A stretch of DNA of 64,000 bases from Myxococcus xanthus (GTDB lineage Bacteria > Myxococcota > Myxococcia > Myxococcales > Myxococcaceae). The DNA is taken from NCBI RefSeq assembly GCF_900106535.1, contig NZ_FNOH01000003.1, forward strand, positions 682,001-746,000. The letters run 5' to 3'. The position numbers and the translations under genes were made by a program. Shown here one piece after another: positions 1 through 64,000 of the stretch; within the stretch, counting starts at the first letter, position 1; each line of letters opens with the position of its first letter. Below the pieces are notes generated by a model. It ran no database searches. It saw nothing but the letters and a program-made list of their open reading frames with translations, and was not told where the DNA came from.

Positions 1-1
1 C

Positions 2-1075
2 GCGGAACGGGACGCGCTGGACCAGGGCCGTCCGCTCACTGCGCACGAGCTGTTCTCCCTCTGGTACCTGAAGGCCGTTCCGGGCGCCTACATGGCGCAG
101 CGGCTCCAGCTCGCGGACGTGGACGAAGCCACGGTGCGGCGCATCGCGAAGCTCTCCGCCGTGGGACTGCAGATGTTCGACGACGGGGTGGACCTCCAGG
201 CGGATCTCGACCGGGGGCGCTTGTGGTTGAGCGCGGAGGAGCTCGAGCTGCTGGGACTGTCCATGACGCCGCCCGCGACGCTGGCCACCACCGCGGGGGA
301 GCGCATCATCCGGCTGCGCAAGGCCATCTGCCTCGAGTACTTCCTCGCGGTGTATGACGAAGCCTCTCGCATCGCCTCGCCGGAGAGTCGCAAGCGCGCC
401 CAGTCCTTCGCGGAGGCCTGGCTGAGCTTCCTCCAGCAGGACTACCTCAAGCTGTACACGCCCGGAGACCCCAAGCCCTGGGACTCCGTGCAGCGCGTCC
501 TGAAGGCGCTGCCAGGCTCGGAGACCGTGAAGCTGCCCGTGCTGCACTCGCTGTTCTCCCTCATCTCCGCCCTGCCGCTTCCGCCCGTGGACGTGGAGGC
601 CTGCCGGCGGGAGCTGCAACAGCTCGGGGGCTGCCCTCGGGCGCTGGCGCCAGAAGTGGCCCTGGACGCCATGGGTGTCTGCGAGGCGGAGGGAGACGCG
701 GCGAACTTCGACGTGCCCGGGCCGGAGGCCTCCGTGCTGGAGCGCGTGCTGCTGGCCTCGCCCTCCAAGCACACCGCGGCGGACTTCGCGCGGCGCTGCC
801 GCGAATCAACCGAGGGCTCTCCGTCCAACCTGCGCGACCCCAACCTGTCGGAGGTGTTCGCCAGCGGCATCAAGCTCGCGGAGCGCTCCGCGCGGAACTC
901 CGTCACCGCCCGGGAGAACTTCCTCCAGCAGCTTCGCCCTGGCTCAAAGCGGGCCCCGGTGGTGGACGCCGAGCTGGCCGAGCGGTTCTCGCGCGACGGC
1001 GCGGACTGGCTCGCGTTGGGAATCGAGGCCCTCGCGGCGACGGCCCGCGGGGTCCGCGACGGCTGCCGGAAATAG
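2..1075 (+). CDS. Squalene/phytoene synthase-like protein, 5' end cut off
   Basis: The reading frame is open from base 2, upstream of the first internal ATG at 92, so the start lies outside the window. The visible part is about 357 residues. Just after the ATG at 92 there is a segment reading D-LQA-D-LDR-GR-LWLS, which fits the second aspartate-rich motif of the squalene/phytoene synthase family (D-x3-D-x3-GR-x-Y/F-L-P), followed by a helix-rich tail. In the family these aspartates bind Mg-diphosphate of prenyl donors. Here the final Tyr-Leu-Pro reads Trp-Leu-Ser and the first aspartate-rich motif is out of view, so the protein may be divergent or non-canonical. It precedes the type II thioesterase by 30 bases on the same strand; membership in the cluster is uncertain. 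Confidence 0.5.
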   Translation, partial: AERDALDQGRPLTAHELFSLWYLKAVPGAYMAQRLQLADVDEATVRRIAKLSAVGLQMFDDGVDLQADLDRGRLWLSAEELELLGLSMTPPATLATTAGERIIRLRKAICLEYFLAVYDEASRIASPESRKRAQSFAEAWLSFLQQDYLKLYTPGDPKPWDSVQRVLKALPGSETVKLPVLHSLFSLISALPLPPVDVEACRRELQQLGGCPRALAPEVALDAMGVCEAEGDAANFDVPGPEASVLERVLLASPSKHTAADFARRCRESTEGSPSNLRDPNLSEVFASGIKLAERSARNSVTARENFLQQLRPGSKRAPVVDAELAERFSRDGADWLALGIEALAATARGVRDGCRK

Positions 1076-1105
1076 AACCTCTGTCCCTCACCTCATCCAT
1101 CATCA

Positions 1106-1894
1106 ATGAATCCTGAATCCAGCATCGCGGCGGCCGAGTCCCCCTGGCTCGTCCGCCGCAAACCCCAGGCGTCGCCTCGTCTCCGGCTGTTCTGCTTCCC
1201 CTACGCGGGAGCCGGCAGCCTTCCCTACTTCCGTTGGCCTGACCTGCTCCCCGAGGCGGACATCGAGGTGTGCGCAGTGCAGCCTCCCGGCCGGGAGAAC
1301 CGCCTGCATGAGCCGTCCGTGGAGGAGCTCCCACAACTGCTGGACGCGCTCGTGCGGGAGCTGTCGCCCCTCTTCGATGGCCCCTTTGCCTTCTTCGGCC
1401 ACAGCCTGGGCGCGCTCATCGCCTTCGAGCTGACGCGCGAACTCCGCCGCCGGGGCCTTCCGCTGCCTGGCACCCTGCTCGTCTCCGGCTCCGAGGCGCC
1501 CTCCCGGCGCAGTGGACTTCCCCCACTGAGCGGCCTGCGGCGAGACGACTTCATCCGCGAGCTGTCCGCTCGCTACGACGGCATTCCGCAGCAGGTCCTG
1601 GCGCAGCCGGAGATCCTGGACCTCATCCTCCCCATCCTGCGCGCCGACCTGAAGATTTCAGAGCGCTACACCTACCAGGAGGAGCCTCCGCTTCCAGTGC
1701 GGCTGTGTGCCTTCGGTGGCACTCGCGACCCTCGCGTCTCGGAAGCCGCGCTCGACACGTGGCGACTGCAAACACAGCAGTCCTTCTCGATGAAGATGTT
1801 TCCAGGCGGCCACTTCTTTCTCAACGAGCTGACGGCCCAGGTGGTCCAGGCCGTCCATGCCGAACTCGCAGTCGGAGCAACCCCAGCACCATGA
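1106..1894 (+). CDS. Type II (editing) thioesterase, alpha/beta hydrolase
   Basis: The 262-residue protein matches stand-alone thioesterases of the GrsT/RifR type that clear mis-primed or stalled acyl groups from carrier proteins of NRPS/PKS lines. Visible signatures are the N-terminal LFCFPYAGAG strand-turn, the nucleophile elbow GHSLG (Ser near residue 100), the acid in GGTRDPR near residue 207 and the catalytic His in GGHFF near residue 235. Length is normal for the family. There is no clear Shine-Dalgarno before the ATG at 1106, but the family-typical N-terminus supports it. The stop overlaps the start of the carrier protein gene by four bases (ATGA), so the two are translationally coupled. 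Confidence 0.9.
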   Translation: MNPESSIAAAESPWLVRRKPQASPRLRLFCFPYAGAGSLPYFRWPDLLPEADIEVCAVQPPGRENRLHEPSVEELPQLLDALVRELSPLFDGPFAFFGHSLGALIAFELTRELRRRGLPLPGTLLVSGSEAPSRRSGLPPLSGLRRDDFIRELSARYDGIPQQVLAQPEILDLILPILRADLKISERYTYQEEPPLPVRLCAFGGTRDPRVSEAALDTWRLQTQQSFSMKMFPGGHFFLNELTAQVVQAVHAELAVGATPAP

Positions 1895-2151
1895 ACAGAG
1901 ACGACCTGCTCGATGTCCTGACCCGCTATGTCGCGAATGAACTCCTGGACGGGGACGCGGAGGACCTCGATTCCTCCACGCCCCTCTTGGAGCTCGGCGT
2001 GCTGAACTCGCTGGAGACCGCCCGGATGATGGGCTTCGTCCAGAAGAAGTACGGCATCACCATTCCCTCGGAGTCGCTGAAGGTCGAAAACCTCCAGACG
2101 ATCTCCGCCATCGCCGACCTCGTCTACGACGCGAGGCCCCGGCAGCCGTAG
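1891..2151 (+). CDS. Free-standing acyl/peptidyl carrier protein (candidate prolyl/pyrrolyl carrier)
   Basis: The gene encodes 86 residues and starts at the ATGA overlap with the thioesterase rather than at longer in-frame options. It has the four-helix carrier pattern with the phosphopantetheine site LGVLNSLET; the Ser is preceded by Asn instead of the usual Asp, a variant seen in some stand-alone carriers. With a prolyl-AMP ligase and prolyl dehydrogenase at the other end of the cluster and no other free carrier in view, it is the best candidate for the PltL-like protein that carries proline during oxidation to pyrrole-2-carboxylate. That role is inferred. It ends four bases before the stop of the convergent PKS gene, so the two transcription units meet tail to tail with no room for a separate terminator. 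Confidence 0.85.
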   Translation: MNRDDLLDVLTRYVANELLDGDAEDLDSSTPLLELGVLNSLETARMMGFVQKKYGITIPSESLKVENLQTISAIADLVYDARPRQP

Positions 2152-2155
2152 CCGC

Positions 2156-5100
2156 TCAGCGGCCTCGACGCAGCATGGCCTGGACGGTGTCATCGTCCAG
2201 GCTGTCGACGTCCGCCAGGAGCGACTCCAGCTCCGCGTCCTCGGGAGCCTCCTCCACGGGCGCGGCTGCCTCTTCCTTCAGGCCCAGGACCTCGGCCGCC
2301 AGGTAGTCCACCAGCCCGTTGACGGTGGGGTTGTCGAAGGCCACCGTCGCGGGCAGCGAGGTGCCCAGGCTCCGCTGCAGGACGTTGCGCAGCTCCACGG
2401 ACATCAGCGAGTCCATGCCGAACTCGAAGAAGCCCTGGTTCGGGTCCAGTGGCTCCGTCGTGGGACGCCCCAGCACGCCGTTGACCAGCTCGCCCACGTG
2501 CGCACGCAAGGCACCGCGCCGCTCCTTGGGCTCGAGCCGCTCCAGCCGCTGACGAATCCCCTCGCTCGCCGCGGGGCTGGCCTTCTCGATGAAGGCCTCG
2601 AACAGCGGCGAACGTCCGCGCCGCCCGAGCACCGCCCAATCCACGGGAAGAACACCGAGCTGACCGCTCAGCCCCAGGGACTGCTCGAACACCTGGAGGC
2701 CGTCTTCCGGAGGAATCACGCCGAAGCCCAACTGCTCCATGCGGCGGCGGATCTGCTCCTCCGCGGCCGCGCCCACCTCGGCCCAGGCGCCCCAGTTGAG
2801 GCTCAGGGCGGGCAGCCCGTCGGCCTGGCGGGAGCGGGCCAGCGCATCCAGGAAGGCGTTCGCGGCCACATAGTTGGCCTGTCCCGCCGATCCGATGAGC
2901 GACGCCGCCGAGGAGAACACGACGAAGAAGTCCAGCGCCGTGCCTTGCAACGCACGATGGAGGTTCCACCCACCGGAGACCTTGGGCGCGAAGGCCTTGG
3001 CCAGCCGCTCCGGCGTCATCTGCACGAAGAGGCCGTCATCGATGACGCCCGCGGAGTGGATGACGCCACGCAGGGGCGGCACGCGTCCCGACAGCCCGGC
3101 GAGGACGCGCTCCACGTCAGCGGCCACGGCCACGTCGCCCTGCACGCAGTGGATGGTGACGCCGCGCTGCTCCAGCGCATCCAGTCGAGTGCGCGCCTCG
3201 GGCCCCGGCTCACGCCGCCCCATCAGGACCAGGTGGCGCGCTCCGCGTTCCGCCAGCCGCTCCGCGACGATGAGCCCCAGTCCGCCAAGGCCTCCCGTGA
3301 CGAGATAGCTCGCGTCCGGCTTCAGTGCGGCCTCGCCGCTCGCCCCACGGAGCTTCCGGCTGCGCACCAACCGGGGCACGCGGCGCGTCGTTCCTCTCAG
3401 CGAGAGCTCGTCCTCGCCGCTGCCACCGAGCAACTCCGCATGAAGCTGCGCGACTTCGTGCTCGGACGCACTGGCATCCAGGTCCACACGCCGGCAATGG
3501 AGGTCCGGATGCTCGCGCGTGATGGACTTGCCCAGGCCCCAGAGGACCGAACTCCCCAGGTGGGTGATGCGCTCCTTCTCCGAGGTCGCCTGGGCACCGC
3601 GAGTCACCAACCAGAGCGAGGTGCTCTTTCCCTTGGCCTCGACGAGCGCCTGGGCGAGCACGAGCACCCGCGTGCCGTGCCCAAGGGCCTGCGCGGGGAC
3701 GTCGTCCCCACCACCGTCCAGGCTCCACAGGTCGATGACATGCAGGGGCCCTTGCAGCGCCTCCGGGCGCAACTGGCCCAGGAGCGCGAGCGCTGAATCG
3801 CGGCCATCGACCGTGGCTCGCGCTCCAGCAGGGACCGTCACCACGTGCCAGCCTTGCTGCGTCAGTCGCTCGGCCAGGCGCGCGCCCAGCCCCGCCGCGT
3901 CGGCGAGGATGAGGCACTGTGTCCCGGCGTGCGCCGCCTCCGCCCCTGCCGCTGGAGCCTCCAGCGGCCGGGCCTGCCACTCCAGCTCGTACAGCCAGTT
4001 CTGGTAGCGCTTGCTCTTCGCGCCCAGGAGTCCCTCCCGCGTGATGCGCCGGAGCAGCAGCTTCTCCACCGTGGCCACGCGCTCCCCATCCGCCGTGAGC
4101 AACTGGATGTCGCACACGTAGCCCGGGCCCTTCGGGTCATCGCTCCGCGCCAGGGTCGCATGGGCCCACACCTCACCCAGCCCGCCGCGCTGCACCTGCA
4201 CCTTGCCGACACCCACGGGGAGGTAGGCGGCATCCCCTTCCTCGTCGAGCACGGCGCCCACCATCTGGAAGCACGCATCCAGGAGCGCGGGCTGAAGCTG
4301 GTACTGCCCCGCGTCCGCCGCAGCGCTGCCTGACAGGGCCAGGCGCCCCAGCACCGCGTTCTCACCCCGCCAGAGCGCCTGGATGCCTCGGAAGCTGGGG
4401 CCATACGCGAGCCCCGCCTGCCCCAGCTTCGCGTAGTAGCCCTCCACCGGCACCTCGCGAGTCAGCGAGGCCCGCAGACGCTCCACGTCGACGCGCTCTG
4501 CTGGCGCGGCCGTCGTCGCGGAGAGCTTTCCGTGGGCATGGAGGATCCACGCGGGCTCACCCTCTCCCGTGCGCTCCTCCTGGCTGTGGATTTCGAAGCG
4601 CCCGGCGCGCTCGCCTTCCGGCGAGTAGAGCAGGTGCACCCGGCGCGCCCCTTCCTCGGGGAGGAAGAGGGCCTGCGAGAAGGTGATTTCGTCCACCGTC
4701 CCGCCCACCGCACCGAAGAGCGAAGCTCCCGCGGCGAGCCCCATCTCCACGTAGGCCGCTCCCGGCATCAATATCTGTCCGTAGACGCCATGGTCCTTCA
4801 GGAAGGCGGGCTTCGCGGCGCCCACGGAGGACTCGAACTGCCGCACCTGTGAAGGCGACGCGTGCGGATGGCCCAAGAGGGGATGTCCTCGCGTGGCCCC
4901 TGCCTCCGGCGCGGTGCTCACGCCCGGGATGTCCCAGGTGGACCCGTTGAGGTCCATCCAGTGATTGCGCCGCTGGAAGGGATAGACGGGCAACGCGACC
5001 TTGTGGCGCTCGCGCCCCTGGTCCACGCCCCGCCAGTCCACGGGCACGCCCGCGACGTGAAGGGCCGCGAGCCCCTCCAGCATCTGCTGCCAGTCCGAGC

Positions 5101-7741
5101 GCTCCGGCCTCAAGCTGCCCACCCAGAGCGTGTCCTCCTGCGTGATGCAGGACTGGCCCATGGTCACCAGCGTGGGCTTCGGGCCGACCTCCAGGAAGGC
5201 CTTCACACCGGCCTGCTCCAGCGTCTGCATGCCCCGGGCGAACATCACCGGCTCACGAAGATGCTGCACCCAGTACCCAGGCGTCAGGATTTCCTTCCCC
5301 GCCTCGTGCCCGCTCAGGTTCGAAATCAGCGGGATGGACGGGGGCTGGAGCTTCACCTTCGCCACGGCCTTGGAGAACGCGTCGAGGATGGGGTCCATCA
5401 GCGCGGAGTGGAACGCGTGCGAGACGCGCAGCATCGTGCCGCGCTTGCCCTTCCGCGTCAGCTCGGCCACGCATTCATTGACGGCGGCCTCGCGCCCCGA
5501 AATCACCACGTTGCGGGGACCATTGAGGGCCGCGATGGACACCTGCCCGTCATACCGGGAGAGCAGCGCCTCCACCTCCGCGGCATCCGCGGACACGGCG
5601 GCCATCGTCCCGCCCGCAGGCAGGGACTGCATCAGCCGGGCGCGCGTGGCGATGAGCTCCAGTCCTTCTTCCAGGGTGAAGACGCCGGCCACGCAGGCCG
5701 CCACGAACTCACCCACGGAGTGCCCCATCACGTAGTCCGGGCGGAGGCCCCACTGCATCCACACCTGCGCCAGGGCGTACTCGAGCGCGAACAACGCGGG
5801 CTGGGTGAAGCCCGTCTCGTCCAGCCGGGCTCGCGCCTGCGCGTCCCGCTCGGCGGGGTGCAGCAGGTCGATGAGCGACTGGCCCATCAACGGCTTCAGC
5901 ACCGCGTCGCAACGCAGGAGCGTCTCGCGGAAGGTGGGCTCGGTGCGGAAGAGCTCCTCCCCCATGCCCAACCACTGCGCGCCCTGCCCGGTGAACAGGA
6001 AGGCCAGCCGGGGCGCCCCGTCCGCCTTCCCGCGCAGCACCGACGATGACGTCTGCCCGGACAGGAAGGACGTCAACTGCGCCTGCATGGCCTCCTGTGA
6101 GCTCCCCAGCACCGCGAGCCGGTGACGGAAGGCGTCCCGCCCGGTGTTCGCGGTGAAGCAGATGTCCTCCAGCGACTGTGACGCGAGCCCCGGGCCGCCG
6201 AGCGCCTGCGCATGCCGCTGCGCCAGCTCGTTCAGCGCCTGGGGACTGCGCGCGGACAGCGTCAGGACGTGCATCGGCCGCGGCGTCGCATCCGGCGTCC
6301 GGGCAGGCGCGGGCGGAGCTTCCTCGATGAGGACATGCGCGTTGACGCCACTGAGCCCGAAGCCGCTGACACCGGCCACGCGGGGCTTGTCGCCCTTGGG
6401 CCACGGCGTCACCTGCGTGGGGATGGCGATCTGCAACTGCTGCCAGTCCACGGCCGGGTTGGGCGTACGGAAGTGCAGGTGCGGAGGAATCTCGTCCTGT
6501 CCCAGTGACAGCACGACCTTGATCATCCCCGCGGCACCCGCGGCGGACTCCAGGTGTCCGAGGTTCGTCTTCGCGGAGCCGACGAGCAACGGTGCGTCCG
6601 CGCCGCGCCCATGCCGGAGCACCGCGTCCAGCGCCCGCAGCTCAATCGGGTCGCCCAGCGGCGTCCCCGTGCCATGGGCTTCGATGTAGTTCACGTCCGC
6701 TGGGGCCAGGCTCGCCGACTCCAGCGCCTTGCGCAGCAGCTTCTCCTGCGCGGGTCCGTTGGGGACCGTCAGGCCGCCGCTGAGCCCGTCATGGTTCACC
6801 GCGGAGCCACGGATGACGGCGAGGATGCGGTCCTTGTCCCGCTGCGCATCCGAGAGCCGCTTGAGCACCAGGACGCCGCACCCTTCGCCGCGCCCGTAGC
6901 CATTGGCGGATGCATCGAACGTCTTCGAGCGCCCATCCGGCGCCAGCGCCCGCATCTTCGACAGGACGATGTTGTTGTCCGGCCGGAGAATCACGTTCAC
7001 CCCGCCCGCGAGCGCCAGCGAACACTCCCCCTGCCGCAGCGCCTGGCAGGCCAGGTGGGCGGAGACGAGCGCCGAGGAGCACGCGGTCGCGACCACCATG
7101 GACGGCCCCTGGAGGCCCAGGACGTAGGACACACGTCCCGCGGAGAAGCTCAGCTCGTTCCCGGTCCCCATGTACGGCAGGTCCCGTGTCTGCACCGCGT
7201 TGAAGGGAACGCGCCCGTAGTCACTGCTCAGGAAGCCGACATAGACGCCCGTGTCGCTGCCCACCAGGGAGCCCGGGGCGATTCCGGCGTCCTCCAGGGC
7301 CTCCCACGACACCTCCAGCATCAAGCGCTGCTGCGGGTCGACGTAGTTCGCCTCGCGCGGCGACAGGCCAAAGAACTCACTGTCGAAGCCGGCGATGGGT
7401 TGGTTGAGGAACCCACCCTCACGGACCACCATCTTCCAGCCCGCGTCCGGGTCCGCCGCGTAGTACGCGTCCACGTCCCAGCGGTCCGGCGGAACCGTGC
7501 TCACGGCATCCACGCCGCCGCGCAGCAGCTCCCAATAGGCGCGCGGGTCGTTCGCGCCGCCGGGGAACCTGCACCCCATGCCGATGACGGCGATGGGCTC
7601 CGAGCGCGCGCGCTCCAATCCATCCACGCGCGCCCGGAGGGTCTTGATGGCCAATGCCGCCCGTTGCAAGGGCGTCATCGACTCCATCGAGAGAGCATTC
7701 TCCTCGTTGGACATCCTCACTCGAATGGACTCATCCGACAC
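2156..7741 (-). CDS. Type I PKS, one module: KS-AT-DH-KR-ACP
   Basis: This 1861-residue single-module polyketide synthase has an N-terminal coiled-coil docking segment (TPLQRAALAI); KS with TACSSA (Cys near 220), HGTGTPLGD and NLGHLE; AT with GHSVGE (Ser near 674) and HAFHS, the malonyl-CoA signature; DH with HGVYGQILMP (His near 984) and PALLDACFQ; a structural plus catalytic KR with TGGLGGLG near 1484 and the Tyr of NYVAANA near 1624; ACP with FGMDSL near 1775. It should add one malonate and leave a trans-type double bond. The C-terminus ends in an acidic helix (SLDDDTVQAML). GTG at 7741 has an AAGGGG upstream; an ATG at 7714 is an alternative. The gene is last in the operon, behind the terminator NRPS, so gene order does not match its expected place in chain growth. 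Confidence 0.95.
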   Translation of the reverse strand: MSDESIRVRMSNEENALSMESMTPLQRAALAIKTLRARVDGLERARSEPIAVIGMGCRFPGGANDPRAYWELLRGGVDAVSTVPPDRWDVDAYYAADPDAGWKMVVREGGFLNQPIAGFDSEFFGLSPREANYVDPQQRLMLEVSWEALEDAGIAPGSLVGSDTGVYVGFLSSDYGRVPFNAVQTRDLPYMGTGNELSFSAGRVSYVLGLQGPSMVVATACSSALVSAHLACQALRQGECSLALAGGVNVILRPDNNIVLSKMRALAPDGRSKTFDASANGYGRGEGCGVLVLKRLSDAQRDKDRILAVIRGSAVNHDGLSGGLTVPNGPAQEKLLRKALESASLAPADVNYIEAHGTGTPLGDPIELRALDAVLRHGRGADAPLLVGSAKTNLGHLESAAGAAGMIKVVLSLGQDEIPPHLHFRTPNPAVDWQQLQIAIPTQVTPWPKGDKPRVAGVSGFGLSGVNAHVLIEEAPPAPARTPDATPRPMHVLTLSARSPQALNELAQRHAQALGGPGLASQSLEDICFTANTGRDAFRHRLAVLGSSQEAMQAQLTSFLSGQTSSSVLRGKADGAPRLAFLFTGQGAQWLGMGEELFRTEPTFRETLLRCDAVLKPLMGQSLIDLLHPAERDAQARARLDETGFTQPALFALEYALAQVWMQWGLRPDYVMGHSVGEFVAACVAGVFTLEEGLELIATRARLMQSLPAGGTMAAVSADAAEVEALLSRYDGQVSIAALNGPRNVVISGREAAVNECVAELTRKGKRGTMLRVSHAFHSALMDPILDAFSKAVAKVKLQPPSIPLISNLSGHEAGKEILTPGYWVQHLREPVMFARGMQTLEQAGVKAFLEVGPKPTLVTMGQSCITQEDTLWVGSLRPERSDWQQMLEGLAALHVAGVPVDWRGVDQGRERHKVALPVYPFQRRNHWMDLNGSTWDIPGVSTAPEAGATRGHPLLGHPHASPSQVRQFESSVGAAKPAFLKDHGVYGQILMPGAAYVEMGLAAGASLFGAVGGTVDEITFSQALFLPEEGARRVHLLYSPEGERAGRFEIHSQEERTGEGEPAWILHAHGKLSATTAAPAERVDVERLRASLTREVPVEGYYAKLGQAGLAYGPSFRGIQALWRGENAVLGRLALSGSAAADAGQYQLQPALLDACFQMVGAVLDEEGDAAYLPVGVGKVQVQRGGLGEVWAHATLARSDDPKGPGYVCDIQLLTADGERVATVEKLLLRRITREGLLGAKSKRYQNWLYELEWQARPLEAPAAGAEAAHAGTQCLILADAAGLGARLAERLTQQGWHVVTVPAGARATVDGRDSALALLGQLRPEALQGPLHVIDLWSLDGGGDDVPAQALGHGTRVLVLAQALVEAKGKSTSLWLVTRGAQATSEKERITHLGSSVLWGLGKSITREHPDLHCRRVDLDASASEHEVAQLHAELLGGSGEDELSLRGTTRRVPRLVRSRKLRGASGEAALKPDASYLVTGGLGGLGLIVAERLAERGARHLVLMGRREPGPEARTRLDALEQRGVTIHCVQGDVAVAADVERVLAGLSGRVPPLRGVIHSAGVIDDGLFVQMTPERLAKAFAPKVSGGWNLHRALQGTALDFFVVFSSAASLIGSAGQANYVAANAFLDALARSRQADGLPALSLNWGAWAEVGAAAEEQIRRRMEQLGFGVIPPEDGLQVFEQSLGLSGQLGVLPVDWAVLGRRGRSPLFEAFIEKASPAASEGIRQRLERLEPKERRGALRAHVGELVNGVLGRPTTEPLDPNQGFFEFGMDSLMSVELRNVLQRSLGTSLPATVAFDNPTVNGLVDYLAAEVLGLKEEAAAPVEEAPEDAELESLLADVDSLDDDTVQAMLRRGR

Positions 7742-7762
7742 TGCCCACCCCTTTCGCTTCGA

Positions 7763-8233
7763 CTAGCTGATGGAGATCTTTTCCAGCGGTTCCGGTGCAG
7801 AGCTGGACGCAGAGGCCGGGCTGCTTGAATCCGGAGAGGTAGCGCTCTCCGGAGGCGCACGGCGGTCACTGGGCCGGGCGCCAGCCTCGGAACCCGTCGT
7901 CCCCTTCGGCCGCTTCGCGAGGATCAGGTCCCCCGCCTTCTGGAGCACGTCGCCAAACGACACGCCGGACCGGTTCGGCTGACCCGCCGCCGGAGCCGTG
8001 TGCGCCTGCTTCGCCCGGTCCTCGATGGCCGCGTCGATGTGCTGCAGCTCGTGAATCTGCGCATCGAGGATTTGCGCGACGCCCTTGAGCGCCTCCTGCT
8101 TCGCGCGGAAGAGCTGCTGCACCAGCCCCCGCCCGCCCGGAATCAGGGCGTTGGTGAGCTCGGCGAACCGAGCGCCGTACTCCGGCGAAGCGCCAAAGGA
8201 ACCCTGCGGATAACGATCATCTTGCGTGGACAT
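7763..8233 (-). CDS. Hypothetical protein of the PKS operon
   Basis: The 156-residue protein is not recognised. The first two thirds are helical and rich in Gln, Ala, Leu and Glu (a heptad-like stretch around residues 35-75), and the last third is a low-complexity Pro/Ser/Ala tail ending EKISIS, probably disordered. There is no signal peptide or membrane segment. ATG at 8233 is chosen because it overlaps the stop of the ATPase gene (TGATG); a TTG three bases upstream is possible. Its position between an ArsA-like ATPase and a PKS gene, with translational coupling, suggests it works with the ATPase, perhaps as a partner or adaptor. That is inference only. Confidence 0.75.
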   Translation of the reverse strand: MSTQDDRYPQGSFGASPEYGARFAELTNALIPGGRGLVQQLFRAKQEALKGVAQILDAQIHELQHIDAAIEDRAKQAHTAPAAGQPNRSGVSFGDVLQKAGDLILAKRPKGTTGSEAGARPSDRRAPPESATSPDSSSPASASSSAPEPLEKISIS

Positions 8234-9396
8234 CAAACACCTCTTTCTTTCTGGAAACTCACGATCAGCCGGTCACCCTCCATGCGGGCGCCCGACGTCG
8301 GGAGGAGTGCAATCATCCGAGGCAACACGACGTTGCGCCGGACGGCCCCGACCTGGATGACGAACTCCGCGCCGCGGCGGGAGAGCTCGACATCGCTCTT
8401 CGCCACGAAGGGGAGCCGCACCTCCAGCGAGTACGCATCCACTGCGTCCTTGCGGATGCCCAGGGCAGGCTGCGGGGCCGTGAGACGGACGGGGTCCTCG
8501 CCCTGGTAGAGCTGCTCCGCGAAGACCTCCAGCGGCTTCTCCCCCACCACCTCCATGGCCTGGTGCGGGACCTTCAACACCAGCAGCGACGAAAAGGCGC
8601 GCTGGAGCTTCTCCACGTGTGACTGCTGCGCCCGCATCGGGTCGGAGCCGGCGTCGGCGGCTTCCGGTGCGAGTCGGTTGATGACGACGCAGTCCACCGC
8701 CAGGCCGAGCAGGCTGAAGTACGTGTACGCCCGCTGAGCCTCCTGTCCGGCCACCGTGTCCGCGGTGGTCACCAGCCGGAGGGTCGTCACCTCCGGGTCG
8801 TGCAGCAGCGCGTCCACGGCGTTCAGCCGGTCGCGAACCTCCAGGCTCGCGTCCGCGCCGTGGAGGCTCGCCGCCAGCAGGCGTGCCTTGCGCCCCGCCT
8901 GCGTGGGGGTCTGCTGCTGGCGTGCGTACCAGCTCATCGCTGGCACGGTGTTGAGCAACTGCAGGGCCGTGCGGGTGGACGGGCAATCCACGATGACGAG
9001 GTCGTGCTGCTGCTCGTGGAGGTACTCGCCCAACCGGAGGAGCATGACGACGTGGGCCGCCTCGGCCGTCATCGCCACCTCCTCCGCGTTCACGCGCTCC
9101 GGCCCGCCATCCACGAGCGCGGCCAGTCCACCCTGGCCCCCGTTCCATCCCCGGCGGAGCTCTTCGCCAACGTCCACCTCGTGGAAGGACAGGTGGTCGT
9201 TGACGCCCACGGGAACGCCCCGGGGGCCGGAGAAGAGCGGACTCTCGACGCCCATGGCGGCGCTGAGGCCGCGGGACAGGTCGAACGAAAGCACGAGGGT
9301 CCGGAGACCCCGGCGGGAAGCCGCGAGCGCCGTCGCGGCCGCCACCGTGGTCTTCCCGGAACCGCCGGTACCGGAGACAAGAATGATCCTGGCCAT
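8233..9396 (-). CDS. ArsA/Get3-family ATPase with C-terminal HSP20-like domain
   Basis: The 387-residue protein starts with a P-loop GTGGSGKTT. Classic ArsA/Get3/MinD proteins have a signature Lys early in this loop (GKGGVGKT); here that position is Thr, although the Walker A Lys is kept. Other family marks are the FDLSRGLS switch-like motif near residue 38, DCPSTRTALQLL around the middle (Walker B/A-loop region) and a C-terminal beta-rich segment (EVRLPFV onward) resembling the HSP20-like domain of bacterial ArsA homologues. A good ribosome site (GAGAGGTGG) precedes the ATG. No ArsB, ArsR or arsenite Cys cluster is present, so arsenite export is unlikely. In the PKS operon it may be a targeting or assembly factor for membrane-associated synthases, but the function is unknown. 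Confidence 0.85.
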   Translation of the reverse strand: MARIILVSGTGGSGKTTVAAATALAASRRGLRTLVLSFDLSRGLSAAMGVESPLFSGPRGVPVGVNDHLSFHEVDVGEELRRGWNGGQGGLAALVDGGPERVNAEEVAMTAEAAHVVMLLRLGEYLHEQQHDLVIVDCPSTRTALQLLNTVPAMSWYARQQQTPTQAGRKARLLAASLHGADASLEVRDRLNAVDALLHDPEVTTLRLVTTADTVAGQEAQRAYTYFSLLGLAVDCVVINRLAPEAADAGSDPMRAQQSHVEKLQRAFSSLLVLKVPHQAMEVVGEKPLEVFAEQLYQGEDPVRLTAPQPALGIRKDAVDAYSLEVRLPFVAKSDVELSRRGAEFVIQVGAVRRNVVLPRMIALLPTSGARMEGDRLIVSFQKERGV

Positions 9397-9414
9397 CTCA
9401 ATCCACCTCTCGCG

Positions 9415-10494
9415 CTAGGCCGCCTTGGCCGCGTCAGACACCCAGCCCGACTTCCCGAGCCACGTCTGCGCACGGTTGAGCTGCGAGACGGTGGACTGGG
9501 TGCTCAGCAGGCTCTGGACGGTGGACTCCACCTGCTTGAGGTTCGCCGCGGAGAGCGTCTGGTCCACCACGGGATTCAGCCGGAAGTACTTCTTCCGCAG
9601 AATCATGCGGCACTGGTAGTCCGCCGCGTCCGAGCCGGCCTCCAGCATCATCTTCACGAGCACCATGGGGTCGTGGAAGTCCAGCAGCCACTTGGAGAAG
9701 CCCCAGTTGGCCACGCCCTTACAGAAGTGCGGCGTGAGGTACGACGACATGCAGCCGTTGCCCACCGACATCATCAGGATGTTCGTCAGGTCGGGCGGCT
9801 CCGTCTCCAGCGTCTCCACCTTCTCCGTGCGGCTCTTGCGGGTGATGTTGTTGATGATCTGCGCCAGCGCCACCAGCGACGGGTTGTTGGCGAAGATGCC
9901 GCCGTCGACGTAGCCGCTGCCCTGCTCCCGGATGCCCTGGTAGACGGGATAGGAGAGCGGAGGCGAACCGCTGCGCATCAGCACGTCCACCACCAGCTCG
10001 TTGTGGTCGGAGTCGTTGTCCGGACCGGTGTTGTGGAAGATCTTCGCCTTCCAGGTCCGCAGCGACTTGCGGTGGCCGTCGAGCTGGAAGGACGGCAGCG
10101 CCACCTTCCGCTTCAGGTCTCCCAGGCGCAACGTGGCGCCGAAGTAGCTGCAGAAGAAGTCGCGCATGTAGCTGGAGTCGAGCAGCGCGGCGTTGCCCGT
10201 CAGCGCCATGGCGGTCCGCCCCAGCGACACCGCCTTGCGGTTCATCTGGACGACCTCACCCCAGAAGTCGAGGATCTTGGGGAAGGCGTCATCGGGGTTC
10301 TCGTAGGTGGCGAAGAACGCGGCGTTGAAGGAGCCCGCGGACGTGCCGGAGAACAGCTCCACGTCGTTCAGCAGGCTCTGCCCGCCTCCGCGGCTGGTCA
10401 GCGTCTCCTTCAACGACTTGAGCAAGCCCGCGGTGACATACCCTTCACCGCCGGAAATAGACGTACCATCCATTGCAAGGACTCGGTGCGGCAT
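9415..10494 (-). CDS. Patatin-like phospholipase/acyl hydrolase
   Basis: The 359-residue protein has the patatin Ser-Asp dyad: nucleophile elbow GTSAG near residue 50 and DGGIFANNP near residue 197. The N-terminal oxyanion-hole glycine loop is altered (MDGTSISGGEG). Patatins hydrolyse acyl esters or thioesters, usually of lipids. The start ATG overlaps the NRPS stop by one base (TAATG) and is preceded at seven bases by GGAGG, so translation is coupled to the assembly-line terminator. Lying right behind a thioesterase-terminated NRPS, it could process the product, trim membrane lipids or move the lipophilic pigment; nothing in the sequence decides this. No signal peptide is visible. Confidence 0.88.
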   Translation of the reverse strand: MPHRVLAMDGTSISGGEGYVTAGLLKSLKETLTSRGGGQSLLNDVELFSGTSAGSFNAAFFATYENPDDAFPKILDFWGEVVQMNRKAVSLGRTAMALTGNAALLDSSYMRDFFCSYFGATLRLGDLKRKVALPSFQLDGHRKSLRTWKAKIFHNTGPDNDSDHNELVVDVLMRSGSPPLSYPVYQGIREQGSGYVDGGIFANNPSLVALAQIINNITRKSRTEKVETLETEPPDLTNILMMSVGNGCMSSYLTPHFCKGVANWGFSKWLLDFHDPMVLVKMMLEAGSDAADYQCRMILRKKYFRLNPVVDQTLSAANLKQVESTVQSLLSTQSTVSQLNRAQTWLGKSGWVSDAAKAA

Positions 10495-13400
10495 TACATG
10501 ACCTCCATGAGGAGCTGCGCAGCCAGCCCCTTTGCTGGCATTTCCGCCCGAGACATTTCTGCGATTGGCGGGAGCGTCAAAGCCCTATCCAGACATTTCT
10601 GTATTTCAATTGCAAGCACGGCGACATTCCGTTCATCCATGATGAGCGTCATGTGATTGCCCGGAACCGGTATCACTTCCGTCCCCGCGAGCGCGAATCT
10701 GCGCACACTGTCGACGAGCGGATCGCCTCCAATCGTCACCGGACCCGTCCTGAAAAGTGTGGCGGAGCCTCCATACGAAGAGAACGTATAGAGTTGCTCC
10801 GAGCGGCGTGTTGCCAGGAAATTCCGGGCCGTCAGCGCGCTGTCTCGCAAGAAACGCCACAGGTATGAATACTGCCCATCTGTATCCCGACGAAGCAGGT
10901 CTGCCCATGCCTCGGGCAGGCTGATTCCCATCCATTCGCCTATCAATCTCAGGCTGGCATAGTCCCGCGGCATCTGGGCTTCCCCCAGCACCTTGATGAG
11001 CTGGGAGCCCGCGGGAATCTCCTGCGGGGTACCGTCGTGCGCGGACAACCGGTCCAACGCCGCGCCGTCAATCAAGCCGAGCAGCGCCACCTGTTCCCCG
11101 AGCGCTTCGAGCTGCCGCGCCATTTCACAGACGACGAGTCCTCCGTAGGACCAGCCCGCGATCCGGTACGGCCCGCGCGGCTGGACCTGCCGCAGGGCCG
11201 CCACATACAGCGCGGCGGTGTCCTCGATGGTCTCGGGTGGCAGTTGGTCGTCCATGACGCCAGGCATCTGGAAGCCGAACACGGGCTGCTCCGCGTCCAG
11301 GTGGCGGGCCAGGGTGACGTAGACGGCCGGACTGCCAGCGGACGGCGGGGCAAGGAACAGCGGCGGTTTGTGTCCCAGGGGCTTCAGCGCCACCACACAG
11401 GCGGGAAGCTGGCGAATCAGCGCGGTGACCTTGCTGGAGTGTTCGTCAATCCAGTGCGCCAGGGACTCCACGGAGGGCCGGTCGAACACCTCGTTGAGGG
11501 GCACCTCGATGTCCAGCTTCGCGGAGATGCGCGAGATGAGCGTGACGGCGAGGAGCGAATGGCCTCCCAGTTCGAAGAAGCTGTCGGTGGGCGCCACGGA
11601 GCTCAGTCCCAGGAGTTCACCGAACAGCGCCTGGAGTTGCCGCTCCGTCTCGGTCCGCGCTTCCGTGCGGGCCAGCGCGCTGGCGACGGGGGCCTCGGAC
11701 GCCACGGGCGGGAGCGCCTTGCGGTCAATCTTCCCGCTGGGCGTCAGCGGCAGCTCCGGGAGGACCGCGATGACCTCCGGCATCATGTACTCGGGCAACA
11801 CCTCACGCAGGGACTTGCGCAGCTCGGCCCGCAGGTCACCGTTCTCCATCGACTGGGGCTGCACGTAGGCCACCAGGCGCGGCGCCCCGCTCGGGAGGCG
11901 CTGCAGGAGCACCGCGGCCTGGACGACGTCGGGATGGCGGCCCAGCGCGGCCTCCACCTCTCCCGTCTCGACGCGGTGACCGCGAATCTTGAGCTGGTCG
12001 TCCTGGCGGCCCAGGTATTCGATGCGGCCGTCGGAGAGGTACCGGGCGTGGTCCCCCGTGCGGTAGAGCCGCGAGCCCTCCAGGCCCCCGTCGAAGGGGT
12101 TGGGGACGAAGCGCTCCGCCGTCAGGTCCGGCCGGCGCAGGTAGCCTCGGGCCAGTCCGACGCCGCCGATGTACAGCTCGCCGGGTACGCCAACGGGCAC
12201 GGGCTGGAGGTACCGGTCCAGGATGTACAACCGCATGTGCGAGATGGGCCGGCCAATGGGCACCCGCTCCGGGGGAGGTGTTCCATCCGGCAGCAGTGTC
12301 TCGAAGCAGCACGCCACCGCGGCCTCGGTGGGGCCGTACTCGTTGATGACGCGCGTGGGGAGGCCCTGCTCCCGCCATGGGGCCAGATCCACGCCGTGCA
12401 GCCCTTCCCCGCCCAGCACCACCGCATGGGTGCGGCCGAGCACCTCGCGCGTGCGCCCCAGGCCGTTGAAGGCCCGCAGGTGCGACGGCGTCATCTTGAT
12501 GAAGCTGAAGCCCTGCTCGGGGTAGTCCCGGGACGTCAACTGGTCGATTTCGTGACCACGTGGCACGAGGAACAGCGCGCGGCCCGCCAGGAGCGGCGCG
12601 AAGAGGCTCGTCAGCGTTCCGTCGAAGCTGACGGAGCCAATCACCGGGCTCCCCGTCCCTTCGCGAAGCCGGTAGGCGTCCACGCTCCAGCGCAGGTAGT
12701 TGACGATGCTCCGGTGCGTGATTTCCGTGCCCTTGGGCCGGCCCGTCGAGCCTGACGTGTAGAGGATGTAGGCCAGGTGGTCGGGGAGGACGTCGCGGCG
12801 GAGCTGCTGGCCCGGCGCGGCGGGCATGTCCCGGTAGCCTTCGTCCACGTGGAGCGTGACGAAGCCCCCCATGCCCCAGAGGCGCTCGGACAGCTTCGCG
12901 GAAGAAATCACCACCCGGGGCCGGGCATCCGCCACGATGTGGCGGAGCCGGTCCACGGGCTCGTCTGCGTCGAGCGCGAGGAACGCGCCCCCTGCCTTCA
13001 TCACCGCCAGCAGGCTCACGATGAGCTCCGCCGAACGGTCCAGGTAGACGCCGACCACCACCTCCGGTCCCACGTCCAAATCCTGGAGTGACGCTGCGAC
13101 CCGGTCGCTGAGCTGGTCGAGCTCGCCGTAGGTCAGCTCCCAGTCGTCCACGACGATGGCCACCGCATCCGGCGTGCGCAGCGCCTGGGCCTCGATGAGC
13201 GCATGGAGGCACGCGCCTTCCGCCTCCGGCGTCCCCGTGTCGTTCCACTGCCGGAGCACGCGCTCGCGGACATCCGCGGGGAGCACGGGCAGCTCGCCCA
13301 CCGGCCGCTGGGGCTCGGCCACGAGCCCTTCGAGCAGCACCTGGAAGCAGTCCACGTAGTGCTGGATGGTGCCCTGCTCGAAGAGGTCGCGGTTGAACAC

Positions 13401-14801
13401 CATCCGCGCCGACAGCCGGTCGCCGTGGTCATCCACGAAGAGGTTGAGGTCGAAGCGCGATGATTCCGCCTCGAACTCGAGCGGCCGCATGCGGAGGCCC
13501 GTCTCGTCCTGGGCCTCGCCGGAAGCGCGGACCCAGGCGAACACGACCTGGAACAGCGGGTTGAAGCCCAGGCTGCGCGCGGGCCTCAGCTCCTCCACGA
13601 GCAGGTCGAAGGGCAGGTCCTGGTGAGCGAAGGCATCGAGCACCGTCTCACGCACGCGCTCCAGCACCGTGGCGAACCCCGGGCCGCCACCGAGGTCCAC
13701 CCGCATCACCAGGTTGTCCACGAAGAAGCCCACCAACGGCTCCAGCTCCGTACGCGTCCGGTTGATGGAGTTCGCGCCCAGGACCAGGTCCTCACGCCCC
13801 GTGAGGCGGTGCAGGAGCACGAAGAACGCGCTCAGCATCCCCACGAAGGGCGTGGTGCGGGCCGTGTGGCTCTGTGCCTTCAGGGCGGCGGTGAGCTGGG
13901 GGCCCACTTCGAAGCGGACCTCGCCGCCTCGGTTCGACTGCACCTTGGGGCGAGGATGGTCCGTGGGGAGCTCGAGCAGCGGAGGCGCCCCCTCCAGCTT
14001 CCTGCGCCAGTAGTCCACCAGCTTCTGGCGAACCTCGCCCTGGAGGTACTCCCGCTGCCAGACAGCGAAGTCGGAGTACTGGAGCGTCAGGGGCGGCAAC
14101 GGCGAAGGTTGGCCGCTGGCGAAGGCGCCATATAACGTCACGATTTCGCGGACGAGGATGGCCTGCGCCCACACGTCCGCCGCGATGTGGTGCAAGCAGA
14201 GCTGGAGGTACTGCCCCTGGGGCCCCCGCTCGATGATGAGCACACGCATCACGGGGCCCGTGGACAGGTCGAAGGGCCGCTTGCCCTCTCGCTGGAGGAA
14301 GGCCTCCACGCCCGCGGGTTCGGAGGCCAGCACCTCGCGCTCGTCGAGCACGCGGAAGTCGAACCGGGGCTCCGGGTCGACAATCTGGACCGGGACGCCC
14401 GCGTGCTCGGCATACCGCGTGCGCAGCACCTCGTGGCGGCGGATGACCTCGGTGAAGCAGCGCTTCACGATGGCTACGTCGAGGTGCCCTTCGACCTGCA
14501 ACGCCAGCATCAGGTTGTAGGCGGTGCTCCCAGGCTCCAAGCGGTCGAGGAACCACAGCCGCGTCTGCCCATAGGAGAGCGGCGCGGGCCCGGTGCGTTG
14601 AACCGGGACGATGGGCGCCTCCTCCTGCCCCCGGTCATGGGCACGCAGGAGTTCGAGCAACTCGGGTTTGTGTTCCGCCAGTGCCTGCCGAAGCTCTGCG
14701 GTGGCGGCGCCTTTCGGTCCGCGAAGCCTCAGCGCGTCGCCTTCCACCCGGACTTCCAGGCCCCGCCGATTCAGCTCGGCGAGCAGTTCCCCCAGATTCA
14801 T
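10494..14801 (-). CDS. Terminal NRPS: C-A-PCP-TE, predicted asparagine module
   Basis: The 1435-residue protein begins with a TubC-type N-terminal docking domain (residues 1-55). The condensation domain has HHIAADV near 205 (His-His and Asp present; the usual final Gly is Val). The adenylation domain has YTSGSTGRPKG near 685, NEYGPTE and GRQDDQLKIRGHR. Reading the specificity pocket by motif alignment gives D-G-T-K-V-G-E-V-A, close to the asparagine code D-L-T-K-L-G-E-V-G; I therefore predict Asn. The PCP has LGGHSLL near 1082; the thioesterase has GWSYGG near 1218, an Asp in LIDGAAL and His in GNHMTLI near 1383. It would attach Asn to the polyketide and release the product. The start overlaps the preceding PKS stop (ATGA). 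The Asn call is inference from manual alignment. Confidence 0.93.
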   Translation of the reverse strand: MNLGELLAELNRRGLEVRVEGDALRLRGPKGAATAELRQALAEHKPELLELLRAHDRGQEEAPIVPVQRTGPAPLSYGQTRLWFLDRLEPGSTAYNLMLALQVEGHLDVAIVKRCFTEVIRRHEVLRTRYAEHAGVPVQIVDPEPRFDFRVLDEREVLASEPAGVEAFLQREGKRPFDLSTGPVMRVLIIERGPQGQYLQLCLHHIAADVWAQAILVREIVTLYGAFASGQPSPLPPLTLQYSDFAVWQREYLQGEVRQKLVDYWRRKLEGAPPLLELPTDHPRPKVQSNRGGEVRFEVGPQLTAALKAQSHTARTTPFVGMLSAFFVLLHRLTGREDLVLGANSINRTRTELEPLVGFFVDNLVMRVDLGGGPGFATVLERVRETVLDAFAHQDLPFDLLVEELRPARSLGFNPLFQVVFAWVRASGEAQDETGLRMRPLEFEAESSRFDLNLFVDDHGDRLSARMVFNRDLFEQGTIQHYVDCFQVLLEGLVAEPQRPVGELPVLPADVRERVLRQWNDTGTPEAEGACLHALIEAQALRTPDAVAIVVDDWELTYGELDQLSDRVAASLQDLDVGPEVVVGVYLDRSAELIVSLLAVMKAGGAFLALDADEPVDRLRHIVADARPRVVISSAKLSERLWGMGGFVTLHVDEGYRDMPAAPGQQLRRDVLPDHLAYILYTSGSTGRPKGTEITHRSIVNYLRWSVDAYRLREGTGSPVIGSVSFDGTLTSLFAPLLAGRALFLVPRGHEIDQLTSRDYPEQGFSFIKMTPSHLRAFNGLGRTREVLGRTHAVVLGGEGLHGVDLAPWREQGLPTRVINEYGPTEAAVACCFETLLPDGTPPPERVPIGRPISHMRLYILDRYLQPVPVGVPGELYIGGVGLARGYLRRPDLTAERFVPNPFDGGLEGSRLYRTGDHARYLSDGRIEYLGRQDDQLKIRGHRVETGEVEAALGRHPDVVQAAVLLQRLPSGAPRLVAYVQPQSMENGDLRAELRKSLREVLPEYMMPEVIAVLPELPLTPSGKIDRKALPPVASEAPVASALARTEARTETERQLQALFGELLGLSSVAPTDSFFELGGHSLLAVTLISRISAKLDIEVPLNEVFDRPSVESLAHWIDEHSSKVTALIRQLPACVVALKPLGHKPPLFLAPPSAGSPAVYVTLARHLDAEQPVFGFQMPGVMDDQLPPETIEDTAALYVAALRQVQPRGPYRIAGWSYGGLVVCEMARQLEALGEQVALLGLIDGAALDRLSAHDGTPQEIPAGSQLIKVLGEAQMPRDYASLRLIGEWMGISLPEAWADLLRRDTDGQYSYLWRFLRDSALTARNFLATRRSEQLYTFSSYGGSATLFRTGPVTIGGDPLVDSVRRFALAGTEVIPVPGNHMTLIMDERNVAVLAIEIQKCLDRALTLPPIAEMSRAEMPAKGLAAQLLMEVM

Positions 14802-17800
14802 ACCGTCAACTCCTCGATGTCGGCTGCGGCCTCCGCCGCGGGAGCACGCGCGAGCAGCTCCTTGAGCTCGAGCTGGGTGCTCAGCGCATCCACAATCCCG
14901 TCGAGCGTGGTGCCGTCGATGAAACGCGCCATGAGCAGGTCCACTCCCAGCTCGCGGCCAATGCGGTTCTTCAGCTCGACCGCGCGCAGCGAATCGAGCC
15001 CCATCTCGTTCAAGGAAATCCTCTTCTGGAGGACCTCGTGGTCCGGGGCGAAGCCCAGCAAGGGCCCCAGCCGGCTCTGTACGTACCGTGTCAGCAGCGC
15101 GCGCCGGCGCTCCCCGTCCGCCCGCTTCAGCTCTTCCATCAGCTCATGCATCCGCGAAGCCGCCGCGGACCGGGCCTGCTCACGGAGCATCAGCTCGGAG
15201 AACAAGGGGCCATGGCCGGGCGAAGGCCCCGCCTCCAGCGAGGAGACGCTGAAGGGCACGACGCCCACCTGCACGGCCCCCTGCTCCAGCAGTTGTTCGA
15301 AGACCTGGAGCGCCACTTCGGGTGAGAGGCTGGCGGCATCCGACGCTTCCGGCCGGTCCGCGCTCTTCGCGGCCATGCCCGCGCCCGCCCACCGTCCCCA
15401 GTTGATGCTGAGGGCTGGCAGACCCAGGCGGTTCCGGTGGTGCGCCAGTGCGTCCAGGACGCTGTTCGCCGCCACGTAGTTCGACTGTCCCGCCACGCCC
15501 ACCAGCGAGGCCGCGGACGAGTACATGACGAAGAGGTCCAGCGGCATCCCGGCCGTGGCGCGGTGCAGGTTCAACGCGCCCTGCACCTTGGGCGCGAACA
15601 CGCGCGAGAAGCGCTCCGCATCCTGGTGCAGGATGACGCCGTCCTCCAGCACGCCCGCCGTGTGGATGATGCCTCGCAGGGACAGGCCCCGCTCTGACAC
15701 GCTCGCCACCAGTCGCTGCACGTCCTCCTGTCGTGAGACATCCGCGCGCGCGACGGTGACGCCGACGCCCCGGGCGGTCAGCGCCGCGAGCCGAGCGTTC
15801 GCCGCGTCCGTGGGCTCGCTCCGTCCCACCAGCAGCAGGTGCCGCGCCCCGGCCCCCACCAGCCACTCCGCAGTCTCGAGCCCCAGCGCCCCGAGGCCTC
15901 CCGTGACGAGGTAGACGCCATCGGGGCGGATACGCACGGGGGCAGCGCGTTCAGGTGGCTTGCCAGGACGCACGAGGCGCGCGCCCAGGATCCGGCCGCC
16001 GCGCAGGGCCAAGACGTTCTCCTGCGGCGGCTGCGCCATGAGGAGGAACAAGCGCTCCAGCGATTCGGAGCCCGGCTCCAGGTCCACCATGCGGCACATG
16101 AACTCCGTGTGCTCGATGGCCACAGCGCGGCCGAAGCCCCAGAGGGAGGCCTGAGCAAAGCCCTCCACCGCATCCGTGGGCGTGGCGGCCACCGCGCTCT
16201 CCGTCACCATCCAGAGGGCAGGCGGCTGCGCCCAGCCGGCACGCGCCATCGCTTTCACGAGGTGAAGCGCGCCCAAGGTGCTCGACGTCACCGCGCCGGA
16301 GAGGGCCTCGGGAGAACGGTCGCCGAGCCCCCACAGATAGGCCACTGCCGCTGGAGCGGAGACGTCCTGGAGCAGCCGGTCAAAGCCCGCCGCGTCATGG
16401 GGGTTCAGCCGGTAGTGGTTCGCGTCGACGCGTTCGTAGGACGCACCGGGCGTGGCCACCACGCAGATCCAAGCGCGTTGCCGCGCCAACGTCCTGACTT
16501 CGTCCGCGACGCGATCCGAGTCCACCAGCAACAGCCAAGGCCCGGACTGCGAAGCCACCTGGTCACGCGCGGAGGGCGCGGGCTGCTCCCGCCACGCCAG
16601 CTCGAAGAGGAGTTCCTGCATCGCCCCCGAGAAGGCCGCCTGGAACGCGCGGCGGTCGACCTGCTTCAGCAGCAGGCCTTCCACCTCGGCGACGACGGTG
16701 CCGTCCTCGTCCAGGATGCGGAGGTCGGCGCTCGCCAGTCCCTCCGAGAGCGACGTGCGCGCCCCGGTTCGGGCGTGCACCCAGATGCTGCTCCCAGGCC
16801 GCTTGAACCAACGCAGCCGCTCGATGGCGACCGGAATGCGTCCCTGCCCTTCTCCCGCCACCTGCGCGCCGCCGTCCGTGAACGCCGCCGCCGCCGTCTG
16901 GAAGCATGCGTCGAGCAGCAACGGATGCAGCCAGTAGTCCCCCAAACCGATGACGAGCGCATCGGGCAGCCGCACGTGGGCGAGGCATCCCTCCCCGCCG
17001 AACCGCAGCGCATCGATGCCTCGGAACGAAGGGCCGTACTCCAACCCACCGCGCGCCATCATGTCGTAGTGCGCGCTGACGGAGCCCTGCCGGGGGAACG
17101 CCTGCAACAGCTCCGACTCCAGGGCCACGTGCTCCGGGTTCATGCGGCCCTCGGTGATGCGGCCCTGCGCCAGCCGGGCCCAATTCCGATCCGCCGTCCC
17201 TGTCGCCTGCCCGAAGATTTCGAAGCGAGAGCCCTGCTCCTCGGGCGTCAGCACCGTCTGGACGTCCTGTGACTGTCCCTCGGCGAAGACCAACGCCCGC
17301 TCCAGCTCGATGGCCGTGAGCTCCAGAGGTTTCCCGCCAGACGTCGCGTGGTGCGCGGCGCCGAGCGCCATCTCGACGTAGCAGGCGGCCGGCAGCACTG
17401 GGTTGCCCAGCACACGATGCTCCTCGATGAAAGCGGGCTCGTGCCTGCTCAGCCGGGCCGCGAAGCGCGTTTCCTTCGCCCCCGCGAGCGACAGCGGTGT
17501 CCCCGGCAGGGAGTGCGCATCGCCTCGCGCGGCATCGTCACGCGCCGCATAGCCCCGGCGATTCTCGGGGCTTTGCAAGTCCATCCAGTAGCGCTCACGT
17601 TGGAAGGGATGCGTCGGCAAGCAGCGCGGGCGCCGCTCGAAAGGCGCATCGAACGCAGCCCAATCCACGTCGAAGCCACGCATGTACAGCTCCGCCACGC
17701 TGGAGAGCAGCTGCGCTGTCTCTCCGGTGGACGGACGCAGGCTGGGGAGCCAGCACAGCTCTTCCGACTGGAACGTCCTGCGGCCAATGCCAGCCAGGAT

Positions 17801-20287
17801 GGGCGCCGGCCCCAGCTCCAGATAGGTCCGGTGCCCGTCCTCCCGCGACGCCTCCAGCGCCTTGGCGAAGGCGACGGGCTCTAGAATCTGACGGCACCAG
17901 TACTCGGGCCGGGAGACCTCGTCGCCGACACGCCGGCCCTCCAGTGTGGACACCAGCGGGATGCGCGGTGCCGACAGCGTGAGCCCTTGGAAGGCCTCGG
18001 CGAACGGCTTCAGCACGGGCTCCATCTGCGTGGAGTGGAAGGCGTAGGACATCCGCAGACGCTTCGTCTGGATGCCCTGGCTCGACAGCGCCTGCTCCAC
18101 CTCGGTGATGGCGTCGGGCGTCCCGGAGATGACCACGTCATCAGGGCCGTTGACCGCCGCCAGGGAGACCGAGCCGGCGTGCGGCGCGATGGCCCGGTTC
18201 ACCGTGTCGAGCGGAGCAGAGACCGCCAGCATCGCGCCTGGGCCCAGCAGCTCGCCGATGAGCCGCGCACGCGTCACGACCAGACGCAGCGCCTCCTCGA
18301 TGCTGAACACCCCCGCGACAGCGGCCGCGGCATACTCTCCCAGGCTGTGCCCGATGAGGGCCGCTGGCGTGACGCCCCAGGCGCCCCACAGCTCCGCCAG
18401 CGCATACTCCAGAGCCACCAGCGCGGGCTGCGCATGGCGCGTGTCCTCCAGAAGCATCGCGGAAGACTCACCGAAGAGGAGCGCTTCGAGGCTGCAATCG
18501 AGCAGGCCCTCCAGCGCCTTCGAGCACCGCTCCACCGCTGCCCGGAACACCGGCTGCGTCTCGAAGAGTTCCCGCCCCACTCCAGGGCGAAGCGCGCCCT
18601 GCCCCGTGAAGAGGAAGACAGGCCGGGGGCTCTCCGTTCCGCGCAGGGGTTCGCGCGCTGGGCGCAGCTTCTCTTCGCGCAGCCGCGTCAGGTTCGCGCG
18701 CAGCTCCGCGGCCGTGGCGCCCGAAACAGCGGCGCGGTGCTCGAACTGGGAGCGGCCCGTGTTCGCCGTGTAGCACCAGTCTCCCAGCGCCGCCGGGTCC
18801 TCCGGCAACGCGCGTTCCTGCGCTTCCATCAGCGCTTCGAGCGCGGCTTCGCTCTTCGCCGACAGCGTCAGCACATGGGCCGGGCGCTCCGCGTCCACGC
18901 GGGGCCGCGCCAGCACGGGGGCTTCCTCCACGACCATGTGCACGTTGGTGCCGCTGAAGCCGAAGCTGCTGACGCCCGCGATACGGCGCTTGTCACCGCG
19001 CAGCCAGGGCCGCGTGGCCGTGGGGATGGTGACGGGCAGGTCGTCCCAGCGGATGTTCGGATTGGGCCGCTCGAAGTTCAGGTGGGCGGGGATGGCCTCG
19101 TTCTGCAAGGCGAGCAGGACCTTGATGAGCCCCGCGATACCGGCGGCTGCCTCCAGGTGCCCGATGTTCGTCTTCACCGAGCCGACGTACAGCGGCTCAC
19201 CGCGAGCGCCCTTGCGCCCGAAGACGGACCGCAGCGCCTCCATCTCGATGGGGTCGCCGAGCAGTGTCCCCGTCCCATGGGCCTCGATGTAGCCCACCTG
19301 GTCCGGCTCCACGCCACAGCTATCCAGGGCCGCCCGGATGACGCGCTCCTGCGAGCGTCCGTTCGGCACCATCATCCCGCTGCTGCGGCCGTCATGTGTG
19401 ACCGCCGAGCCCCGGATGACGCCGAGGATGGCATCGCCATGGGCCAGCGCATCCGACAAGCGCTTGAGCACGACGACGCCGCAACCCTCGCCGCGCCCGA
19501 AGCCGTCCGCGGAGGCGTCGAACGTCTTGCAGCGGCCATCCGCCGCCAGCATGCGGTTCTGGCACTCCACCATCACCGTGACGGGAGAGAGGTTCAGGTT
19601 CGCGCCCGCGGCGAGCGCGAGGTCGCTCTCGTCGTTGCGGAGGCTCTGACAGGCCAGGTGGATGGCCACCGCGGACGACGAGCACGCCGTGTCCACGGAG
19701 ACCGCGGGCCCCTGAAGGCCCAGCGTGTGGGAGATGCGTCCCGCGGCGACGGACGGGTAATTGAGCGACGCCGAGTGGAACTCCATGTTCTCGGCGATGC
19801 CCAGCAGGTTGTAGTCGTTGTGCATCAGCCCCAGGAAGATGCCGGTGCGGCTCCCGGTGAGGCCGGCGGGTGGGATGCCGGCGCGCTCCAAGGCTCGCCA
19901 GCACTCCTCCAGCAACAAGCGCTGCTGTGGGTCCATGCCCTTGGCATCACGCGGCGTGATGCCGAAGAAGCCAGGGTCGAACAGGTCGACGCCGTCGATG
20001 AAGGCGCCTCGGCGCGTGTACATCTTTCCCGGGACACCGGGCGTGGGGTCGTAGAACGCGTCGACGTCCCAGCGTGAGGCGGGCACCTCCCGTGTCGCGT
20101 CGCGGCCCTCGGCGAGCAGCTCCCAGAACGTCTCTGGCAGGTCACCTCCGCCGGGGAAGCGACAGGACATGCCCACCACGGCGATGGGCTCGGCCGCCAG
20201 CAGCTCCTTCTTCGAGCGCAGCTGGCTCGCGAGGTACGCGAGCTTGACGACAGGCAATTCGGAAATGCGTGTAGATAGTTTCGCCAT
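14798..20287 (-). CDS. Type I PKS, one module: KS-AT-DH-KR-ACP
   Basis: The protein has 1829 residues. KS carries DTACSSS (Cys near 202), HGTGTLLGD and NIGHLE. AT has GHSLGE near 647 and YAFHS near 750, an xAFH form expected for malonyl-CoA. DH has HRVLGNPVLP near 956 and HPLLLDACFQ. KR has TGGLGALG near 1462 and Tyr in NYVAANS near 1603. ACP has MGLDSL near 1765. The N-terminal segment (LSTRISELP...LASQLRSKK) differs from the coiled coils of the sister proteins, so it should take its chain from a different docking class. The C-terminus (AADIEELTV) is a short acidic tail suited to the TubC-type docking domain of the next NRPS. No ER or methyltransferase domain is present. It likely performs the last polyene extension before Asn. 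Confidence 0.95.
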   Translation of the reverse strand: MAKLSTRISELPVVKLAYLASQLRSKKELLAAEPIAVVGMSCRFPGGGDLPETFWELLAEGRDATREVPASRWDVDAFYDPTPGVPGKMYTRRGAFIDGVDLFDPGFFGITPRDAKGMDPQQRLLLEECWRALERAGIPPAGLTGSRTGIFLGLMHNDYNLLGIAENMEFHSASLNYPSVAAGRISHTLGLQGPAVSVDTACSSSAVAIHLACQSLRNDESDLALAAGANLNLSPVTVMVECQNRMLAADGRCKTFDASADGFGRGEGCGVVVLKRLSDALAHGDAILGVIRGSAVTHDGRSSGMMVPNGRSQERVIRAALDSCGVEPDQVGYIEAHGTGTLLGDPIEMEALRSVFGRKGARGEPLYVGSVKTNIGHLEAAAGIAGLIKVLLALQNEAIPAHLNFERPNPNIRWDDLPVTIPTATRPWLRGDKRRIAGVSSFGFSGTNVHMVVEEAPVLARPRVDAERPAHVLTLSAKSEAALEALMEAQERALPEDPAALGDWCYTANTGRSQFEHRAAVSGATAAELRANLTRLREEKLRPAREPLRGTESPRPVFLFTGQGALRPGVGRELFETQPVFRAAVERCSKALEGLLDCSLEALLFGESSAMLLEDTRHAQPALVALEYALAELWGAWGVTPAALIGHSLGEYAAAAVAGVFSIEEALRLVVTRARLIGELLGPGAMLAVSAPLDTVNRAIAPHAGSVSLAAVNGPDDVVISGTPDAITEVEQALSSQGIQTKRLRMSYAFHSTQMEPVLKPFAEAFQGLTLSAPRIPLVSTLEGRRVGDEVSRPEYWCRQILEPVAFAKALEASREDGHRTYLELGPAPILAGIGRRTFQSEELCWLPSLRPSTGETAQLLSSVAELYMRGFDVDWAAFDAPFERRPRCLPTHPFQRERYWMDLQSPENRRGYAARDDAARGDAHSLPGTPLSLAGAKETRFAARLSRHEPAFIEEHRVLGNPVLPAACYVEMALGAAHHATSGGKPLELTAIELERALVFAEGQSQDVQTVLTPEEQGSRFEIFGQATGTADRNWARLAQGRITEGRMNPEHVALESELLQAFPRQGSVSAHYDMMARGGLEYGPSFRGIDALRFGGEGCLAHVRLPDALVIGLGDYWLHPLLLDACFQTAAAAFTDGGAQVAGEGQGRIPVAIERLRWFKRPGSSIWVHARTGARTSLSEGLASADLRILDEDGTVVAEVEGLLLKQVDRRAFQAAFSGAMQELLFELAWREQPAPSARDQVASQSGPWLLLVDSDRVADEVRTLARQRAWICVVATPGASYERVDANHYRLNPHDAAGFDRLLQDVSAPAAVAYLWGLGDRSPEALSGAVTSSTLGALHLVKAMARAGWAQPPALWMVTESAVAATPTDAVEGFAQASLWGFGRAVAIEHTEFMCRMVDLEPGSESLERLFLLMAQPPQENVLALRGGRILGARLVRPGKPPERAAPVRIRPDGVYLVTGGLGALGLETAEWLVGAGARHLLLVGRSEPTDAANARLAALTARGVGVTVARADVSRQEDVQRLVASVSERGLSLRGIIHTAGVLEDGVILHQDAERFSRVFAPKVQGALNLHRATAGMPLDLFVMYSSAASLVGVAGQSNYVAANSVLDALAHHRNRLGLPALSINWGRWAGAGMAAKSADRPEASDAASLSPEVALQVFEQLLEQGAVQVGVVPFSVSSLEAGPSPGHGPLFSELMLREQARSAAASRMHELMEELKRADGERRRALLTRYVQSRLGPLLGFAPDHEVLQKRISLNEMGLDSLRAVELKNRIGRELGVDLLMARFIDGTTLDGIVDALSTQLELKELLARAPAAEAAADIEELTV

Positions 20288-20294
20288 CAGGGTC

Positions 20295-23200
20295 TCATCT
20301 GGTGAGCGCGCTCTCCAGCTCCTGGTCGATGAGGGACGTCAGCTCCTGCTCCGACAGCCCTTGAATCTCCGCGGAGAGCGCGCCCTGCGCCTCCCGCGAT
20401 GCTTCCTGCTTCTTCTGAACCTCTGTCCCCAGCTCCAGCTCCTCGGCCAGATGCGCGACGAGTCCGTTCACGGTGGGGAAGTCGAAAATCAGCGTCGAAC
20501 GCAGGCTTCGCCCGAGACTGCTCGCGAGCCGGTTCTTGATTTCGATGGCCAGCAGCGAATCGACGCCCAGTTCGAACAGGCGCTCGTTTCCGGACAGCCG
20601 CTCCGACTCCGGCATGCCCAACGTCGCGGACACCTGCCCCGCGACGTGCTGACGCAGCAACTCCGCCTTGCGATTCGGCGGCGCCGCGTCCAACTGCGCG
20701 CGGAAGGCCGGCGCTTGCGCCCGCTGTGGCACGCTCCCCAGCAAGCCCTGGACGAGCGCCTGCCGCGCGAGCCCTGGCAACTGCTCCGCCAGCCGCGTCC
20801 AGTCCACGGGGAAGACGCCCCACTGGACTTGCGCGCTCCCGATGAGCCGCTCCAGGACGCTGAAGCCCTGCTGGACGGGAATGGCGCCGAAGCCCTGCGC
20901 CCCCGGCCGCGCGGAGGCTGCCCGCTCCAGCCGCGCCGCCATGCCCGTCTCAGCCCACGAGCCCCAGTTGAGCGTCAGCGCGGGCAGCCCCTCCGCGTGG
21001 CGCAGATGGACCAGCGCATCGAGGAAGGCATTCGCGGCGACGTAGTTCGACTGGCCCGGCGACCCGATGAGCGACGCGGCGGACGAGAAGCAGACGAAGA
21101 AGTCCAGCGCCATGCCCTGGCTGAGCGCATGGAGGTTCCACGCGCCCTGAAGCTTGGGGGCCAGCACCTCCCGGAACTGCTCGGACGTCTGGTTGGCGAG
21201 CGTTCCATCGCGGAGGACGCCCGCCGAATGAATGATGCCGCGCACGGGCGGGGCTTCGCGCAGGCTCGCGAAGAGGTCCGCCATGGCGTCGTGAGACGCG
21301 ATGTCCACCCGTGCGACCCGCACCTTCACGCCCTGGGACTCGAGCGCATCGAGCTGGGCGCGGGCTTCAGGCGACGGAGCACTGCGCCCCATCAGGACCA
21401 GATGCCGTGCGCCCTGTGCCGCCAACCAGTTGGCTGCACGCAGGCCGAGTCCCCCCAGGCCTCCCGCGACGAGATAGGTGGCCTCCCCGATGATGGACAC
21501 CTTCTTCGCCGCGACCGACCGTGAACGGGCCCGCTCGAGCCGGGGGGTGTAGAGACCGCCGCCACGAATGGCAGCGCCAGACTCCCCATCCGGCAACGCG
21601 AGCGCCCGCACGAAGGTGCCCAGGTCTTCGGACCGGGGCTCCGCGGGCAGGTCGATGCGGAGGCACCGCAGTTCGGGCAACTCCGTCGCCACGGCCTGTC
21701 CGAAGCCCCACAGCGGCGCCTGCGCGACGCGGGCGCCGTGCGTATCGGAGGGCAGGCTTTGCGTGCCCCGCGTCACCAGCACCAGCCGGGGCGACGCTCC
21801 CTGTCCATGCGCCAGGGCCTGCGTCAACCGCAGCGCGCCCAGGCATCCCAACTCCTGAGCCGCGTCGAGCCTGGCGCCCGCGTCACCCGCATGGCCTCCC
21901 TCATCGAGGCCCCAGAGGTACAACAGCCCCGTGGGAGGCTGATTCGCCCACGCCTTGACCAACCGCGCATGGTCCTCCGGGTTGGCGGGATTGATGCGGA
22001 AGCCCTCTGGCGTGCTGCTGAATGACTCCCCCTTGCGCACCAACGTGCAGCGCTCGCCACGCTGCGAAAGCACCTGCACCAGGTCCGAGGCGAAGTCGTC
22101 CTCGCTGGCGAAGACGGCCCAATGCTGATTCGCGGAGTGGGCTTCCTCCGTGACGGCACGCGACACCCAGTTGAGGCGGTAGAGCCAGTCCTGGAAGTCG
22201 TTTTCGAGCCCACGCAGCAACACGTCGCGTTCGGCCTTGCGCACCGAGAACCCCGACACGACAGCCACCACGGCGCCATCGTCGTCACACAGGGTCAGGT
22301 CCGTCGCGGAGAAGCCCTCCTGTCCCTCCCGGGGAGGCTGCGCCGCATACGTCCAGACCCGCTCCGGCAGCGGCCGGTACAGGTCCAGCGTCTGCAAGGC
22401 CACGGGGAGGTGCAGCGCGTCTTCCTCCGTGAGCCGCGACACCGCCGCCGCCGTGCGCAAGCAGCCGTCGAAGAGCGCCGGGTGGACGCGGTAGTGCCCG
22501 CTCCGGTCTTCCACCTGGCCCAACGACAGCGCGGCCCCAGTCCCCCGATGCAGCGACGTCAGCACCCGCAGGGACGGCCCATAGTCGAGCCCGTGGTGCG
22601 TGAAGACGGCGGAGAGTTCATCAATGGAAACAGGCGTCGCGCAGTCACGACCCCACGCCTCCCGATCCACCGATGGGGCCACGGTGCTCAGTGCCGACAC
22701 CCGGCACGTCACATGGGTGACCCAGGCCGCGCGCGATCCGCCGCCGCCCTCCTCCGAGCGCTCGTCCCCCCGGCTCACCACCTTGCACGCAAGGCCCGCC
22801 TCGCCCTGGTCCTCCAGCAACGTCTGGACGACCCGCGTCTGCTGTTCGGGGAGCACCAGCGGCTGAAGCAGGGAGATGTCCTCCAGCCGCAGCGACTCCG
22901 TTCCGAGCACCTGCGCCGCCGCCGAGGCCAGCATCTCCACGTAGGCCGCCGCGGGAACCACCGCCTTGCCGTACACCCGATGGTCCGCCACGAAAGGCAC
23001 GGTTCCCGCCGACAGCTCACTGGAGAAGACGGTCGTCCCCTCCTTCAAAGCGGCGGACTCCAGACGCGTCCCCAGCAACGGGTGAGTCGACGCACGGCGC
23101 GACGTGCGCGTCCACGGCGCGGGCACATCCAGCCAGTACCGCTGCCGCTCGAAGGGATAGGTCGGCAGGGCCTTGCGGGTCCGCGCATAGCCCGCATCGA

Positions 23201-25856
23201 AGCGCTCCCAGTCCAGCCTGGCGCCGCGCACATACAGCTCGGACATCGCCCGGAGCAGGCCGGCCCAGTCGGAGCGGCGGGGGTGAAGCGTCTCCAGCCA
23301 CAGCGCCTCTTCACCCGCAACCACGTCCCGCGCGAGGTTGGACAGCGAGGGCTTCGGGCCCACCTCCAGGAACACACGCACCCCGCGCTGGAGGAGCGTC
23401 CGGATGCCGTCCTCGAAGCGCACGGGCTGGAGGACATGCCGGGACCAGTAGGCCGGCTGGGTGATGGCCTCGCCTGCTTCGCGTCCGTCGAGGTTCGAGA
23501 TGAGGGGAAGGCGCGGCTTCTGGAAGGAGGCCCGGCTCGCGGCCCGCTCGAACTCCGCCAGCATCGGCTGCATCAGCGGAGAGTGGAACGCGTGTGACAC
23601 CTTCAATCGCCGGCTCTCGATGCCCGCCTCCACGAGCGCCTGGACCACGGCTTCGATGGCCGCGCTGTCCCCCGAGATGACGGTGTTCCGCGGCCCGTTG
23701 ATGGCCGCCACCGTCACCCGGGGATGCCCGGCGATGAGCGGCAGCACGCGCGCAGACTCGGCGAACACGGCCAGCATCGCGCCGCGCTCGGGCAGCGCCT
23801 GCATCAGCCGAGCGCGCTCAGCCACCAGGGGCAAGCCGGCCTCGGGCTCCAGGACGCCCGCGAACATGGCCGCCGCGTACTCGCCCACGCTGTGGCCCAG
23901 GACCGCGTCGGCGCGCAGGCCCCACGCTCGCAGCAGGTGCGCCAACGCCAGCTCCAGCGCCACCAGCGCTGGCTGGGTGTATCGCGTCTCGTCCAGCGCC
24001 CCTTCCGTGTCCTGGAAGAGCACCTCGGTGAGCGGCCGCTCCAGGTGCGGCTTCAGGATGCCCTCGAAGCGCAGGAGTTCCCGGCGGAACTCGGGCTGCG
24101 TGTCGAACAGCTCCCGGCCCATGCCCGCGTACTGGGAACCCTGGCCCGTGAAGATGAACGCGACGCGCGGTGCCTCGGCGTCGCGGCGGCCTTCCACGCA
24201 GGTCTCGCGGACCGTGGGCGCTCCACGGCTGAACGCACGCAGCGCCTCGGTCAGCTCCTCGGAGGTCGAAGCCGTGAAGGCCACGCGCTCTTCCATGGCG
24301 CTCCGGCCGGTGTTCGCCGTGTGGCAGATATCCGCGAGCCCTTCCGCGGGGCCCAGCGACAGCTCCTCCGCGATGGACCCGGCCAGCCTGCGAAGACTGG
24401 CGTTCGAGCGTGCGGAGAGCGCCAGGACGTGACGCGAGCGTTCCACATCCCGGACCGGAGACTTCGGCCGTGGCGCGGACTCCAGGACGACGTGCGCGTT
24501 CGTCCCCGAGAAGCCAAACGAACTCACCGCCGCGAAGCGCGACTCCGTCCCCTGCCACGGACGGCGCGCGGTCGGCACTTCGATGGCCAACTGCTTCCAG
24601 TCCACATGCGACGTGGGCGTGCGCAGGTGGAGATGCGGCGGGACCTCCTCGTTCGCCAGGCACAGCGCGGATTTGATCAACCCCGCGATACCGGACGCAC
24701 CTTCGAGGTGCCCCATGTTCGTCTTCACCGAGCCGGCCATCAGGGGCTGCTGCCGTCCCGTCCTGGCGCAGTAGACGGACGCGAGGGCCTCCAGCTCGAT
24801 GGGGTCGCCCAGCGACGTCCCCGTCCCGTGAGCCTCGACGTAGCCCACCTTCGCGGGCTCCACCTGTCCGTCCCGCAGGGCATCCCGGATGACGCGCTGC
24901 TGGGCAAGCCCGTTGGGCACCGTGAGCCCACTGGTCCGCCCATCCTGGTTCACCGCCGAGCCGCGAATCACCGCGACGATGGGGTCCCCATCCGCGATCG
25001 CGTCCGACAGGCGCCGCAGGAAGACGAGCCCACAGCCCTCCCCTCGCCCGATGCCGTTCGCCGAGGCGTCGAAGGTCTTGCACCGGCCATCGGCCGACAG
25101 CATGTGCGTGCGCGACTCAATCAGCGTCGCGACGGGAGAGAGGACCAGGTTCACCCCGCCCGCCAGCGCGAAGTCGCTCTCCCGCTGACGCAGACTGCGG
25201 ATGGCCAGGTGCACCGCGACCAGTGACGAGGAGCACGCGGTATCGACCGTGAGGCTAGGCCCTTCGAGTCCGAAGGAATACGACAGGCGTCCCGCGGCGA
25301 CGCTCGCGCCATTCCCCGCGCCGGTGTGGGCGTCGATGAGCTCCGGGGACTGGGTGGCAATTTGCGTGTAGTCCTGCCCCATCAGCCCGACGAACACGCC
25401 AGTCCGCGTCCCGCTCAGGCTCGTCGGATTCCGGCCGCCACGCTCCACGGCCTCCCAGGCGACCTCCAGCAAGAGCCGGTGCTGCGGGTCCATCCGCGCC
25501 GCCTCACGCGGGGAGATGCCGAAGAAGCGCGGTTCGAACTGGTCGATGTCCCTCAGGAAGCTCCCGTGGCGCGTGTAGATGCCACCGGGATGGTCCGGGT
25601 CGGGGTGGAAGAAGCTGTCCGCGTTCCACCGGTCGGATGGAATCTCGGTGACGGTGTCCACGCCCTCGGAGAGCAGGCGCCAGTATTCGCCAGGACTGGT
25701 AACGCCCCCCGGGAAGCGGCAGCCGATGCCGACAATGGCAATGGCCCCGTGCTTTTCCTGCTCATGGGCATCGAGCTTCGACTGCGTCTCCTGCAACTTC
25801 AGAAGTGCGCGCTTCATCAGCTCGCCGTAGCTCGTATCGCTTCCTTGCGCTGACAT
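20295..25856 (-). CDS. Type I PKS, one module: KS-AT-DH-KR-ACP
   Basis: The 1853-residue module has an N-terminal coiled coil (YGELMKRALLKLQETQSKLD). KS has DTACSSS near 209, HGTGTSLGD and NMGHLE. AT has GHSVGE near 655 and HAFHS near 756, predicting malonyl-CoA. DH has HRVYGKAVVP near 959 and HPALFDGCLR. KR has AGGLGGLG near 1465 and catalytic Tyr in NYVAANA near 1604. ACP has LGVDSL near 1768. The C-terminal helix (LSEQELTSLIDQEL) is of the type that pairs with N-terminal coiled coils like those of the 2156-7741 protein. The ATG is preceded by AGGGACGG, and the gene starts 10 bases after the hybrid NRPS-PKS stop. All catalytic residues are present, so it should install one double bond. Confidence 0.95.
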   Translation of the reverse strand: MSAQGSDTSYGELMKRALLKLQETQSKLDAHEQEKHGAIAIVGIGCRFPGGVTSPGEYWRLLSEGVDTVTEIPSDRWNADSFFHPDPDHPGGIYTRHGSFLRDIDQFEPRFFGISPREAARMDPQHRLLLEVAWEAVERGGRNPTSLSGTRTGVFVGLMGQDYTQIATQSPELIDAHTGAGNGASVAAGRLSYSFGLEGPSLTVDTACSSSLVAVHLAIRSLRQRESDFALAGGVNLVLSPVATLIESRTHMLSADGRCKTFDASANGIGRGEGCGLVFLRRLSDAIADGDPIVAVIRGSAVNQDGRTSGLTVPNGLAQQRVIRDALRDGQVEPAKVGYVEAHGTGTSLGDPIELEALASVYCARTGRQQPLMAGSVKTNMGHLEGASGIAGLIKSALCLANEEVPPHLHLRTPTSHVDWKQLAIEVPTARRPWQGTESRFAAVSSFGFSGTNAHVVLESAPRPKSPVRDVERSRHVLALSARSNASLRRLAGSIAEELSLGPAEGLADICHTANTGRSAMEERVAFTASTSEELTEALRAFSRGAPTVRETCVEGRRDAEAPRVAFIFTGQGSQYAGMGRELFDTQPEFRRELLRFEGILKPHLERPLTEVLFQDTEGALDETRYTQPALVALELALAHLLRAWGLRADAVLGHSVGEYAAAMFAGVLEPEAGLPLVAERARLMQALPERGAMLAVFAESARVLPLIAGHPRVTVAAINGPRNTVISGDSAAIEAVVQALVEAGIESRRLKVSHAFHSPLMQPMLAEFERAASRASFQKPRLPLISNLDGREAGEAITQPAYWSRHVLQPVRFEDGIRTLLQRGVRVFLEVGPKPSLSNLARDVVAGEEALWLETLHPRRSDWAGLLRAMSELYVRGARLDWERFDAGYARTRKALPTYPFERQRYWLDVPAPWTRTSRRASTHPLLGTRLESAALKEGTTVFSSELSAGTVPFVADHRVYGKAVVPAAAYVEMLASAAAQVLGTESLRLEDISLLQPLVLPEQQTRVVQTLLEDQGEAGLACKVVSRGDERSEEGGGGSRAAWVTHVTCRVSALSTVAPSVDREAWGRDCATPVSIDELSAVFTHHGLDYGPSLRVLTSLHRGTGAALSLGQVEDRSGHYRVHPALFDGCLRTAAAVSRLTEEDALHLPVALQTLDLYRPLPERVWTYAAQPPREGQEGFSATDLTLCDDDGAVVAVVSGFSVRKAERDVLLRGLENDFQDWLYRLNWVSRAVTEEAHSANQHWAVFASEDDFASDLVQVLSQRGERCTLVRKGESFSSTPEGFRINPANPEDHARLVKAWANQPPTGLLYLWGLDEGGHAGDAGARLDAAQELGCLGALRLTQALAHGQGASPRLVLVTRGTQSLPSDTHGARVAQAPLWGFGQAVATELPELRCLRIDLPAEPRSEDLGTFVRALALPDGESGAAIRGGGLYTPRLERARSRSVAAKKVSIIGEATYLVAGGLGGLGLRAANWLAAQGARHLVLMGRSAPSPEARAQLDALESQGVKVRVARVDIASHDAMADLFASLREAPPVRGIIHSAGVLRDGTLANQTSEQFREVLAPKLQGAWNLHALSQGMALDFFVCFSSAASLIGSPGQSNYVAANAFLDALVHLRHAEGLPALTLNWGSWAETGMAARLERAASARPGAQGFGAIPVQQGFSVLERLIGSAQVQWGVFPVDWTRLAEQLPGLARQALVQGLLGSVPQRAQAPAFRAQLDAAPPNRKAELLRQHVAGQVSATLGMPESERLSGNERLFELGVDSLLAIEIKNRLASSLGRSLRSTLIFDFPTVNGLVAHLAEELELGTEVQKKQEASREAQGALSAEIQGLSEQELTSLIDQELESALTR

Positions 25857-25866
25857 CGTTCCGTCC

Positions 25867-28800
25867 CTAGTTCATCTTCGACAACTGCTCGGAGAGCAGG
25901 TGCGCGAGGTTCGCTTCAGCCAGCCCTTCCAGTGGGCTCTCGACCGGGGCGTCTGACTTCGACGTGACGCGCGCTTCCTCCGTGAACTCCAGAGGGATGA
26001 ACGCGTCCATGAGCTGCGTCGCGAGCTTCTCTGCCGTCGGGTAATTGAAGACGAGCGTGGCCGGCAGCGACACGCCGAGCCCACTCTGAAGCCGGTTCTT
26101 GAGCTGGAGCGCCGCCAGCGAGTCGATGCCCAGCTCGTGGAACCCACGCGCCGGGTCGATGGACTCGCTGGAGCCCACGCCTCGCATCCACGCCACTTGC
26201 TCGCGCACGTAGTCCATCAGCAACTGCCGACGCATCTCGATGGGCGCCGCCGTGAGTGTGTCCAGGAACGACGCGCGCTCCACCGTGCGCTCGCCCCCTG
26301 CCCGCTCGCGCAACTCCGCGGCGTAGGGCGTGGACCGGCCGCTGCCGAAGACGGCCCAGTCGATGGCGGCCACGCCGACCTGAGGAACGCGCGATGTGAG
26401 GAGCAGCTCCAGCGCGCGCAGGCCCTGCGCCTTCGGAATGACACCGAAGCCCGGCGTCCGAGCCTCCTCGCTCACCGACACCTGGGCGCCCGCGTCACCG
26501 GCCCAGATGCCCCAGTTGATGCTCAGGGCAGGCAGGCCCAGGGCACGGCGGTGGTGCGCCAGCGCATCCTCGAAGGCGTTCGCCGCGCAGTGATTCGACT
26601 GTCCCGCCGAGCCGACGAGCGATGCGACGGAGGAGAACATCACGAAGTAGTCCAGCGGCAGGCCCGCGGTCAGACGATGCAGGTTCCAGGCGCCGCGCAA
26701 CTTCGGCCGCAGCACGGTCTCGAAGCGCTCCCAGCGCTGCTGCCGCAGCACGCCGTCATCCAGCACACCGGCCGAGTGGAACACGCCGCCCAGAGGGGCC
26801 ATGTCCCGCGCCACCTCGTTCAGCAGCGCGGCCAGCGGCTCCGCATCCGCGATGTCGACTTGCCGGTACTCGACACGGACACCCTGCTGGCGCAGGTGCT
26901 CCAGACGTTCCGCCGTCTGCGGCCCCGGAGCGCCCCGGCCTGTCAGCACCAGGTTTCGTGCCCCCCGGCTCGCCAGCAACTCCGCCGTCAGCAAGCCCAG
27001 GCGTCCGAGCCCGCCCGCCACGAGATAGCTTCGGTCCGCCCGGAAGGCTTCGACTCGCTCCGCGGATGCTTCAACGAGCTTCCGTGACTCGACCCTCCGG
27101 AGTCGCGCGACGTAGCGGCCATCGCGATAGGCCACCTGGTCCTCCGCCACCTCCGCGCGGCGGCGAATCTCCTGCGCGAGCAACTCCACCTGGGCGCTCG
27201 GTTCGCCCTGGGCATCGAGGTCGACACACCGGCAATCCAACTCCGACGCCTCGATGGTCAGGGGCCGCGCCATGCCCCACAGCAACGACTGGGCGATCCC
27301 GGTCAACGGAACGCCCGGCTTCACGGGCTGCGCGCCACGCGACACCAGCCACACGGTGCCGGAGTACCCACGGTCCAGAAGGAACTGGAGCAGTCCCAGC
27401 GCGCCCCCCCCCGTCACCCGAGCCGCCTGCCCCAGCGCATCCGCATCCAGCGTCTCCGCTTCCTCGGTATGGGAGCCCCACATCAGGATGACGTCGGACA
27501 GTGCCGCCGGAAGCGGCAGTTCGCGCAAGGCCTCCACGAGCGCGTCGGGCGCGTCGGGGACCTCGAAGGTGGTCTCATCGATACGGTGCGACCGTGTGCC
27601 ACGGATGGCGACGAAGCAGGCGCGGCCATCGCGCTTCAGCACCTGTGCGAGCTGCTGCCCTGCGCCGTCGCGCTCAGAGAGAATCAGGCACGCGCCGCTC
27701 GCGGGCACCAGCGTCTCCGGACGAGTCCCCTCCAATGCGAGCGGCTCCCACCGCCGCTCGTAGAGCCACTCATCCAGCGAGGTGGAGAGCGCGGCACGCA
27801 GCGCCTCCTGGCTCGTGCGCTGAAGCTCCAGGCCACGCACCCAGGCGCGCAGCGCGCCATCTCTTCCGAAGATGCGGACATCCGCACGCAACCGCTTCCC
27901 AGCCTCATCCACCGGCCGCACCACGGCATGGCTCCACACGCCGTCTTCGATGCTGCCCAGCACGTGAAGCCGCTCGATGTGCACCGGCACGTACAGCTCG
28001 GTGCCATCCATGTCCGGATAGGCGCCGCCCACCACCTGTAGGCAGGCATCCATCAGGGCGGGATGCGCGAGGTAGCCACCGCCGCTCCCGAGGCCCGCCG
28101 GGCGCTCGATGCGCGCCAGGACCTGCTCGCCTTCCCGGCGCAGCTCGGTGATGCCCTGGAACTCCGGCCCGAAGTCGACGCCCGCGTTCCGTGCCCGCTG
28201 GTAGTAGTCCTCGACGGGAAGCGGGGTCTGCAGGTCCCTCAACACGCTGTCGAGGTCGTGCGCCTCGGTGGCCGTTGCATCATCACCGAGGACGGCGAGC
28301 GTGCCCGTCGCATGAAGGCTCCACGCGCGCTCCGAGCCCTCACCCGTCCGGCTGAAGATGCGCACAGCGGCCCTGCCCTCTCCGTCGCGGCGCACGGCGC
28401 ACTGCACCTTCCGCTCGGCATCCTTCGGGAAGGTCATCGCGTTGAGGATGGCCAGGTCGGTCAACTCCAGCGCGGTCGTGCCCAACAGCCGGGTCCCAGC
28501 GGCCAATGCCATCTCGACGTAGCCAGTCGCAGGCAGTGTGGGCGTTCCGAAGACGCGGTGCTGGCCCAGGAACGCCTGCGAGGCAGGCCCCAGCGTGGCC
28601 TCGAACAGCAGCTCACCGGCCTCCAGGACGGCCAGGGGCACGCGCTCGCCAATCAGCGGGTGCTCGGCGCGGGAAACGCTTCGCCCGTTGGGACGCTGGA
28701 GGCCCGCGCCCTCCTCCCAGTAGCGCTGACGCTGGAAGGCATAGGTGGGGACTTCCACCTTGCGCCGTGGGTAGCCGGCATCCACTGCCGCCCAGTCCAC

Positions 28801-31800
28801 CGCAACGCCGCGCACGTACAGCGCCGCCAGGCTCTCCAGCATCTGCCGCCAGCCCCCATCATCGGCGCGCAGACTCGGCAGCCAGGTGCCCGCGCCCTCG
28901 GGCACCGAGCGCGCCGCCATGCCGAGCAGGGTCGCCTTCGGGCCGACCTCGACGAAGACGCTCATGCCGTCGCGGTACAGCGCCTCCACGCCCCGGCCGA
29001 ACTGCACCGGGTTGCGAAGCTGGCTGCACCAGTAGTCCGGCGTGCAGAGCCCGTCCGTGATGAGCTCGCCAGTCATCCCGGAGACCATCGGAATCGACGG
29101 CGGCGAATAACGCAGCGACGCGGCGACGGCCCGGAACTCCGGGAGGATGGCCTCCATCATGACCGAGTGGGCCGCGCGCGGAATGTTCAGCCGCTTGACC
29201 TTGTAGCCCTTCGCGTCCAGCGCCTGGCCTATCTCCACGATCTCCGCGGGGATGCCGGAGATGACGACGTTGTCCGGCCCGTTGACGGCCGCGATGGAGC
29301 TGGCCCAACCGCCCTGGGCGAGGAACTGGCGCAGCTCCGGCTCCGCGGCGGAGACCGCGATGTTGCCGCCCTCCGGAAGCTGCTGAATCAACCGTCCGCG
29401 GTGAACGGCCAGCTTCAGGCCATCCTCCACGCTGAACACGCCCGCGATGCAGGCCGCCGCCAGCTCGCCCGTGCTGTGTCCCAGCAATACGTCCGGCTGG
29501 ATGCCCCACGACATCCACAGCTCGGCCAGCGCGTACTCCAACACGAAGACCACCGGCTGGGCGTAGTCGAGCTGGTCGATGGGCGATGGCGTCCCCGGCT
29601 CCGCGTAGAGGACGGAGATCAGCGAACGGTCCCAATACTCACGGAGCATCTGGTCGAACGAGTCGATGCGCCGGCGGAAGCCCGGATGCGTCTGGTACAG
29701 CTCGCGCGCGGCTCCGACGTACTGCGAGCCCTGACCGGAGAACAGGAACGCGACCTTCACCGCCTGCTTCGTGTCGGCCTCTCCCTGGACGACCCCCGGG
29801 TGCTCGTCCTTCCGCTCCGCCGCGCCCAGGACGGCGGCCACCTGCGCGGCGTCCTCCCCCACCACCGCGAGCCGGTGGTCGAAGGCGACACGCCCAGTGT
29901 TCGCGGAGAAGCACACGTCCGCGAGCGATGCGCCCGGTGCTTCGAGCGCCGCCCGGTAGCGGCCCGCGAGCTGCCGCAGCGCCTCCGGGCTCCGCGCCGA
30001 GAGCGCCAGGAGGTGCCGCGAGCGGTCCAACGGCTGCACGTCCGGCGCTGGCGTCGCCTGCGGCGGCGCCTCTTCGACGACCACATGGACGTTGGTGCCG
30101 CCGATGCCGAACGAACTGAGCCCCGCCCGCAGGACACCCTGCGTCGCGGTCCACGGCCGGGCCTTGTCCACCACGTAGAAGGGCGTCTTGTCGAGCTCCA
30201 GCCGCGGGTTCGGCGACTGATAGTGGAGCGTGGGCGGCAAGGTGCGGTGCTGGAGCGCGAGCACGACCTTGATGAGCCCAGCGATGCCCGCCGCGCTGTC
30301 GAGGTGGCCGATGTTGCCCTTCACCGAGCCCAGGCCGCACGACTGCGCCTGGACCTGTCCCCCAAACGCCTCCGTCAGCGCGGAGACCTCAATGGGGTCG
30401 CCAATGGCCGTTCCGGTGCCATGGGCTTCGACATAGGAGATGGTCCGCGGGTCCACCTTCGCGTGCTGATGCGCACGGCGCACCACGTCCGTCTGGCCCT
30501 CGACGCCGGGCGCCATGAAGCCCACCTTGCGGTGCCCGTCGTTGTTGATGGCGGAGCCCTTGATGACGGCGAGCACCCGGTCCCCATCCGCCAGCGCCTG
30601 GCTCAGGCGCTTGAGGACCACGATGCCAGCGCCGCTTCCCGGGATGGTTCCGTTGGCCCCGGCGTCGAAGGGACGGCAGTGGCCATCGCGCGAGAAGACG
30701 CTGCCTTCCTCGTACAAGTAGCCCACGCGGTGGGGCACCTTGATGGCCACGCCACCCGCGAGCGCCAGGTCGCAACTGCCCTCATTCAGCGCCGCGCACG
30801 CCGCGGACACCGCGACCAGGGACGTGGAGCACGCCGTCTGGACGTTGATGCTGGGCCCGCGCAGGTCGAGCTTGTAGGACACCTGCGTGGCCAGGAAGTC
30901 CTTGTCCTGGGCCATCAGGTCCTGGAAGAAGCCGATGGGGCGCGTCAGGTCCGGGTAGGGATAGCGATAGTGGCTGACGCTCTTCCCGGCATACACGCCG
31001 ACGAGCCCGTTGCGCCCCGACGGCGGATAGCCCGCGTGCTCCAGCGCCTCCCAGGCGCACTCCAGGAACACCCGCTGCTGCGGATCCAACGCGCGTGCCT
31101 CACGGGGCGTCAGCGAGAAGAACTCCGCGTCGAAGGCGTCAAAGTCATCCATCACCGCCGACGAGCGGACGTACCCGGGATTCCGGAACGCCTCCGGACT
31201 GACGCCCGCGGCCAGCAGCTCGTCATCGGTGAAGGTGCCCACCGACTCCACGCCCTGCATCAGGTTCTGCCAGAACTGCTCGGGCGTCGACGCCCCGGGG
31301 AAGCGGCAGCTCAAGCCGATGATGGCGATGTCCCGCGCATCCTGCGTCCGCGGCGTCTCCTCCCGCGGCGCGAGTGCCACCTCGGGCTTCTCCTCACCGC
31401 CCGCCGCCGCGAGCCTGGCCGCGAGCACCTTGACGGTGGGCCTGCCGAACAGGTCCGTGACGGGAACCGACAGCCCCAGCTTCTCCTTGAGCTCGAGGTG
31501 GAGCTTGATGAGGTGCACCGAGTTGGCGCCCAGCTCGAAGAAGTTCCGGTCCGGGTGGACCTCTGGAACCCCCAGCACCTCCGCCACGGCCTTCGCGATG
31601 GACTGCTGAAGCGCCTGGGCCTCACGGCCTGGACGGGCGGCGGCAGCGGGCTTGCTCTCCTCGCGCTGCGTGGGCCGCGCGACGTGGTCCGGATGCGGCA
31701 ACGCCTTGCGGTCCACCTTGGCGTTGCGGGTCAGCGGCAGCGCCTCCAGCACGACGTAGGTCGCTGGGACCAGGTGTTCGGGCAGCTTGCGGGACAGGAA

Positions 31801-34788
31801 CTCGCGGACGTGCCGGGTATCCACGCCGCGCTTCGTGTCCGAGGCGACGACATAGGCGACCAGGCGCTTTTCGTGGTGATCGCCGACCGCCCCGACCACC
31901 GCCGCGCTGATGCTCGGCTCCTGGAGCAACGCGGCCTCGATTTCACCCGGCTCGATGCGCTGTCCACGGATGGAGAGCTGGAAGTCGACGCGGCCGAGGA
32001 ACTCGATGGTGCCATCCGGCAGATACCGCCCGAGGTCGCCGGTGCGGTAGAGGCGCTCACCCGTCCGAGGGTGCACGGTGAACTTCTTCGAGCCCGCTCC
32101 CGCGCCCACGTAGCCCAGCGCCACGCCCACGCCCGCGCAGCACAGCTCGCCGGGCACCCAGATGGGACGCTCGTCCAGGTGCTCGTCCAGCACGTAGTAC
32201 TTCGTGTTCGAGATGGGCTTTCCGTACGGAATGCTGCGGCGCCGCTCGTCGGCTTCGACGACCGGATGGGAGATGTTCCACAGGGACGTCTCCGTCGGGC
32301 CGCCGACGCTCATCAGCTTCACGTCGCCGAACTTCGCCCGCAGCCGTGCGGGCATGGTGACGGGGAGCCAATCTCCTCCGAGCATCACCAGACGCAACGG
32401 GCAGGTCAGCCGGGCGTTGCTGCCTTCGAGATACGTCAGCAGCATCTCCATCATCGCCGGCACGGTGCTCCAGATGGAGACGCCATGACGGGACATCAGC
32501 TCGGCCCAGTGGGAGGGGTCCCTGCGCGAGGAGGCGTCCGGCATGACCAGGGCCGCGCCCGCGCTCAGGGTGCCGAAGACGTCGTAGACGGAGAAGTCGT
32601 GGTGGAGCGCGCTGAGCGCGATGACGCGGTCTTCCGGCCCGACGCCGAACTTCCGGTTCGTCCACTCCACGCCATTGACCATCCCGGCGTGGGTGAGCAT
32701 GGCCCCGTTGGGCTGGCCCGTGGAGCCGGAGGTGTAGAGGATGTGCGCCAGGTCCTCGGGCTTCTGCACGGGCGCCAGTGGCGCCTCGCTGTACTCACTG
32801 AAGGCGTCCGGCGTGACGACCAGCACCTGCACCCCTTCGGGCCAGGACTCCTGGGCGAACTTCGGCTGCGTCACCGCCAGCTCGGCCCCGCCGTTCCGCA
32901 TCATGAAGACGCGCCGCTCGTGCGGCAGCCCCGCGTCGATGGGCAGGTACGCCGCTCCCGAGCTGAGAACCCCCAGCGCGGCCACGACCTGCTCCCACCC
33001 CTTCTCCATCACAATCGCGACGATGCGGTTGGGCGCGGCGCCACGCTCGCGCAGCGCATGTCCGAGCCGGCTGGAGCGCCGGGCGAGCTCGCCATAGCTC
33101 AGCCTGACGCTCGACGAGGCCAGCGCCAGGGCGTCCGGGCGTGCCGCGGCGTGGCGGTAGAAGCCCGTGTGGAGCAGCTCCCCGCTCCGCGGGCGCGCCG
33201 TGTCGTTGACGCGGGCCAGCAGTTCCACCTGCCGGACCGGACGGGTGTCCAGCCCCTGCTGGTCCCACGCGGCGTCGTCCTCCGCCAGGCGCCGTAGCAG
33301 CGCGCAGAAGCTGGAGAACATGTCTTCAATCATGCCGGACGGGAACAGCTCCTCCGCCACGTCCCAGTTCAGGAAGACGCCGCCCCGCTGGTAGACAATC
33401 TGCAGGTCGATCCACACCTGGGGCGTCTGCGTCAGCGCCTCGATGAGCTCGCCGAACTCCTCCGCCAGGAAGTCGACCCAGTGCGAGTCCTTGCTCTTGG
33501 AGTGAGACGCGAAGCTCGTCATCACCACCGGCATGATGGCGCCCGCGATACGCCCCTGGGCCCTGAACAGCTCCCGCAGCAGCTCGACGCCGCTGACCTC
33601 ACGGTGCTCCAGCGCCAGGAAGAGCTGGTCCCGGATGGCAAGGGCCCGCTCCGTGAACGTCCGCTCCGGCCGGTGGTCCACCTCAATCAGCGTGAAGCTG
33701 GCGAAGGTGCCGACAATCTCGTTGACCTGGGGATGAAGGGGCAGCCGGTTGAAGTGCGGGACGTTGAGCGTGAAGCGAGGGCTGCGGCTCCAGCGCGCCA
33801 TGACCTCCGCGTACGCCGCCAGCAGCAGCTCCGGCTCCGTCAGCTTGCGCGCGCGGGCTCGCTGCTTGAGCGGCTGCCAGATATCCGGCCCCAGCCGTTC
33901 GAACACGCGCCCGAAACGAGGACGCCGGAGCGAACCCGGGTCCTTGTCCAGCGGGAGGTCCGGCGCGGGCGGGAGGTTCGGAAGGCGGGAGCGCCAGTAC
34001 TCGAGCGAACGCGCATGACGAGCACCGCGCGCATGCTGCACCGCCAGCGCGTAGTCCCGGAAGGACAGGTCCAGTTGGGGAAGCGCGGGCGCCCCGCCCA
34101 GGTGTTTGTAGAGGTGGACGAGCTCCCGGTAGAGAATCTGGAAGCTGTAACCATCGATGAAGGTTCCATCGATGCTCATGAAGAGGCGCGAGCGGCCCCC
34201 GTCGAGCTGGCACACGCGGAGCTCGAACAACGGCCACTGGTCGAGCGCCAGCACCTGCTGCGACAGCCGCTCGCGGATGGCCTGGAAGCGAGCCTCCGTC
34301 TCCTCCTGTTCGCGCCCGCGCAGGTCCTCCACGGGCAGGACGTAGCGCGGCACGTCGGGGAGGATGCGCTGCTGGAAGCCCGGGAGCGCCACCACCCGAA
34401 GCATCTCGTGGCGGGCGATGAGCAGGTTCCAGGCGTCCTCGAAGCGGGCCAGGTCGAGCGCGTGGCAGTCAATCTCGTTGTACGCGTGCATCGCCGCGTT
34501 CATCTCGAGCTCGGCCTGCCGGCCCACGCTGTAGGCCTGCTGGATCTCCGTCATCGGGAACGGCGCGTGCCGCTCCTCGGGCCGGGGCGTGATTTGCGGC
34601 AGCGTCTCCGCCTGGGGCATGCGCTGCTCCGACAACAGGGTCAGCAGCGCGGCCTTGTTCGCCACGAGCTGCTCGCGCAGCGCTCCTGGAATCTCGCCCG
34701 TGGGCGAATCGACCGCCAGGCGGTCCCCCTCCACCGACAGCTTGATGCCGTGCCCAGCGAGGGCCTGAAGAAGCTCATTCAATGTCAT
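25867..34788 (-). CDS. Hybrid NRPS-PKS: Cy-A-PCP-KS-AT-DH-KR-ACP
   Basis: The 2973-residue protein starts with a TubC-type docking domain (1-55). A heterocyclisation domain follows, with FPMTEIQQAYSVGR near 76 and the DxxxxDxxS motif near 209 (DGTFIDGYS). The A domain has YTSGSTGQPNG near 686; my reading of its pocket, D-F-Y-S-M-G-V-L-W, resembles Cy-linked A domains and should mean Cys, Ser or Thr, but I cannot decide which. PCP has LGANSV near 1089. KS has TACSTS near 1319, HGTGTAIGD and NIGHLD. AT has GHSTGE near 1772 with RAAHS at the selectivity site (neither malonyl HAFH nor methylmalonyl YASH). DH has HRVFGTPTLP near 2077. KR has AGGLGRLG near 2590, but the catalytic Tyr is His (SNHCAANA, near 2731). 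ACP has LGIDSL near 2888. No oxidase domain is present. The start overlaps the previous stop (ATGA). Confidence 0.95.
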   Translation of the reverse strand: MTLNELLQALAGHGIKLSVEGDRLAVDSPTGEIPGALREQLVANKAALLTLLSEQRMPQAETLPQITPRPEERHAPFPMTEIQQAYSVGRQAELEMNAAMHAYNEIDCHALDLARFEDAWNLLIARHEMLRVVALPGFQQRILPDVPRYVLPVEDLRGREQEETEARFQAIRERLSQQVLALDQWPLFELRVCQLDGGRSRLFMSIDGTFIDGYSFQILYRELVHLYKHLGGAPALPQLDLSFRDYALAVQHARGARHARSLEYWRSRLPNLPPAPDLPLDKDPGSLRRPRFGRVFERLGPDIWQPLKQRARARKLTEPELLLAAYAEVMARWSRSPRFTLNVPHFNRLPLHPQVNEIVGTFASFTLIEVDHRPERTFTERALAIRDQLFLALEHREVSGVELLRELFRAQGRIAGAIMPVVMTSFASHSKSKDSHWVDFLAEEFGELIEALTQTPQVWIDLQIVYQRGGVFLNWDVAEELFPSGMIEDMFSSFCALLRRLAEDDAAWDQQGLDTRPVRQVELLARVNDTARPRSGELLHTGFYRHAAARPDALALASSSVRLSYGELARRSSRLGHALRERGAAPNRIVAIVMEKGWEQVVAALGVLSSGAAYLPIDAGLPHERRVFMMRNGGAELAVTQPKFAQESWPEGVQVLVVTPDAFSEYSEAPLAPVQKPEDLAHILYTSGSTGQPNGAMLTHAGMVNGVEWTNRKFGVGPEDRVIALSALHHDFSVYDVFGTLSAGAALVMPDASSRRDPSHWAELMSRHGVSIWSTVPAMMEMLLTYLEGSNARLTCPLRLVMLGGDWLPVTMPARLRAKFGDVKLMSVGGPTETSLWNISHPVVEADERRRSIPYGKPISNTKYYVLDEHLDERPIWVPGELCCAGVGVALGYVGAGAGSKKFTVHPRTGERLYRTGDLGRYLPDGTIEFLGRVDFQLSIRGQRIEPGEIEAALLQEPSISAAVVGAVGDHHEKRLVAYVVASDTKRGVDTRHVREFLSRKLPEHLVPATYVVLEALPLTRNAKVDRKALPHPDHVARPTQREESKPAAAARPGREAQALQQSIAKAVAEVLGVPEVHPDRNFFELGANSVHLIKLHLELKEKLGLSVPVTDLFGRPTVKVLAARLAAAGGEEKPEVALAPREETPRTQDARDIAIIGLSCRFPGASTPEQFWQNLMQGVESVGTFTDDELLAAGVSPEAFRNPGYVRSSAVMDDFDAFDAEFFSLTPREARALDPQQRVFLECAWEALEHAGYPPSGRNGLVGVYAGKSVSHYRYPYPDLTRPIGFFQDLMAQDKDFLATQVSYKLDLRGPSINVQTACSTSLVAVSAACAALNEGSCDLALAGGVAIKVPHRVGYLYEEGSVFSRDGHCRPFDAGANGTIPGSGAGIVVLKRLSQALADGDRVLAVIKGSAINNDGHRKVGFMAPGVEGQTDVVRRAHQHAKVDPRTISYVEAHGTGTAIGDPIEVSALTEAFGGQVQAQSCGLGSVKGNIGHLDSAAGIAGLIKVVLALQHRTLPPTLHYQSPNPRLELDKTPFYVVDKARPWTATQGVLRAGLSSFGIGGTNVHVVVEEAPPQATPAPDVQPLDRSRHLLALSARSPEALRQLAGRYRAALEAPGASLADVCFSANTGRVAFDHRLAVVGEDAAQVAAVLGAAERKDEHPGVVQGEADTKQAVKVAFLFSGQGSQYVGAARELYQTHPGFRRRIDSFDQMLREYWDRSLISVLYAEPGTPSPIDQLDYAQPVVFVLEYALAELWMSWGIQPDVLLGHSTGELAAACIAGVFSVEDGLKLAVHRGRLIQQLPEGGNIAVSAAEPELRQFLAQGGWASSIAAVNGPDNVVISGIPAEIVEIGQALDAKGYKVKRLNIPRAAHSVMMEAILPEFRAVAASLRYSPPSIPMVSGMTGELITDGLCTPDYWCSQLRNPVQFGRGVEALYRDGMSVFVEVGPKATLLGMAARSVPEGAGTWLPSLRADDGGWRQMLESLAALYVRGVAVDWAAVDAGYPRRKVEVPTYAFQRQRYWEEGAGLQRPNGRSVSRAEHPLIGERVPLAVLEAGELLFEATLGPASQAFLGQHRVFGTPTLPATGYVEMALAAGTRLLGTTALELTDLAILNAMTFPKDAERKVQCAVRRDGEGRAAVRIFSRTGEGSERAWSLHATGTLAVLGDDATATEAHDLDSVLRDLQTPLPVEDYYQRARNAGVDFGPEFQGITELRREGEQVLARIERPAGLGSGGGYLAHPALMDACLQVVGGAYPDMDGTELYVPVHIERLHVLGSIEDGVWSHAVVRPVDEAGKRLRADVRIFGRDGALRAWVRGLELQRTSQEALRAALSTSLDEWLYERRWEPLALEGTRPETLVPASGACLILSERDGAGQQLAQVLKRDGRACFVAIRGTRSHRIDETTFEVPDAPDALVEALRELPLPAALSDVILMWGSHTEEAETLDADALGQAARVTGGGALGLLQFLLDRGYSGTVWLVSRGAQPVKPGVPLTGIAQSLLWGMARPLTIEASELDCRCVDLDAQGEPSAQVELLAQEIRRRAEVAEDQVAYRDGRYVARLRRVESRKLVEASAERVEAFRADRSYLVAGGLGRLGLLTAELLASRGARNLVLTGRGAPGPQTAERLEHLRQQGVRVEYRQVDIADAEPLAALLNEVARDMAPLGGVFHSAGVLDDGVLRQQRWERFETVLRPKLRGAWNLHRLTAGLPLDYFVMFSSVASLVGSAGQSNHCAANAFEDALAHHRRALGLPALSINWGIWAGDAGAQVSVSEEARTPGFGVIPKAQGLRALELLLTSRVPQVGVAAIDWAVFGSGRSTPYAAELRERAGGERTVERASFLDTLTAAPIEMRRQLLMDYVREQVAWMRGVGSSESIDPARGFHELGIDSLAALQLKNRLQSGLGVSLPATLVFNYPTAEKLATQLMDAFIPLEFTEEARVTSKSDAPVESPLEGLAEANLAHLLSEQLSKMN

Positions 34789-37700
34789 AGCAGGACCCGC
34801 TTCGAATCATCGCGCTCCGAGGAGGCAGCGCCGAGCACACTGGCCACAGCGAGCTTTCCGAGAAGCTCAGCCGTCACCTGCTCAATGGAACTTTCATCAA
34901 CGAAACTCTTGAGAGGCATGCTCACGTCGAGTTCGCCCAGCACCATGTCCCGCAACTCGAGCGCCATGATGGAGTCGAACCCCAGCGCGTCGAACGAGTC
35001 CGTGGACGAGAGCTTCGTCGTCGGAATCTTTCCAACCTCGCTGATCATCTCCTTGAGCCGCGCCTCCAGGACGCCGCGGCGAGCGGAGCCTTCCAACGCG
35101 AGCAACACCTCGCGCAGCTTGCGCGGCGCCTCCATGACGTCAGGGACGGCATCGGTGACGGACTCGGTCCGGAACAGCGACGAAGCCACGATGGAAGGAT
35201 GGCTGGCAGTCCAACGCGTCACATCGAAGCGCGCGATGCCCCGGGTGACGCGGTTCTCCGCGAGCACCAGCGCCATGGCCGCCAGGGCTTCATCCACGGA
35301 CATGGGCGACATGCCCCGCTCCGCCAGCCGGTCGCCACGCCGAGCATCCGCGACGGCCATGCCGACCTCGCCCCAGCTCCCCCAGTTGAGACTGATGGCC
35401 GGCAGACCCCGTGCGCGACGGAAGTGCGCCAACGCATCGAGGAATGCATTGGCCGCGGCATAGCTGGCCTGCCCCGGCGAGCCAATCAGCGACGCCGTCG
35501 AGGAGAACAGGACGAAGTGCTCGAGGGTGGTGTCGGTGGCCAGCGCATGGAGGTTCCACGCACCGTCGACCTTGGGGCCCATGACCGTCTCGAAGCCCTG
35601 GGGCTCCCACTGCAACAACGAGCTGTCCGCCAGCACACCCGCGCTGTGGAAGATGCCCCCCAGCGGCGCTCCGCCTCGGCGGACGGCAGCCAGCATCTCC
35701 GCCACCGACTCCGGGCGGCTCACATCGACGCGGAAGGTCTCCACCCGCGCGCCCGCCGCACGCAGCGGCGCCAGGGCCTGGCGGGCCTCGTCGGTCTCAC
35801 CTTTTCTTCCACAGAGGGCAAGGTGCCGCGCGCCGCGCTCCACCAGCCAGGAGGCGAGCCGCAGTCCGATTCCACCGAGCCCGCCCGTAATCAGATACGT
35901 GCGGTCTTGCCGGGGACGAAACGCTCCCGTGCCTTCCGGAATCGTTTGGGTCTGCGTGAGCGAGGGCACCAGCCGCTGCTCGCCGCGCAGCACGACCTCG
36001 TCGTCGTCAGCGGAAGCAGAGACCTTGCGCGCCAGCTCCGTCACCAGCGCACCGAAGGCCGCGGGTTCGATGTCGATGCGCTTGCAGGCAAGCTCCGGGT
36101 GCTCGTAGGCGACAACCCGTCCCAGGCCCCACAGTGGCGCGCCAGCAATCGCCGTGGGTCCAGCCGCTCCGTCAGCGGCTTGCGAGCCCTGGGTGACGAG
36201 GAACAGCCGAGGCAGCGTTGGCGCCGAGTGCCGCGCCAGGGTCTGCACGAGCGACGCCGCCGCGTGGACCTCTCGCTGAACCGATGTGTGCAGCCCTTCC
36301 AGTGATTCGGGATGCTCCGAACCCGACAGGTAGATGACGCCTCGGGGCGCCGGGCTCTCGGACAGCCACTCCCGGAGCACCGACGCCTGCTCGGAGCCCA
36401 CGATGGCCACGCGCACCGTGCCTCCGGCGGTGGACAGGGATTGCCGCAGCGACTCCGAGGCAGCCGGCTGCGTGCTCACGATGAGCCAGCGGCCCTCCGC
36501 GTCCACGGGCCCCTGCCCCACCGTACGCGCATGCCACGTGAGTTCGCAGAAGAGGTCCCGGGGGGATGCATCCCGGACGGGCTGCACGCTGCTCGGTGCT
36601 GGAGCGACCGCTCCGTCCCACCAGTAGCGCTCACGCTGCCACGGGTACGTCGGCACCACCGTCTTGCGCGCCCCCGTGAAGAGCCCCTCGAAACGAATGG
36701 AGCCACCCGAGGAGTACCCACCCGCGATGACGCCCAGGACACCCGTCCAGGCATCATCTCCGGGCCTGCTGGCACGCAGGATGACGGCCTTGCTTCCACG
36801 GCTGCGTGCAGTGGCCTCCAACGCCGCCCCAACGGAAGCCTCACAAGAGACCTGGATGAAAGCCGAGGCGTTCCGCGCACACAGGTTCGCCACGGACGAC
36901 GCCGGGTCGATCACCGCGGCGCGCTGTCTCTCCCAGTACGCGCCCGGTACCGTGGCGCCCGCTTCGACCCAGGCGCCATCGACGGTGGAGAAGAATGGGT
37001 ACTTCACGGGTTGAGGACGCACGGGCTGCGCTGGCGTCAACTGCAAGGCGAGCCGCACGGCGTCTTCCACGCTGAGTGCTCCCGCGACCACTCCCGCGGA
37101 GAGCGCTCCCACGCCGAAGCCGGAAACAGCTGCGGGGGTCAGACCGCACGCGCGCCAGAGCTCCGCCAATGCGAGCTGGAGCACGAGGAGAGTGCCCACC
37201 GGGTGTCCTTCGCCCGCCTGCGCTCCCGCCACCTGTTCGATGACGGACCCACCTGCCACCTGCCGGAAGACCGCATCCACCTTCTCCGCGTGGGCGCGGA
37301 AGACGTCCCGGCCCAGCAGCTCACGCATCAACCGGCTGGCCTCGGGCTCCGTGCCACCGAAGAGGAAGACGGGCTCGCCCTCGCCTGAACCTCGATTGAC
37401 ACCCGGCGCATCGCGTCCCTCCGTGACAGCGTGAAGGGCCGCTCGAAGCGCCTCGGGCGTCCTCGCCACGAGCACCGCACGGTGCGCATGGTGTGAGCGT
37501 CCAGCGCCCGCCATGAAGCACGCATCCTGGAGCCGCGCCCCAGGACCGGCCTCCGACACGTACTGGAGCCATGACGCCGCCAGTGTGCGCAGCGCGGGCT
37601 CCGAGCGCGCGGAGAGGGGCAACACATACGGCCCGGCGTCCACGGCGGCATGGGCGGCCTCCGCGTACGCCTCGACGAGCGCATGCGCGTTCACACCGCT

Positions 37701-39050
37701 CATCCCAAACGAGCTCACGGCGACGCGATGAGGGCCGTCCTTCTCCGCCAGGGCCGTGCGCGCTCGAGGCACCGCGAGCCCTGAGCCCTCCCACGCGAAC
37801 TCCGGGGTCGGGTGCTCGAAGTTGATGGAGGGAGGCACCTCGCCCGCCTGGAGCACCAGGACGGCCTTGATGAGTCCCGCGATGCCGGCCGCGGCCTCCG
37901 TGTGACCGATGTTCGGCTTGACGGAGCCAATCCACAGCGGGCGCTCCGAAGTCCGCGCTGCGCCGTAGACGCGCGACACGCCGTCCAGCTCGATGGGATC
38001 TCCCAGCCGCGTTCCCGTCCCGTGCGCTTCCAGGTAGTCCACCTGCCCGGGCTCGATGCCCGCGCGCTGCAACACGCGCCGGTACAGCGCTTCCTGTGCC
38101 CCGACGTTCGGCACCGTGAGACCACCGCTGGCGCCGTCGTGGTTCATGCCCGTGCCACGCAAGGTCGCGAGGATGCGGTCACCATCCCGAACGGCGTCCC
38201 GCAGCCGCTTCAGGACGACCACGCCACAGCCCTCCCCCTGCACCATGCCGTCCGCGTCCCGGTCGAACGTGCGGCAATGGCCGCTGGGGGAGAGGGCTCC
38301 CGCCTTGGACAGGAACACGCTGAGTTGCGGCGCCAGGATGAGCTTCACGCCTCCGGCGATGGCGAGCGTCGACTCTTCTGTCCGCAGGCTCTGACACGCC
38401 AGGTGCACAGCGGACAAAGAGGACGAGCACGCGGTGTCCACCGCCATGCTCGGCCCTTCGAGCCCGAGGAGGTACGACAGCCGGCCCGCCACATAGCTGG
38501 CGTCCACACCCGTGGAGTAGTGGGCGCTCACCTTCTCCAGCCCGCCCCCCGTGACGAACGCGTAGTCCTTCGCGTGGACGCCCGCGAAGACACCGGTCCG
38601 CGTCCCCTGGAGCTGGTGTGGGGGAATGCCAGCGTCCTCCAGGGCCTCCCAGCTCACCTCCAGGAAGAAGCGCTGCTGCGGGTCCATGCCCTCGGCTTCA
38701 CGCCGGGAGATGTGGAAGAACTCCGCGTCGAACCGGTCCACCTCGTCCACGAAGCCGGCGCGGCGCATGGCCAGCTTCCCGGGCCTGGAGGGGTCCGGGT
38801 CATAGAGCCCCTGGAGCGCCTGCCGGTCGCTGGGAATCTCCGTCAGCGCCTCCCGTGCCCCCCACAGCAGGTCACGGAACTTCGCGGGGCTGGTGGCGCC
38901 CCCCGGAAAGCGGCAGGCCATGCCGATGATGGCAATCGGTTCCCGCTCACCATTCGAGGCCGTGGCCAGCTTCTTCTGCAGCTTCTCGATGGTCAGCAAC
39001 GCCTGCTGGAGTGGCGACAACTCCGCCATGAATCCGTCCTTGCGGTTCAT
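34785..39050 (-). CDS. Type I PKS module KS-AT(inactive)-KR-ACP
   Basis: The 1421-residue protein has an N-terminal coiled coil (SPLQQALLTIEKLQKKL); an intact KS (DTACSSS near 207, HGTGTRLGD, NIGHTE); an AT-like region that has lost the active-site motif, reading GFGVGA near 646 where GHSxGE belongs, and is shortened in the middle; a KR with TGGLGGIG near 1056 and Tyr in ASYAAANA near 1196; and an ACP with LGFDSI near 1358. There is no DH. If the AT is dead, malonate must come from another AT in trans, or the module does not elongate. The C-terminus (SERDDSKRVLL) is a short tail suitable for the TubC-like docking domain of the downstream NRPS. ATG at 39050 overlaps the upstream TGA by one base; GTG at 39053 is an alternative. 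Confidence 0.93.
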   Translation of the reverse strand: MNRKDGFMAELSPLQQALLTIEKLQKKLATASNGEREPIAIIGMACRFPGGATSPAKFRDLLWGAREALTEIPSDRQALQGLYDPDPSRPGKLAMRRAGFVDEVDRFDAEFFHISRREAEGMDPQQRFFLEVSWEALEDAGIPPHQLQGTRTGVFAGVHAKDYAFVTGGGLEKVSAHYSTGVDASYVAGRLSYLLGLEGPSMAVDTACSSSLSAVHLACQSLRTEESTLAIAGGVKLILAPQLSVFLSKAGALSPSGHCRTFDRDADGMVQGEGCGVVVLKRLRDAVRDGDRILATLRGTGMNHDGASGGLTVPNVGAQEALYRRVLQRAGIEPGQVDYLEAHGTGTRLGDPIELDGVSRVYGAARTSERPLWIGSVKPNIGHTEAAAGIAGLIKAVLVLQAGEVPPSINFEHPTPEFAWEGSGLAVPRARTALAEKDGPHRVAVSSFGMSGVNAHALVEAYAEAAHAAVDAGPYVLPLSARSEPALRTLAASWLQYVSEAGPGARLQDACFMAGAGRSHHAHRAVLVARTPEALRAALHAVTEGRDAPGVNRGSGEGEPVFLFGGTEPEASRLMRELLGRDVFRAHAEKVDAVFRQVAGGSVIEQVAGAQAGEGHPVGTLLVLQLALAELWRACGLTPAAVSGFGVGALSAGVVAGALSVEDAVRLALQLTPAQPVRPQPVKYPFFSTVDGAWVEAGATVPGAYWERQRAAVIDPASSVANLCARNASAFIQVSCEASVGAALEATARSRGSKAVILRASRPGDDAWTGVLGVIAGGYSSGGSIRFEGLFTGARKTVVPTYPWQRERYWWDGAVAPAPSSVQPVRDASPRDLFCELTWHARTVGQGPVDAEGRWLIVSTQPAASESLRQSLSTAGGTVRVAIVGSEQASVLREWLSESPAPRGVIYLSGSEHPESLEGLHTSVQREVHAAASLVQTLARHSAPTLPRLFLVTQGSQAADGAAGPTAIAGAPLWGLGRVVAYEHPELACKRIDIEPAAFGALVTELARKVSASADDDEVVLRGEQRLVPSLTQTQTIPEGTGAFRPRQDRTYLITGGLGGIGLRLASWLVERGARHLALCGRKGETDEARQALAPLRAAGARVETFRVDVSRPESVAEMLAAVRRGGAPLGGIFHSAGVLADSSLLQWEPQGFETVMGPKVDGAWNLHALATDTTLEHFVLFSSTASLIGSPGQASYAAANAFLDALAHFRRARGLPAISLNWGSWGEVGMAVADARRGDRLAERGMSPMSVDEALAAMALVLAENRVTRGIARFDVTRWTASHPSIVASSLFRTESVTDAVPDVMEAPRKLREVLLALEGSARRGVLEARLKEMISEVGKIPTTKLSSTDSFDALGFDSIMALELRDMVLGELDVSMPLKSFVDESSIEQVTAELLGKLAVASVLGAASSERDDSKRVLL

Positions 39051-41260
39051 CACGCGACCTCGAGGCTGAGTTCGGCCAACGTCCGGGCGATCTGCTCGCG
39101 CGCTTCGTCCTCGGACAGCCCGGCAATGCGTTCCATCAGGCCCTGCTCCTCCTGCTCGGGCGTACTCACCTCGCCCGGGTCCGACGGCAGGCGGCCACGC
39201 CGCGCCTCCAGCAGGGACAGCAGCCGCTTCGCCAGCGACTCCAGCCGGGGCAGCTCGAAGAAGAGCGTCGTCGACAGCGGGAGCTCGAGCGCCCGCGAGA
39301 TGCGCTCCTTCAACAACGTGGCCCCAATGGAGTTCAGGCCCAGTTCGAAGAAGGTCCGCCCCTGCACATCGAGCGTCGCGGGCTCGACCTCCAGCACGTC
39401 CGCGAGGTGCCCCCGCAGGAACGCCCGCATCTGGGCCTCCCCATGCACGTCGGGAACGCGGGAAGCATCCCCGGCGGCCACCGCGGCGGCCTGAAGCAGG
39501 GTGGCGGCGTCCGGCCGCGCGTCCTTGGGTGAGCGGCAGACTTCATCGGGTGAAAGCCACTCGGGCCACAGGCGCTGACGCTGGAAGGGGTAGACCGGCA
39601 GGCTCACGCAGCGCCCTGCACGCACCGGGAACACCTCGGGCGGCACCGTCCCATCCGCGACGAAGACACGCCCGGCCTCCACCTGCTCCAGCGGCATGCC
39701 CTCCTGAACCAGGAGCGCCGTCCCACTCGACGTCGCGAGCGAATCCAGGAGCGCCACGAGCCCAGCCCGGTCGCCCGCAATCACCACGGCACGGTGCCGG
39801 TGGTGCTGACGCTTGAGCGCCGCCGTGAAGCAGACGTCCTCCAGCGTCGCCACCGAGTCCGGCGTCGTGGCGAGGAAGTCCCGAAGCTGGAGCGCCCGCT
39901 GACGGAGCGCGTCCTGAGAGAGCGCCGAGAGCGCCAGGAAATGGACCGGCGCGGGCGTCCGCTCCAGCACCGCAGCCGGAGCTGCCTCCAGGACCACGAA
40001 GCCGTTGGCACCGCCCAGGGACGTGGAGACGATGCCCGCTCGCAGCGGCACGCCAGGCTCCCGCGCGGCCCAGGGCTCCAGCTCCGTCTGGATGCTCAGC
40101 CCGAGCGCGTCGAACGAAACCAGCGGGTTGGGCGCATCCACGTGAATCGTCGGCGCCAACGTCCGGTGGTGCAGCGACAGGCACACCTTGATGAACTGCG
40201 CGATGCCCGCCGCGGCGCCCAGGTAACCCACGTTGTTGCTGATGGCGCCGAGCCTGCAGGGCACCGGCCGCTGCGTCCCGAGCGCCTCCCCGATGGCCTC
40301 CGCTTCGGCCGCGTCGCCCTTGAGGAACGACGAGCCGTGCATCTCGATGTAGTCGATGCTCGCCGGAGCCACCCCGCCCTGCTCACACGCCTGCCGGATG
40401 ACGTCCGCCTGCGCCGAGGCGCTGGGCGCCATGATCCACTCGTTCCGGCCGTTGTGATTGACGGCGCTGCCCCGAATCACCGCGTACACGCGGTCACCGG
40501 GCTCAACCTTGGACAGGCGCTTGAGGACGACGACGCCAGCGCCCTCCCCGCGCACGTAGCCGTCCGCCTGCGCATCCAGGGTCCGGCACTGCCCCCGCTC
40601 GGAGAACACGCCGGCCTGGGACAGCATGATGCTGCTGTCCGGAGACAGCATCAGCTCGACGCCCCCGGCGAGGGCCATCTCCACCTCGCCCAGCGTCAAG
40701 CTGCGGCACGCCTCATGGAGGGCCACCGTCGAGGAGGCACACCCCACGCTCGACACGGTGCTGGGTCCCCGGAAATCAAAGGCGTAGGAGAGCCGGTTGG
40801 CCGCGAAGGACGCCGTCGTTCCCAGGACGGAATAGCCATCCAGCGAGGACCAGTCCCTCGCCAGCATCCGCTGGAAGTCGCTGAAGTTGACGCCCATGAA
40901 GACGCCCGTGCGGCTCCCTCGCACGGCGTCGAAGGGCAGGCCCGCATCCTCCAGCGCATGCCATGCACACTCGAAGAGGAGACGGTGCTGCGGGTCCATC
41001 TGCCGCAGCTCCCGCTTCGTCAGCCGGAACGCCGCGGGGTCGGCCAGCTCCACGCCTTCAATCAGTCCGGCCTTGCGGTTGCGAATCGTCCCAGGGCGAT
41101 CAGGTGCCGCGTCGAAGAGCGAAGACAAAGGCCAGCGCCCGGCCGGGATGTCCCCCGTCGCATCAATCCCATCACATAGCATTTGCCAGAGCGTACGCGG
41201 GCAGTCCGACATGGGCAGACGCAGGCCCAGTCCAATCACAGCAATGGGTTCACACAACAT
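39050..41260 (-). CDS. KS-ACP didomain protein with degenerate ketosynthase, no AT
   Basis: The protein has about 736 residues. The KS keeps its Cys (VGCASS near 174) and the first His (EMHGSS near 309), but the second His region, normally K-x-N-[IL]-G-H, reads SNNVGYLG near 344, so the Lys is Ser and the His is Tyr. The usual flanking TG-x-LGD is also changed. Such a KS should lack decarboxylative condensation but may still transacylate. A short linker (PVYPFQRQRLW) leads straight to an ACP (LGLNSI near 643, Asn instead of Asp before Ser); AT, DH and KR are absent. The C-terminal helix (LSEDEAREQIARTL) resembles PKS docking helices. ATG at 41260 is preferred; a TTG at 41335 gives a longer form but has no ribosome site. 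It probably holds or hands over a starter unit. Confidence 0.9.
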   Translation of the reverse strand: MLCEPIAVIGLGLRLPMSDCPRTLWQMLCDGIDATGDIPAGRWPLSSLFDAAPDRPGTIRNRKAGLIEGVELADPAAFRLTKRELRQMDPQHRLLFECAWHALEDAGLPFDAVRGSRTGVFMGVNFSDFQRMLARDWSSLDGYSVLGTTASFAANRLSYAFDFRGPSTVSSVGCASSTVALHEACRSLTLGEVEMALAGGVELMLSPDSSIMLSQAGVFSERGQCRTLDAQADGYVRGEGAGVVVLKRLSKVEPGDRVYAVIRGSAVNHNGRNEWIMAPSASAQADVIRQACEQGGVAPASIDYIEMHGSSFLKGDAAEAEAIGEALGTQRPVPCRLGAISNNVGYLGAAAGIAQFIKVCLSLHHRTLAPTIHVDAPNPLVSFDALGLSIQTELEPWAAREPGVPLRAGIVSTSLGGANGFVVLEAAPAAVLERTPAPVHFLALSALSQDALRQRALQLRDFLATTPDSVATLEDVCFTAALKRQHHRHRAVVIAGDRAGLVALLDSLATSSGTALLVQEGMPLEQVEAGRVFVADGTVPPEVFPVRAGRCVSLPVYPFQRQRLWPEWLSPDEVCRSPKDARPDAATLLQAAAVAAGDASRVPDVHGEAQMRAFLRGHLADVLEVEPATLDVQGRTFFELGLNSIGATLLKERISRALELPLSTTLFFELPRLESLAKRLLSLLEARRGRLPSDPGEVSTPEQEEQGLMERIAGLSEDEAREQIARTLAELSLEVA

Positions 41261-41338
41261 CAAGGCACGGCTCCGCTGGCGACTCGCAAGCCGCTCAGAC
41301 TCATCACCTGTTTGAACTTCATTCTCAACCAACAAGAA

Positions 41339-43882
41339 TCAATAAAGACATACGTCCGAAACGTCTTTCACTGCGGCCGGCGTGGCATCACGCGGCCCGA
41401 GGCCTCCGTCCTCCACCACGGACAGATCGCCAAAATCAAAAAGGGCGTGCTTGTACAGCTTGAGACGCGGACTCAATCCTTCGGGCCCCACCCGCACCGC
41501 GACGAACTTCGCGCGATCGGTCTGCATCATCCGCTCGAAGTCCCGAACGGATTGCTTCGAGGACACGGGATACCCGAACCGGGAGATGGCTTCCAGAACC
41601 ACAGAGGTCTGGATCCCGCAGTAGATGAGGTTGACGCGCTTGGGCTGGGATTGGAACTCGGAGGCCTCGATGGCGACCTGGGTCATCTTATCCGCGGAGT
41701 GCTCCCAGAGCAGCGCGTTCAGCTGGCGAACCCGCTCCAGCTCCGGGGCGGACACACCCATTTCCTGGAGGAAGCGCCACAGCTCCGAGCCAGGCTGGAA
41801 TGGAGGCCGATTCGCGTCGAAGCGCACCAGGTACATCTTGGATTCGAGTGTTCCGTCCTCCAGGAAGCTCAACCCCAGGAACAGCGGGTAGTATTCGGTC
41901 CGCAGCGCGGAAGCATGGGTCTTCACCCGCTCCGCGAAGGGCCCTGCCCGGAAGCGCTCCGGCAGGCGGCTCATCGCCTCATCGAAACCGGAGTGCCCGC
42001 GCATGGGGTCGAAGTGCCAGCTGGCGGCAATGGAATACCGGGTGGGGCCTCCGGGCTTGAACTCCGCGCGCACCAGGCCCAGGTCCGAAGGCCGGAACGT
42101 CTCGCAGATGGCCACGGACCGCTCGACGCCCTCGTTGGTGATGCCGAGCTGCCGCGTGTACTCCCGGAAGGCCCGCGTGACCGTCCCATTGTCGCCGTAG
42201 AGCATGAAGCCCAGGCCGGGCTCGTCCGCGTTATAGGAGAACTCAATCAACGCCTTCTTCGCGATGCCCAGGCCCTGCACCGGGAGCCAGTACTCCAGGA
42301 ACCGCCGCACCTCGGAGGCCTCGCTCAGCAGACCTTGGGCGCGCAGGGCATCCCGGACGAACCACCCCAGCGTCTTGTCCGGCTTCCACAGCACTTCCGT
42401 GTCGAAGTGGCAGATGCGATCACGCGGGCCGACCCGTTGAGGAACCACCAGGTTGGCCAGCATCCGTCCCGCGTAGCGCGCTCCCAGCGCCACCCGGCTG
42501 GCGGGCCACAGTGCCTCGGTGCCCAAGCCCTTCTCGGACTTCTGCTGCCAGGCGCGCTTCGCGAGCCTCAAGGCGATGTCCGGGCGCAGGAGGAACTCCG
42601 GCCCCGCCTGGACGTGCATCAGCTTGAGGAACTCCTGGTAGATCTCCGGATGCTCGTGGTTCAGCGCGTAGAGCTCCTCGACGTACCACTGGGCCAGCTT
42701 GATGAGCCGCGTCCGCTCACCGGGGACGTGGGGATGCCGCATGGCCTCCGCCGTCACGAAGAACCAGAGGCCCTGGAGCCACTGCGCGCCCGTGCGGAGG
42801 TAGGACGCCGTCCAGGCCTGGGTCACCGCCTCCAGGCTGTCGAGTTGGTGCAGCGCCTCGTTGAGGAGGTTCGCCTCCAGCATCGCCACCGACATGCCCT
42901 GGCCGAAGACAGGGTCGAAGTAGCACCACGCATCCCCCAGGACGAGCAACCCCGCGGGGAAGTCCCGGATGCGCTCGAAGTGGCGCCATCTCACGTCCGG
43001 CACCCGGTACACCCCGACGTCCGAGACGGGCTTCGCGTCCTTGATGGCTTCGTAGATGTCCGGCTCGCGGAGGCTGCGGGCGAACTCCACGAATCCGTCC
43101 TCGTCGCGGGGCGGGTGGTGTCCTTCGTAGCCGAACAAGGACACAATCCAGCGATTGCCTTCCACGCCCAGCATCGCCCCGCCGCGCGGTTTGTCGGGCG
43201 GCAGCGGGGTGATCCACAGTCCGCGCCAGTCCCTGGCTGTCTCCGGCTGCTCGAAGAGGCGTGACACGTAGCAGAGGTTGATGGGCAGCCGGCTCTCCTC
43301 CGGCGGGCTGAAACCCAACTCCGACAACCACTTGCCCAGTTGCGATCCGCGCCCGCTCGCGTCGACCACGATGTTGGCGAGCCGGTTCGTCACCGCGCCG
43401 CCGTCCCCATGGCGGTCATGCGTCTGGACTCCGAGAATCCGCCTCCCATCCGGCGTGGCCAGCAGCGCCCGCACGGAGGTCGACTCCAGGATCTCCACGT
43501 TGGAATAGGCGCGAAGCCGCCCTCGCAGGTAGCGCTCCAGGGAGCAGCGCGTCTGCGGGTACAGGACGATGCCGCTGCGGTGGCGCGGCATCCAGTCACC
43601 AAACTGCAACCACCGGAGGTCCTGGGTGAAGTCGAAGGGCTCGATGCCGTCCGCCGTCATCTGCTCGACGAGGCCGGGGAAGTACTGCTCCAACAGGTCC
43701 ACACCCTTTCGCAGCAGGACGTGGATGTGATTGGCCTGGGGCGCGCCCGGGCGAGGGCCATCCTGGAGCACGTCCCGTTCAATGACGGTGACGCGCTCGA
43801 AATGGTCCGCCAGCACGCGCGCGGCGCAGAGCCCACCGATGCTGGCGCCAATGACAATGGCGCTCCCAGGAAGTTTGTTCAT
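41339..43882 (-). CDS. FAD-dependent monooxygenase-like protein with extra C-terminal domain
   Basis: The protein has about 847 residues. The N-terminal half is a group A flavoprotein monooxygenase: dinucleotide-binding GASIGGL near residue 12, ERD at the end of the second strand, an Arg-rich RCSLERYLRGRL segment, and the second FAD motif GDAWCYFDPVFGQGMS. The C-terminal ~350 residues are not typical of this family; they contain repeated short strands with a Lys/Arg-x-Lys/Asn-hydrophobic-Tyr pattern (SKMYLV, RVNLIY, RLKLYK) that faintly recalls beta-barrel prenyltransferases of the ABBA/DMATS type. That resemblance is weak and unproven. ATG at 43882 is chosen over a TTG at 43909 since it directly precedes the FAD fold. 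As a cluster oxidase it could hydroxylate the chain or oxidise the azoline ring. Confidence 0.8.
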   Translation of the reverse strand: MNKLPGSAIVIGASIGGLCAARVLADHFERVTVIERDVLQDGPRPGAPQANHIHVLLRKGVDLLEQYFPGLVEQMTADGIEPFDFTQDLRWLQFGDWMPRHRSGIVLYPQTRCSLERYLRGRLRAYSNVEILESTSVRALLATPDGRRILGVQTHDRHGDGGAVTNRLANIVVDASGRGSQLGKWLSELGFSPPEESRLPINLCYVSRLFEQPETARDWRGLWITPLPPDKPRGGAMLGVEGNRWIVSLFGYEGHHPPRDEDGFVEFARSLREPDIYEAIKDAKPVSDVGVYRVPDVRWRHFERIRDFPAGLLVLGDAWCYFDPVFGQGMSVAMLEANLLNEALHQLDSLEAVTQAWTASYLRTGAQWLQGLWFFVTAEAMRHPHVPGERTRLIKLAQWYVEELYALNHEHPEIYQEFLKLMHVQAGPEFLLRPDIALRLAKRAWQQKSEKGLGTEALWPASRVALGARYAGRMLANLVVPQRVGPRDRICHFDTEVLWKPDKTLGWFVRDALRAQGLLSEASEVRRFLEYWLPVQGLGIAKKALIEFSYNADEPGLGFMLYGDNGTVTRAFREYTRQLGITNEGVERSVAICETFRPSDLGLVRAEFKPGGPTRYSIAASWHFDPMRGHSGFDEAMSRLPERFRAGPFAERVKTHASALRTEYYPLFLGLSFLEDGTLESKMYLVRFDANRPPFQPGSELWRFLQEMGVSAPELERVRQLNALLWEHSADKMTQVAIEASEFQSQPKRVNLIYCGIQTSVVLEAISRFGYPVSSKQSVRDFERMMQTDRAKFVAVRVGPEGLSPRLKLYKHALFDFGDLSVVEDGGLGPRDATPAAVKDVSDVCLY

Positions 43883-43934
43883 GCCGTGTCCCGCCTCTTG
43901 CAGCGTCAACGCTCGGGTTGCTCGCGGAAGCCGT

Positions 43935-45320
43935 TCAGGCCGCCGCCTGCTGTCCGGTCAGGTGCGCCAGGATGAGGTCGTGGACTTGCGTAGCGTGGAG
44001 TGTCTCTGCCTCGATCAGCTCGCCATGTCGTGTCATCAGCACCGGCCCATCCTCCGGGCCGGTGGGCAGGCCATGCGCCCCTTTGAGGAGGGAGCCGTCC
44101 ATCGAGACGACCTCCAGTCGCGAGCGTACGCCCAGCTTCTCCTTCACGACACTGCCCCCCAGTTCCAGCATGCGCAGACCCAGCTTCGGGTCCACGAACA
44201 TCTCCAGCGGGTCGTAGCCCGGCTTGCGGTAGATATCGACGGTGCGCGCGTAGTCCGGCGCACGCGCGTCATCGAGCCAGTAGAAGTACGTGAACCAGGC
44301 ATCCGGTTCCGCCAGGGCCACCAGCTCGCCCGAGCGTGGGTGGTCCAGATGGTGGGCGCGCTTGCCCTCGGCATCGAGCACCTGGGCCACCCCGGGCTCC
44401 GCCTCGACCAGCGCCTTGACCTCGTCCAGGAGCGCCGGGTTCCGGACATAGATGTGCGCGATTTGCATGTCCGCGACGGCGAACGCCTCACTGCCGCTGG
44501 GATAGACGACGTCACGGCCGCCCTCTTCCCGGATCGCCAGCCACCCTCGGCGGCGGAAGAGGCGGTTCAGGTGGACGGCCCGGGACACGGGGACCGCGCC
44601 GAACTCCGAGAGGATGATGACGCGCACGCCGCGCGACTCGTAGAAGCCAATCAGCTTCCCGACGACGTCGTCGATCTCCCGGAGGCTCTTGTGGATCTCC
44701 TTCGCGTTCGGTCCAAACGTGTGCGGCGTGTAGTCCAGGTGCGGAAGGAAGACGAGTGAGAGCGTGGGGCTGTGCCGCTGCTCCAGCCACATGGCGACGT
44801 CGGCGATCCACTCCGAGGAGCGGATGCTGTAGCGGGGTCCCCAGTAGTCATACGCGGGGAAGTTCCCCAGCGCCTCGACGAGCGGCTTGCGCAGGTGGAG
44901 CGGCTCCGTGAACACGTCAGGCACCACCCGCCCGTCCGCGGTGAAGGACGGCTGCGGCGTGATGGCGTAGTCCGCCTTCGAATACATGTTCATGAACCAG
45001 CACACGCGGGCGCAGGTGAAGCTGGGGTCGAGCTTGCGGGCGGCGTCCCAGAGCTGCGGCGTCTGCACGAGCCCATCGGATTGGGGCCAGAAGCGGACCT
45101 CTCCCAACTCCCGGTTGAGCCATCCATCTCCGACGATTCCGTGCTCGCTGGGATATCTTCCGGTCAGGAACGTCGCCTGCATGGTGCAGTTCAGCGCCGG
45201 CAGGACGGGCTGGAGCGGCACCATGCGCCCCCGCTCCACGAATGCCTGCATGTTTGGCGCCGAGGGGCCGACATACCTCGCGCTCAATCCAGGCAAATCC
45301 AAAACGACGCAACGTTCCAT
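43935..45320 (-). CDS. Type I phosphodiesterase/nucleotide pyrophosphatase family protein
   Basis: With ATG at 45320 the product is 461 residues and begins at once with the first metal-site strand (VVLDLPGLS). Other alkaline-phosphatase-superfamily marks are the nucleophile-site segment NCTMQATFLTGRYPSEHGI, HLDYTPHTFGPN (metal His/Asp) and ILSEFGAVPVSRAVHLN near residue 230. Proteins of this kind cleave phosphodiesters or phosphate esters and often act on activated or phosphorylated metabolites. A GTG at 45494 would add about 58 residues, but they show no recognisable feature and overlap strong palindromes. It is the first gene of the minus-strand biosynthetic operon, 52 bases ahead of the monooxygenase. 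The substrate is unknown; removal of a phosphate or nucleotide tag from an intermediate is possible. Confidence 0.82.
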   Translation of the reverse strand: MERCVVLDLPGLSARYVGPSAPNMQAFVERGRMVPLQPVLPALNCTMQATFLTGRYPSEHGIVGDGWLNRELGEVRFWPQSDGLVQTPQLWDAARKLDPSFTCARVCWFMNMYSKADYAITPQPSFTADGRVVPDVFTEPLHLRKPLVEALGNFPAYDYWGPRYSIRSSEWIADVAMWLEQRHSPTLSLVFLPHLDYTPHTFGPNAKEIHKSLREIDDVVGKLIGFYESRGVRVIILSEFGAVPVSRAVHLNRLFRRRGWLAIREEGGRDVVYPSGSEAFAVADMQIAHIYVRNPALLDEVKALVEAEPGVAQVLDAEGKRAHHLDHPRSGELVALAEPDAWFTYFYWLDDARAPDYARTVDIYRKPGYDPLEMFVDPKLGLRMLELGGSVVKEKLGVRSRLEVVSMDGSLLKGAHGLPTGPEDGPVLMTRHGELIEAETLHATQVHDLILAHLTGQQAAA

Positions 45321-45461
45321 GCCCGAAGCAAACTGCTCACGAGCAAACCAGTCAATCACCGACCAGGTTGGCCCATACCCTGGTCTGAGATGAGTGCTCA
45401 GCCAGTTCGACCAGGTCAGCCGCGTGTAGAATTTTACCGCGGCCATAGGCTGGAAAGCACT

Positions 45462-45479
45462 GGCGCGAGCGCTCGCGCC
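45462..45479. repeat. Perfect 18-base palindrome
   Basis: GGCGCGAGC followed by GCTCGCGCC reads the same on both strands. It could fold as a 7-base stem with a 4-base loop or bind a dimeric regulator. It lies about 140 bases upstream of the preferred start of the phosphodiesterase gene. High GC makes chance palindromes more likely, and if the longer GTG start is used the site would be coding. Confidence 0.6.
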
Positions 45480-45496
45480 GGGAATGAGTGACACCG

Positions 45497-45514
45497 TACC
45501 CAGTGCAATGGGTA
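45497..45514. repeat. Inverted repeat TACCCA-N6-TGGGTA
   Basis: Two perfect 6-base arms are separated by GTGCAA, giving an 18-base operator-sized dyad upstream of the minus-strand operon. On the minus strand it contains TTGCAC, which resembles a -35 box, but no good -10 follows. Confidence 0.5.
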
Positions 45515-45610
45515 GTGAAACGAAACGGAATACATGGTCTGGAGGGGCGGGTCATGGGCCTCATTTCAGCCCGTTTCCCCGCCGATCGCGGATGCGCGGC
45601 CGGCCTTCGC

Positions 45611-45622
45611 GACCACGTGGTC
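45611..45622. repeat. Perfect 12-base palindrome GACCACGTGGTC
   Basis: The palindrome has a CACGTG core and sits near the middle of the divergent spacer, about 290 bases from each start codon. It is a candidate regulator site; no binding protein is identified. Confidence 0.5.
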
Positions 45623-45919
45623 CGCGGCAGCGGAAAATCGCGTCCCGGCCCATTTGTAACTCATTGAGTCCACCTCGGGCCAGACCCAGCAGATAGGAAT
45701 TACCGAGCCCCGCACTTCAATCCCATCCAGCGCCACCTCAAAAGACACACTTCCCGACCACCATCCCCGAGGTTCTTGACGACTCGTTCCCGCGCACGCG
45801 AGACTTCGCCTGACTCCTCTCACGTCTCACCATCCATCTCCGAGGGCCATGCAGCGCGAGCGCAATGCGTTCGAAGCGCGCCCCCTCGTTGCTGTCACCC
45901 GTTGGAACGCCAGGAAAAC

Positions 45920-47059
45920 ATGGACTTCAGTTGGACTCACGAGCAGGTGGAGCTCTATGACCGTGCCCTCGCCTTCGCGCGAGCGCAGTTGCCCGAGGCC
46001 GCAAAGCCCAGCAAGGAAGCCCTGCCACGCGATTTGTGGCAACGCTGTGGTGAGTTCGGCTTCTTGGGGCTGCCCGTGCCCGCGGCGCATGGCGGACTGG
46101 GGCTGGACACACTGACCACTGCACGGGTGATGGAGGCGCTGGGGCGTGGCTGCGTGGACACCGGACTGGTGTTCTCCGTGGGAGCTCACCTCTTCGCCTG
46201 CGTGATGCCCATCCTGGAGAGCGGGGATGACGCGCAGAAGTCCCGGTACCTGCCCCGCCTGTGCTCGGGGGAATGGGTGGGCGCCAACGCCATCTCCGAA
46301 CCCGAAGCGGGCTCGGATGTGTTTGCCCTGAAGACGCGCGCGGTGCGGGACGGCGACAGCTACGTGCTCGATGGTGGCAAGAGCTACGTCACCAATGGCC
46401 CCTCCGCGGACGTCTTCCTCGTCTACGCCGCCACGCAGCCGGCCCATGGGTACATGGGCCTGAGCGCCTTCCTCGTCGAGAAGGACACGCCGGGACTGTC
46501 CGTCGGGCGCGCCTTCGAGAAGATGGGGCTGTCCACGTCGCCCATCGCCCCCATCTACCTGGAGGGGTGCCGTGTCCCGGAGTCCGCGCGGCTGGGTGCG
46601 GAGGGCCAGGGCGCGGCGATGTTCAAGCGCTCCATGCAGTGGGAGCGCGCGTGCCTCTTCGCCGCCTACGTGGGCGTGATGGAGCGGGTGCTCGAACAGA
46701 CGGCGGACTTCGCCCGGACCCGCAAGCAGTTCAAGAAGGCCCTGGGGAAGAACCAGGCCATCTCCCACAAGCTGGCGGACATGAAGCAGCGGCTGGAGGC
46801 ATCCCGGCTGCTGCTGTACCAGGCCTGCTGGAAGATGGACCGAGGCCAGGACGCCGTCATGGAAGTGTCCCTGGCCAAGCTGGCCATCAGCGAGGCCGCC
46901 ATCCAGAGCGGCCTGGACGCCATCCAGATTCACGGCGGCATGGGCTACGTGGCCGAAACGGGCATCGAGCGCGTGCTGCGTGACGCCATTCCCAGCGCCA
47001 TCTTCTCCGGCACCTCCGAAATCCAACGCGACATCATCGCCAACCAGCTCGGCCTATGA
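45920..47059 (+). CDS. Acyl-CoA dehydrogenase-fold prolyl-carrier dehydrogenase (PltE-like)
   Basis: The 379-residue flavoprotein starts at ATG 45920 behind AGGA; the upstream in-frame extension from 45776 has no family character. It shows acyl-CoA dehydrogenase signatures (SEPEAGSD, WERACLFAAYVGVMER, FARTRKQFKKALGKNQ, IHGGMGY) and, from memory, matches prolyl-S-PCP dehydrogenases such as PltE more closely than fatty-acid enzymes, notably MDF at the start, the WERACLFAA block and FSGTSEIQ at the end. Those enzymes use FAD to oxidise prolyl-S-carrier to pyrrolyl-2-carboxyl-S-carrier. The next gene, overlapping by ATGA, is the matching prolyl-AMP ligase. The PltE-like role is established for the family and inferred here from sequence and context. 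Confidence 0.9.
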   Translation: MDFSWTHEQVELYDRALAFARAQLPEAAKPSKEALPRDLWQRCGEFGFLGLPVPAAHGGLGLDTLTTARVMEALGRGCVDTGLVFSVGAHLFACVMPILESGDDAQKSRYLPRLCSGEWVGANAISEPEAGSDVFALKTRAVRDGDSYVLDGGKSYVTNGPSADVFLVYAATQPAHGYMGLSAFLVEKDTPGLSVGRAFEKMGLSTSPIAPIYLEGCRVPESARLGAEGQGAAMFKRSMQWERACLFAAYVGVMERVLEQTADFARTRKQFKKALGKNQAISHKLADMKQRLEASRLLLYQACWKMDRGQDAVMEVSLAKLAISEAAIQSGLDAIQIHGGMGYVAETGIERVLRDAIPSAIFSGTSEIQRDIIANQLGL

Positions 47060-48570
47060 CACTCGACCAAATCGTCATCCGTGCAGCGGCGAAGGCTCCC
47101 GAGTCCATCGCCATCAAGGGTCCCGACGGGACCCTCACCTACGGCCAGTTGGACGCGCTCGCCAACCGCATCGCCCGCGCGCTCCAGGAGCTGGGCGTGA
47201 AGCAGGGAGACCGCGTGGGGCTGTGGACGGAAAAGTCCGTGCGCGCCGTCGCCGCGATGCAGGGCATTGCCCGGCTGGGCGCCGCCTACGTCCCCTTGGA
47301 CCCGCTGAACCCCGCGACGCGAACGCGGCTCATCCTCGACGACTGCGGCATTGACGTGATGGTGACCACCACCACGCGCGCGTCCGAGCTCCACAACGCC
47401 GGCGTGAGCCGGCTGCGCTACCTGCTGGTGGACGACAAGGGGCCCGAGATCTGCTGGAACCGGCTGTCCGGTTTTTCATCTGAGCCGCTGCCGCCGCACG
47501 GCGCGGGCGACCACGACCTGGCGTACATCCTCTACACGTCAGGCTCCACGGGAACGCCCAAGGGCGTGTGCATCAGCCAGCGGAACGCGATGGCCTTCAT
47601 CGAGTGGTGCCATGCGCTCCTGGGCACCACACCGGAGGACCGCTTCAGCAACCACGCGCCGTTCTTCTTCGACCTCTCGGTGCTGGACCTGTATGCGGCC
47701 TTCATGGGCGGCGCGTCCGTCACGCTCATCCCGGAGGCGCTGGCCTTCGCGCCGGAGAAGCTGGTGGAGCTGGTCCTCCGCGAGCGGTTCACCTGTTGGT
47801 ACTCGGTGCCGTCGGCGCTGATGCTGATGATGCAGGAAGGCGGCCTGCTGAAGCATGGGGCGCTGCCCTTCCGCGCCGTGCTCTTCGCCGGCGAGCCGTT
47901 CCCCATCCGGCACCTGCGCCCGCTTCGTGAGCACCTGCCACAGGCGCGGTTCTTCAACCTCTATGGACCCACGGAGACCAACGTCTGCACCTTCCATGAG
48001 GTGACGGACATTTCGCCCCACCGCACCGAGCCGGTGCCCATTGGCCGAGCGAGCTGTGGCAACCGCGTGTGGTTGGCCCGGCCGCCGCCGGGCTCAGAGG
48101 AAGCGCGGGAGGAAGGCGACGGCGTGGGCGAGCTGATGGTGGAAGGCCCCACGGTGATGCTGGGCTACTGGGGCCAGCCCCGCCATGGGAGCGGGCCGTA
48201 TGCCACGGGGGACCGCTGCCGCGAGGTGCCGGACGGCACGTTCGAATACCTGGGCCGCCGCGACAACATGCTGAAGGTGCGCGGGCGCCGCATCGAAGCG
48301 GGCGAAATCGAAGCGGCGCTGCTCACGCACCCGGACATCCGCGAGGCAGGCGTGATTGCCACCGGCTCCGGCCTGGAAGCGCGGCTGGTGGCCTTCGTGG
48401 TCAGCGGCGCCAGCAAGCCCCCTTCCCTGCTCAAGGTGAAGAAGCACTGCGCGGAGCGGTTGCCTCGCTACATGATTGTCGACGAGGTCCGCGTGCTGCC
48501 CGAGCTGCCCCGGACTCCCAACGGCAAGCTCAACCGGCGCGCGCTCAGGGAACTGACGCAGGCGCCTTGA
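47056..48570 (+). CDS. L-prolyl-AMP ligase (PltF-like stand-alone adenylation enzyme)
   Basis: The 504-residue stand-alone adenylation enzyme has YTSGSTGTPKG near residue 160, HFDLSV-type core (FFFDLSVLDLY), LYGPTETNVC, TGDRC, GRRDNMLKVRGRRIE and the catalytic Lys in PNGKLNRRAL near the end. The pocket residues read D-L-L-Y-L-A-L-V-C, the same set I recall for PltF-type ligases that activate proline for pyrrole formation. It would adenylate L-proline and load a free carrier protein, after which the upstream dehydrogenase oxidises it. The start overlaps the dehydrogenase stop (ATGA). The only free carrier gene visible lies 45 kb away at 1891, on the other side of the synthase operon. A strong hairpin follows 10 bases after the stop. 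Confidence 0.92.
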   Translation: MTLDQIVIRAAAKAPESIAIKGPDGTLTYGQLDALANRIARALQELGVKQGDRVGLWTEKSVRAVAAMQGIARLGAAYVPLDPLNPATRTRLILDDCGIDVMVTTTTRASELHNAGVSRLRYLLVDDKGPEICWNRLSGFSSEPLPPHGAGDHDLAYILYTSGSTGTPKGVCISQRNAMAFIEWCHALLGTTPEDRFSNHAPFFFDLSVLDLYAAFMGGASVTLIPEALAFAPEKLVELVLRERFTCWYSVPSALMLMMQEGGLLKHGALPFRAVLFAGEPFPIRHLRPLREHLPQARFFNLYGPTETNVCTFHEVTDISPHRTEPVPIGRASCGNRVWLARPPPGSEEAREEGDGVGELMVEGPTVMLGYWGQPRHGSGPYATGDRCREVPDGTFEYLGRRDNMLKVRGRRIEAGEIEAALLTHPDIREAGVIATGSGLEARLVAFVVSGASKPPSLLKVKKHCAERLPRYMIVDEVRVLPELPRTPNGKLNRRALRELTQAP

Positions 48571-48579
48571 GCCGGTGAC

Positions 48580-48604
48580 GGGCCGCCAGGGAGCCTGGCG
48601 GCCC
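48580..48604 (+). terminator. Strong hairpin after the prolyl-ligase gene
   Basis: A perfect 11-base stem (GGGCCGCCAGG/CCTGGCGGCCC) encloses a 3-base GAG loop, starting 10 bases after the ligase stop. It is followed only by TCCCC rather than a T-run, so it may be a weak intrinsic or RNA-stabilising terminator. It marks the likely right edge of the biosynthetic cluster. Confidence 0.7.
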
Positions 48605-48713
48605 TCCCCACACCGTCCGTGCAACCGCCCCATGCCTGCCCGCCTGCCCACAACGTCTCCTCGACTTCGTACAGGCCCCCGACCATGATGGCCGCGCGCG
48701 TCAACCGGGCCAC

Positions 48714-51700
48714 ATGGATTCCACCACAGCTGAACGTCCTCGCCGGCGGTGGGCTCGAATCATCGCGGGCGTGGTTTTTACAATCCTAGTCGTGCTCCCC
48801 GCGCTGGCACTGGTCGCTGCCGTGGTGGTGTTGCGCAACCTGGACAGTCCCTGGCTGAAGCAGCCCATTGTCTCCGAGGTGAAGGCGGCCACCGGGCTCC
48901 AGGTGGACTACCAGGTCGCCCAGGTCGAGCTCCTCTCGGGGTTGAAGTTGGGTGGGCTGGTGGTGCTGACACCCGCTCCGTTCCATACCGCCGCGCCCGA
49001 GTTGCTGCGCGTCGGCACGTTGGAGGCGCACTGGTCGCCCCGTGCGCTGGTGACCGGTCCCATCCGGATTGAGCGGGTGGTGGTGCGGGACGTGGCGCTC
49101 GCCCTGGTCGCTGACGATTCAGGCGCCACCTCCCTCACGGGACTGACGGGACCTGAAGCCCCAGAGCCGCCGCCCGTTGAAGCGCCGGTGAGTGCCTCCC
49201 AGCAGGTCGCCAACCTCCTGGGAGCGCCGCTTCCTGTCGGGCACGTCGATGTGACGGGCGTGTCGCTGAGCTACGTCCGCGTCCAGCGTGGCGAAGTCGC
49301 CGAGCGCTGGTCCCTGGGCGGGCTCGCGGCGCGGGTCGAAGCGAAGCAACACGACGGGGAATGGAAGGTCTTCGCGAACCTGGGCCAGGCGGGCGCCCCG
49401 CTGCCGCTGGAACTGCGCCACGAAGGCGCCGCCACGCCCCCGGCCCTCGCGGAGTTGGCGTTCGCCCTTTCGCTGGAGGCTGGTGCTTCGGCCGCTCGCG
49501 CGCAGGTGGACCTCGATGTCACCCAGCAGACCTTCGACCCACGCTTCTCGGTCCGGTCGCTGCTTCACGGCGCGGTGGCCGCGCGGTTCGATGTCGAGAA
49601 GCGCCACATCGCCGTGGAGCTGGAGCGCACCCAGTTGACGGACAGCGCGGAGCTCGAGGCCCAGGCCGTGCTCCCGGATGCCGCGGACGCGCCCCCGGTC
49701 GTGACACGCGCCCTGGCGGACATCGAGCTTGGAAGGCTGCTGGCGGCAATCCCTCCCGAATGGCGTCCGTTCACGCTCGAGCGCGGCAAGGTCAAGCTGG
49801 ACGCACAAGACGTCACCCTGAGCGCGATGCCTCAACTGGGGCCTCGCGGCAGACTGGGCCTGGACGTGGACGTCGCGTCGCTCCGGGTGACGGGTGAGCC
49901 AGTCCGGCTGGCGCTCGGCGGAGGACGCGTCACCCTGGTGGCGACACCTGATCCGCGGCAAGGGCTCTCCGCGCAGCTGACGTTCGGAATCGATGGCCTC
50001 GACGTGGGAGGCCCCACGGCCCTGCGGATTCCAAAGGCCCACGGTGAAGTGAAGGGACATCAGCTCCGCCCAGAGCCCTCATCCCCGCTCCAGGTCGCCG
50101 GGAACGCGAGCCTGTCGGGCATGGTGGAGTCCCTGGACCTCCGGACTCCCGACCTCCGAGCGCAGGCCGAACGGATGGGCTTCCAGCTCAGCGCGCCGCT
50201 GGCGGCAGCACCTCCCCTCGCACTGAGCGCGAACGTGCCCGTCGGGGCGCTCCATGTGTCGTCGCCGGATGGGCGCACGCTGCTGAAAGGCCCCGTGCGC
50301 GTGAAGCTCGATGCGTCGAACGCGTTCCCACAGCTCGACGAGCCCCAGCTCAGCCGAGGCCGCGCGCAGCTCGTGCTCGACATCGGCGACATTCAGGCGT
50401 CCCTGGATGCCACCAAGGACACCGACGCGGTGTCTTACACCCTGGCCGCTCGGACCCCGGACCTCGCCGCCGCCCGCCCCTTCATTCCCGACTCGGTCGC
50501 GGCGCGCATTCCGTGGCGGCACCTGGGCGTGAGCCTGGACTCCAAGGGCAGCGTGAAGGCGCTCTTCTCATCCGCGCCCCGGCTGGAGCACCGCACGGAG
50601 CTGAAGCTGCAACGGCCCGCGTGGGACAACGTGACGGCCAGCGACGTCGCCGTCGTGATGCGCTCGCGGGGTGACGCCTGGCGCCACCAGGGCGATGTGG
50701 ACCTGCGAATCGAAGGGCTCCGGACTGGTGAGAAGGACATGGGGCTCCAGCATCAGACGCTGACCCTGGACCTCAACCGCCGGAAGCCCGCGTTCCGGTT
50801 GGGCCTCACCAGTCATGAAGGGCCGAAGGTCATGCTGGACGCCGCGGCGGCGTTCGACCGGAAGGCCCGCGCCCTTCGCATCGACGTGAAGGGCGACATT
50901 CCCCCACTGGGCCCCCTGGCGCCCTTGCTGGCCATGGCGCAGGTGCCCCCGGAGCTGGATGCCGGGCGGCTCGCGGTGGGCATCGAGCTGCACGGCACGC
51001 TTCGCGGCGTGCTCACGGGTGTCACAGCCGATGGCACCCCGCGACTCGCCCCGGACCCGGCGCGTACCGCCAGCTTCGATGGAACAGCGGTGGTGAGCGC
51101 GCGGGGCCTGCGCTGGAGGCAGGACGCCCTTTCGCTCAACGTTCCCGCGCTGCATTGGCAGCTGGCGTCTCGCGTCGAAGGTCCCAAGCGAACCGTTCAC
51201 AGTGACCTGCGCGTGGAGAAGCTCACGGTCGGATTGAGCGATCGGCGGCTGTCCTTCTCGGAGCTGACCAGCGACACCACCGCCAGCTTCGCCGAGGCGC
51301 TGGAAGCGGATGACATCGAGCTGAAGCAGCACTTGAAGCTTCGCGCGCTCGAACAGAACCCGGCGCTGCCCTATCCGGTCCAGGACGTGGAAGCGACGTT
51401 CTCCGCGCGGCGCAAGCCCACGGGCGTCATCCATGTTCCCCAGCTCCAACTGACCAACGCGGGGACCAGCACCCATTTAAAGGTCCGGGGGCGGCTCGAC
51501 CTCAGCGAGGACCGGCGCCGCCTGGGGCTCCGGGGCGAGCTGTCGCAGGACATGGCCAGGCTCGCGCGCCCCGGGATGCTGGAGGGAAGCGGCAAGGTCA
51601 CCGTCGACTTCCGCGTGGGCTCACCCGACCTCGTCGTCTTCCGGACCGTCTCCAACCTGCTCCTCCAGGACTTGAACCTGCGCCTGCCCGAGCAGGGGTT

Positions 51701-52403
51701 CGAGATTGAAGGGATGGACGGCAACGTCCCGCTCACCGAGAACCTCGAGTTCAGCGAGGGACAACTGCGGCTGCTGAGCGACATCGACGTGAACCCGTAC
51801 CCGATGCTTCGTTTCGCCGACCAGCATCCCCTGCTCTCCCGCAGCGGGTATGTGTCCGCCAAACGCATCAGCACGCCGCTCGTCGCCGTCGCGCCCCTGG
51901 CGGGGAACCTGTCCATCGACCAGCACGTCGTCTCCATGACGCAGTTGGAGATGGGGGTTCGCGGTGGGCGCATCACCGGACAGTGGCTCCTGGACTGGCA
52001 AGGCAAGCACTCCACCCTGGAGGCCCGCGTGCGAGCCACCGGGGTCCAGTCCTCCCGAGGCGAGCCCTTCGACGGCAATGCCGCCGTGGTCATCTCCGCG
52101 AAGGACCGCAGCATCAATGGCCGCGCGGAGATTCTGCGCATTGGCAACCGCCACCTGCTGGACCTGCTCGACATCGAAGACCCCCGCCATGTCAACCCCG
52201 CCACCAACCGGGTCCGCTATGCCTTGCGGCTGGGCTACCCGGAGCACGTGCGGGTGAGCTTCAACCACGGCTTCGGCAGCCTGCGCATCACCATGGGCGG
52301 CCTGGCGAAGCTGCTCAGCATCGACGAAATCCGAGGCATCCCCATGGGCCCCATCGTCGACCAGCTCATCAAATCCATGACTCCTCCGGAGACCACGCCA
52401 TGA
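48714..52403 (+). CDS. Large AsmA/YdbH-like membrane-anchored intermembrane protein
   Basis: The 1229-residue protein has a short basic N-terminus, one membrane segment (about residues 14-40) and then a very long region of alternating beta strands with phrases such as GRLGLDVDVASLRV and GGRITGQWLLDW, typical of the AsmA/TamB/YdbH bridge proteins that span the periplasm. The C-terminal block (ISAKDRSINGRAEILRIGN onward, then HVRVSFNHGFGSLRI) resembles the end of YdbH/DUF748-type proteins. Family members move phospholipid between inner and outer membrane. The next gene, overlapping by ATGA, encodes a YdbL-like (DUF1318) lipoprotein, as in the E. coli ydbH-ynbE-ydbL set, which strengthens the call. 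Length is greater than E. coli YdbH. No link to the natural-product cluster is evident. Confidence 0.75.
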   Translation: MDSTTAERPRRRWARIIAGVVFTILVVLPALALVAAVVVLRNLDSPWLKQPIVSEVKAATGLQVDYQVAQVELLSGLKLGGLVVLTPAPFHTAAPELLRVGTLEAHWSPRALVTGPIRIERVVVRDVALALVADDSGATSLTGLTGPEAPEPPPVEAPVSASQQVANLLGAPLPVGHVDVTGVSLSYVRVQRGEVAERWSLGGLAARVEAKQHDGEWKVFANLGQAGAPLPLELRHEGAATPPALAELAFALSLEAGASAARAQVDLDVTQQTFDPRFSVRSLLHGAVAARFDVEKRHIAVELERTQLTDSAELEAQAVLPDAADAPPVVTRALADIELGRLLAAIPPEWRPFTLERGKVKLDAQDVTLSAMPQLGPRGRLGLDVDVASLRVTGEPVRLALGGGRVTLVATPDPRQGLSAQLTFGIDGLDVGGPTALRIPKAHGEVKGHQLRPEPSSPLQVAGNASLSGMVESLDLRTPDLRAQAERMGFQLSAPLAAAPPLALSANVPVGALHVSSPDGRTLLKGPVRVKLDASNAFPQLDEPQLSRGRAQLVLDIGDIQASLDATKDTDAVSYTLAARTPDLAAARPFIPDSVAARIPWRHLGVSLDSKGSVKALFSSAPRLEHRTELKLQRPAWDNVTASDVAVVMRSRGDAWRHQGDVDLRIEGLRTGEKDMGLQHQTLTLDLNRRKPAFRLGLTSHEGPKVMLDAAAAFDRKARALRIDVKGDIPPLGPLAPLLAMAQVPPELDAGRLAVGIELHGTLRGVLTGVTADGTPRLAPDPARTASFDGTAVVSARGLRWRQDALSLNVPALHWQLASRVEGPKRTVHSDLRVEKLTVGLSDRRLSFSELTSDTTASFAEALEADDIELKQHLKLRALEQNPALPYPVQDVEATFSARRKPTGVIHVPQLQLTNAGTSTHLKVRGRLDLSEDRRRLGLRGELSQDMARLARPGMLEGSGKVTVDFRVGSPDLVVFRTVSNLLLQDLNLRLPEQGFEIEGMDGNVPLTENLEFSEGQLRLLSDIDVNPYPMLRFADQHPLLSRSGYVSAKRISTPLVAVAPLAGNLSIDQHVVSMTQLEMGVRGGRITGQWLLDWQGKHSTLEARVRATGVQSSRGEPFDGNAAVVISAKDRSINGRAEILRIGNRHLLDLLDIEDPRHVNPATNRVRYALRLGYPEHVRVSFNHGFGSLRITMGGLAKLLSIDEIRGIPMGPIVDQLIKSMTPPETTP

Positions 52404-52939
52404 AACACCGTGGGTTGCTGCTGTGGGCCGCCCTCGCCACGTCCGGGTGCATCAGCGCACCGGAGATTGTCATGGTGGACCGCGCGACGGCGCTCGAGGA
52501 ACAGGCCTCGGGCTCGTTCAAGGACGTGGAGCAGCGGCTGGCTCGCGCGGGCATGAATCCCACGCCGGTGCCATTCACACCCAATCAACTGGAAGAGCTG
52601 GGCATCCAGCCCACGCCGCTGGTGGAGAACATCGGCAGGACGCCCGCGGACCGCGTTGACGACCTGCTCCGTCGCCACTGCGTGGGCGAAGGGCGGGACG
52701 GGCTGCTGGTGAATACCCGGCGCCGCTGCCAGGCCGGGCGAATGACAGCCGACGACGTGGCCCTGGTCGAGCGGGTGAATCGCTCCCGTCAGTTGCTCTG
52801 GAAGTGGATGCGGTCGGCCCGCCCCGACGTCCCGGAAGAGACGCTGCGCCGGAACTGGCACAAGGTGCACGCGGAGGGTGTCGTCTGCGGCGGTTGGGTC
52901 GAGGCCGAGGATGGGACCTGGGGAGAGAAGCAGTGCTGA
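52400..52939 (+). CDS. YdbL-like (DUF1318) lipoprotein
   Basis: Starting at the ATGA overlap gives a 179-residue protein with a short signal and lipobox-like LATSGC (Cys 16; Thr at -3 is not ideal). After an Ala/Glu-rich linker, the C-terminal ~90 residues follow the DUF1318/YdbL pattern: VGEGRDGLL, then VERVNRSR, then GGWVEAEDGTW near the end. YdbL proteins are periplasmic partners of YdbH in lipid transport. Four Cys in the C-terminal half may form disulfides. The gene overlaps the following gene by 7 bases. The family call rests on motif resemblance and on the neighbouring YdbH-like protein. Confidence 0.75.
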   Translation: MKHRGLLLWAALATSGCISAPEIVMVDRATALEEQASGSFKDVEQRLARAGMNPTPVPFTPNQLEELGIQPTPLVENIGRTPADRVDDLLRRHCVGEGRDGLLVNTRRRCQAGRMTADDVALVERVNRSRQLLWKWMRSARPDVPEETLRRNWHKVHAEGVVCGGWVEAEDGTWGEKQC

Positions 52940-55900
52940 CGCGGCGGAGACGGGGCGTCGTGGCCCTGGTGACGCTGATCGCGGGGAGCGTCTGGGCGCA
53001 GGACGATGAGAACGATGGAGGACTGCGCACGCCCACCCGGCTCACCGTGGGCGTGGGCGACCAGTTCCTGGGGCAGTTGGCGCCTGATGGGAACACGTTG
53101 ATCTTCGCGTCCAACCGCAGCATCGCGACCGAAATCTTCACGCAGGACCTGGAGCGCGGACGCGAGCGCCGGCTGTTCGACGAAGGCGCGGATGTCACCT
53201 GGCCGCGCATCAGTCCCGACGGCAAGCACCTGCTCTACATCTCGTTCCGCAACCAGGCCGGTGGCCAGCTTTGCGTGCGCGAGTTGCCCACCGCGAAAGA
53301 GCGCAGGTGTCTCGAAGGAGACGCCAACGCCCTCCAGGCGGAGTGGATGGACGCGTCGCACATCGCGCTGGTGAGCCGGACCACCATCCAGGGCGACCTC
53401 CACCTGTCGCGCGTCGAGCTGGGCGGCGAGTGGCGCGTGACGCCCCTGCTCGAGCGGAACCTGACCAGCCCGACCCTCTCCCCCGATGGGCGCTGGCTGG
53501 TGTACGTCCCCATCGAGCGCTCCGTGCGGCAGGTGGGCCCCGGCTTCGCCGCGCGCGCCGCGCCCCATCTGGAGGCGCTGCGCCTGGATGCCCCCGGCGC
53601 GAAGCCCGTCCCGCTGTCGCTCGACATCCCGGGGCAGACGGGACAGCCGACGTTCTCCCGGGATGGGCGCTACCTGTACGTGGTGCAGTTCTTCACGGAC
53701 TCGAATGCGGATGGCGTCATCGATGCCAGCGACAGCGGCGTGCTGTTCCGGGTGCCATTCGCGACGGAGCGTGACGACGCCGCCGAGCAAGCCGCCGCCG
53801 CCAATCCGGACCAGCTCACCAGTGCCTCCTGGAACTGCCAGTACCCGGCGCCCGCGGCCACGGCTCTGGCGGCGACCTGTTCACGCGCGCAGTCCCTGGA
53901 CGTGTACCAGATGCCGCTGGATGGCCAGGTCCCCAGTGCCTGGGATGCACGCCGGCTCAGCGAAGAGCTGAGGATGGTGGGCCGCCGCGCCGATGAGCTG
54001 CTGCTCTATCGCCACCGGCTGCTGCTCGAGACGCGGCCCAGACTTCGCCGCCTGCTGATGATGCGCATGAGCATGCTGCACCTGGCCTACGAGGACTTCA
54101 GCGCGGCGGAGTTCTACGCCCGCCACCTGGGCTCGGTGAGCGACCCCGCCACCGCGGGCCTGGAGGAACCGCTCCGCGTCCTCATCGAACACCGGCGAGC
54201 CATGAAGGAGCGCGAGCGGGGCCGCATGGTGGAGGAGCTGAGTGTCGCGGAGCAGAAGCGCATGGCCGCGCTGGATCCCGCGAACGCGCCCAGCCCCGCG
54301 GCCGCTGTCTTCCAGCGCGTGGTGCGCAGTGAGCTGGCGGATGACGCGGGTGACTTCACGCGGGCCCGGAAGGAGCTGGAGGCGGCCGAAATCGCCGACA
54401 CCACGCCGCGCGCGGTGCTGGAGGCGTACCACGCGCGAGCAGACGCGCTGTACCGGAAGCTCCATGAGCGCGAGCCCTTGATTGAAGCGGGCCGGCGGCT
54501 CTCCGAGCACCGCATCTTCCCGGCCGACGACCAGCTCGACTTCGCTCGCGCCGCGGTCCGCGCCCTGTACCGGGGACGCCCCTACGACGAGGCGGACGCG
54601 GCGATGGCGCAGGCACTCACGACAGCGCCCGTTGGTTCGGCCTACGCGTACGCGCTGGAGCTGGGCCGCCACATCAATGCGCTCCGAAGCGAGCGGCCTC
54701 CTCGTGCCGTGCGGGAGGCGCTGCTCGGATTCTACCGGCAGCAGAAGGACCCGCTGCGCAGACGGGTCCTGGTTCAGGACGCCGTGGAGCGGGCGGCGGG
54801 GCTCGGCGCCGATGGCATCATGGAATCGCTGGCGATGGTCTACGTCGACGACACGCCACCGGGGAGCGAGGAGCGACGCCGCGCCGAGCGGCTCTTTCGC
54901 CGCGCAATAATGGGCCGCGCCTACCGGCGGCTGGCGCGGCAACGCCAGGACATGGCGCGTGCGGACTTCGACCTGGTGACGCAGCGGACGGGCTCGCTGG
55001 AGAGCGCCGTCGAAGCCATGAACCTGCGCTTGCGAGCCGGCGTCAGTCCGGATGTGGTGGAGAAGGAAGTCACCACCACCGCTCCGAACATGGCGAAGCC
55101 GCTCGCGCACTTCGTGAAGGCCTACGTCACCGCGCGCCAGCTCTCCAAGTTGGAGGGGGATGCCCATGCGCAGGCCGTGACCTCGGCGGTGAGGGAGCTG
55201 CGTGCCGCGTGGCCGGAGCTGAAGAACCAGCGCGTGGTGCAGGCGCTCCTGGGCGCCATCCATCACGAGGACTTCCTGCGCAACCGCAACCCCGCCGCCG
55301 CCGAGCGCGCCAACCGCTACTACATGGTGGCCCTGGACCTGATGCGGAACAACGTCCGCTACCGGGCCATGATTCTCGGCGCGCTGGGGCTGCTGCACAC
55401 GCAGGTGGGCAACTTCCACATCGCCCTGGGCTACCTCGAACAGCGGGACAAGCTGCCGTACGCGGACAATTGGGCGGGGCTCGCGGTGTCCATGGCGCGG
55501 GCCCACGCGCTGCTCCACGTCGACCGTGAAGCCGACGCGGCCCAGGCGGCGGACAAGGCCCTGGCCATGGTGGAGACCACGCAGCGGCTGTCCAGGTTCC
55601 TCCCGCTGGCCCTGGACCGCGCCGCGCTCTACAACCTCGCCGCGGGCCGCTTCGAACGGGCGCTGACGCTCTATGACCGGGAGCTGCCGCTCGTGGAAGC
55701 GAGCCCCCAGGACGAAGAGGGCCTGCGCAACCGGATGGTGGTGCGGCTGGCGCGCGGCGCAGCGGCGCTGGGTGCTGGTCAGCCGCAGCGGACCTTGGAG
55801 GACCTGGAGCAGGTCGAGCGAGACCTGGCGACGCCCGGTGTCCGGAGCGCGTTGAAGTGGGCCCACTCCACGCCGGAGCATGTCCTGCGCTCCTACCGCC

Positions 55901-56379
55901 TCATCGCCTCGGGCCTGCGCGCGAACGCGGAGACCCGGCTGGGACGCCTGGACGCCGCGGCGCGGGCGCTCGAAACGCGGCGCAAGCTGTACCTTGCGCA
56001 GTTCGACCAGTTGGACCGCGATGAGGACATCCGCGCCGTGACGCTGGCGGAGCTGCGGCTGGCGGAGAACGCGGTGGACCAGCAGGACCCGGCACAGGCG
56101 GCGCGCTGGCTGGGCGAGGCGTTGAAGCACTCCGACTCGCTGGTCGCGCGGACGCACGCGAACGTCGATCCGGGGCAACTGGACGTGCTCTGGTTCGCGG
56201 CACAGTTGAATGTGAAGGGCGACGGAGGCTTGCCCTTCGACGTGCCTCAGCGACTGGGCAAGGCGCGCCGCACCCTGGTCGAGCTGCGTGACCCGGCCTG
56301 GCGTTCGTACCTGGCGTGGTTCGAAATCTACGCTGCGCTCGCGGCGCCCGCCGCCGAGGAGGCCCGTTCGGCCCCGTAG
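52933..56379 (+). CDS. Exported PD40 beta-propeller protein with long helical-repeat region
   Basis: GTG at 52933, behind GGGAGAG and overlapping the previous gene, gives a 1148-residue protein with a signal peptide ending near SVWA-Q. Residues ~25-300 hold PD40/TolB-like blades (LAPDGNTLIFASN, ISPDGKHLLYIS, LSPDGRWLVYVP, FSRDGRYLYVV), the fourth followed by an EF-hand-like DSNADGVIDASD calcium motif. The rest is helical with TPR-like pairs, including stretches rich in Ala, Arg and Tyr around residues 790-1050. This suggests a periplasmic or surface scaffold with a propeller for binding and helical repeats for protein contacts. I do not recognise a catalytic domain. Position behind YdbH/YdbL-like genes suggests an envelope function. 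Confidence 0.8.
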   Translation: MLTRRRRGVVALVTLIAGSVWAQDDENDGGLRTPTRLTVGVGDQFLGQLAPDGNTLIFASNRSIATEIFTQDLERGRERRLFDEGADVTWPRISPDGKHLLYISFRNQAGGQLCVRELPTAKERRCLEGDANALQAEWMDASHIALVSRTTIQGDLHLSRVELGGEWRVTPLLERNLTSPTLSPDGRWLVYVPIERSVRQVGPGFAARAAPHLEALRLDAPGAKPVPLSLDIPGQTGQPTFSRDGRYLYVVQFFTDSNADGVIDASDSGVLFRVPFATERDDAAEQAAAANPDQLTSASWNCQYPAPAATALAATCSRAQSLDVYQMPLDGQVPSAWDARRLSEELRMVGRRADELLLYRHRLLLETRPRLRRLLMMRMSMLHLAYEDFSAAEFYARHLGSVSDPATAGLEEPLRVLIEHRRAMKERERGRMVEELSVAEQKRMAALDPANAPSPAAAVFQRVVRSELADDAGDFTRARKELEAAEIADTTPRAVLEAYHARADALYRKLHEREPLIEAGRRLSEHRIFPADDQLDFARAAVRALYRGRPYDEADAAMAQALTTAPVGSAYAYALELGRHINALRSERPPRAVREALLGFYRQQKDPLRRRVLVQDAVERAAGLGADGIMESLAMVYVDDTPPGSEERRRAERLFRRAIMGRAYRRLARQRQDMARADFDLVTQRTGSLESAVEAMNLRLRAGVSPDVVEKEVTTTAPNMAKPLAHFVKAYVTARQLSKLEGDAHAQAVTSAVRELRAAWPELKNQRVVQALLGAIHHEDFLRNRNPAAAERANRYYMVALDLMRNNVRYRAMILGALGLLHTQVGNFHIALGYLEQRDKLPYADNWAGLAVSMARAHALLHVDREADAAQAADKALAMVETTQRLSRFLPLALDRAALYNLAAGRFERALTLYDRELPLVEASPQDEEGLRNRMVVRLARGAAALGAGQPQRTLEDLEQVERDLATPGVRSALKWAHSTPEHVLRSYRLIASGLRANAETRLGRLDAAARALETRRKLYLAQFDQLDRDEDIRAVTLAELRLAENAVDQQDPAQAARWLGEALKHSDSLVARTHANVDPGQLDVLWFAAQLNVKGDGGLPFDVPQRLGKARRTLVELRDPAWRSYLAWFEIYAALAAPAAEEARSAP

Positions 56380-56419
56380 GCCGCGCCCCAGGGCTCCCGG
56401 TGCTCCAAGGCGAGCGGGC

Positions 56420-57229
56420 TCAGGCGGGCAGCGCGCGTGACAGCGCCTGCCGTACCGCCGCGCGCACGGGCGCGGGGACCTCATCCCCGGGGATGCGCCG
56501 GCACAGGGACACCGTGCGCTTGAGCGCGTCACACGCGTCGCTGCAGCGGGGGCAGCGGGACAGATGGTCCTCCAGGCGCACACAGGCGGCCTGGTCCACC
56601 TCCTCCGCGGCGAACTCCGACAGCTCCTGCGCCAGCTCCGGACACCCCGCGCCCTGTCCGTGGGCGCCCTCCCCCAGGAGGGTGGCGAGGTGCTCGCGCA
56701 TCTGGAGCCGCGCGCGGTGCAACCGGCTCTTGAGCGCACGCACCTCGATGCCCACCACGCTGGCCGCGTCCTCGGCCGTGAGCCCCTCCACGTCCCGGAG
56801 GATGAGCACCTCTCGATGCGCCTCCGGCAGCGCGAGGATGGCCGCCTGCAACACCTCGCCCATCTGCCGCGCGTGGGAGACCATGTCCGGCGTCGCCTCC
56901 TCCGCCGCGACGTTCGTGGCCGCGGGCGAGTCGAGCGGCTGGAAGTCCTCCGGCGCGCCGACGCGACGGCGGCGCAGGCGGAAGCAGTGCGTGCGGGCCA
57001 CCTGGTACAACCAGGTGGACAGCGCCGCGTCCCCCCGAAACGCGTGGATGCCCCGGAAGGCGGAGAACAGCGTCTCCTGGAGGACCTCCATGGCGTCCTC
57101 CTCGGAGCCGCACATGCGCAGGCCAAATCGGTACACCTGCTTCTCATGGCGGGCGAGGACCTCGTCCAGGGCCTTGTCGTCGCCAGCGCGCGCGGCCTCC
57201 ATCAACTGCTCATCGGTTCGCGTCGACAT
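56420..57229 (-). CDS. ECF sigma factor fused to a C-terminal zinc-finger (anti-sigma-like) domain
   Basis: The 269-residue protein has sigma region 2 (FRGDAALSTWLYQVARTHCFR near residue 65-85) and region 4 (LPEAHREVLILRDVEGLTAEDAA, then RALKSRLHRARLQMREHL near 150-180). After that comes a cysteine-rich tail of about 85 residues with CPEL and HLSRCPRC, the zinc-binding anti-sigma pattern normally found on a separate protein. Such fusions may sense redox or metal state and self-inhibit. It converges with the propeller gene on the plus strand, 40 bases apart, and lies 84 bases downstream of the porin-like gene on the same strand. A spacer dyad sits before it. Confidence 0.9.
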   Translation of the reverse strand: MSTRTDEQLMEAARAGDDKALDEVLARHEKQVYRFGLRMCGSEEDAMEVLQETLFSAFRGIHAFRGDAALSTWLYQVARTHCFRLRRRRVGAPEDFQPLDSPAATNVAAEEATPDMVSHARQMGEVLQAAILALPEAHREVLILRDVEGLTAEDAASVVGIEVRALKSRLHRARLQMREHLATLLGEGAHGQGAGCPELAQELSEFAAEEVDQAACVRLEDHLSRCPRCSDACDALKRTVSLCRRIPGDEVPAPVRAAVRQALSRALPA

Positions 57230-57277
57230 CCGCCCTTCGCCTCCTCATCGGAAGAACGCCCAGTCACCAGGATGCCT

Positions 57278-57295
57278 TCCTGGATGGCGCCAGGA
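57278..57295. repeat. Inverted repeat TCCTGG-N6-CCAGGA upstream of the sigma-factor gene
   Basis: Perfect 6-base arms lie 50-65 bases before the sigma start; a further CCAGGA half-site sits just to the left (about 57267). It may be an operator for the sigma gene or part of a terminator for the porin-like gene. Evidence is limited to the symmetry. Confidence 0.4.
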
Positions 57296-57313
57296 GGTTA
57301 CATCGCGCAAGAC

Positions 57314-58390
57314 CTAGCGCCGGTGCTGAAGCGACAGGCCGAGATGCCCCCCGGACGCGGCGTGCCCGGGAGGCCGCCAGCTCCCGCCCAGCGTGGCTCG
57401 AAGCGCCTGCCGACGGAGATACCAACTGAGCCCGGCATCCAGCCGCGCCCCGCCCGGGGCGTCCGCCAGGGCGCCGCCCGTGACTCGCGCCACCAGCGCC
57501 CACGGCTCGAGCACCGTGGCCCCCGGCCCCGGCAGGTTGAGGCCCGCGCGGACGTGAGCGAGCAGCGCGTGTCCCTGGGGGGATGCTACCTGGTGGAGCT
57601 CGGCCGAGAGCACCAGCGGGCGCAGGCGCAGGAGCGCGTCCACGCCCCAGGAGCGTGCGTCGCCCCCGGGCTCCGTGCTCCCTTGCAGGGCCAGGGTGAG
57701 GCCCGGCCGAAGGCCGAAGTCATTCATGGGCAGGCTGAGGGAATACACATCCGCCTCGGGTGCGCCCAGGGTGAGCGCGGCGCGGGCCACGAGCAGCGGC
57801 GGTCGCCATGCCCCCTCCGGCCCGGGGCGGTACACCACCACGCCCGAATCATAGCGCACGCTCCAGCCCTCCCCCCGGAGCAGGCCCCCCACGTCCACCC
57901 CTGGCGCGCGCCCCGACTCCGTCCCGGTGAGGTGCTCGCGCAGGGGGCCTTGTGTGATGGCCTTGTCCAGCGAGTCCACCTCGAAGCCACTGGTGAGGCT
58001 CTCCCGGCCTACCTGCGGCCGGAACAGCCCCACGCTCAGCCAGGCACGCTGGGGCATCACGGTGAAGGTGACGCTGGCCTCATGGAGGGCCAGCGGCGGC
58101 CCCTGGAGCGGACCGGGCAGGAGGACGAGCCGGTCGAACGACACCTCCAGTCCGCCCCGCACCCACGGCGACCCGGTCAGGTGGAGCCCCACCCGCCCAC
58201 GTCGCAGGCTCACGGCGGCGGCGCCCGCGGCGCTCAGCCCCTGGTCGATTCGGAGCTGGAGCGCCTCCCTGAATTCCAGCCGCGGCCCCTCCTCCACCAC
58301 CTCCTCGGCCCGGCCCGGCCGCGCCATGCCGGCCAGGGCCAGGAGACAGAGGGACAGCACGGTCCGCGTCCTGCGCGTCGCGCGCTCCAT
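57314..58390 (-). CDS. Exported porin-like outer-membrane protein
   Basis: With ATG at 58390 (GTG at 58399 is possible) the product is 358 residues. A signal peptide (LSLCLLALAGMA...GRA-EE) is followed by alternating polar/apolar strands that look like a beta barrel, including GLFRPQVGRESLTSGFEVDSLDKA, the kind of segment seen in phosphate-selective (OprO/OprP-like) porins, and it ends with a terminal strand (LGLSLQHRR) without the usual terminal Phe. It sits 15 bases after a DsrE-like exported protein and near a YeiH-type transporter, so it may pass sulfur anions across the outer membrane. That substrate is inferred from neighbours only. Confidence 0.65.
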   Translation of the reverse strand: MERATRRTRTVLSLCLLALAGMARPGRAEEVVEEGPRLEFREALQLRIDQGLSAAGAAAVSLRRGRVGLHLTGSPWVRGGLEVSFDRLVLLPGPLQGPPLALHEASVTFTVMPQRAWLSVGLFRPQVGRESLTSGFEVDSLDKAITQGPLREHLTGTESGRAPGVDVGGLLRGEGWSVRYDSGVVVYRPGPEGAWRPPLLVARAALTLGAPEADVYSLSLPMNDFGLRPGLTLALQGSTEPGGDARSWGVDALLRLRPLVLSAELHQVASPQGHALLAHVRAGLNLPGPGATVLEPWALVARVTGGALADAPGGARLDAGLSWYLRRQALRATLGGSWRPPGHAASGGHLGLSLQHRR

Positions 58391-58405
58391 GGGGGCCACG
58401 ACTCG

Positions 58406-58867
58406 CTAGTAGCGGATGACCTGGTAGCCCTCGGCCACCAGGCGCGACAGCTCCGCCACGCCATCGTCCACCACGTCAGCCTGGGGCTGGAGCTTCTTCG
58501 GGTCGATGCCAAACTTCTGCAGCGCGGTGCCGCACGCCACCAGCCGCACGCCAGCGGCCTTCGCCGCCTGGGCCGCCTCACGGACCTCCGCCGGCACGGC
58601 CTTCACCGTCGGGTCCAGCGCCACCACCGCGCGGCCGTAGGTGAGCCACACCACGTCCGAGAGGTAGCCCGACTCCTTGGCGTTCTTCACGTGCCGGAGG
58701 GAGCTGGAGAGGGTGCCGAGGTCCTCCAGGCCCGTGGTGGCCACGAAGACGAGCTTGCCCTGGCGAGCGGGCACCTCCTTCTTCGCGGGCTGGGACGGCG
58801 GCGCGGCGAGCGAGGCCAGGGGCGCGGTGACGAGCGCGATGACGAGCAACGGCAGGAAGCGATTCAT
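58406..58867 (-). CDS. Exported DsrE/DsrF-like family protein
   Basis: ATG at 58867 (MNRFLPLL) gives 153 residues with a signal peptide (VIALVTAPLASLA) and a DsrE-like fold: KLVFVATTGLEDLGT first strand, AVVALDPTVKAV, LVACGTALQKFGI with the Cys typical of sulfur-relay members, and a C-terminal GYQVIRY strand. Family proteins bind or pass sulfane sulfur, usually in the cytoplasm; the signal peptide here would put it in the periplasm. Longer in-frame ORF starts lack family features. It lies between the YeiH-type transporter and porin-like genes on the same strand. Confidence 0.8.
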   Translation of the reverse strand: MNRFLPLLVIALVTAPLASLAAPPSQPAKKEVPARQGKLVFVATTGLEDLGTLSSSLRHVKNAKESGYLSDVVWLTYGRAVVALDPTVKAVPAEVREAAQAAKAAGVRLVACGTALQKFGIDPKKLQPQADVVDDGVAELSRLVAEGYQVIRY

Positions 58868-58910
58868 CTGGATGGACTCCGATGTGGTTCGAGGACGACG
58901 GGTTCGAGGA

Positions 58911-59987
58911 CTACTGGATGGACAGCACATGGATGAGCCCCCAGGCGGCCAGCGCGAGGGCGGCGAAGCCAACGAGGCCCGCGTAGACGACCCGCATGCC
59001 CGCGCGGCGGACCATGCTCAGGTGGGTGCCAAGCCCCATGGCCGCCATGGCCATCACCATGAGGAAGACGCTGGCGGTGGAGAGCCACGCCTTGGCGGCG
59101 GCGGGCAACACGCCCACCGTGCCCAGCACGCCCACCGCGAGGAAGCCGATGACGAACCACGGAATGGGTGGCTCCTTCAGCGAATAGCGCACCTGCCCGC
59201 CCGCGCCGGAGACCAGCCCCAGCACCACGAGCGCGGGGGCCAGCAGCACCACGCGGGTGAGCTTGACCAGCGTGCCCAGGTCCCCGGCGGAGGTGCCCCA
59301 GGTGAAGGCCGCGGCCATCACCTGCGCCACCTCATGCAACGTGGCGCCCGACAGGATGGCGAGTTGCGCGGTGCTCAGCCCCAGCAGCGGCCCCACGAAG
59401 ACGTAGAAGAGGACGCCCACCGTGCCCAGGATTCCGCACAGCCCCACCGCCAGCGTGGTGTCCTCCTCCTCCGCGCGGGTGACGGAGCTGGCGGCCACCA
59501 CCGCGCTGGCGCCACAAATGGAAGTCCCCACCGCCAGCAGCGTGCCCAGCTTCTCCGGCACGCCGAAGCGCTTCGTCACCCAGCGGATGCCCAGAATGCC
59601 GCCGACGATGACGGCCAGGGCCAGCAGCAGCACGCGAGGGCCCACCTTCGCCACCAGCCCGAAGTCGAGCCGCGCGCCCATCAACACGATGCCCAACCGC
59701 AGCACCGTGCGCGCCGAGTAGCGCGTGCCCTCCATCAGGCCGGGGGCCAGCCCCAGGGCCGTCCGCAGTGAGATGCCAATCAGCAGGGCCACCGTGAGGG
59801 GCCCCACCACCTTGAGGCCGGGGAGTGTGGCCAGCCCGTAGCTGACCACCGCCAGACCAGCGGCGAGCCCGAGCCCCGGCAGCCGCCGGCGCCAGGGGCC
59901 TCCAGGCGGAGGCGCGGCGGAAATCGAGTCGGAAGTGGCGAGAGGTGCAGTCATTTCAGGGGGACGGTGGGGGGAAGTCGCGCTCAC
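58911..59987 (-). CDS. YeiH-family putative anion/sulfur transporter
   Basis: The 358-residue protein has about ten membrane helices and the family marks AVGTSICGASAVVA and GATLHEVAQVMAA. YeiH/UPF0324 proteins are annotated as putative sulfate or sulfite exporters; the true substrate is uncertain. The start GTG 59987 overlaps the metallophosphatase stop (GTGA); an ATG at 59954 is an alternative. The rhodanese, DsrE-like and SoxB-like neighbours fit a sulfur role. Confidence 0.88.
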   Translation of the reverse strand: MSATSPHRPPEMTAPLATSDSISAAPPPGGPWRRRLPGLGLAAGLAVVSYGLATLPGLKVVGPLTVALLIGISLRTALGLAPGLMEGTRYSARTVLRLGIVLMGARLDFGLVAKVGPRVLLLALAVIVGGILGIRWVTKRFGVPEKLGTLLAVGTSICGASAVVAASSVTRAEEEDTTLAVGLCGILGTVGVLFYVFVGPLLGLSTAQLAILSGATLHEVAQVMAAAFTWGTSAGDLGTLVKLTRVVLLAPALVVLGLVSGAGGQVRYSLKEPPIPWFVIGFLAVGVLGTVGVLPAAAKAWLSTASVFLMVMAMAAMGLGTHLSMVRRAGMRVVYAGLVGFAALALAAWGLIHVLSIQ

Positions 59988-61582
59988 GGTTGAACCTGCT
60001 GGGTGCGGAGCACGGCCGGCAGGTCCAGGCCCACCGCGCGGCCCTCCAGCGACTCGCGCAGTCGCGGCTTGCCAGCGAGGAAGCGGCGCACCGCCTCGTG
60101 CGCGTCCATGTCGAGCACCTGCGGATCCTGGACCCCGGGGATGCGGCAGAGCATGTCCGGCGAGTCCCCCTCCCGCTCGCAGGCCGTCACGGTGTAGAGG
60201 CGCTCATCCACCACCGGCTCGCCAGCGACCTCCAGGGCGAGGAGGCGCTGCCCCTTGGGGGCCTCCGAGCGGAAGCGCACCGTCATCCCCGAGGGGCGCG
60301 GCAGCCACCCGCCGAAGCGCTTCTCCGGGTCCTTCGCGAAAACGTTCTCCAGCTCCTGCTCCCAGAAGGCGCGAAGCTGACGGCCACTCACCTTGCCCGT
60401 CTTCAGCTTGTTGGTGATGGGAAAGAAGTTCCACAGGTCCGCCTCACGCACGGGCCCGGGCAGCAGCGGCGTGCCGAAGCGGAAGCCGTTGGAGAGGCCA
60501 ATCTCCGTCCCGCCAGCGGCGCGGATGGCGTCAGCCAGCACGTTGTCCAGCGGGTTCTCCACCACCGCGTAGCGCGCGAGCGTCACGTCGGTGTGCCCCA
60601 CCGGCGAGGACAGCTGCTCGTCATAAGGCGCGAGCGCGGCGTCCACGAGCCGCGCCATCTCCGGGTCCTCGGGGAAGCGCGACGCGGTCAGCTCGATGAG
60701 CTCCCAGCGGCGGTCCACCACCTTCCCGTCCTCCAGCCACAAGTCCATCCGGCCGAGGAAGGAGCCGAAGGCGCCGGGCTCCACCACCCAGCTTCCGCCC
60801 TGCTCGATGGGGACATAGGTGCGCTCATGCGTGTCGCTGGACAGGTGGGCGTCCACGCCCGGCACCCGGGCGGCGATCCCCACGGCCTTGGCGAGCCCCA
60901 CGTGCGACATCAAGAGCACCACCTGGGCGCCCTCGCGCTCGCGCACCTCGCGCACCAGCTCCGGCAGCGCCTCCGGGCCGTCGTAGCGCAGCCCCTTGCT
61001 GTACCCCGGGGGCTGACGGCGCGGGACGTCCGGGTCCGTGAAGCCCACCACGGCCACCTTCACCCCGCCCACCTCCTTCACCAGGTACGGCGGGAAGAGC
61101 CGTTCACCGCTGGCCGCGTCACGCAGGTTGGCAGCGAAGAGCGGATGCTTCAGCTCACGCGCGCGCTGGCGCAGCACCGCGGGGCCGTACACCACCTCCC
61201 AGTTGCCGGGCACCGCGCCGTCCAGCCCGAGCGCATTGAGCGGTTCGATGAGGACGCCGCCCTCGGTGAGAGCAGCCGCGCCCGAACCTTGAATCGTGTC
61301 GCCGGCGTCGAGCACCAGCACGTCACCACCGCGCTCGGCCCGAATCTGTTGGATGGCGGCGGCGACGCGGGCGAATCCGCCCGCCATCTCGATGCGCTCC
61401 TTCCCATCGTTCCAGAAGAGCTCCGGGTGGGCGCGCAGTTGCGCGTGCAGGTCCGCCACGTAGATGACGGTGAGCTGCTGGCGCTGAGACGTGGGAGCGC
61501 TGGCGGTGACCGGAGGCCGGGATGAAGCACAGCCTGAGGCCAGGACGAGCAGCGCGCCGAGCGCGGACAGGAGACGGGACAT
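59984..61582 (-). CDS. SoxB/5'-nucleotidase-like metallophosphatase lipoprotein
   Basis: The 532-residue protein has a lipobox (LVLASGC, Cys near 18). The metallophosphatase half has VADLHAQL, DAGDTIQGSG, GNWEVVYG, LLMSHVGL and SSDTHERT; the last replaces the usual first His of GHTH with Asp, and GNWE replaces the catalytic GNHE, which resembles the HWE of SoxB thiosulfohydrolases. The second half is a 5'-nucleotidase C-terminal domain (ENPLDNVLADAI, LSNGFRFGT, FFPITNKL). It could hydrolyse nucleotides or act on sulfane sulfur as SoxB does. The sulfur-linked neighbours favour the latter, but this is inference. No SoxXA or SoxYZ is in the window. Confidence 0.8.
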   Translation of the reverse strand: MSRLLSALGALLVLASGCASSRPPVTASAPTSQRQQLTVIYVADLHAQLRAHPELFWNDGKERIEMAGGFARVAAAIQQIRAERGGDVLVLDAGDTIQGSGAAALTEGGVLIEPLNALGLDGAVPGNWEVVYGPAVLRQRARELKHPLFAANLRDAASGERLFPPYLVKEVGGVKVAVVGFTDPDVPRRQPPGYSKGLRYDGPEALPELVREVREREGAQVVLLMSHVGLAKAVGIAARVPGVDAHLSSDTHERTYVPIEQGGSWVVEPGAFGSFLGRMDLWLEDGKVVDRRWELIELTASRFPEDPEMARLVDAALAPYDEQLSSPVGHTDVTLARYAVVENPLDNVLADAIRAAGGTEIGLSNGFRFGTPLLPGPVREADLWNFFPITNKLKTGKVSGRQLRAFWEQELENVFAKDPEKRFGGWLPRPSGMTVRFRSEAPKGQRLLALEVAGEPVVDERLYTVTACEREGDSPDMLCRIPGVQDPQVLDMDAHEAVRRFLAGKPRLRESLEGRAVGLDLPAVLRTQQVQP

Positions 61583-61682
61583 CGTGGAGCACCTTGCGAG
61601 GAGTGAAAGGAGACAGCGGAAGTGACACGAGGTGCGCCGCGCGAAGTTCCCGGACGGCGGCTCACCTCGAACGCCTCGCGCA

Positions 61683-62039
61683 TCACGGCCACGTCGACAT
61701 GGGGCCGAGATTGAAGACGTCCTGGAACCCCTGCTCCTTCAACAGGCGCTCGGCACGGCCGCTGCGTGCGCCACTGCGGCAGTAGACAACCAGGGGCGTC
61801 TGCAGCGAGCCAAGCTCTCCGAACCGCCGTGCCAGTTCATCCACCGGGATGTTCACCGCGCCGGGCAGGTGACCGGAGGCGAACTCCTCGGGCGTGCGGA
61901 CATCCACCAGCGTGGCGCCTGCCTCCACCCTGCGGCGGGCCTCGGACCCCACCGCGGCGTCACCCGGACGCGGGCGCGTACAGGCGGTGAAGAAGAGACC
62001 CATGAACACGGCGGCGGCGACGACGAAAATGACCTTCAT
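61683..62039 (-). CDS. Rhodanese-domain lipoprotein
   Basis: ATG at 62039 gives 118 residues: a signal with lipobox (LFFTAC, Cys 20), then a single rhodanese domain with LVDVRTPEEFASGHLPGA and the active-site loop VVYCRSGARS (Cys near 87), ending in a short VFNLGP strand. Rhodaneses transfer sulfane sulfur. As a lipoprotein it would act at the periplasmic face. It lies 100 bases upstream of the SoxB-like gene on the same strand and downstream of a sigma/anti-sigma pair. Confidence 0.9.
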   Translation of the reverse strand: MKVIFVVAAAVFMGLFFTACTRPRPGDAAVGSEARRRVEAGATLVDVRTPEEFASGHLPGAVNIPVDELARRFGELGSLQTPLVVYCRSGARSGRAERLLKEQGFQDVFNLGPMSTWP

Positions 62040-62251
62040 GGCGCGGCTCCAAGCGACACCGGTGGCCACTGGGCCCCGGGAAGTGCGTACAGCCTGGTGA
62101 GAGCCATGGCGATGGCTGAAGGATTCAGCGCCCTTCCCGCCCGGCAGCCCGGCTGCGACAAGGGCACGCAAACGCGCGCACTCCCGCCTCCCCCAACGGC
62201 CGGCGGGGACGGTTCGGCCGCCGCTTCCGGCAGGGCCCCGCCCCAGCCGCC

Positions 62252-63013
62252 TCAGGGAGAGAGGCGGGCCAGCGCGGCCAGGAGCACCGCGGGCTCCATT
62301 TCGGAGACGGCCAGCGCGGCCCGCTCGCCCCCACCAGGCAGCACGCAGATACGCTCGCCCACGGGCCCTTGCGTGCACCGAGGCCCGTCACCAGCGAAGC
62401 GGGCCGCCTCCTGCGCCGCCGCCGAGCCCGGCAGGGGAAGGAAGAGCGTCATCGCCTTGCCCTCCTCGTGCCGGTACAGCAACGAGGCGGAGAGCTTTCC
62501 ATGCAACCGGCAGCGACGGGCACCCAGCAGCGTCGCGCCTGGCACCACCGGCACATCCACCGGATAGCCCACCTCCCGCTCCACCCACGCCTTCACCTCG
62601 GCCGGGTCCGAGGACTCGAACTCACAGGGGGCGATCCGGGAGAAGGCCTTGAGGTGATGCCGCTCGAGGTCCATCGCCAGCGCCTCGTTCATGCCACTGG
62701 GCCATGACGTCCAGAGGACCCCCACCGACGCGAGCACCGCGGCCAGGCCCGCCGCCAGCCTCCGCCTGGGAAAGGACGGCCGGGGGCGCGTCACCAGCCG
62801 CGTGACACGCTCCTCCAGTTCGGGCGGCACTTGCTGCTCCGCGGAGCCCTCCGCTCTCAGCGCCTGCCGCAGCGACGCATAGCGGGCAGCCTCCCGGGCA
62901 CAGCCTGCGCATCGGGACAGGTGGTGCGCCACCGCCTGCTGTTCATGCGCCTGGACCTCACCGTCGAACCACGCGGAGAGACGCTCCTGCCACTGGGGGC
63001 TACAGGCTTCCAT
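62252..63013 (-). CDS. Membrane anti-sigma factor with zinc-finger
   Basis: ATG at 63013 overlaps the end of the sigma gene by 14 bases. The 253-residue product has an N-terminal zinc-binding motif (HHLSRCAGC, residues ~28-36), one membrane helix (LAAGLAAVLASVGVLW, near residue 90) and a periplasmic C-terminal domain with three Cys. It should bind the partner sigma factor and release it on an envelope signal. A 212-base spacer without a convincing gene separates it from the rhodanese gene. Confidence 0.88.
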   Translation of the reverse strand: MEACSPQWQERLSAWFDGEVQAHEQQAVAHHLSRCAGCAREAARYASLRQALRAEGSAEQQVPPELEERVTRLVTRPRPSFPRRRLAAGLAAVLASVGVLWTSWPSGMNEALAMDLERHHLKAFSRIAPCEFESSDPAEVKAWVEREVGYPVDVPVVPGATLLGARRCRLHGKLSASLLYRHEEGKAMTLFLPLPGSAAAQEAARFAGDGPRCTQGPVGERICVLPGGGERAALAVSEMEPAVLLAALARLSP

Positions 63014-63527
63014 GGACCTTCTCCTTCTCGAGGAAGTCGAGCATCGCCAGCCGCGCCCTCGCCAGCCGCGAGCGCACGGTGCCCACCGGGCAGCCCTGCA
63101 CCTGAGCAATCTCCTCGTAGCTCAGCTCCTCGACTTCCCGCAGCCACAACGTGTCGCGCCACTCCGGCGCCAGGGAGTCGAGCGCCGCCTGCATCCCCGC
63201 ACTCAAGGTGCGGGCGTGCAGCTCCGCCTCCAGGTCCGCGGATGGCTCCGGAGGAAGCGCCCGGCCCAGCCCGCCCTCCAGCACCTCCAGGTGAGGCCGC
63301 AGACCCCGGCGGGAGTTGAGGAACACGGTGCGCTGTACGGCGAGCAGCCAGGCCTTGAGGCGCTCGGTCTCTCTCAGCGCACCGCGCTGCTCCAGGGCGC
63401 GCGTCAGCGTCTCCTGCACCAGGTCATCTGCTTCCGCGGCGCTGCCCGTCAGCCGACGCCCCACCCGCCTCAAGACGGGCAGGTGCTCCAGGGCACGTTC
63501 GATGAAGGCGCGGGCGCTCACGGGCAT
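63000..63527 (-). CDS. ECF-type RNA polymerase sigma factor
   Basis: The 175-residue protein has region 2 (EADDLVQETLTRALEQ, residues ~30-45; KAWLLAVQRTVFLN near 60-72) and region 4 (LAPEWRDTLWLREVEELSYEEIA and GTVRSRLARARLAM near 125-160). Its stop lies inside the start of the anti-sigma gene, a typical coupled pair. It probably controls the adjacent minus-strand sulfur/envelope genes and possibly itself. Confidence 0.92.
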   Translation of the reverse strand: MPVSARAFIERALEHLPVLRRVGRRLTGSAAEADDLVQETLTRALEQRGALRETERLKAWLLAVQRTVFLNSRRGLRPHLEVLEGGLGRALPPEPSADLEAELHARTLSAGMQAALDSLAPEWRDTLWLREVEELSYEEIAQVQGCPVGTVRSRLARARLAMLDFLEKEKVHGSL

Positions 63528-63567
63528 GAGGACACGGTGGGGCGGGTGAAAGGTTCCCGGAAAAGGA

Positions 63568-63598
63568 CGAGGGCGCTCGAGAAGGAGGAGCGCCCTCG
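63568..63598 (-). terminator. Intrinsic terminator after the YeeE/YedE-like gene
   Basis: On the minus strand, an 11-base stem (CGAGGGCGCTC/GAGCGCCCTCG) with a 9-base loop is followed by TCCTTTTCC. It lies 24 bases after the transporter stop and before the sigma gene, so it separates the two units. Confidence 0.75.
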
Positions 63599-63621
63599 CC
63601 TTCCGCGTGGCGGACGCGGGG

Positions 63622-63999
63622 TTACTGAGCGGGCGTGGCGCCCACGTGCGGAGCCCCTGGACGCGGTGCGCCTACGCCGCTCCGCGCCTGCAGCACCTGC
63701 GCGAGGTAGAAGCCCGCGAACATGGCGGGCACGAAGACGAGCAACGGGAAGGCCCCGGTCGCCAGCGAGGTGAGCGCGGGACCGGGGCAGTAGCCGGCCA
63801 GCCCCCAGCCCACGCCGAAGAGGGCCGAGCCCACGAGGAGCTTCGCGTCCGGCTTGCTGGCGGCGAACGCAGGGAACCTGGTGGCGAACAGGGGCTGCGC
63901 GCGCCGGTGGATGAGGGGCCGCAGCGCCGCGTGAACGGCGATGGCGCCGCCCATCACGAATGCGAGCCGGTAGTCCCAGTCGCCTGCGATGTCGAGGAA
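63622..63999 (-). CDS. YeeE/YedE-type (DUF6691-like) sulfur transporter, 5' end cut off
   Basis: The frame is open to the window edge, so the N-terminus is missing; 125 residues are visible. They include FLDIAGDWDYRLAF, GGAIAVH, the conserved GVGWGLAGYCPGPAL with its Cys, and a hydrophobic segment (FPLLVFVPAMFAGFYLAQVL), ending in a Pro-rich tail. This is the second half of the two-part YeeE/YedE sulfur permease family. The upstream half would be expected just beyond base 64000. Confidence 0.88.
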   Translation of the reverse strand, partial: FLDIAGDWDYRLAFVMGGAIAVHAALRPLIHRRAQPLFATRFPAFAASKPDAKLLVGSALFGVGWGLAGYCPGPALTSLATGAFPLLVFVPAMFAGFYLAQVLQARSGVGAPRPGAPHVGATPAQ

Positions 64000-64000
64000 G

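Follow-up and report, generated by a model that had tools for sequence, protein, structure and literature searches.

The question raised by this locus is what a ketosynthase (KS) with a tyrosine in place of its second catalytic histidine does ahead of module 1 of a modular assembly line, and how a pyrrolyl starter that is made on a free-standing carrier enters that line. DKxanthene is the yellow pigment of Myxococcus, and the cluster containing the KS-ACP gene has been known since 2006-2008. The analysis covers a stretch of 64,000 nucleotides, referred to as the window, and the positions of its features are collected in Table 1.

Table 1. Features of the KS-ACP protein and of the surrounding cluster, in window positions.
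Feature	Position	Strand	Remarks
KS-ACP protein	39050..41260	minus	736 aa from ATG 41260; open frame extends to 41335
Remodelled ketosynthase domain (Cys-His-Tyr)	39971..41260	minus	PF00109/PF02801; 214/430 positions invariant across 23 orthologs
Active-site Cys codon (SVGCASS)	40739..40741	minus	Cys199 in 761-aa frame, 174 from ATG; invariant, 23 orthologs
First catalytic His codon (HGSS)	40337..40339	minus	His333 in 761-aa frame, 308 from ATG; invariant, 23 orthologs
SNNVGY	40223..40240	minus	Ser at Lys position; Tyr codon TAC 40223-40225 at second His
Post-AT linker of KS-ACP (SLPVYPFQRQRLWPE)	39536..39619	minus	remains after probable AT deletion
ACP of KS-ACP	39212..39430	minus	PF00550, E 2e-11; phosphopantetheine Ser codon 39329-39331, Ser invariant
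C-terminal docking-like tail of KS-ACP (AGLSEDEAREQIARTLAEL)	39053..39148	minus	class from known PKS docking motifs
Module 1: KS (CHH, KPNIGH)-degenerate AT (GFGVG)-KR-ACP, N-terminal docking helix	34785..39053	minus	
Cy-A-T-KS-AT-DH-KR-ACP (oxazoline-forming and polyene module)	25867..34788	minus	cyclization motif DGTFIDGYS
KS-AT-DH-KR-ACP (polyene)	20295..25856	minus	domain search
KS-AT-DH-KR-ACP (polyene)	14798..20287	minus	domain search
C-A-T-TE terminal module	10494..14801	minus	domain search
KS-AT-DH-KR-ACP (polyene)	2156..7741	minus	domain search
Free-standing carrier protein, putative prolyl/pyrrolyl PCP	1891..2151	plus	PF00550 genome search, sequence, co-occurrence
Type II thioesterase adjoining PCP	1106..1894	plus	PF00975
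Prolyl-PCP dehydrogenase, PigA equivalog	45920..47059	plus	NF053553, 510 bits, cut-off 500 (NCBIfam)
Free-standing adenylation enzyme, putative prolyl-AMP ligase	47056..48570	plus	PF00501, TIGR01733 over cut-off, specificity motifs, co-occurrence

DKxanthene is composed of pyrrole, oxazoline, polyene, and asparagine moieties (PMC4902038). The gene set of the window matches this structure with a pyrrole pathway, a cyclization domain, polyene modules, and a terminal C-A-T-TE module, so that the locus fits a DKxanthene cluster. The DKxanthene synthase of M. xanthus DK1622 (MXAN_4271-4312) likewise combines a pyrrole pathway, an oxazoline-forming module, polyene modules, and a terminal NRPS module. 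The specificity positions of the putative prolyl ligase, read from its motifs, are D, L, L, S, L, A, L, V, and C and presumably resemble those of the prolyl ligases of pyrrole pathways. Strong matches to the free PCP are found in 22 of the 92 genomes of the family and strong matches to the ligase likewise number 22; PCP, ligase, and KS-ACP co-occur in the same genomes (22 for PCP and ligase). A home-made carrier profile gave no significant free match and so suggested that a free PCP is missing; the PP-binding search, together with the sequence itself, showed otherwise.

The pigment cluster also contains genes for an ArsA-type ATPase and a patatin-like phospholipase (8233-10494, minus strand). 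Two homologous clusters, L198 (5525-8392 and 16031-18937) and L199 (5565-8471 and 15992-19066), encode extra, apparently split PKS proteins with an M4-like N-terminal and an M5-like C-terminal part that are absent from the window. Another member of the family, L197 (G148:C131:56001-76000), harbors a prolyl ligase (54-56%), a PigA-like dehydrogenase (69%), two PCPs, and no Cys-His-Tyr KS, and is, judged by these genes, a different pyrrole pathway. A record titled Comamonas sp. KCTC 72670 (L059) carries a Myxococcus-type cluster and is likely misnamed.

In the frame 39050-41335 of the minus strand, a domain profile search identifies PF00109 (5e-79), PF02801 (2e-32), a KS-AT linker, and a PP-binding domain. 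The same search gives no Acyl_transf_1 match in this frame, which agrees with the initial annotation that no AT is present; only a scar is left ahead of the post-AT linker. The ATG at 41258-41260 is the likely start of the 736-aa protein because a GGAG precedes it and because a stop lies within a few codons 5′ of the equivalent Met in several orthologs. The motif SLPvyPFQRQRLWPE of the post-AT linker is kept in the ortholog alignment, and the stretch preceding it holds no invariant residue across 23 orthologs. Since the linker is retained, the AT was probably deleted, as opposed to never having been there. The ACP indeed reads LNS instead of LDS, as annotated, but this is not a special feature: LNS recurs in the free PCP, ANS is found in the M2 PCP, and LSS occurs in some KS-ACP orthologs, while the phosphopantetheine Ser is invariant. 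LNS was therefore dropped as a special trait of this ACP.

In an alignment with the KSs of the same genome, SVGCASS stands where ordinary KSs have DTACSSS, and GAISNNVGY takes the position of GSVKxNIGH, which replaces Lys with Ser and the second His with Tyr (Tyr371 in the 761-aa frame, 346 from the ATG; codon 40223-40225). The earlier reading that SNNVGY has lost both Lys and His thus stands; the residue at the Lys position is Ser and not Asn. Neither the second His nor the Lys is missing from any other KS read from this genome; the combination of Cys-His-His with the Lys of KxNxGH that marks an elongating KS is missing from KS-ACP in 23/23 orthologs. The Cys and the first His, which had been described as kept, are indeed invariant in the 23 orthologs, and so are the surrounding SVGCASS, HG, and KGDAAEA. 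The elongation machinery is altered beyond the Lys and His that had been noted before. HGS[SA]F replaces HGTGT and a gating loop STSLGG[AS]N replaces SSFG(F/M)xGxNAH, with the unbracketed positions of both invariant in 23 orthologs, and the equally invariant loop NHNGRNEW replaces NxDGxxxG. Studies of FabF associate the GFGG loop and a neighbouring loop with gating and the site for malonyl-ACP (PMC7138838), and both of these loops are altered in KS-ACP.

Within the genus, 17 of 27 genomes encode an ortholog of KS-ACP; across Myxococcota, the count is 23 of 195, with all 23 in four genera of one family (Myxococcaceae). These counts come from whole-genome searches that replaced a contig scan for homologous loci with two narrow peptide patterns (7 loci). 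SNN[VL]GY is present in each of the 23 orthologs, whose identities span about 60-98%. A DNA pattern for N-x-G-Y..AAAG, which is blind to KSs with a different sequence after the Tyr, has one site in each of the 23 ortholog genomes and none in the 172 other Myxococcota genomes; a control search with the reversed pattern gave 0 matches. The KS of KS-ACP has a pairwise dN/dS of 0.12-0.16 (five comparisons), next to 0.09-0.14 for the intact KS, 0.09-0.12 for the KR, and 0.28-0.52 for the degenerate AT of module 1. The KS is under purifying selection, on par with the intact module-1 KS. A fully inactive domain would be expected to drift like the module-1 AT, which this KS does not. In distant orthologs, the identity amounts to 70-75% for the KS, 43-58% for the ACP, and 50-56% for the linker.

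The comparison with KS0 and KSQ clades that had been proposed for this KS was carried out with a small reference set, in a maximum-likelihood tree of the KS-ACP family, 33 other KSs of the genome, the DKxanthene modules, and four KSs from the PDB. The family sits on a long branch next to KSs of cis-AT type, a placement that is weakly supported (UFBoot 67). With the few references used, a forced grouping with the KS0-like domain of the genome is rejected (AU p 0.019-0.028), whereas a grouping with the KSQ of PikAI and GfsA, which the maximum-likelihood tree itself does not recover, is not rejected (AU p 0.245), nor is a grouping with KSQ and a neighbouring KS of the genome (AU p 0.54). KS-ACP shares the retained catalytic Cys (SVGCASS) with KS0. 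The first His, which is lost in KS0, is kept (HGSS/HGSA), whereas the L148 KS of the same genome carries Q at this position; membership in KS0 is rejected by this residue as well as by the tree with its few references. KSQ does not fit by residue, as Cys and not Gln is present. The tree and the constraint tests indicate that H-to-Y is a derived trait that is fixed in the KS-ACP family, which by residue is neither KS0 nor KSQ, and the KS may have a KSQ-like ancestry.

The surroundings of the gene bear on the position of the protein in the line. The KS-ACP protein has no N-terminal docking helix or element, its C-terminus (GLSEDEAREQIARTLAEL) resembles the tails of other PKS proteins in the cluster, and module 1 opens with a helix of the corresponding type (SPLQQALLTIEKLQKKL). 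With classes assigned from known PKS motifs, tail and helix are predicted to be a matching docking pair. In every locus, the KS-ACP gene lies immediately before the module-1 (KS-AT(dead)-KR-ACP) gene. In those of the more distant loci that were examined, it is transcribed divergently from the prolyl dehydrogenase and ligase genes. In the closer loci only, genes for an FAD monooxygenase and a phosphodiesterase (41339-45494, minus strand) separate KS-ACP from the divergent prolyl genes; they are absent at that position in the distant loci L054, L109, and L114. The FAD monooxygenase (856 aa, 41339-43909, minus strand) has a C-terminal half of ∼380 residues without a significant Pfam or PDB match, and full-length relatives were found in 9 of the 61 genomes searched, all within the closer group of the genus.

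All module-1 orthologs have a degenerate AT, in which GHSxG is gone and the catalytic Ser is substituted, and this domain evolves faster than its neighbours. With no functional AT in either of the two leading proteins, module 1 must receive malonyl in trans. In the module-1 ortholog of L052 (10637-15217), the active-site Tyr of the KR is replaced by Asp (GQGNDAAAN), which suggests that the KR is lost there.

The initial annotation had considered a starter-relay didomain that heads the line. This reading is the best supported, given the missing N-terminal docking element, the C-terminal tail, the gene position before module 1, and the co-occurrence of ligase and PCP. The gatekeeping role named alongside it is speculative. 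It is probable, though well short of certain, that KS-ACP is a non-condensing transacylase didomain and the first protein of the DKxanthene line, which relays the pyrrolyl group from the free PCP via its own ACP to module 1. As their families imply, the free ligase and the PigA-type dehydrogenase would build pyrrole-2-carboxyl on the free-standing PCP. The pyrrolyl group would then be accepted by the KS Cys, assisted by the remaining His, and handed to the protein's own ACP. Subsequently, the C-terminal docking tail would offer the pyrrolyl-ACP to module 1 through the N-terminal docking helix there. The intact KS of module 1 would carry out the first condensation with a malonyl unit, which would have to come in trans because the module-1 AT is dead. 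Both carriers of a CloN2-type shuttle, the free PCP and an acceptor ACP, are present together with the pyrrole-making pair. The relay is not chemically required, since the module-1 KS could in principle draw the pyrrolyl group directly from the PCP.

That the KS is unable to decarboxylate malonyl and able to transacylate is a reasonable inference from its residues and from the analogy with the hangtaimycin KS0 and CloN2; condensation is presumably lost. In CalA3, mutants of the corresponding Lys (Lys367) and of both His lost the amidation (C-N bond) reaction (PMC10006239). By this analogy, the loss of the active-site Lys and second His could also weaken acyl transfer in KS-ACP. KAS III-type enzymes condense without this Lys-His pair, so the loss of condensation in KS-ACP is not certain.

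Other readings give the KS a different role or none. It is unlikely, yet to be taken seriously, that the KS has no catalytic activity and acts as a scaffold for dimerisation and ACP presentation, with the ACP charged by another enzyme. Inactive PKS domains that are kept for structural reasons are documented by the AT, DH, and KR of CalA3 (PMC10006239), and module 1 also retains its dead AT; a scaffold, however, does not need the Cys, the first His, and their shells, which are invariant here, while the neighbouring dead AT drifts. It is distinctly unlikely that the KS still condenses, with the Tyr standing in for the second His in enolate stabilisation and a first extension on its own ACP. The Tyr is fixed and strongly constrained, and with the Cys-His-Asn of KAS III there are condensing enzymes with another third residue as a parallel, but in KS-ACP the Lys is also gone, the gating loop is altered, no AT serves its ACP, and module 1 with the full KS and KR required for the first unit comes next.

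Proline might instead be loaded and oxidized on the ACP of KS-ACP, with the free PCP serving otherwise. The ligase and dehydrogenase genes adjoin KS-ACP in distant species, whereas the PCP is tens of kilobases off; against this, free PCP and ligase share the same 22 genomes, as in other pyrrole pathways, and conservation is lower in the ACP than in the KS. This role is very unlikely. A KSQ-type loading domain that decarboxylates malonyl to an acetyl starter is hardly credible: the KSQ grouping is not rejected by the AU test, and the top PDB matches of the KS include the KSQ of PikAI and GfsA, but a Cys is present and not Gln, the Lys and second His that KSQ keeps (KTNIGH) are lost, there is no AT, and the cluster has a pyrrole starter pathway. 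The chance that KS-ACP is a relic or a sequencing artefact is practically negligible, with nothing beyond the unusual residues in its favour and the same residues in 23 intact orthologs at a dN/dS of about 0.12 against it. An error at the Tyr codon, which had been named beforehand as refuting the relay, is not the case, as 23/23 orthologs carry the motif, and together with the DNA pattern and the dN/dS they rule out a sequencing error or pseudogene.

The relay through KS-ACP would place it in a known kind of enzyme, the non-condensing transacylase KS, with a loss of residues that differs from KS0 and KSQ. It offers a natural and fixed split of the KS half-reactions, in which acyl transfer is kept and condensation presumably lost. 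Along the proposed pyrrolyl route, KS-ACP would act as an adapter from a free-standing (type II) carrier to a docked (type I) line, and such a ready-made adapter from free-standing starter carriers to modular lines could serve engineering. A gap in DKxanthene biosynthesis is also made testable, namely the entry of the pyrrolyl group into the line and the source of malonyl for module 1.

In clorobiocin biosynthesis, CloN2 mediates the passage of pyrrolyl between two carriers, with CloN5 as donor and CloN1 as acceptor (PMC11218499). The job proposed for KS-ACP is alike, as pyrrole-2-carboxyl would be moved from the PCP where it is made to a second carrier. CloN2 is a stand-alone KAS III-like enzyme, whereas KS-ACP is a type I PKS KS fused to the acceptor ACP. 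The KSQ loading didomains of PikAI and GfsA share the KS fold and the position at the head of the line. They have an AT, decarboxylate, and carry Gln for Cys while the Lys and His are kept; in KS-ACP, the Cys is kept and the Lys and second His are lost. KS3 of the hangtaimycin synthase HtmA1 (Cys-Asn-His) is a transacylase, and its C155A variant abolishes product formation (PMC8456789). Like this KS0 of a trans-AT PKS, KS-ACP retains the Cys, has lost elongation residues, and has an ACP after the KS. The two differ in that HtmA1 KS3 loses the first His, whereas KS-ACP keeps it and loses the second His and the Lys, and in that KS0 belongs to trans-AT systems, whereas KS-ACP is of cis-AT type by sequence and stands at the head of its line. 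We see even chances that the KS represents a distinct subclass, marked by Cys-His-Tyr, a Ser in place of the Lys, and an altered gate, that is joined to an ACP and specialised as an adapter carrying an aryl starter off a free-standing carrier and into a modular assembly line. It would then be the mirror image of KS0, with the second His lost instead of the first.
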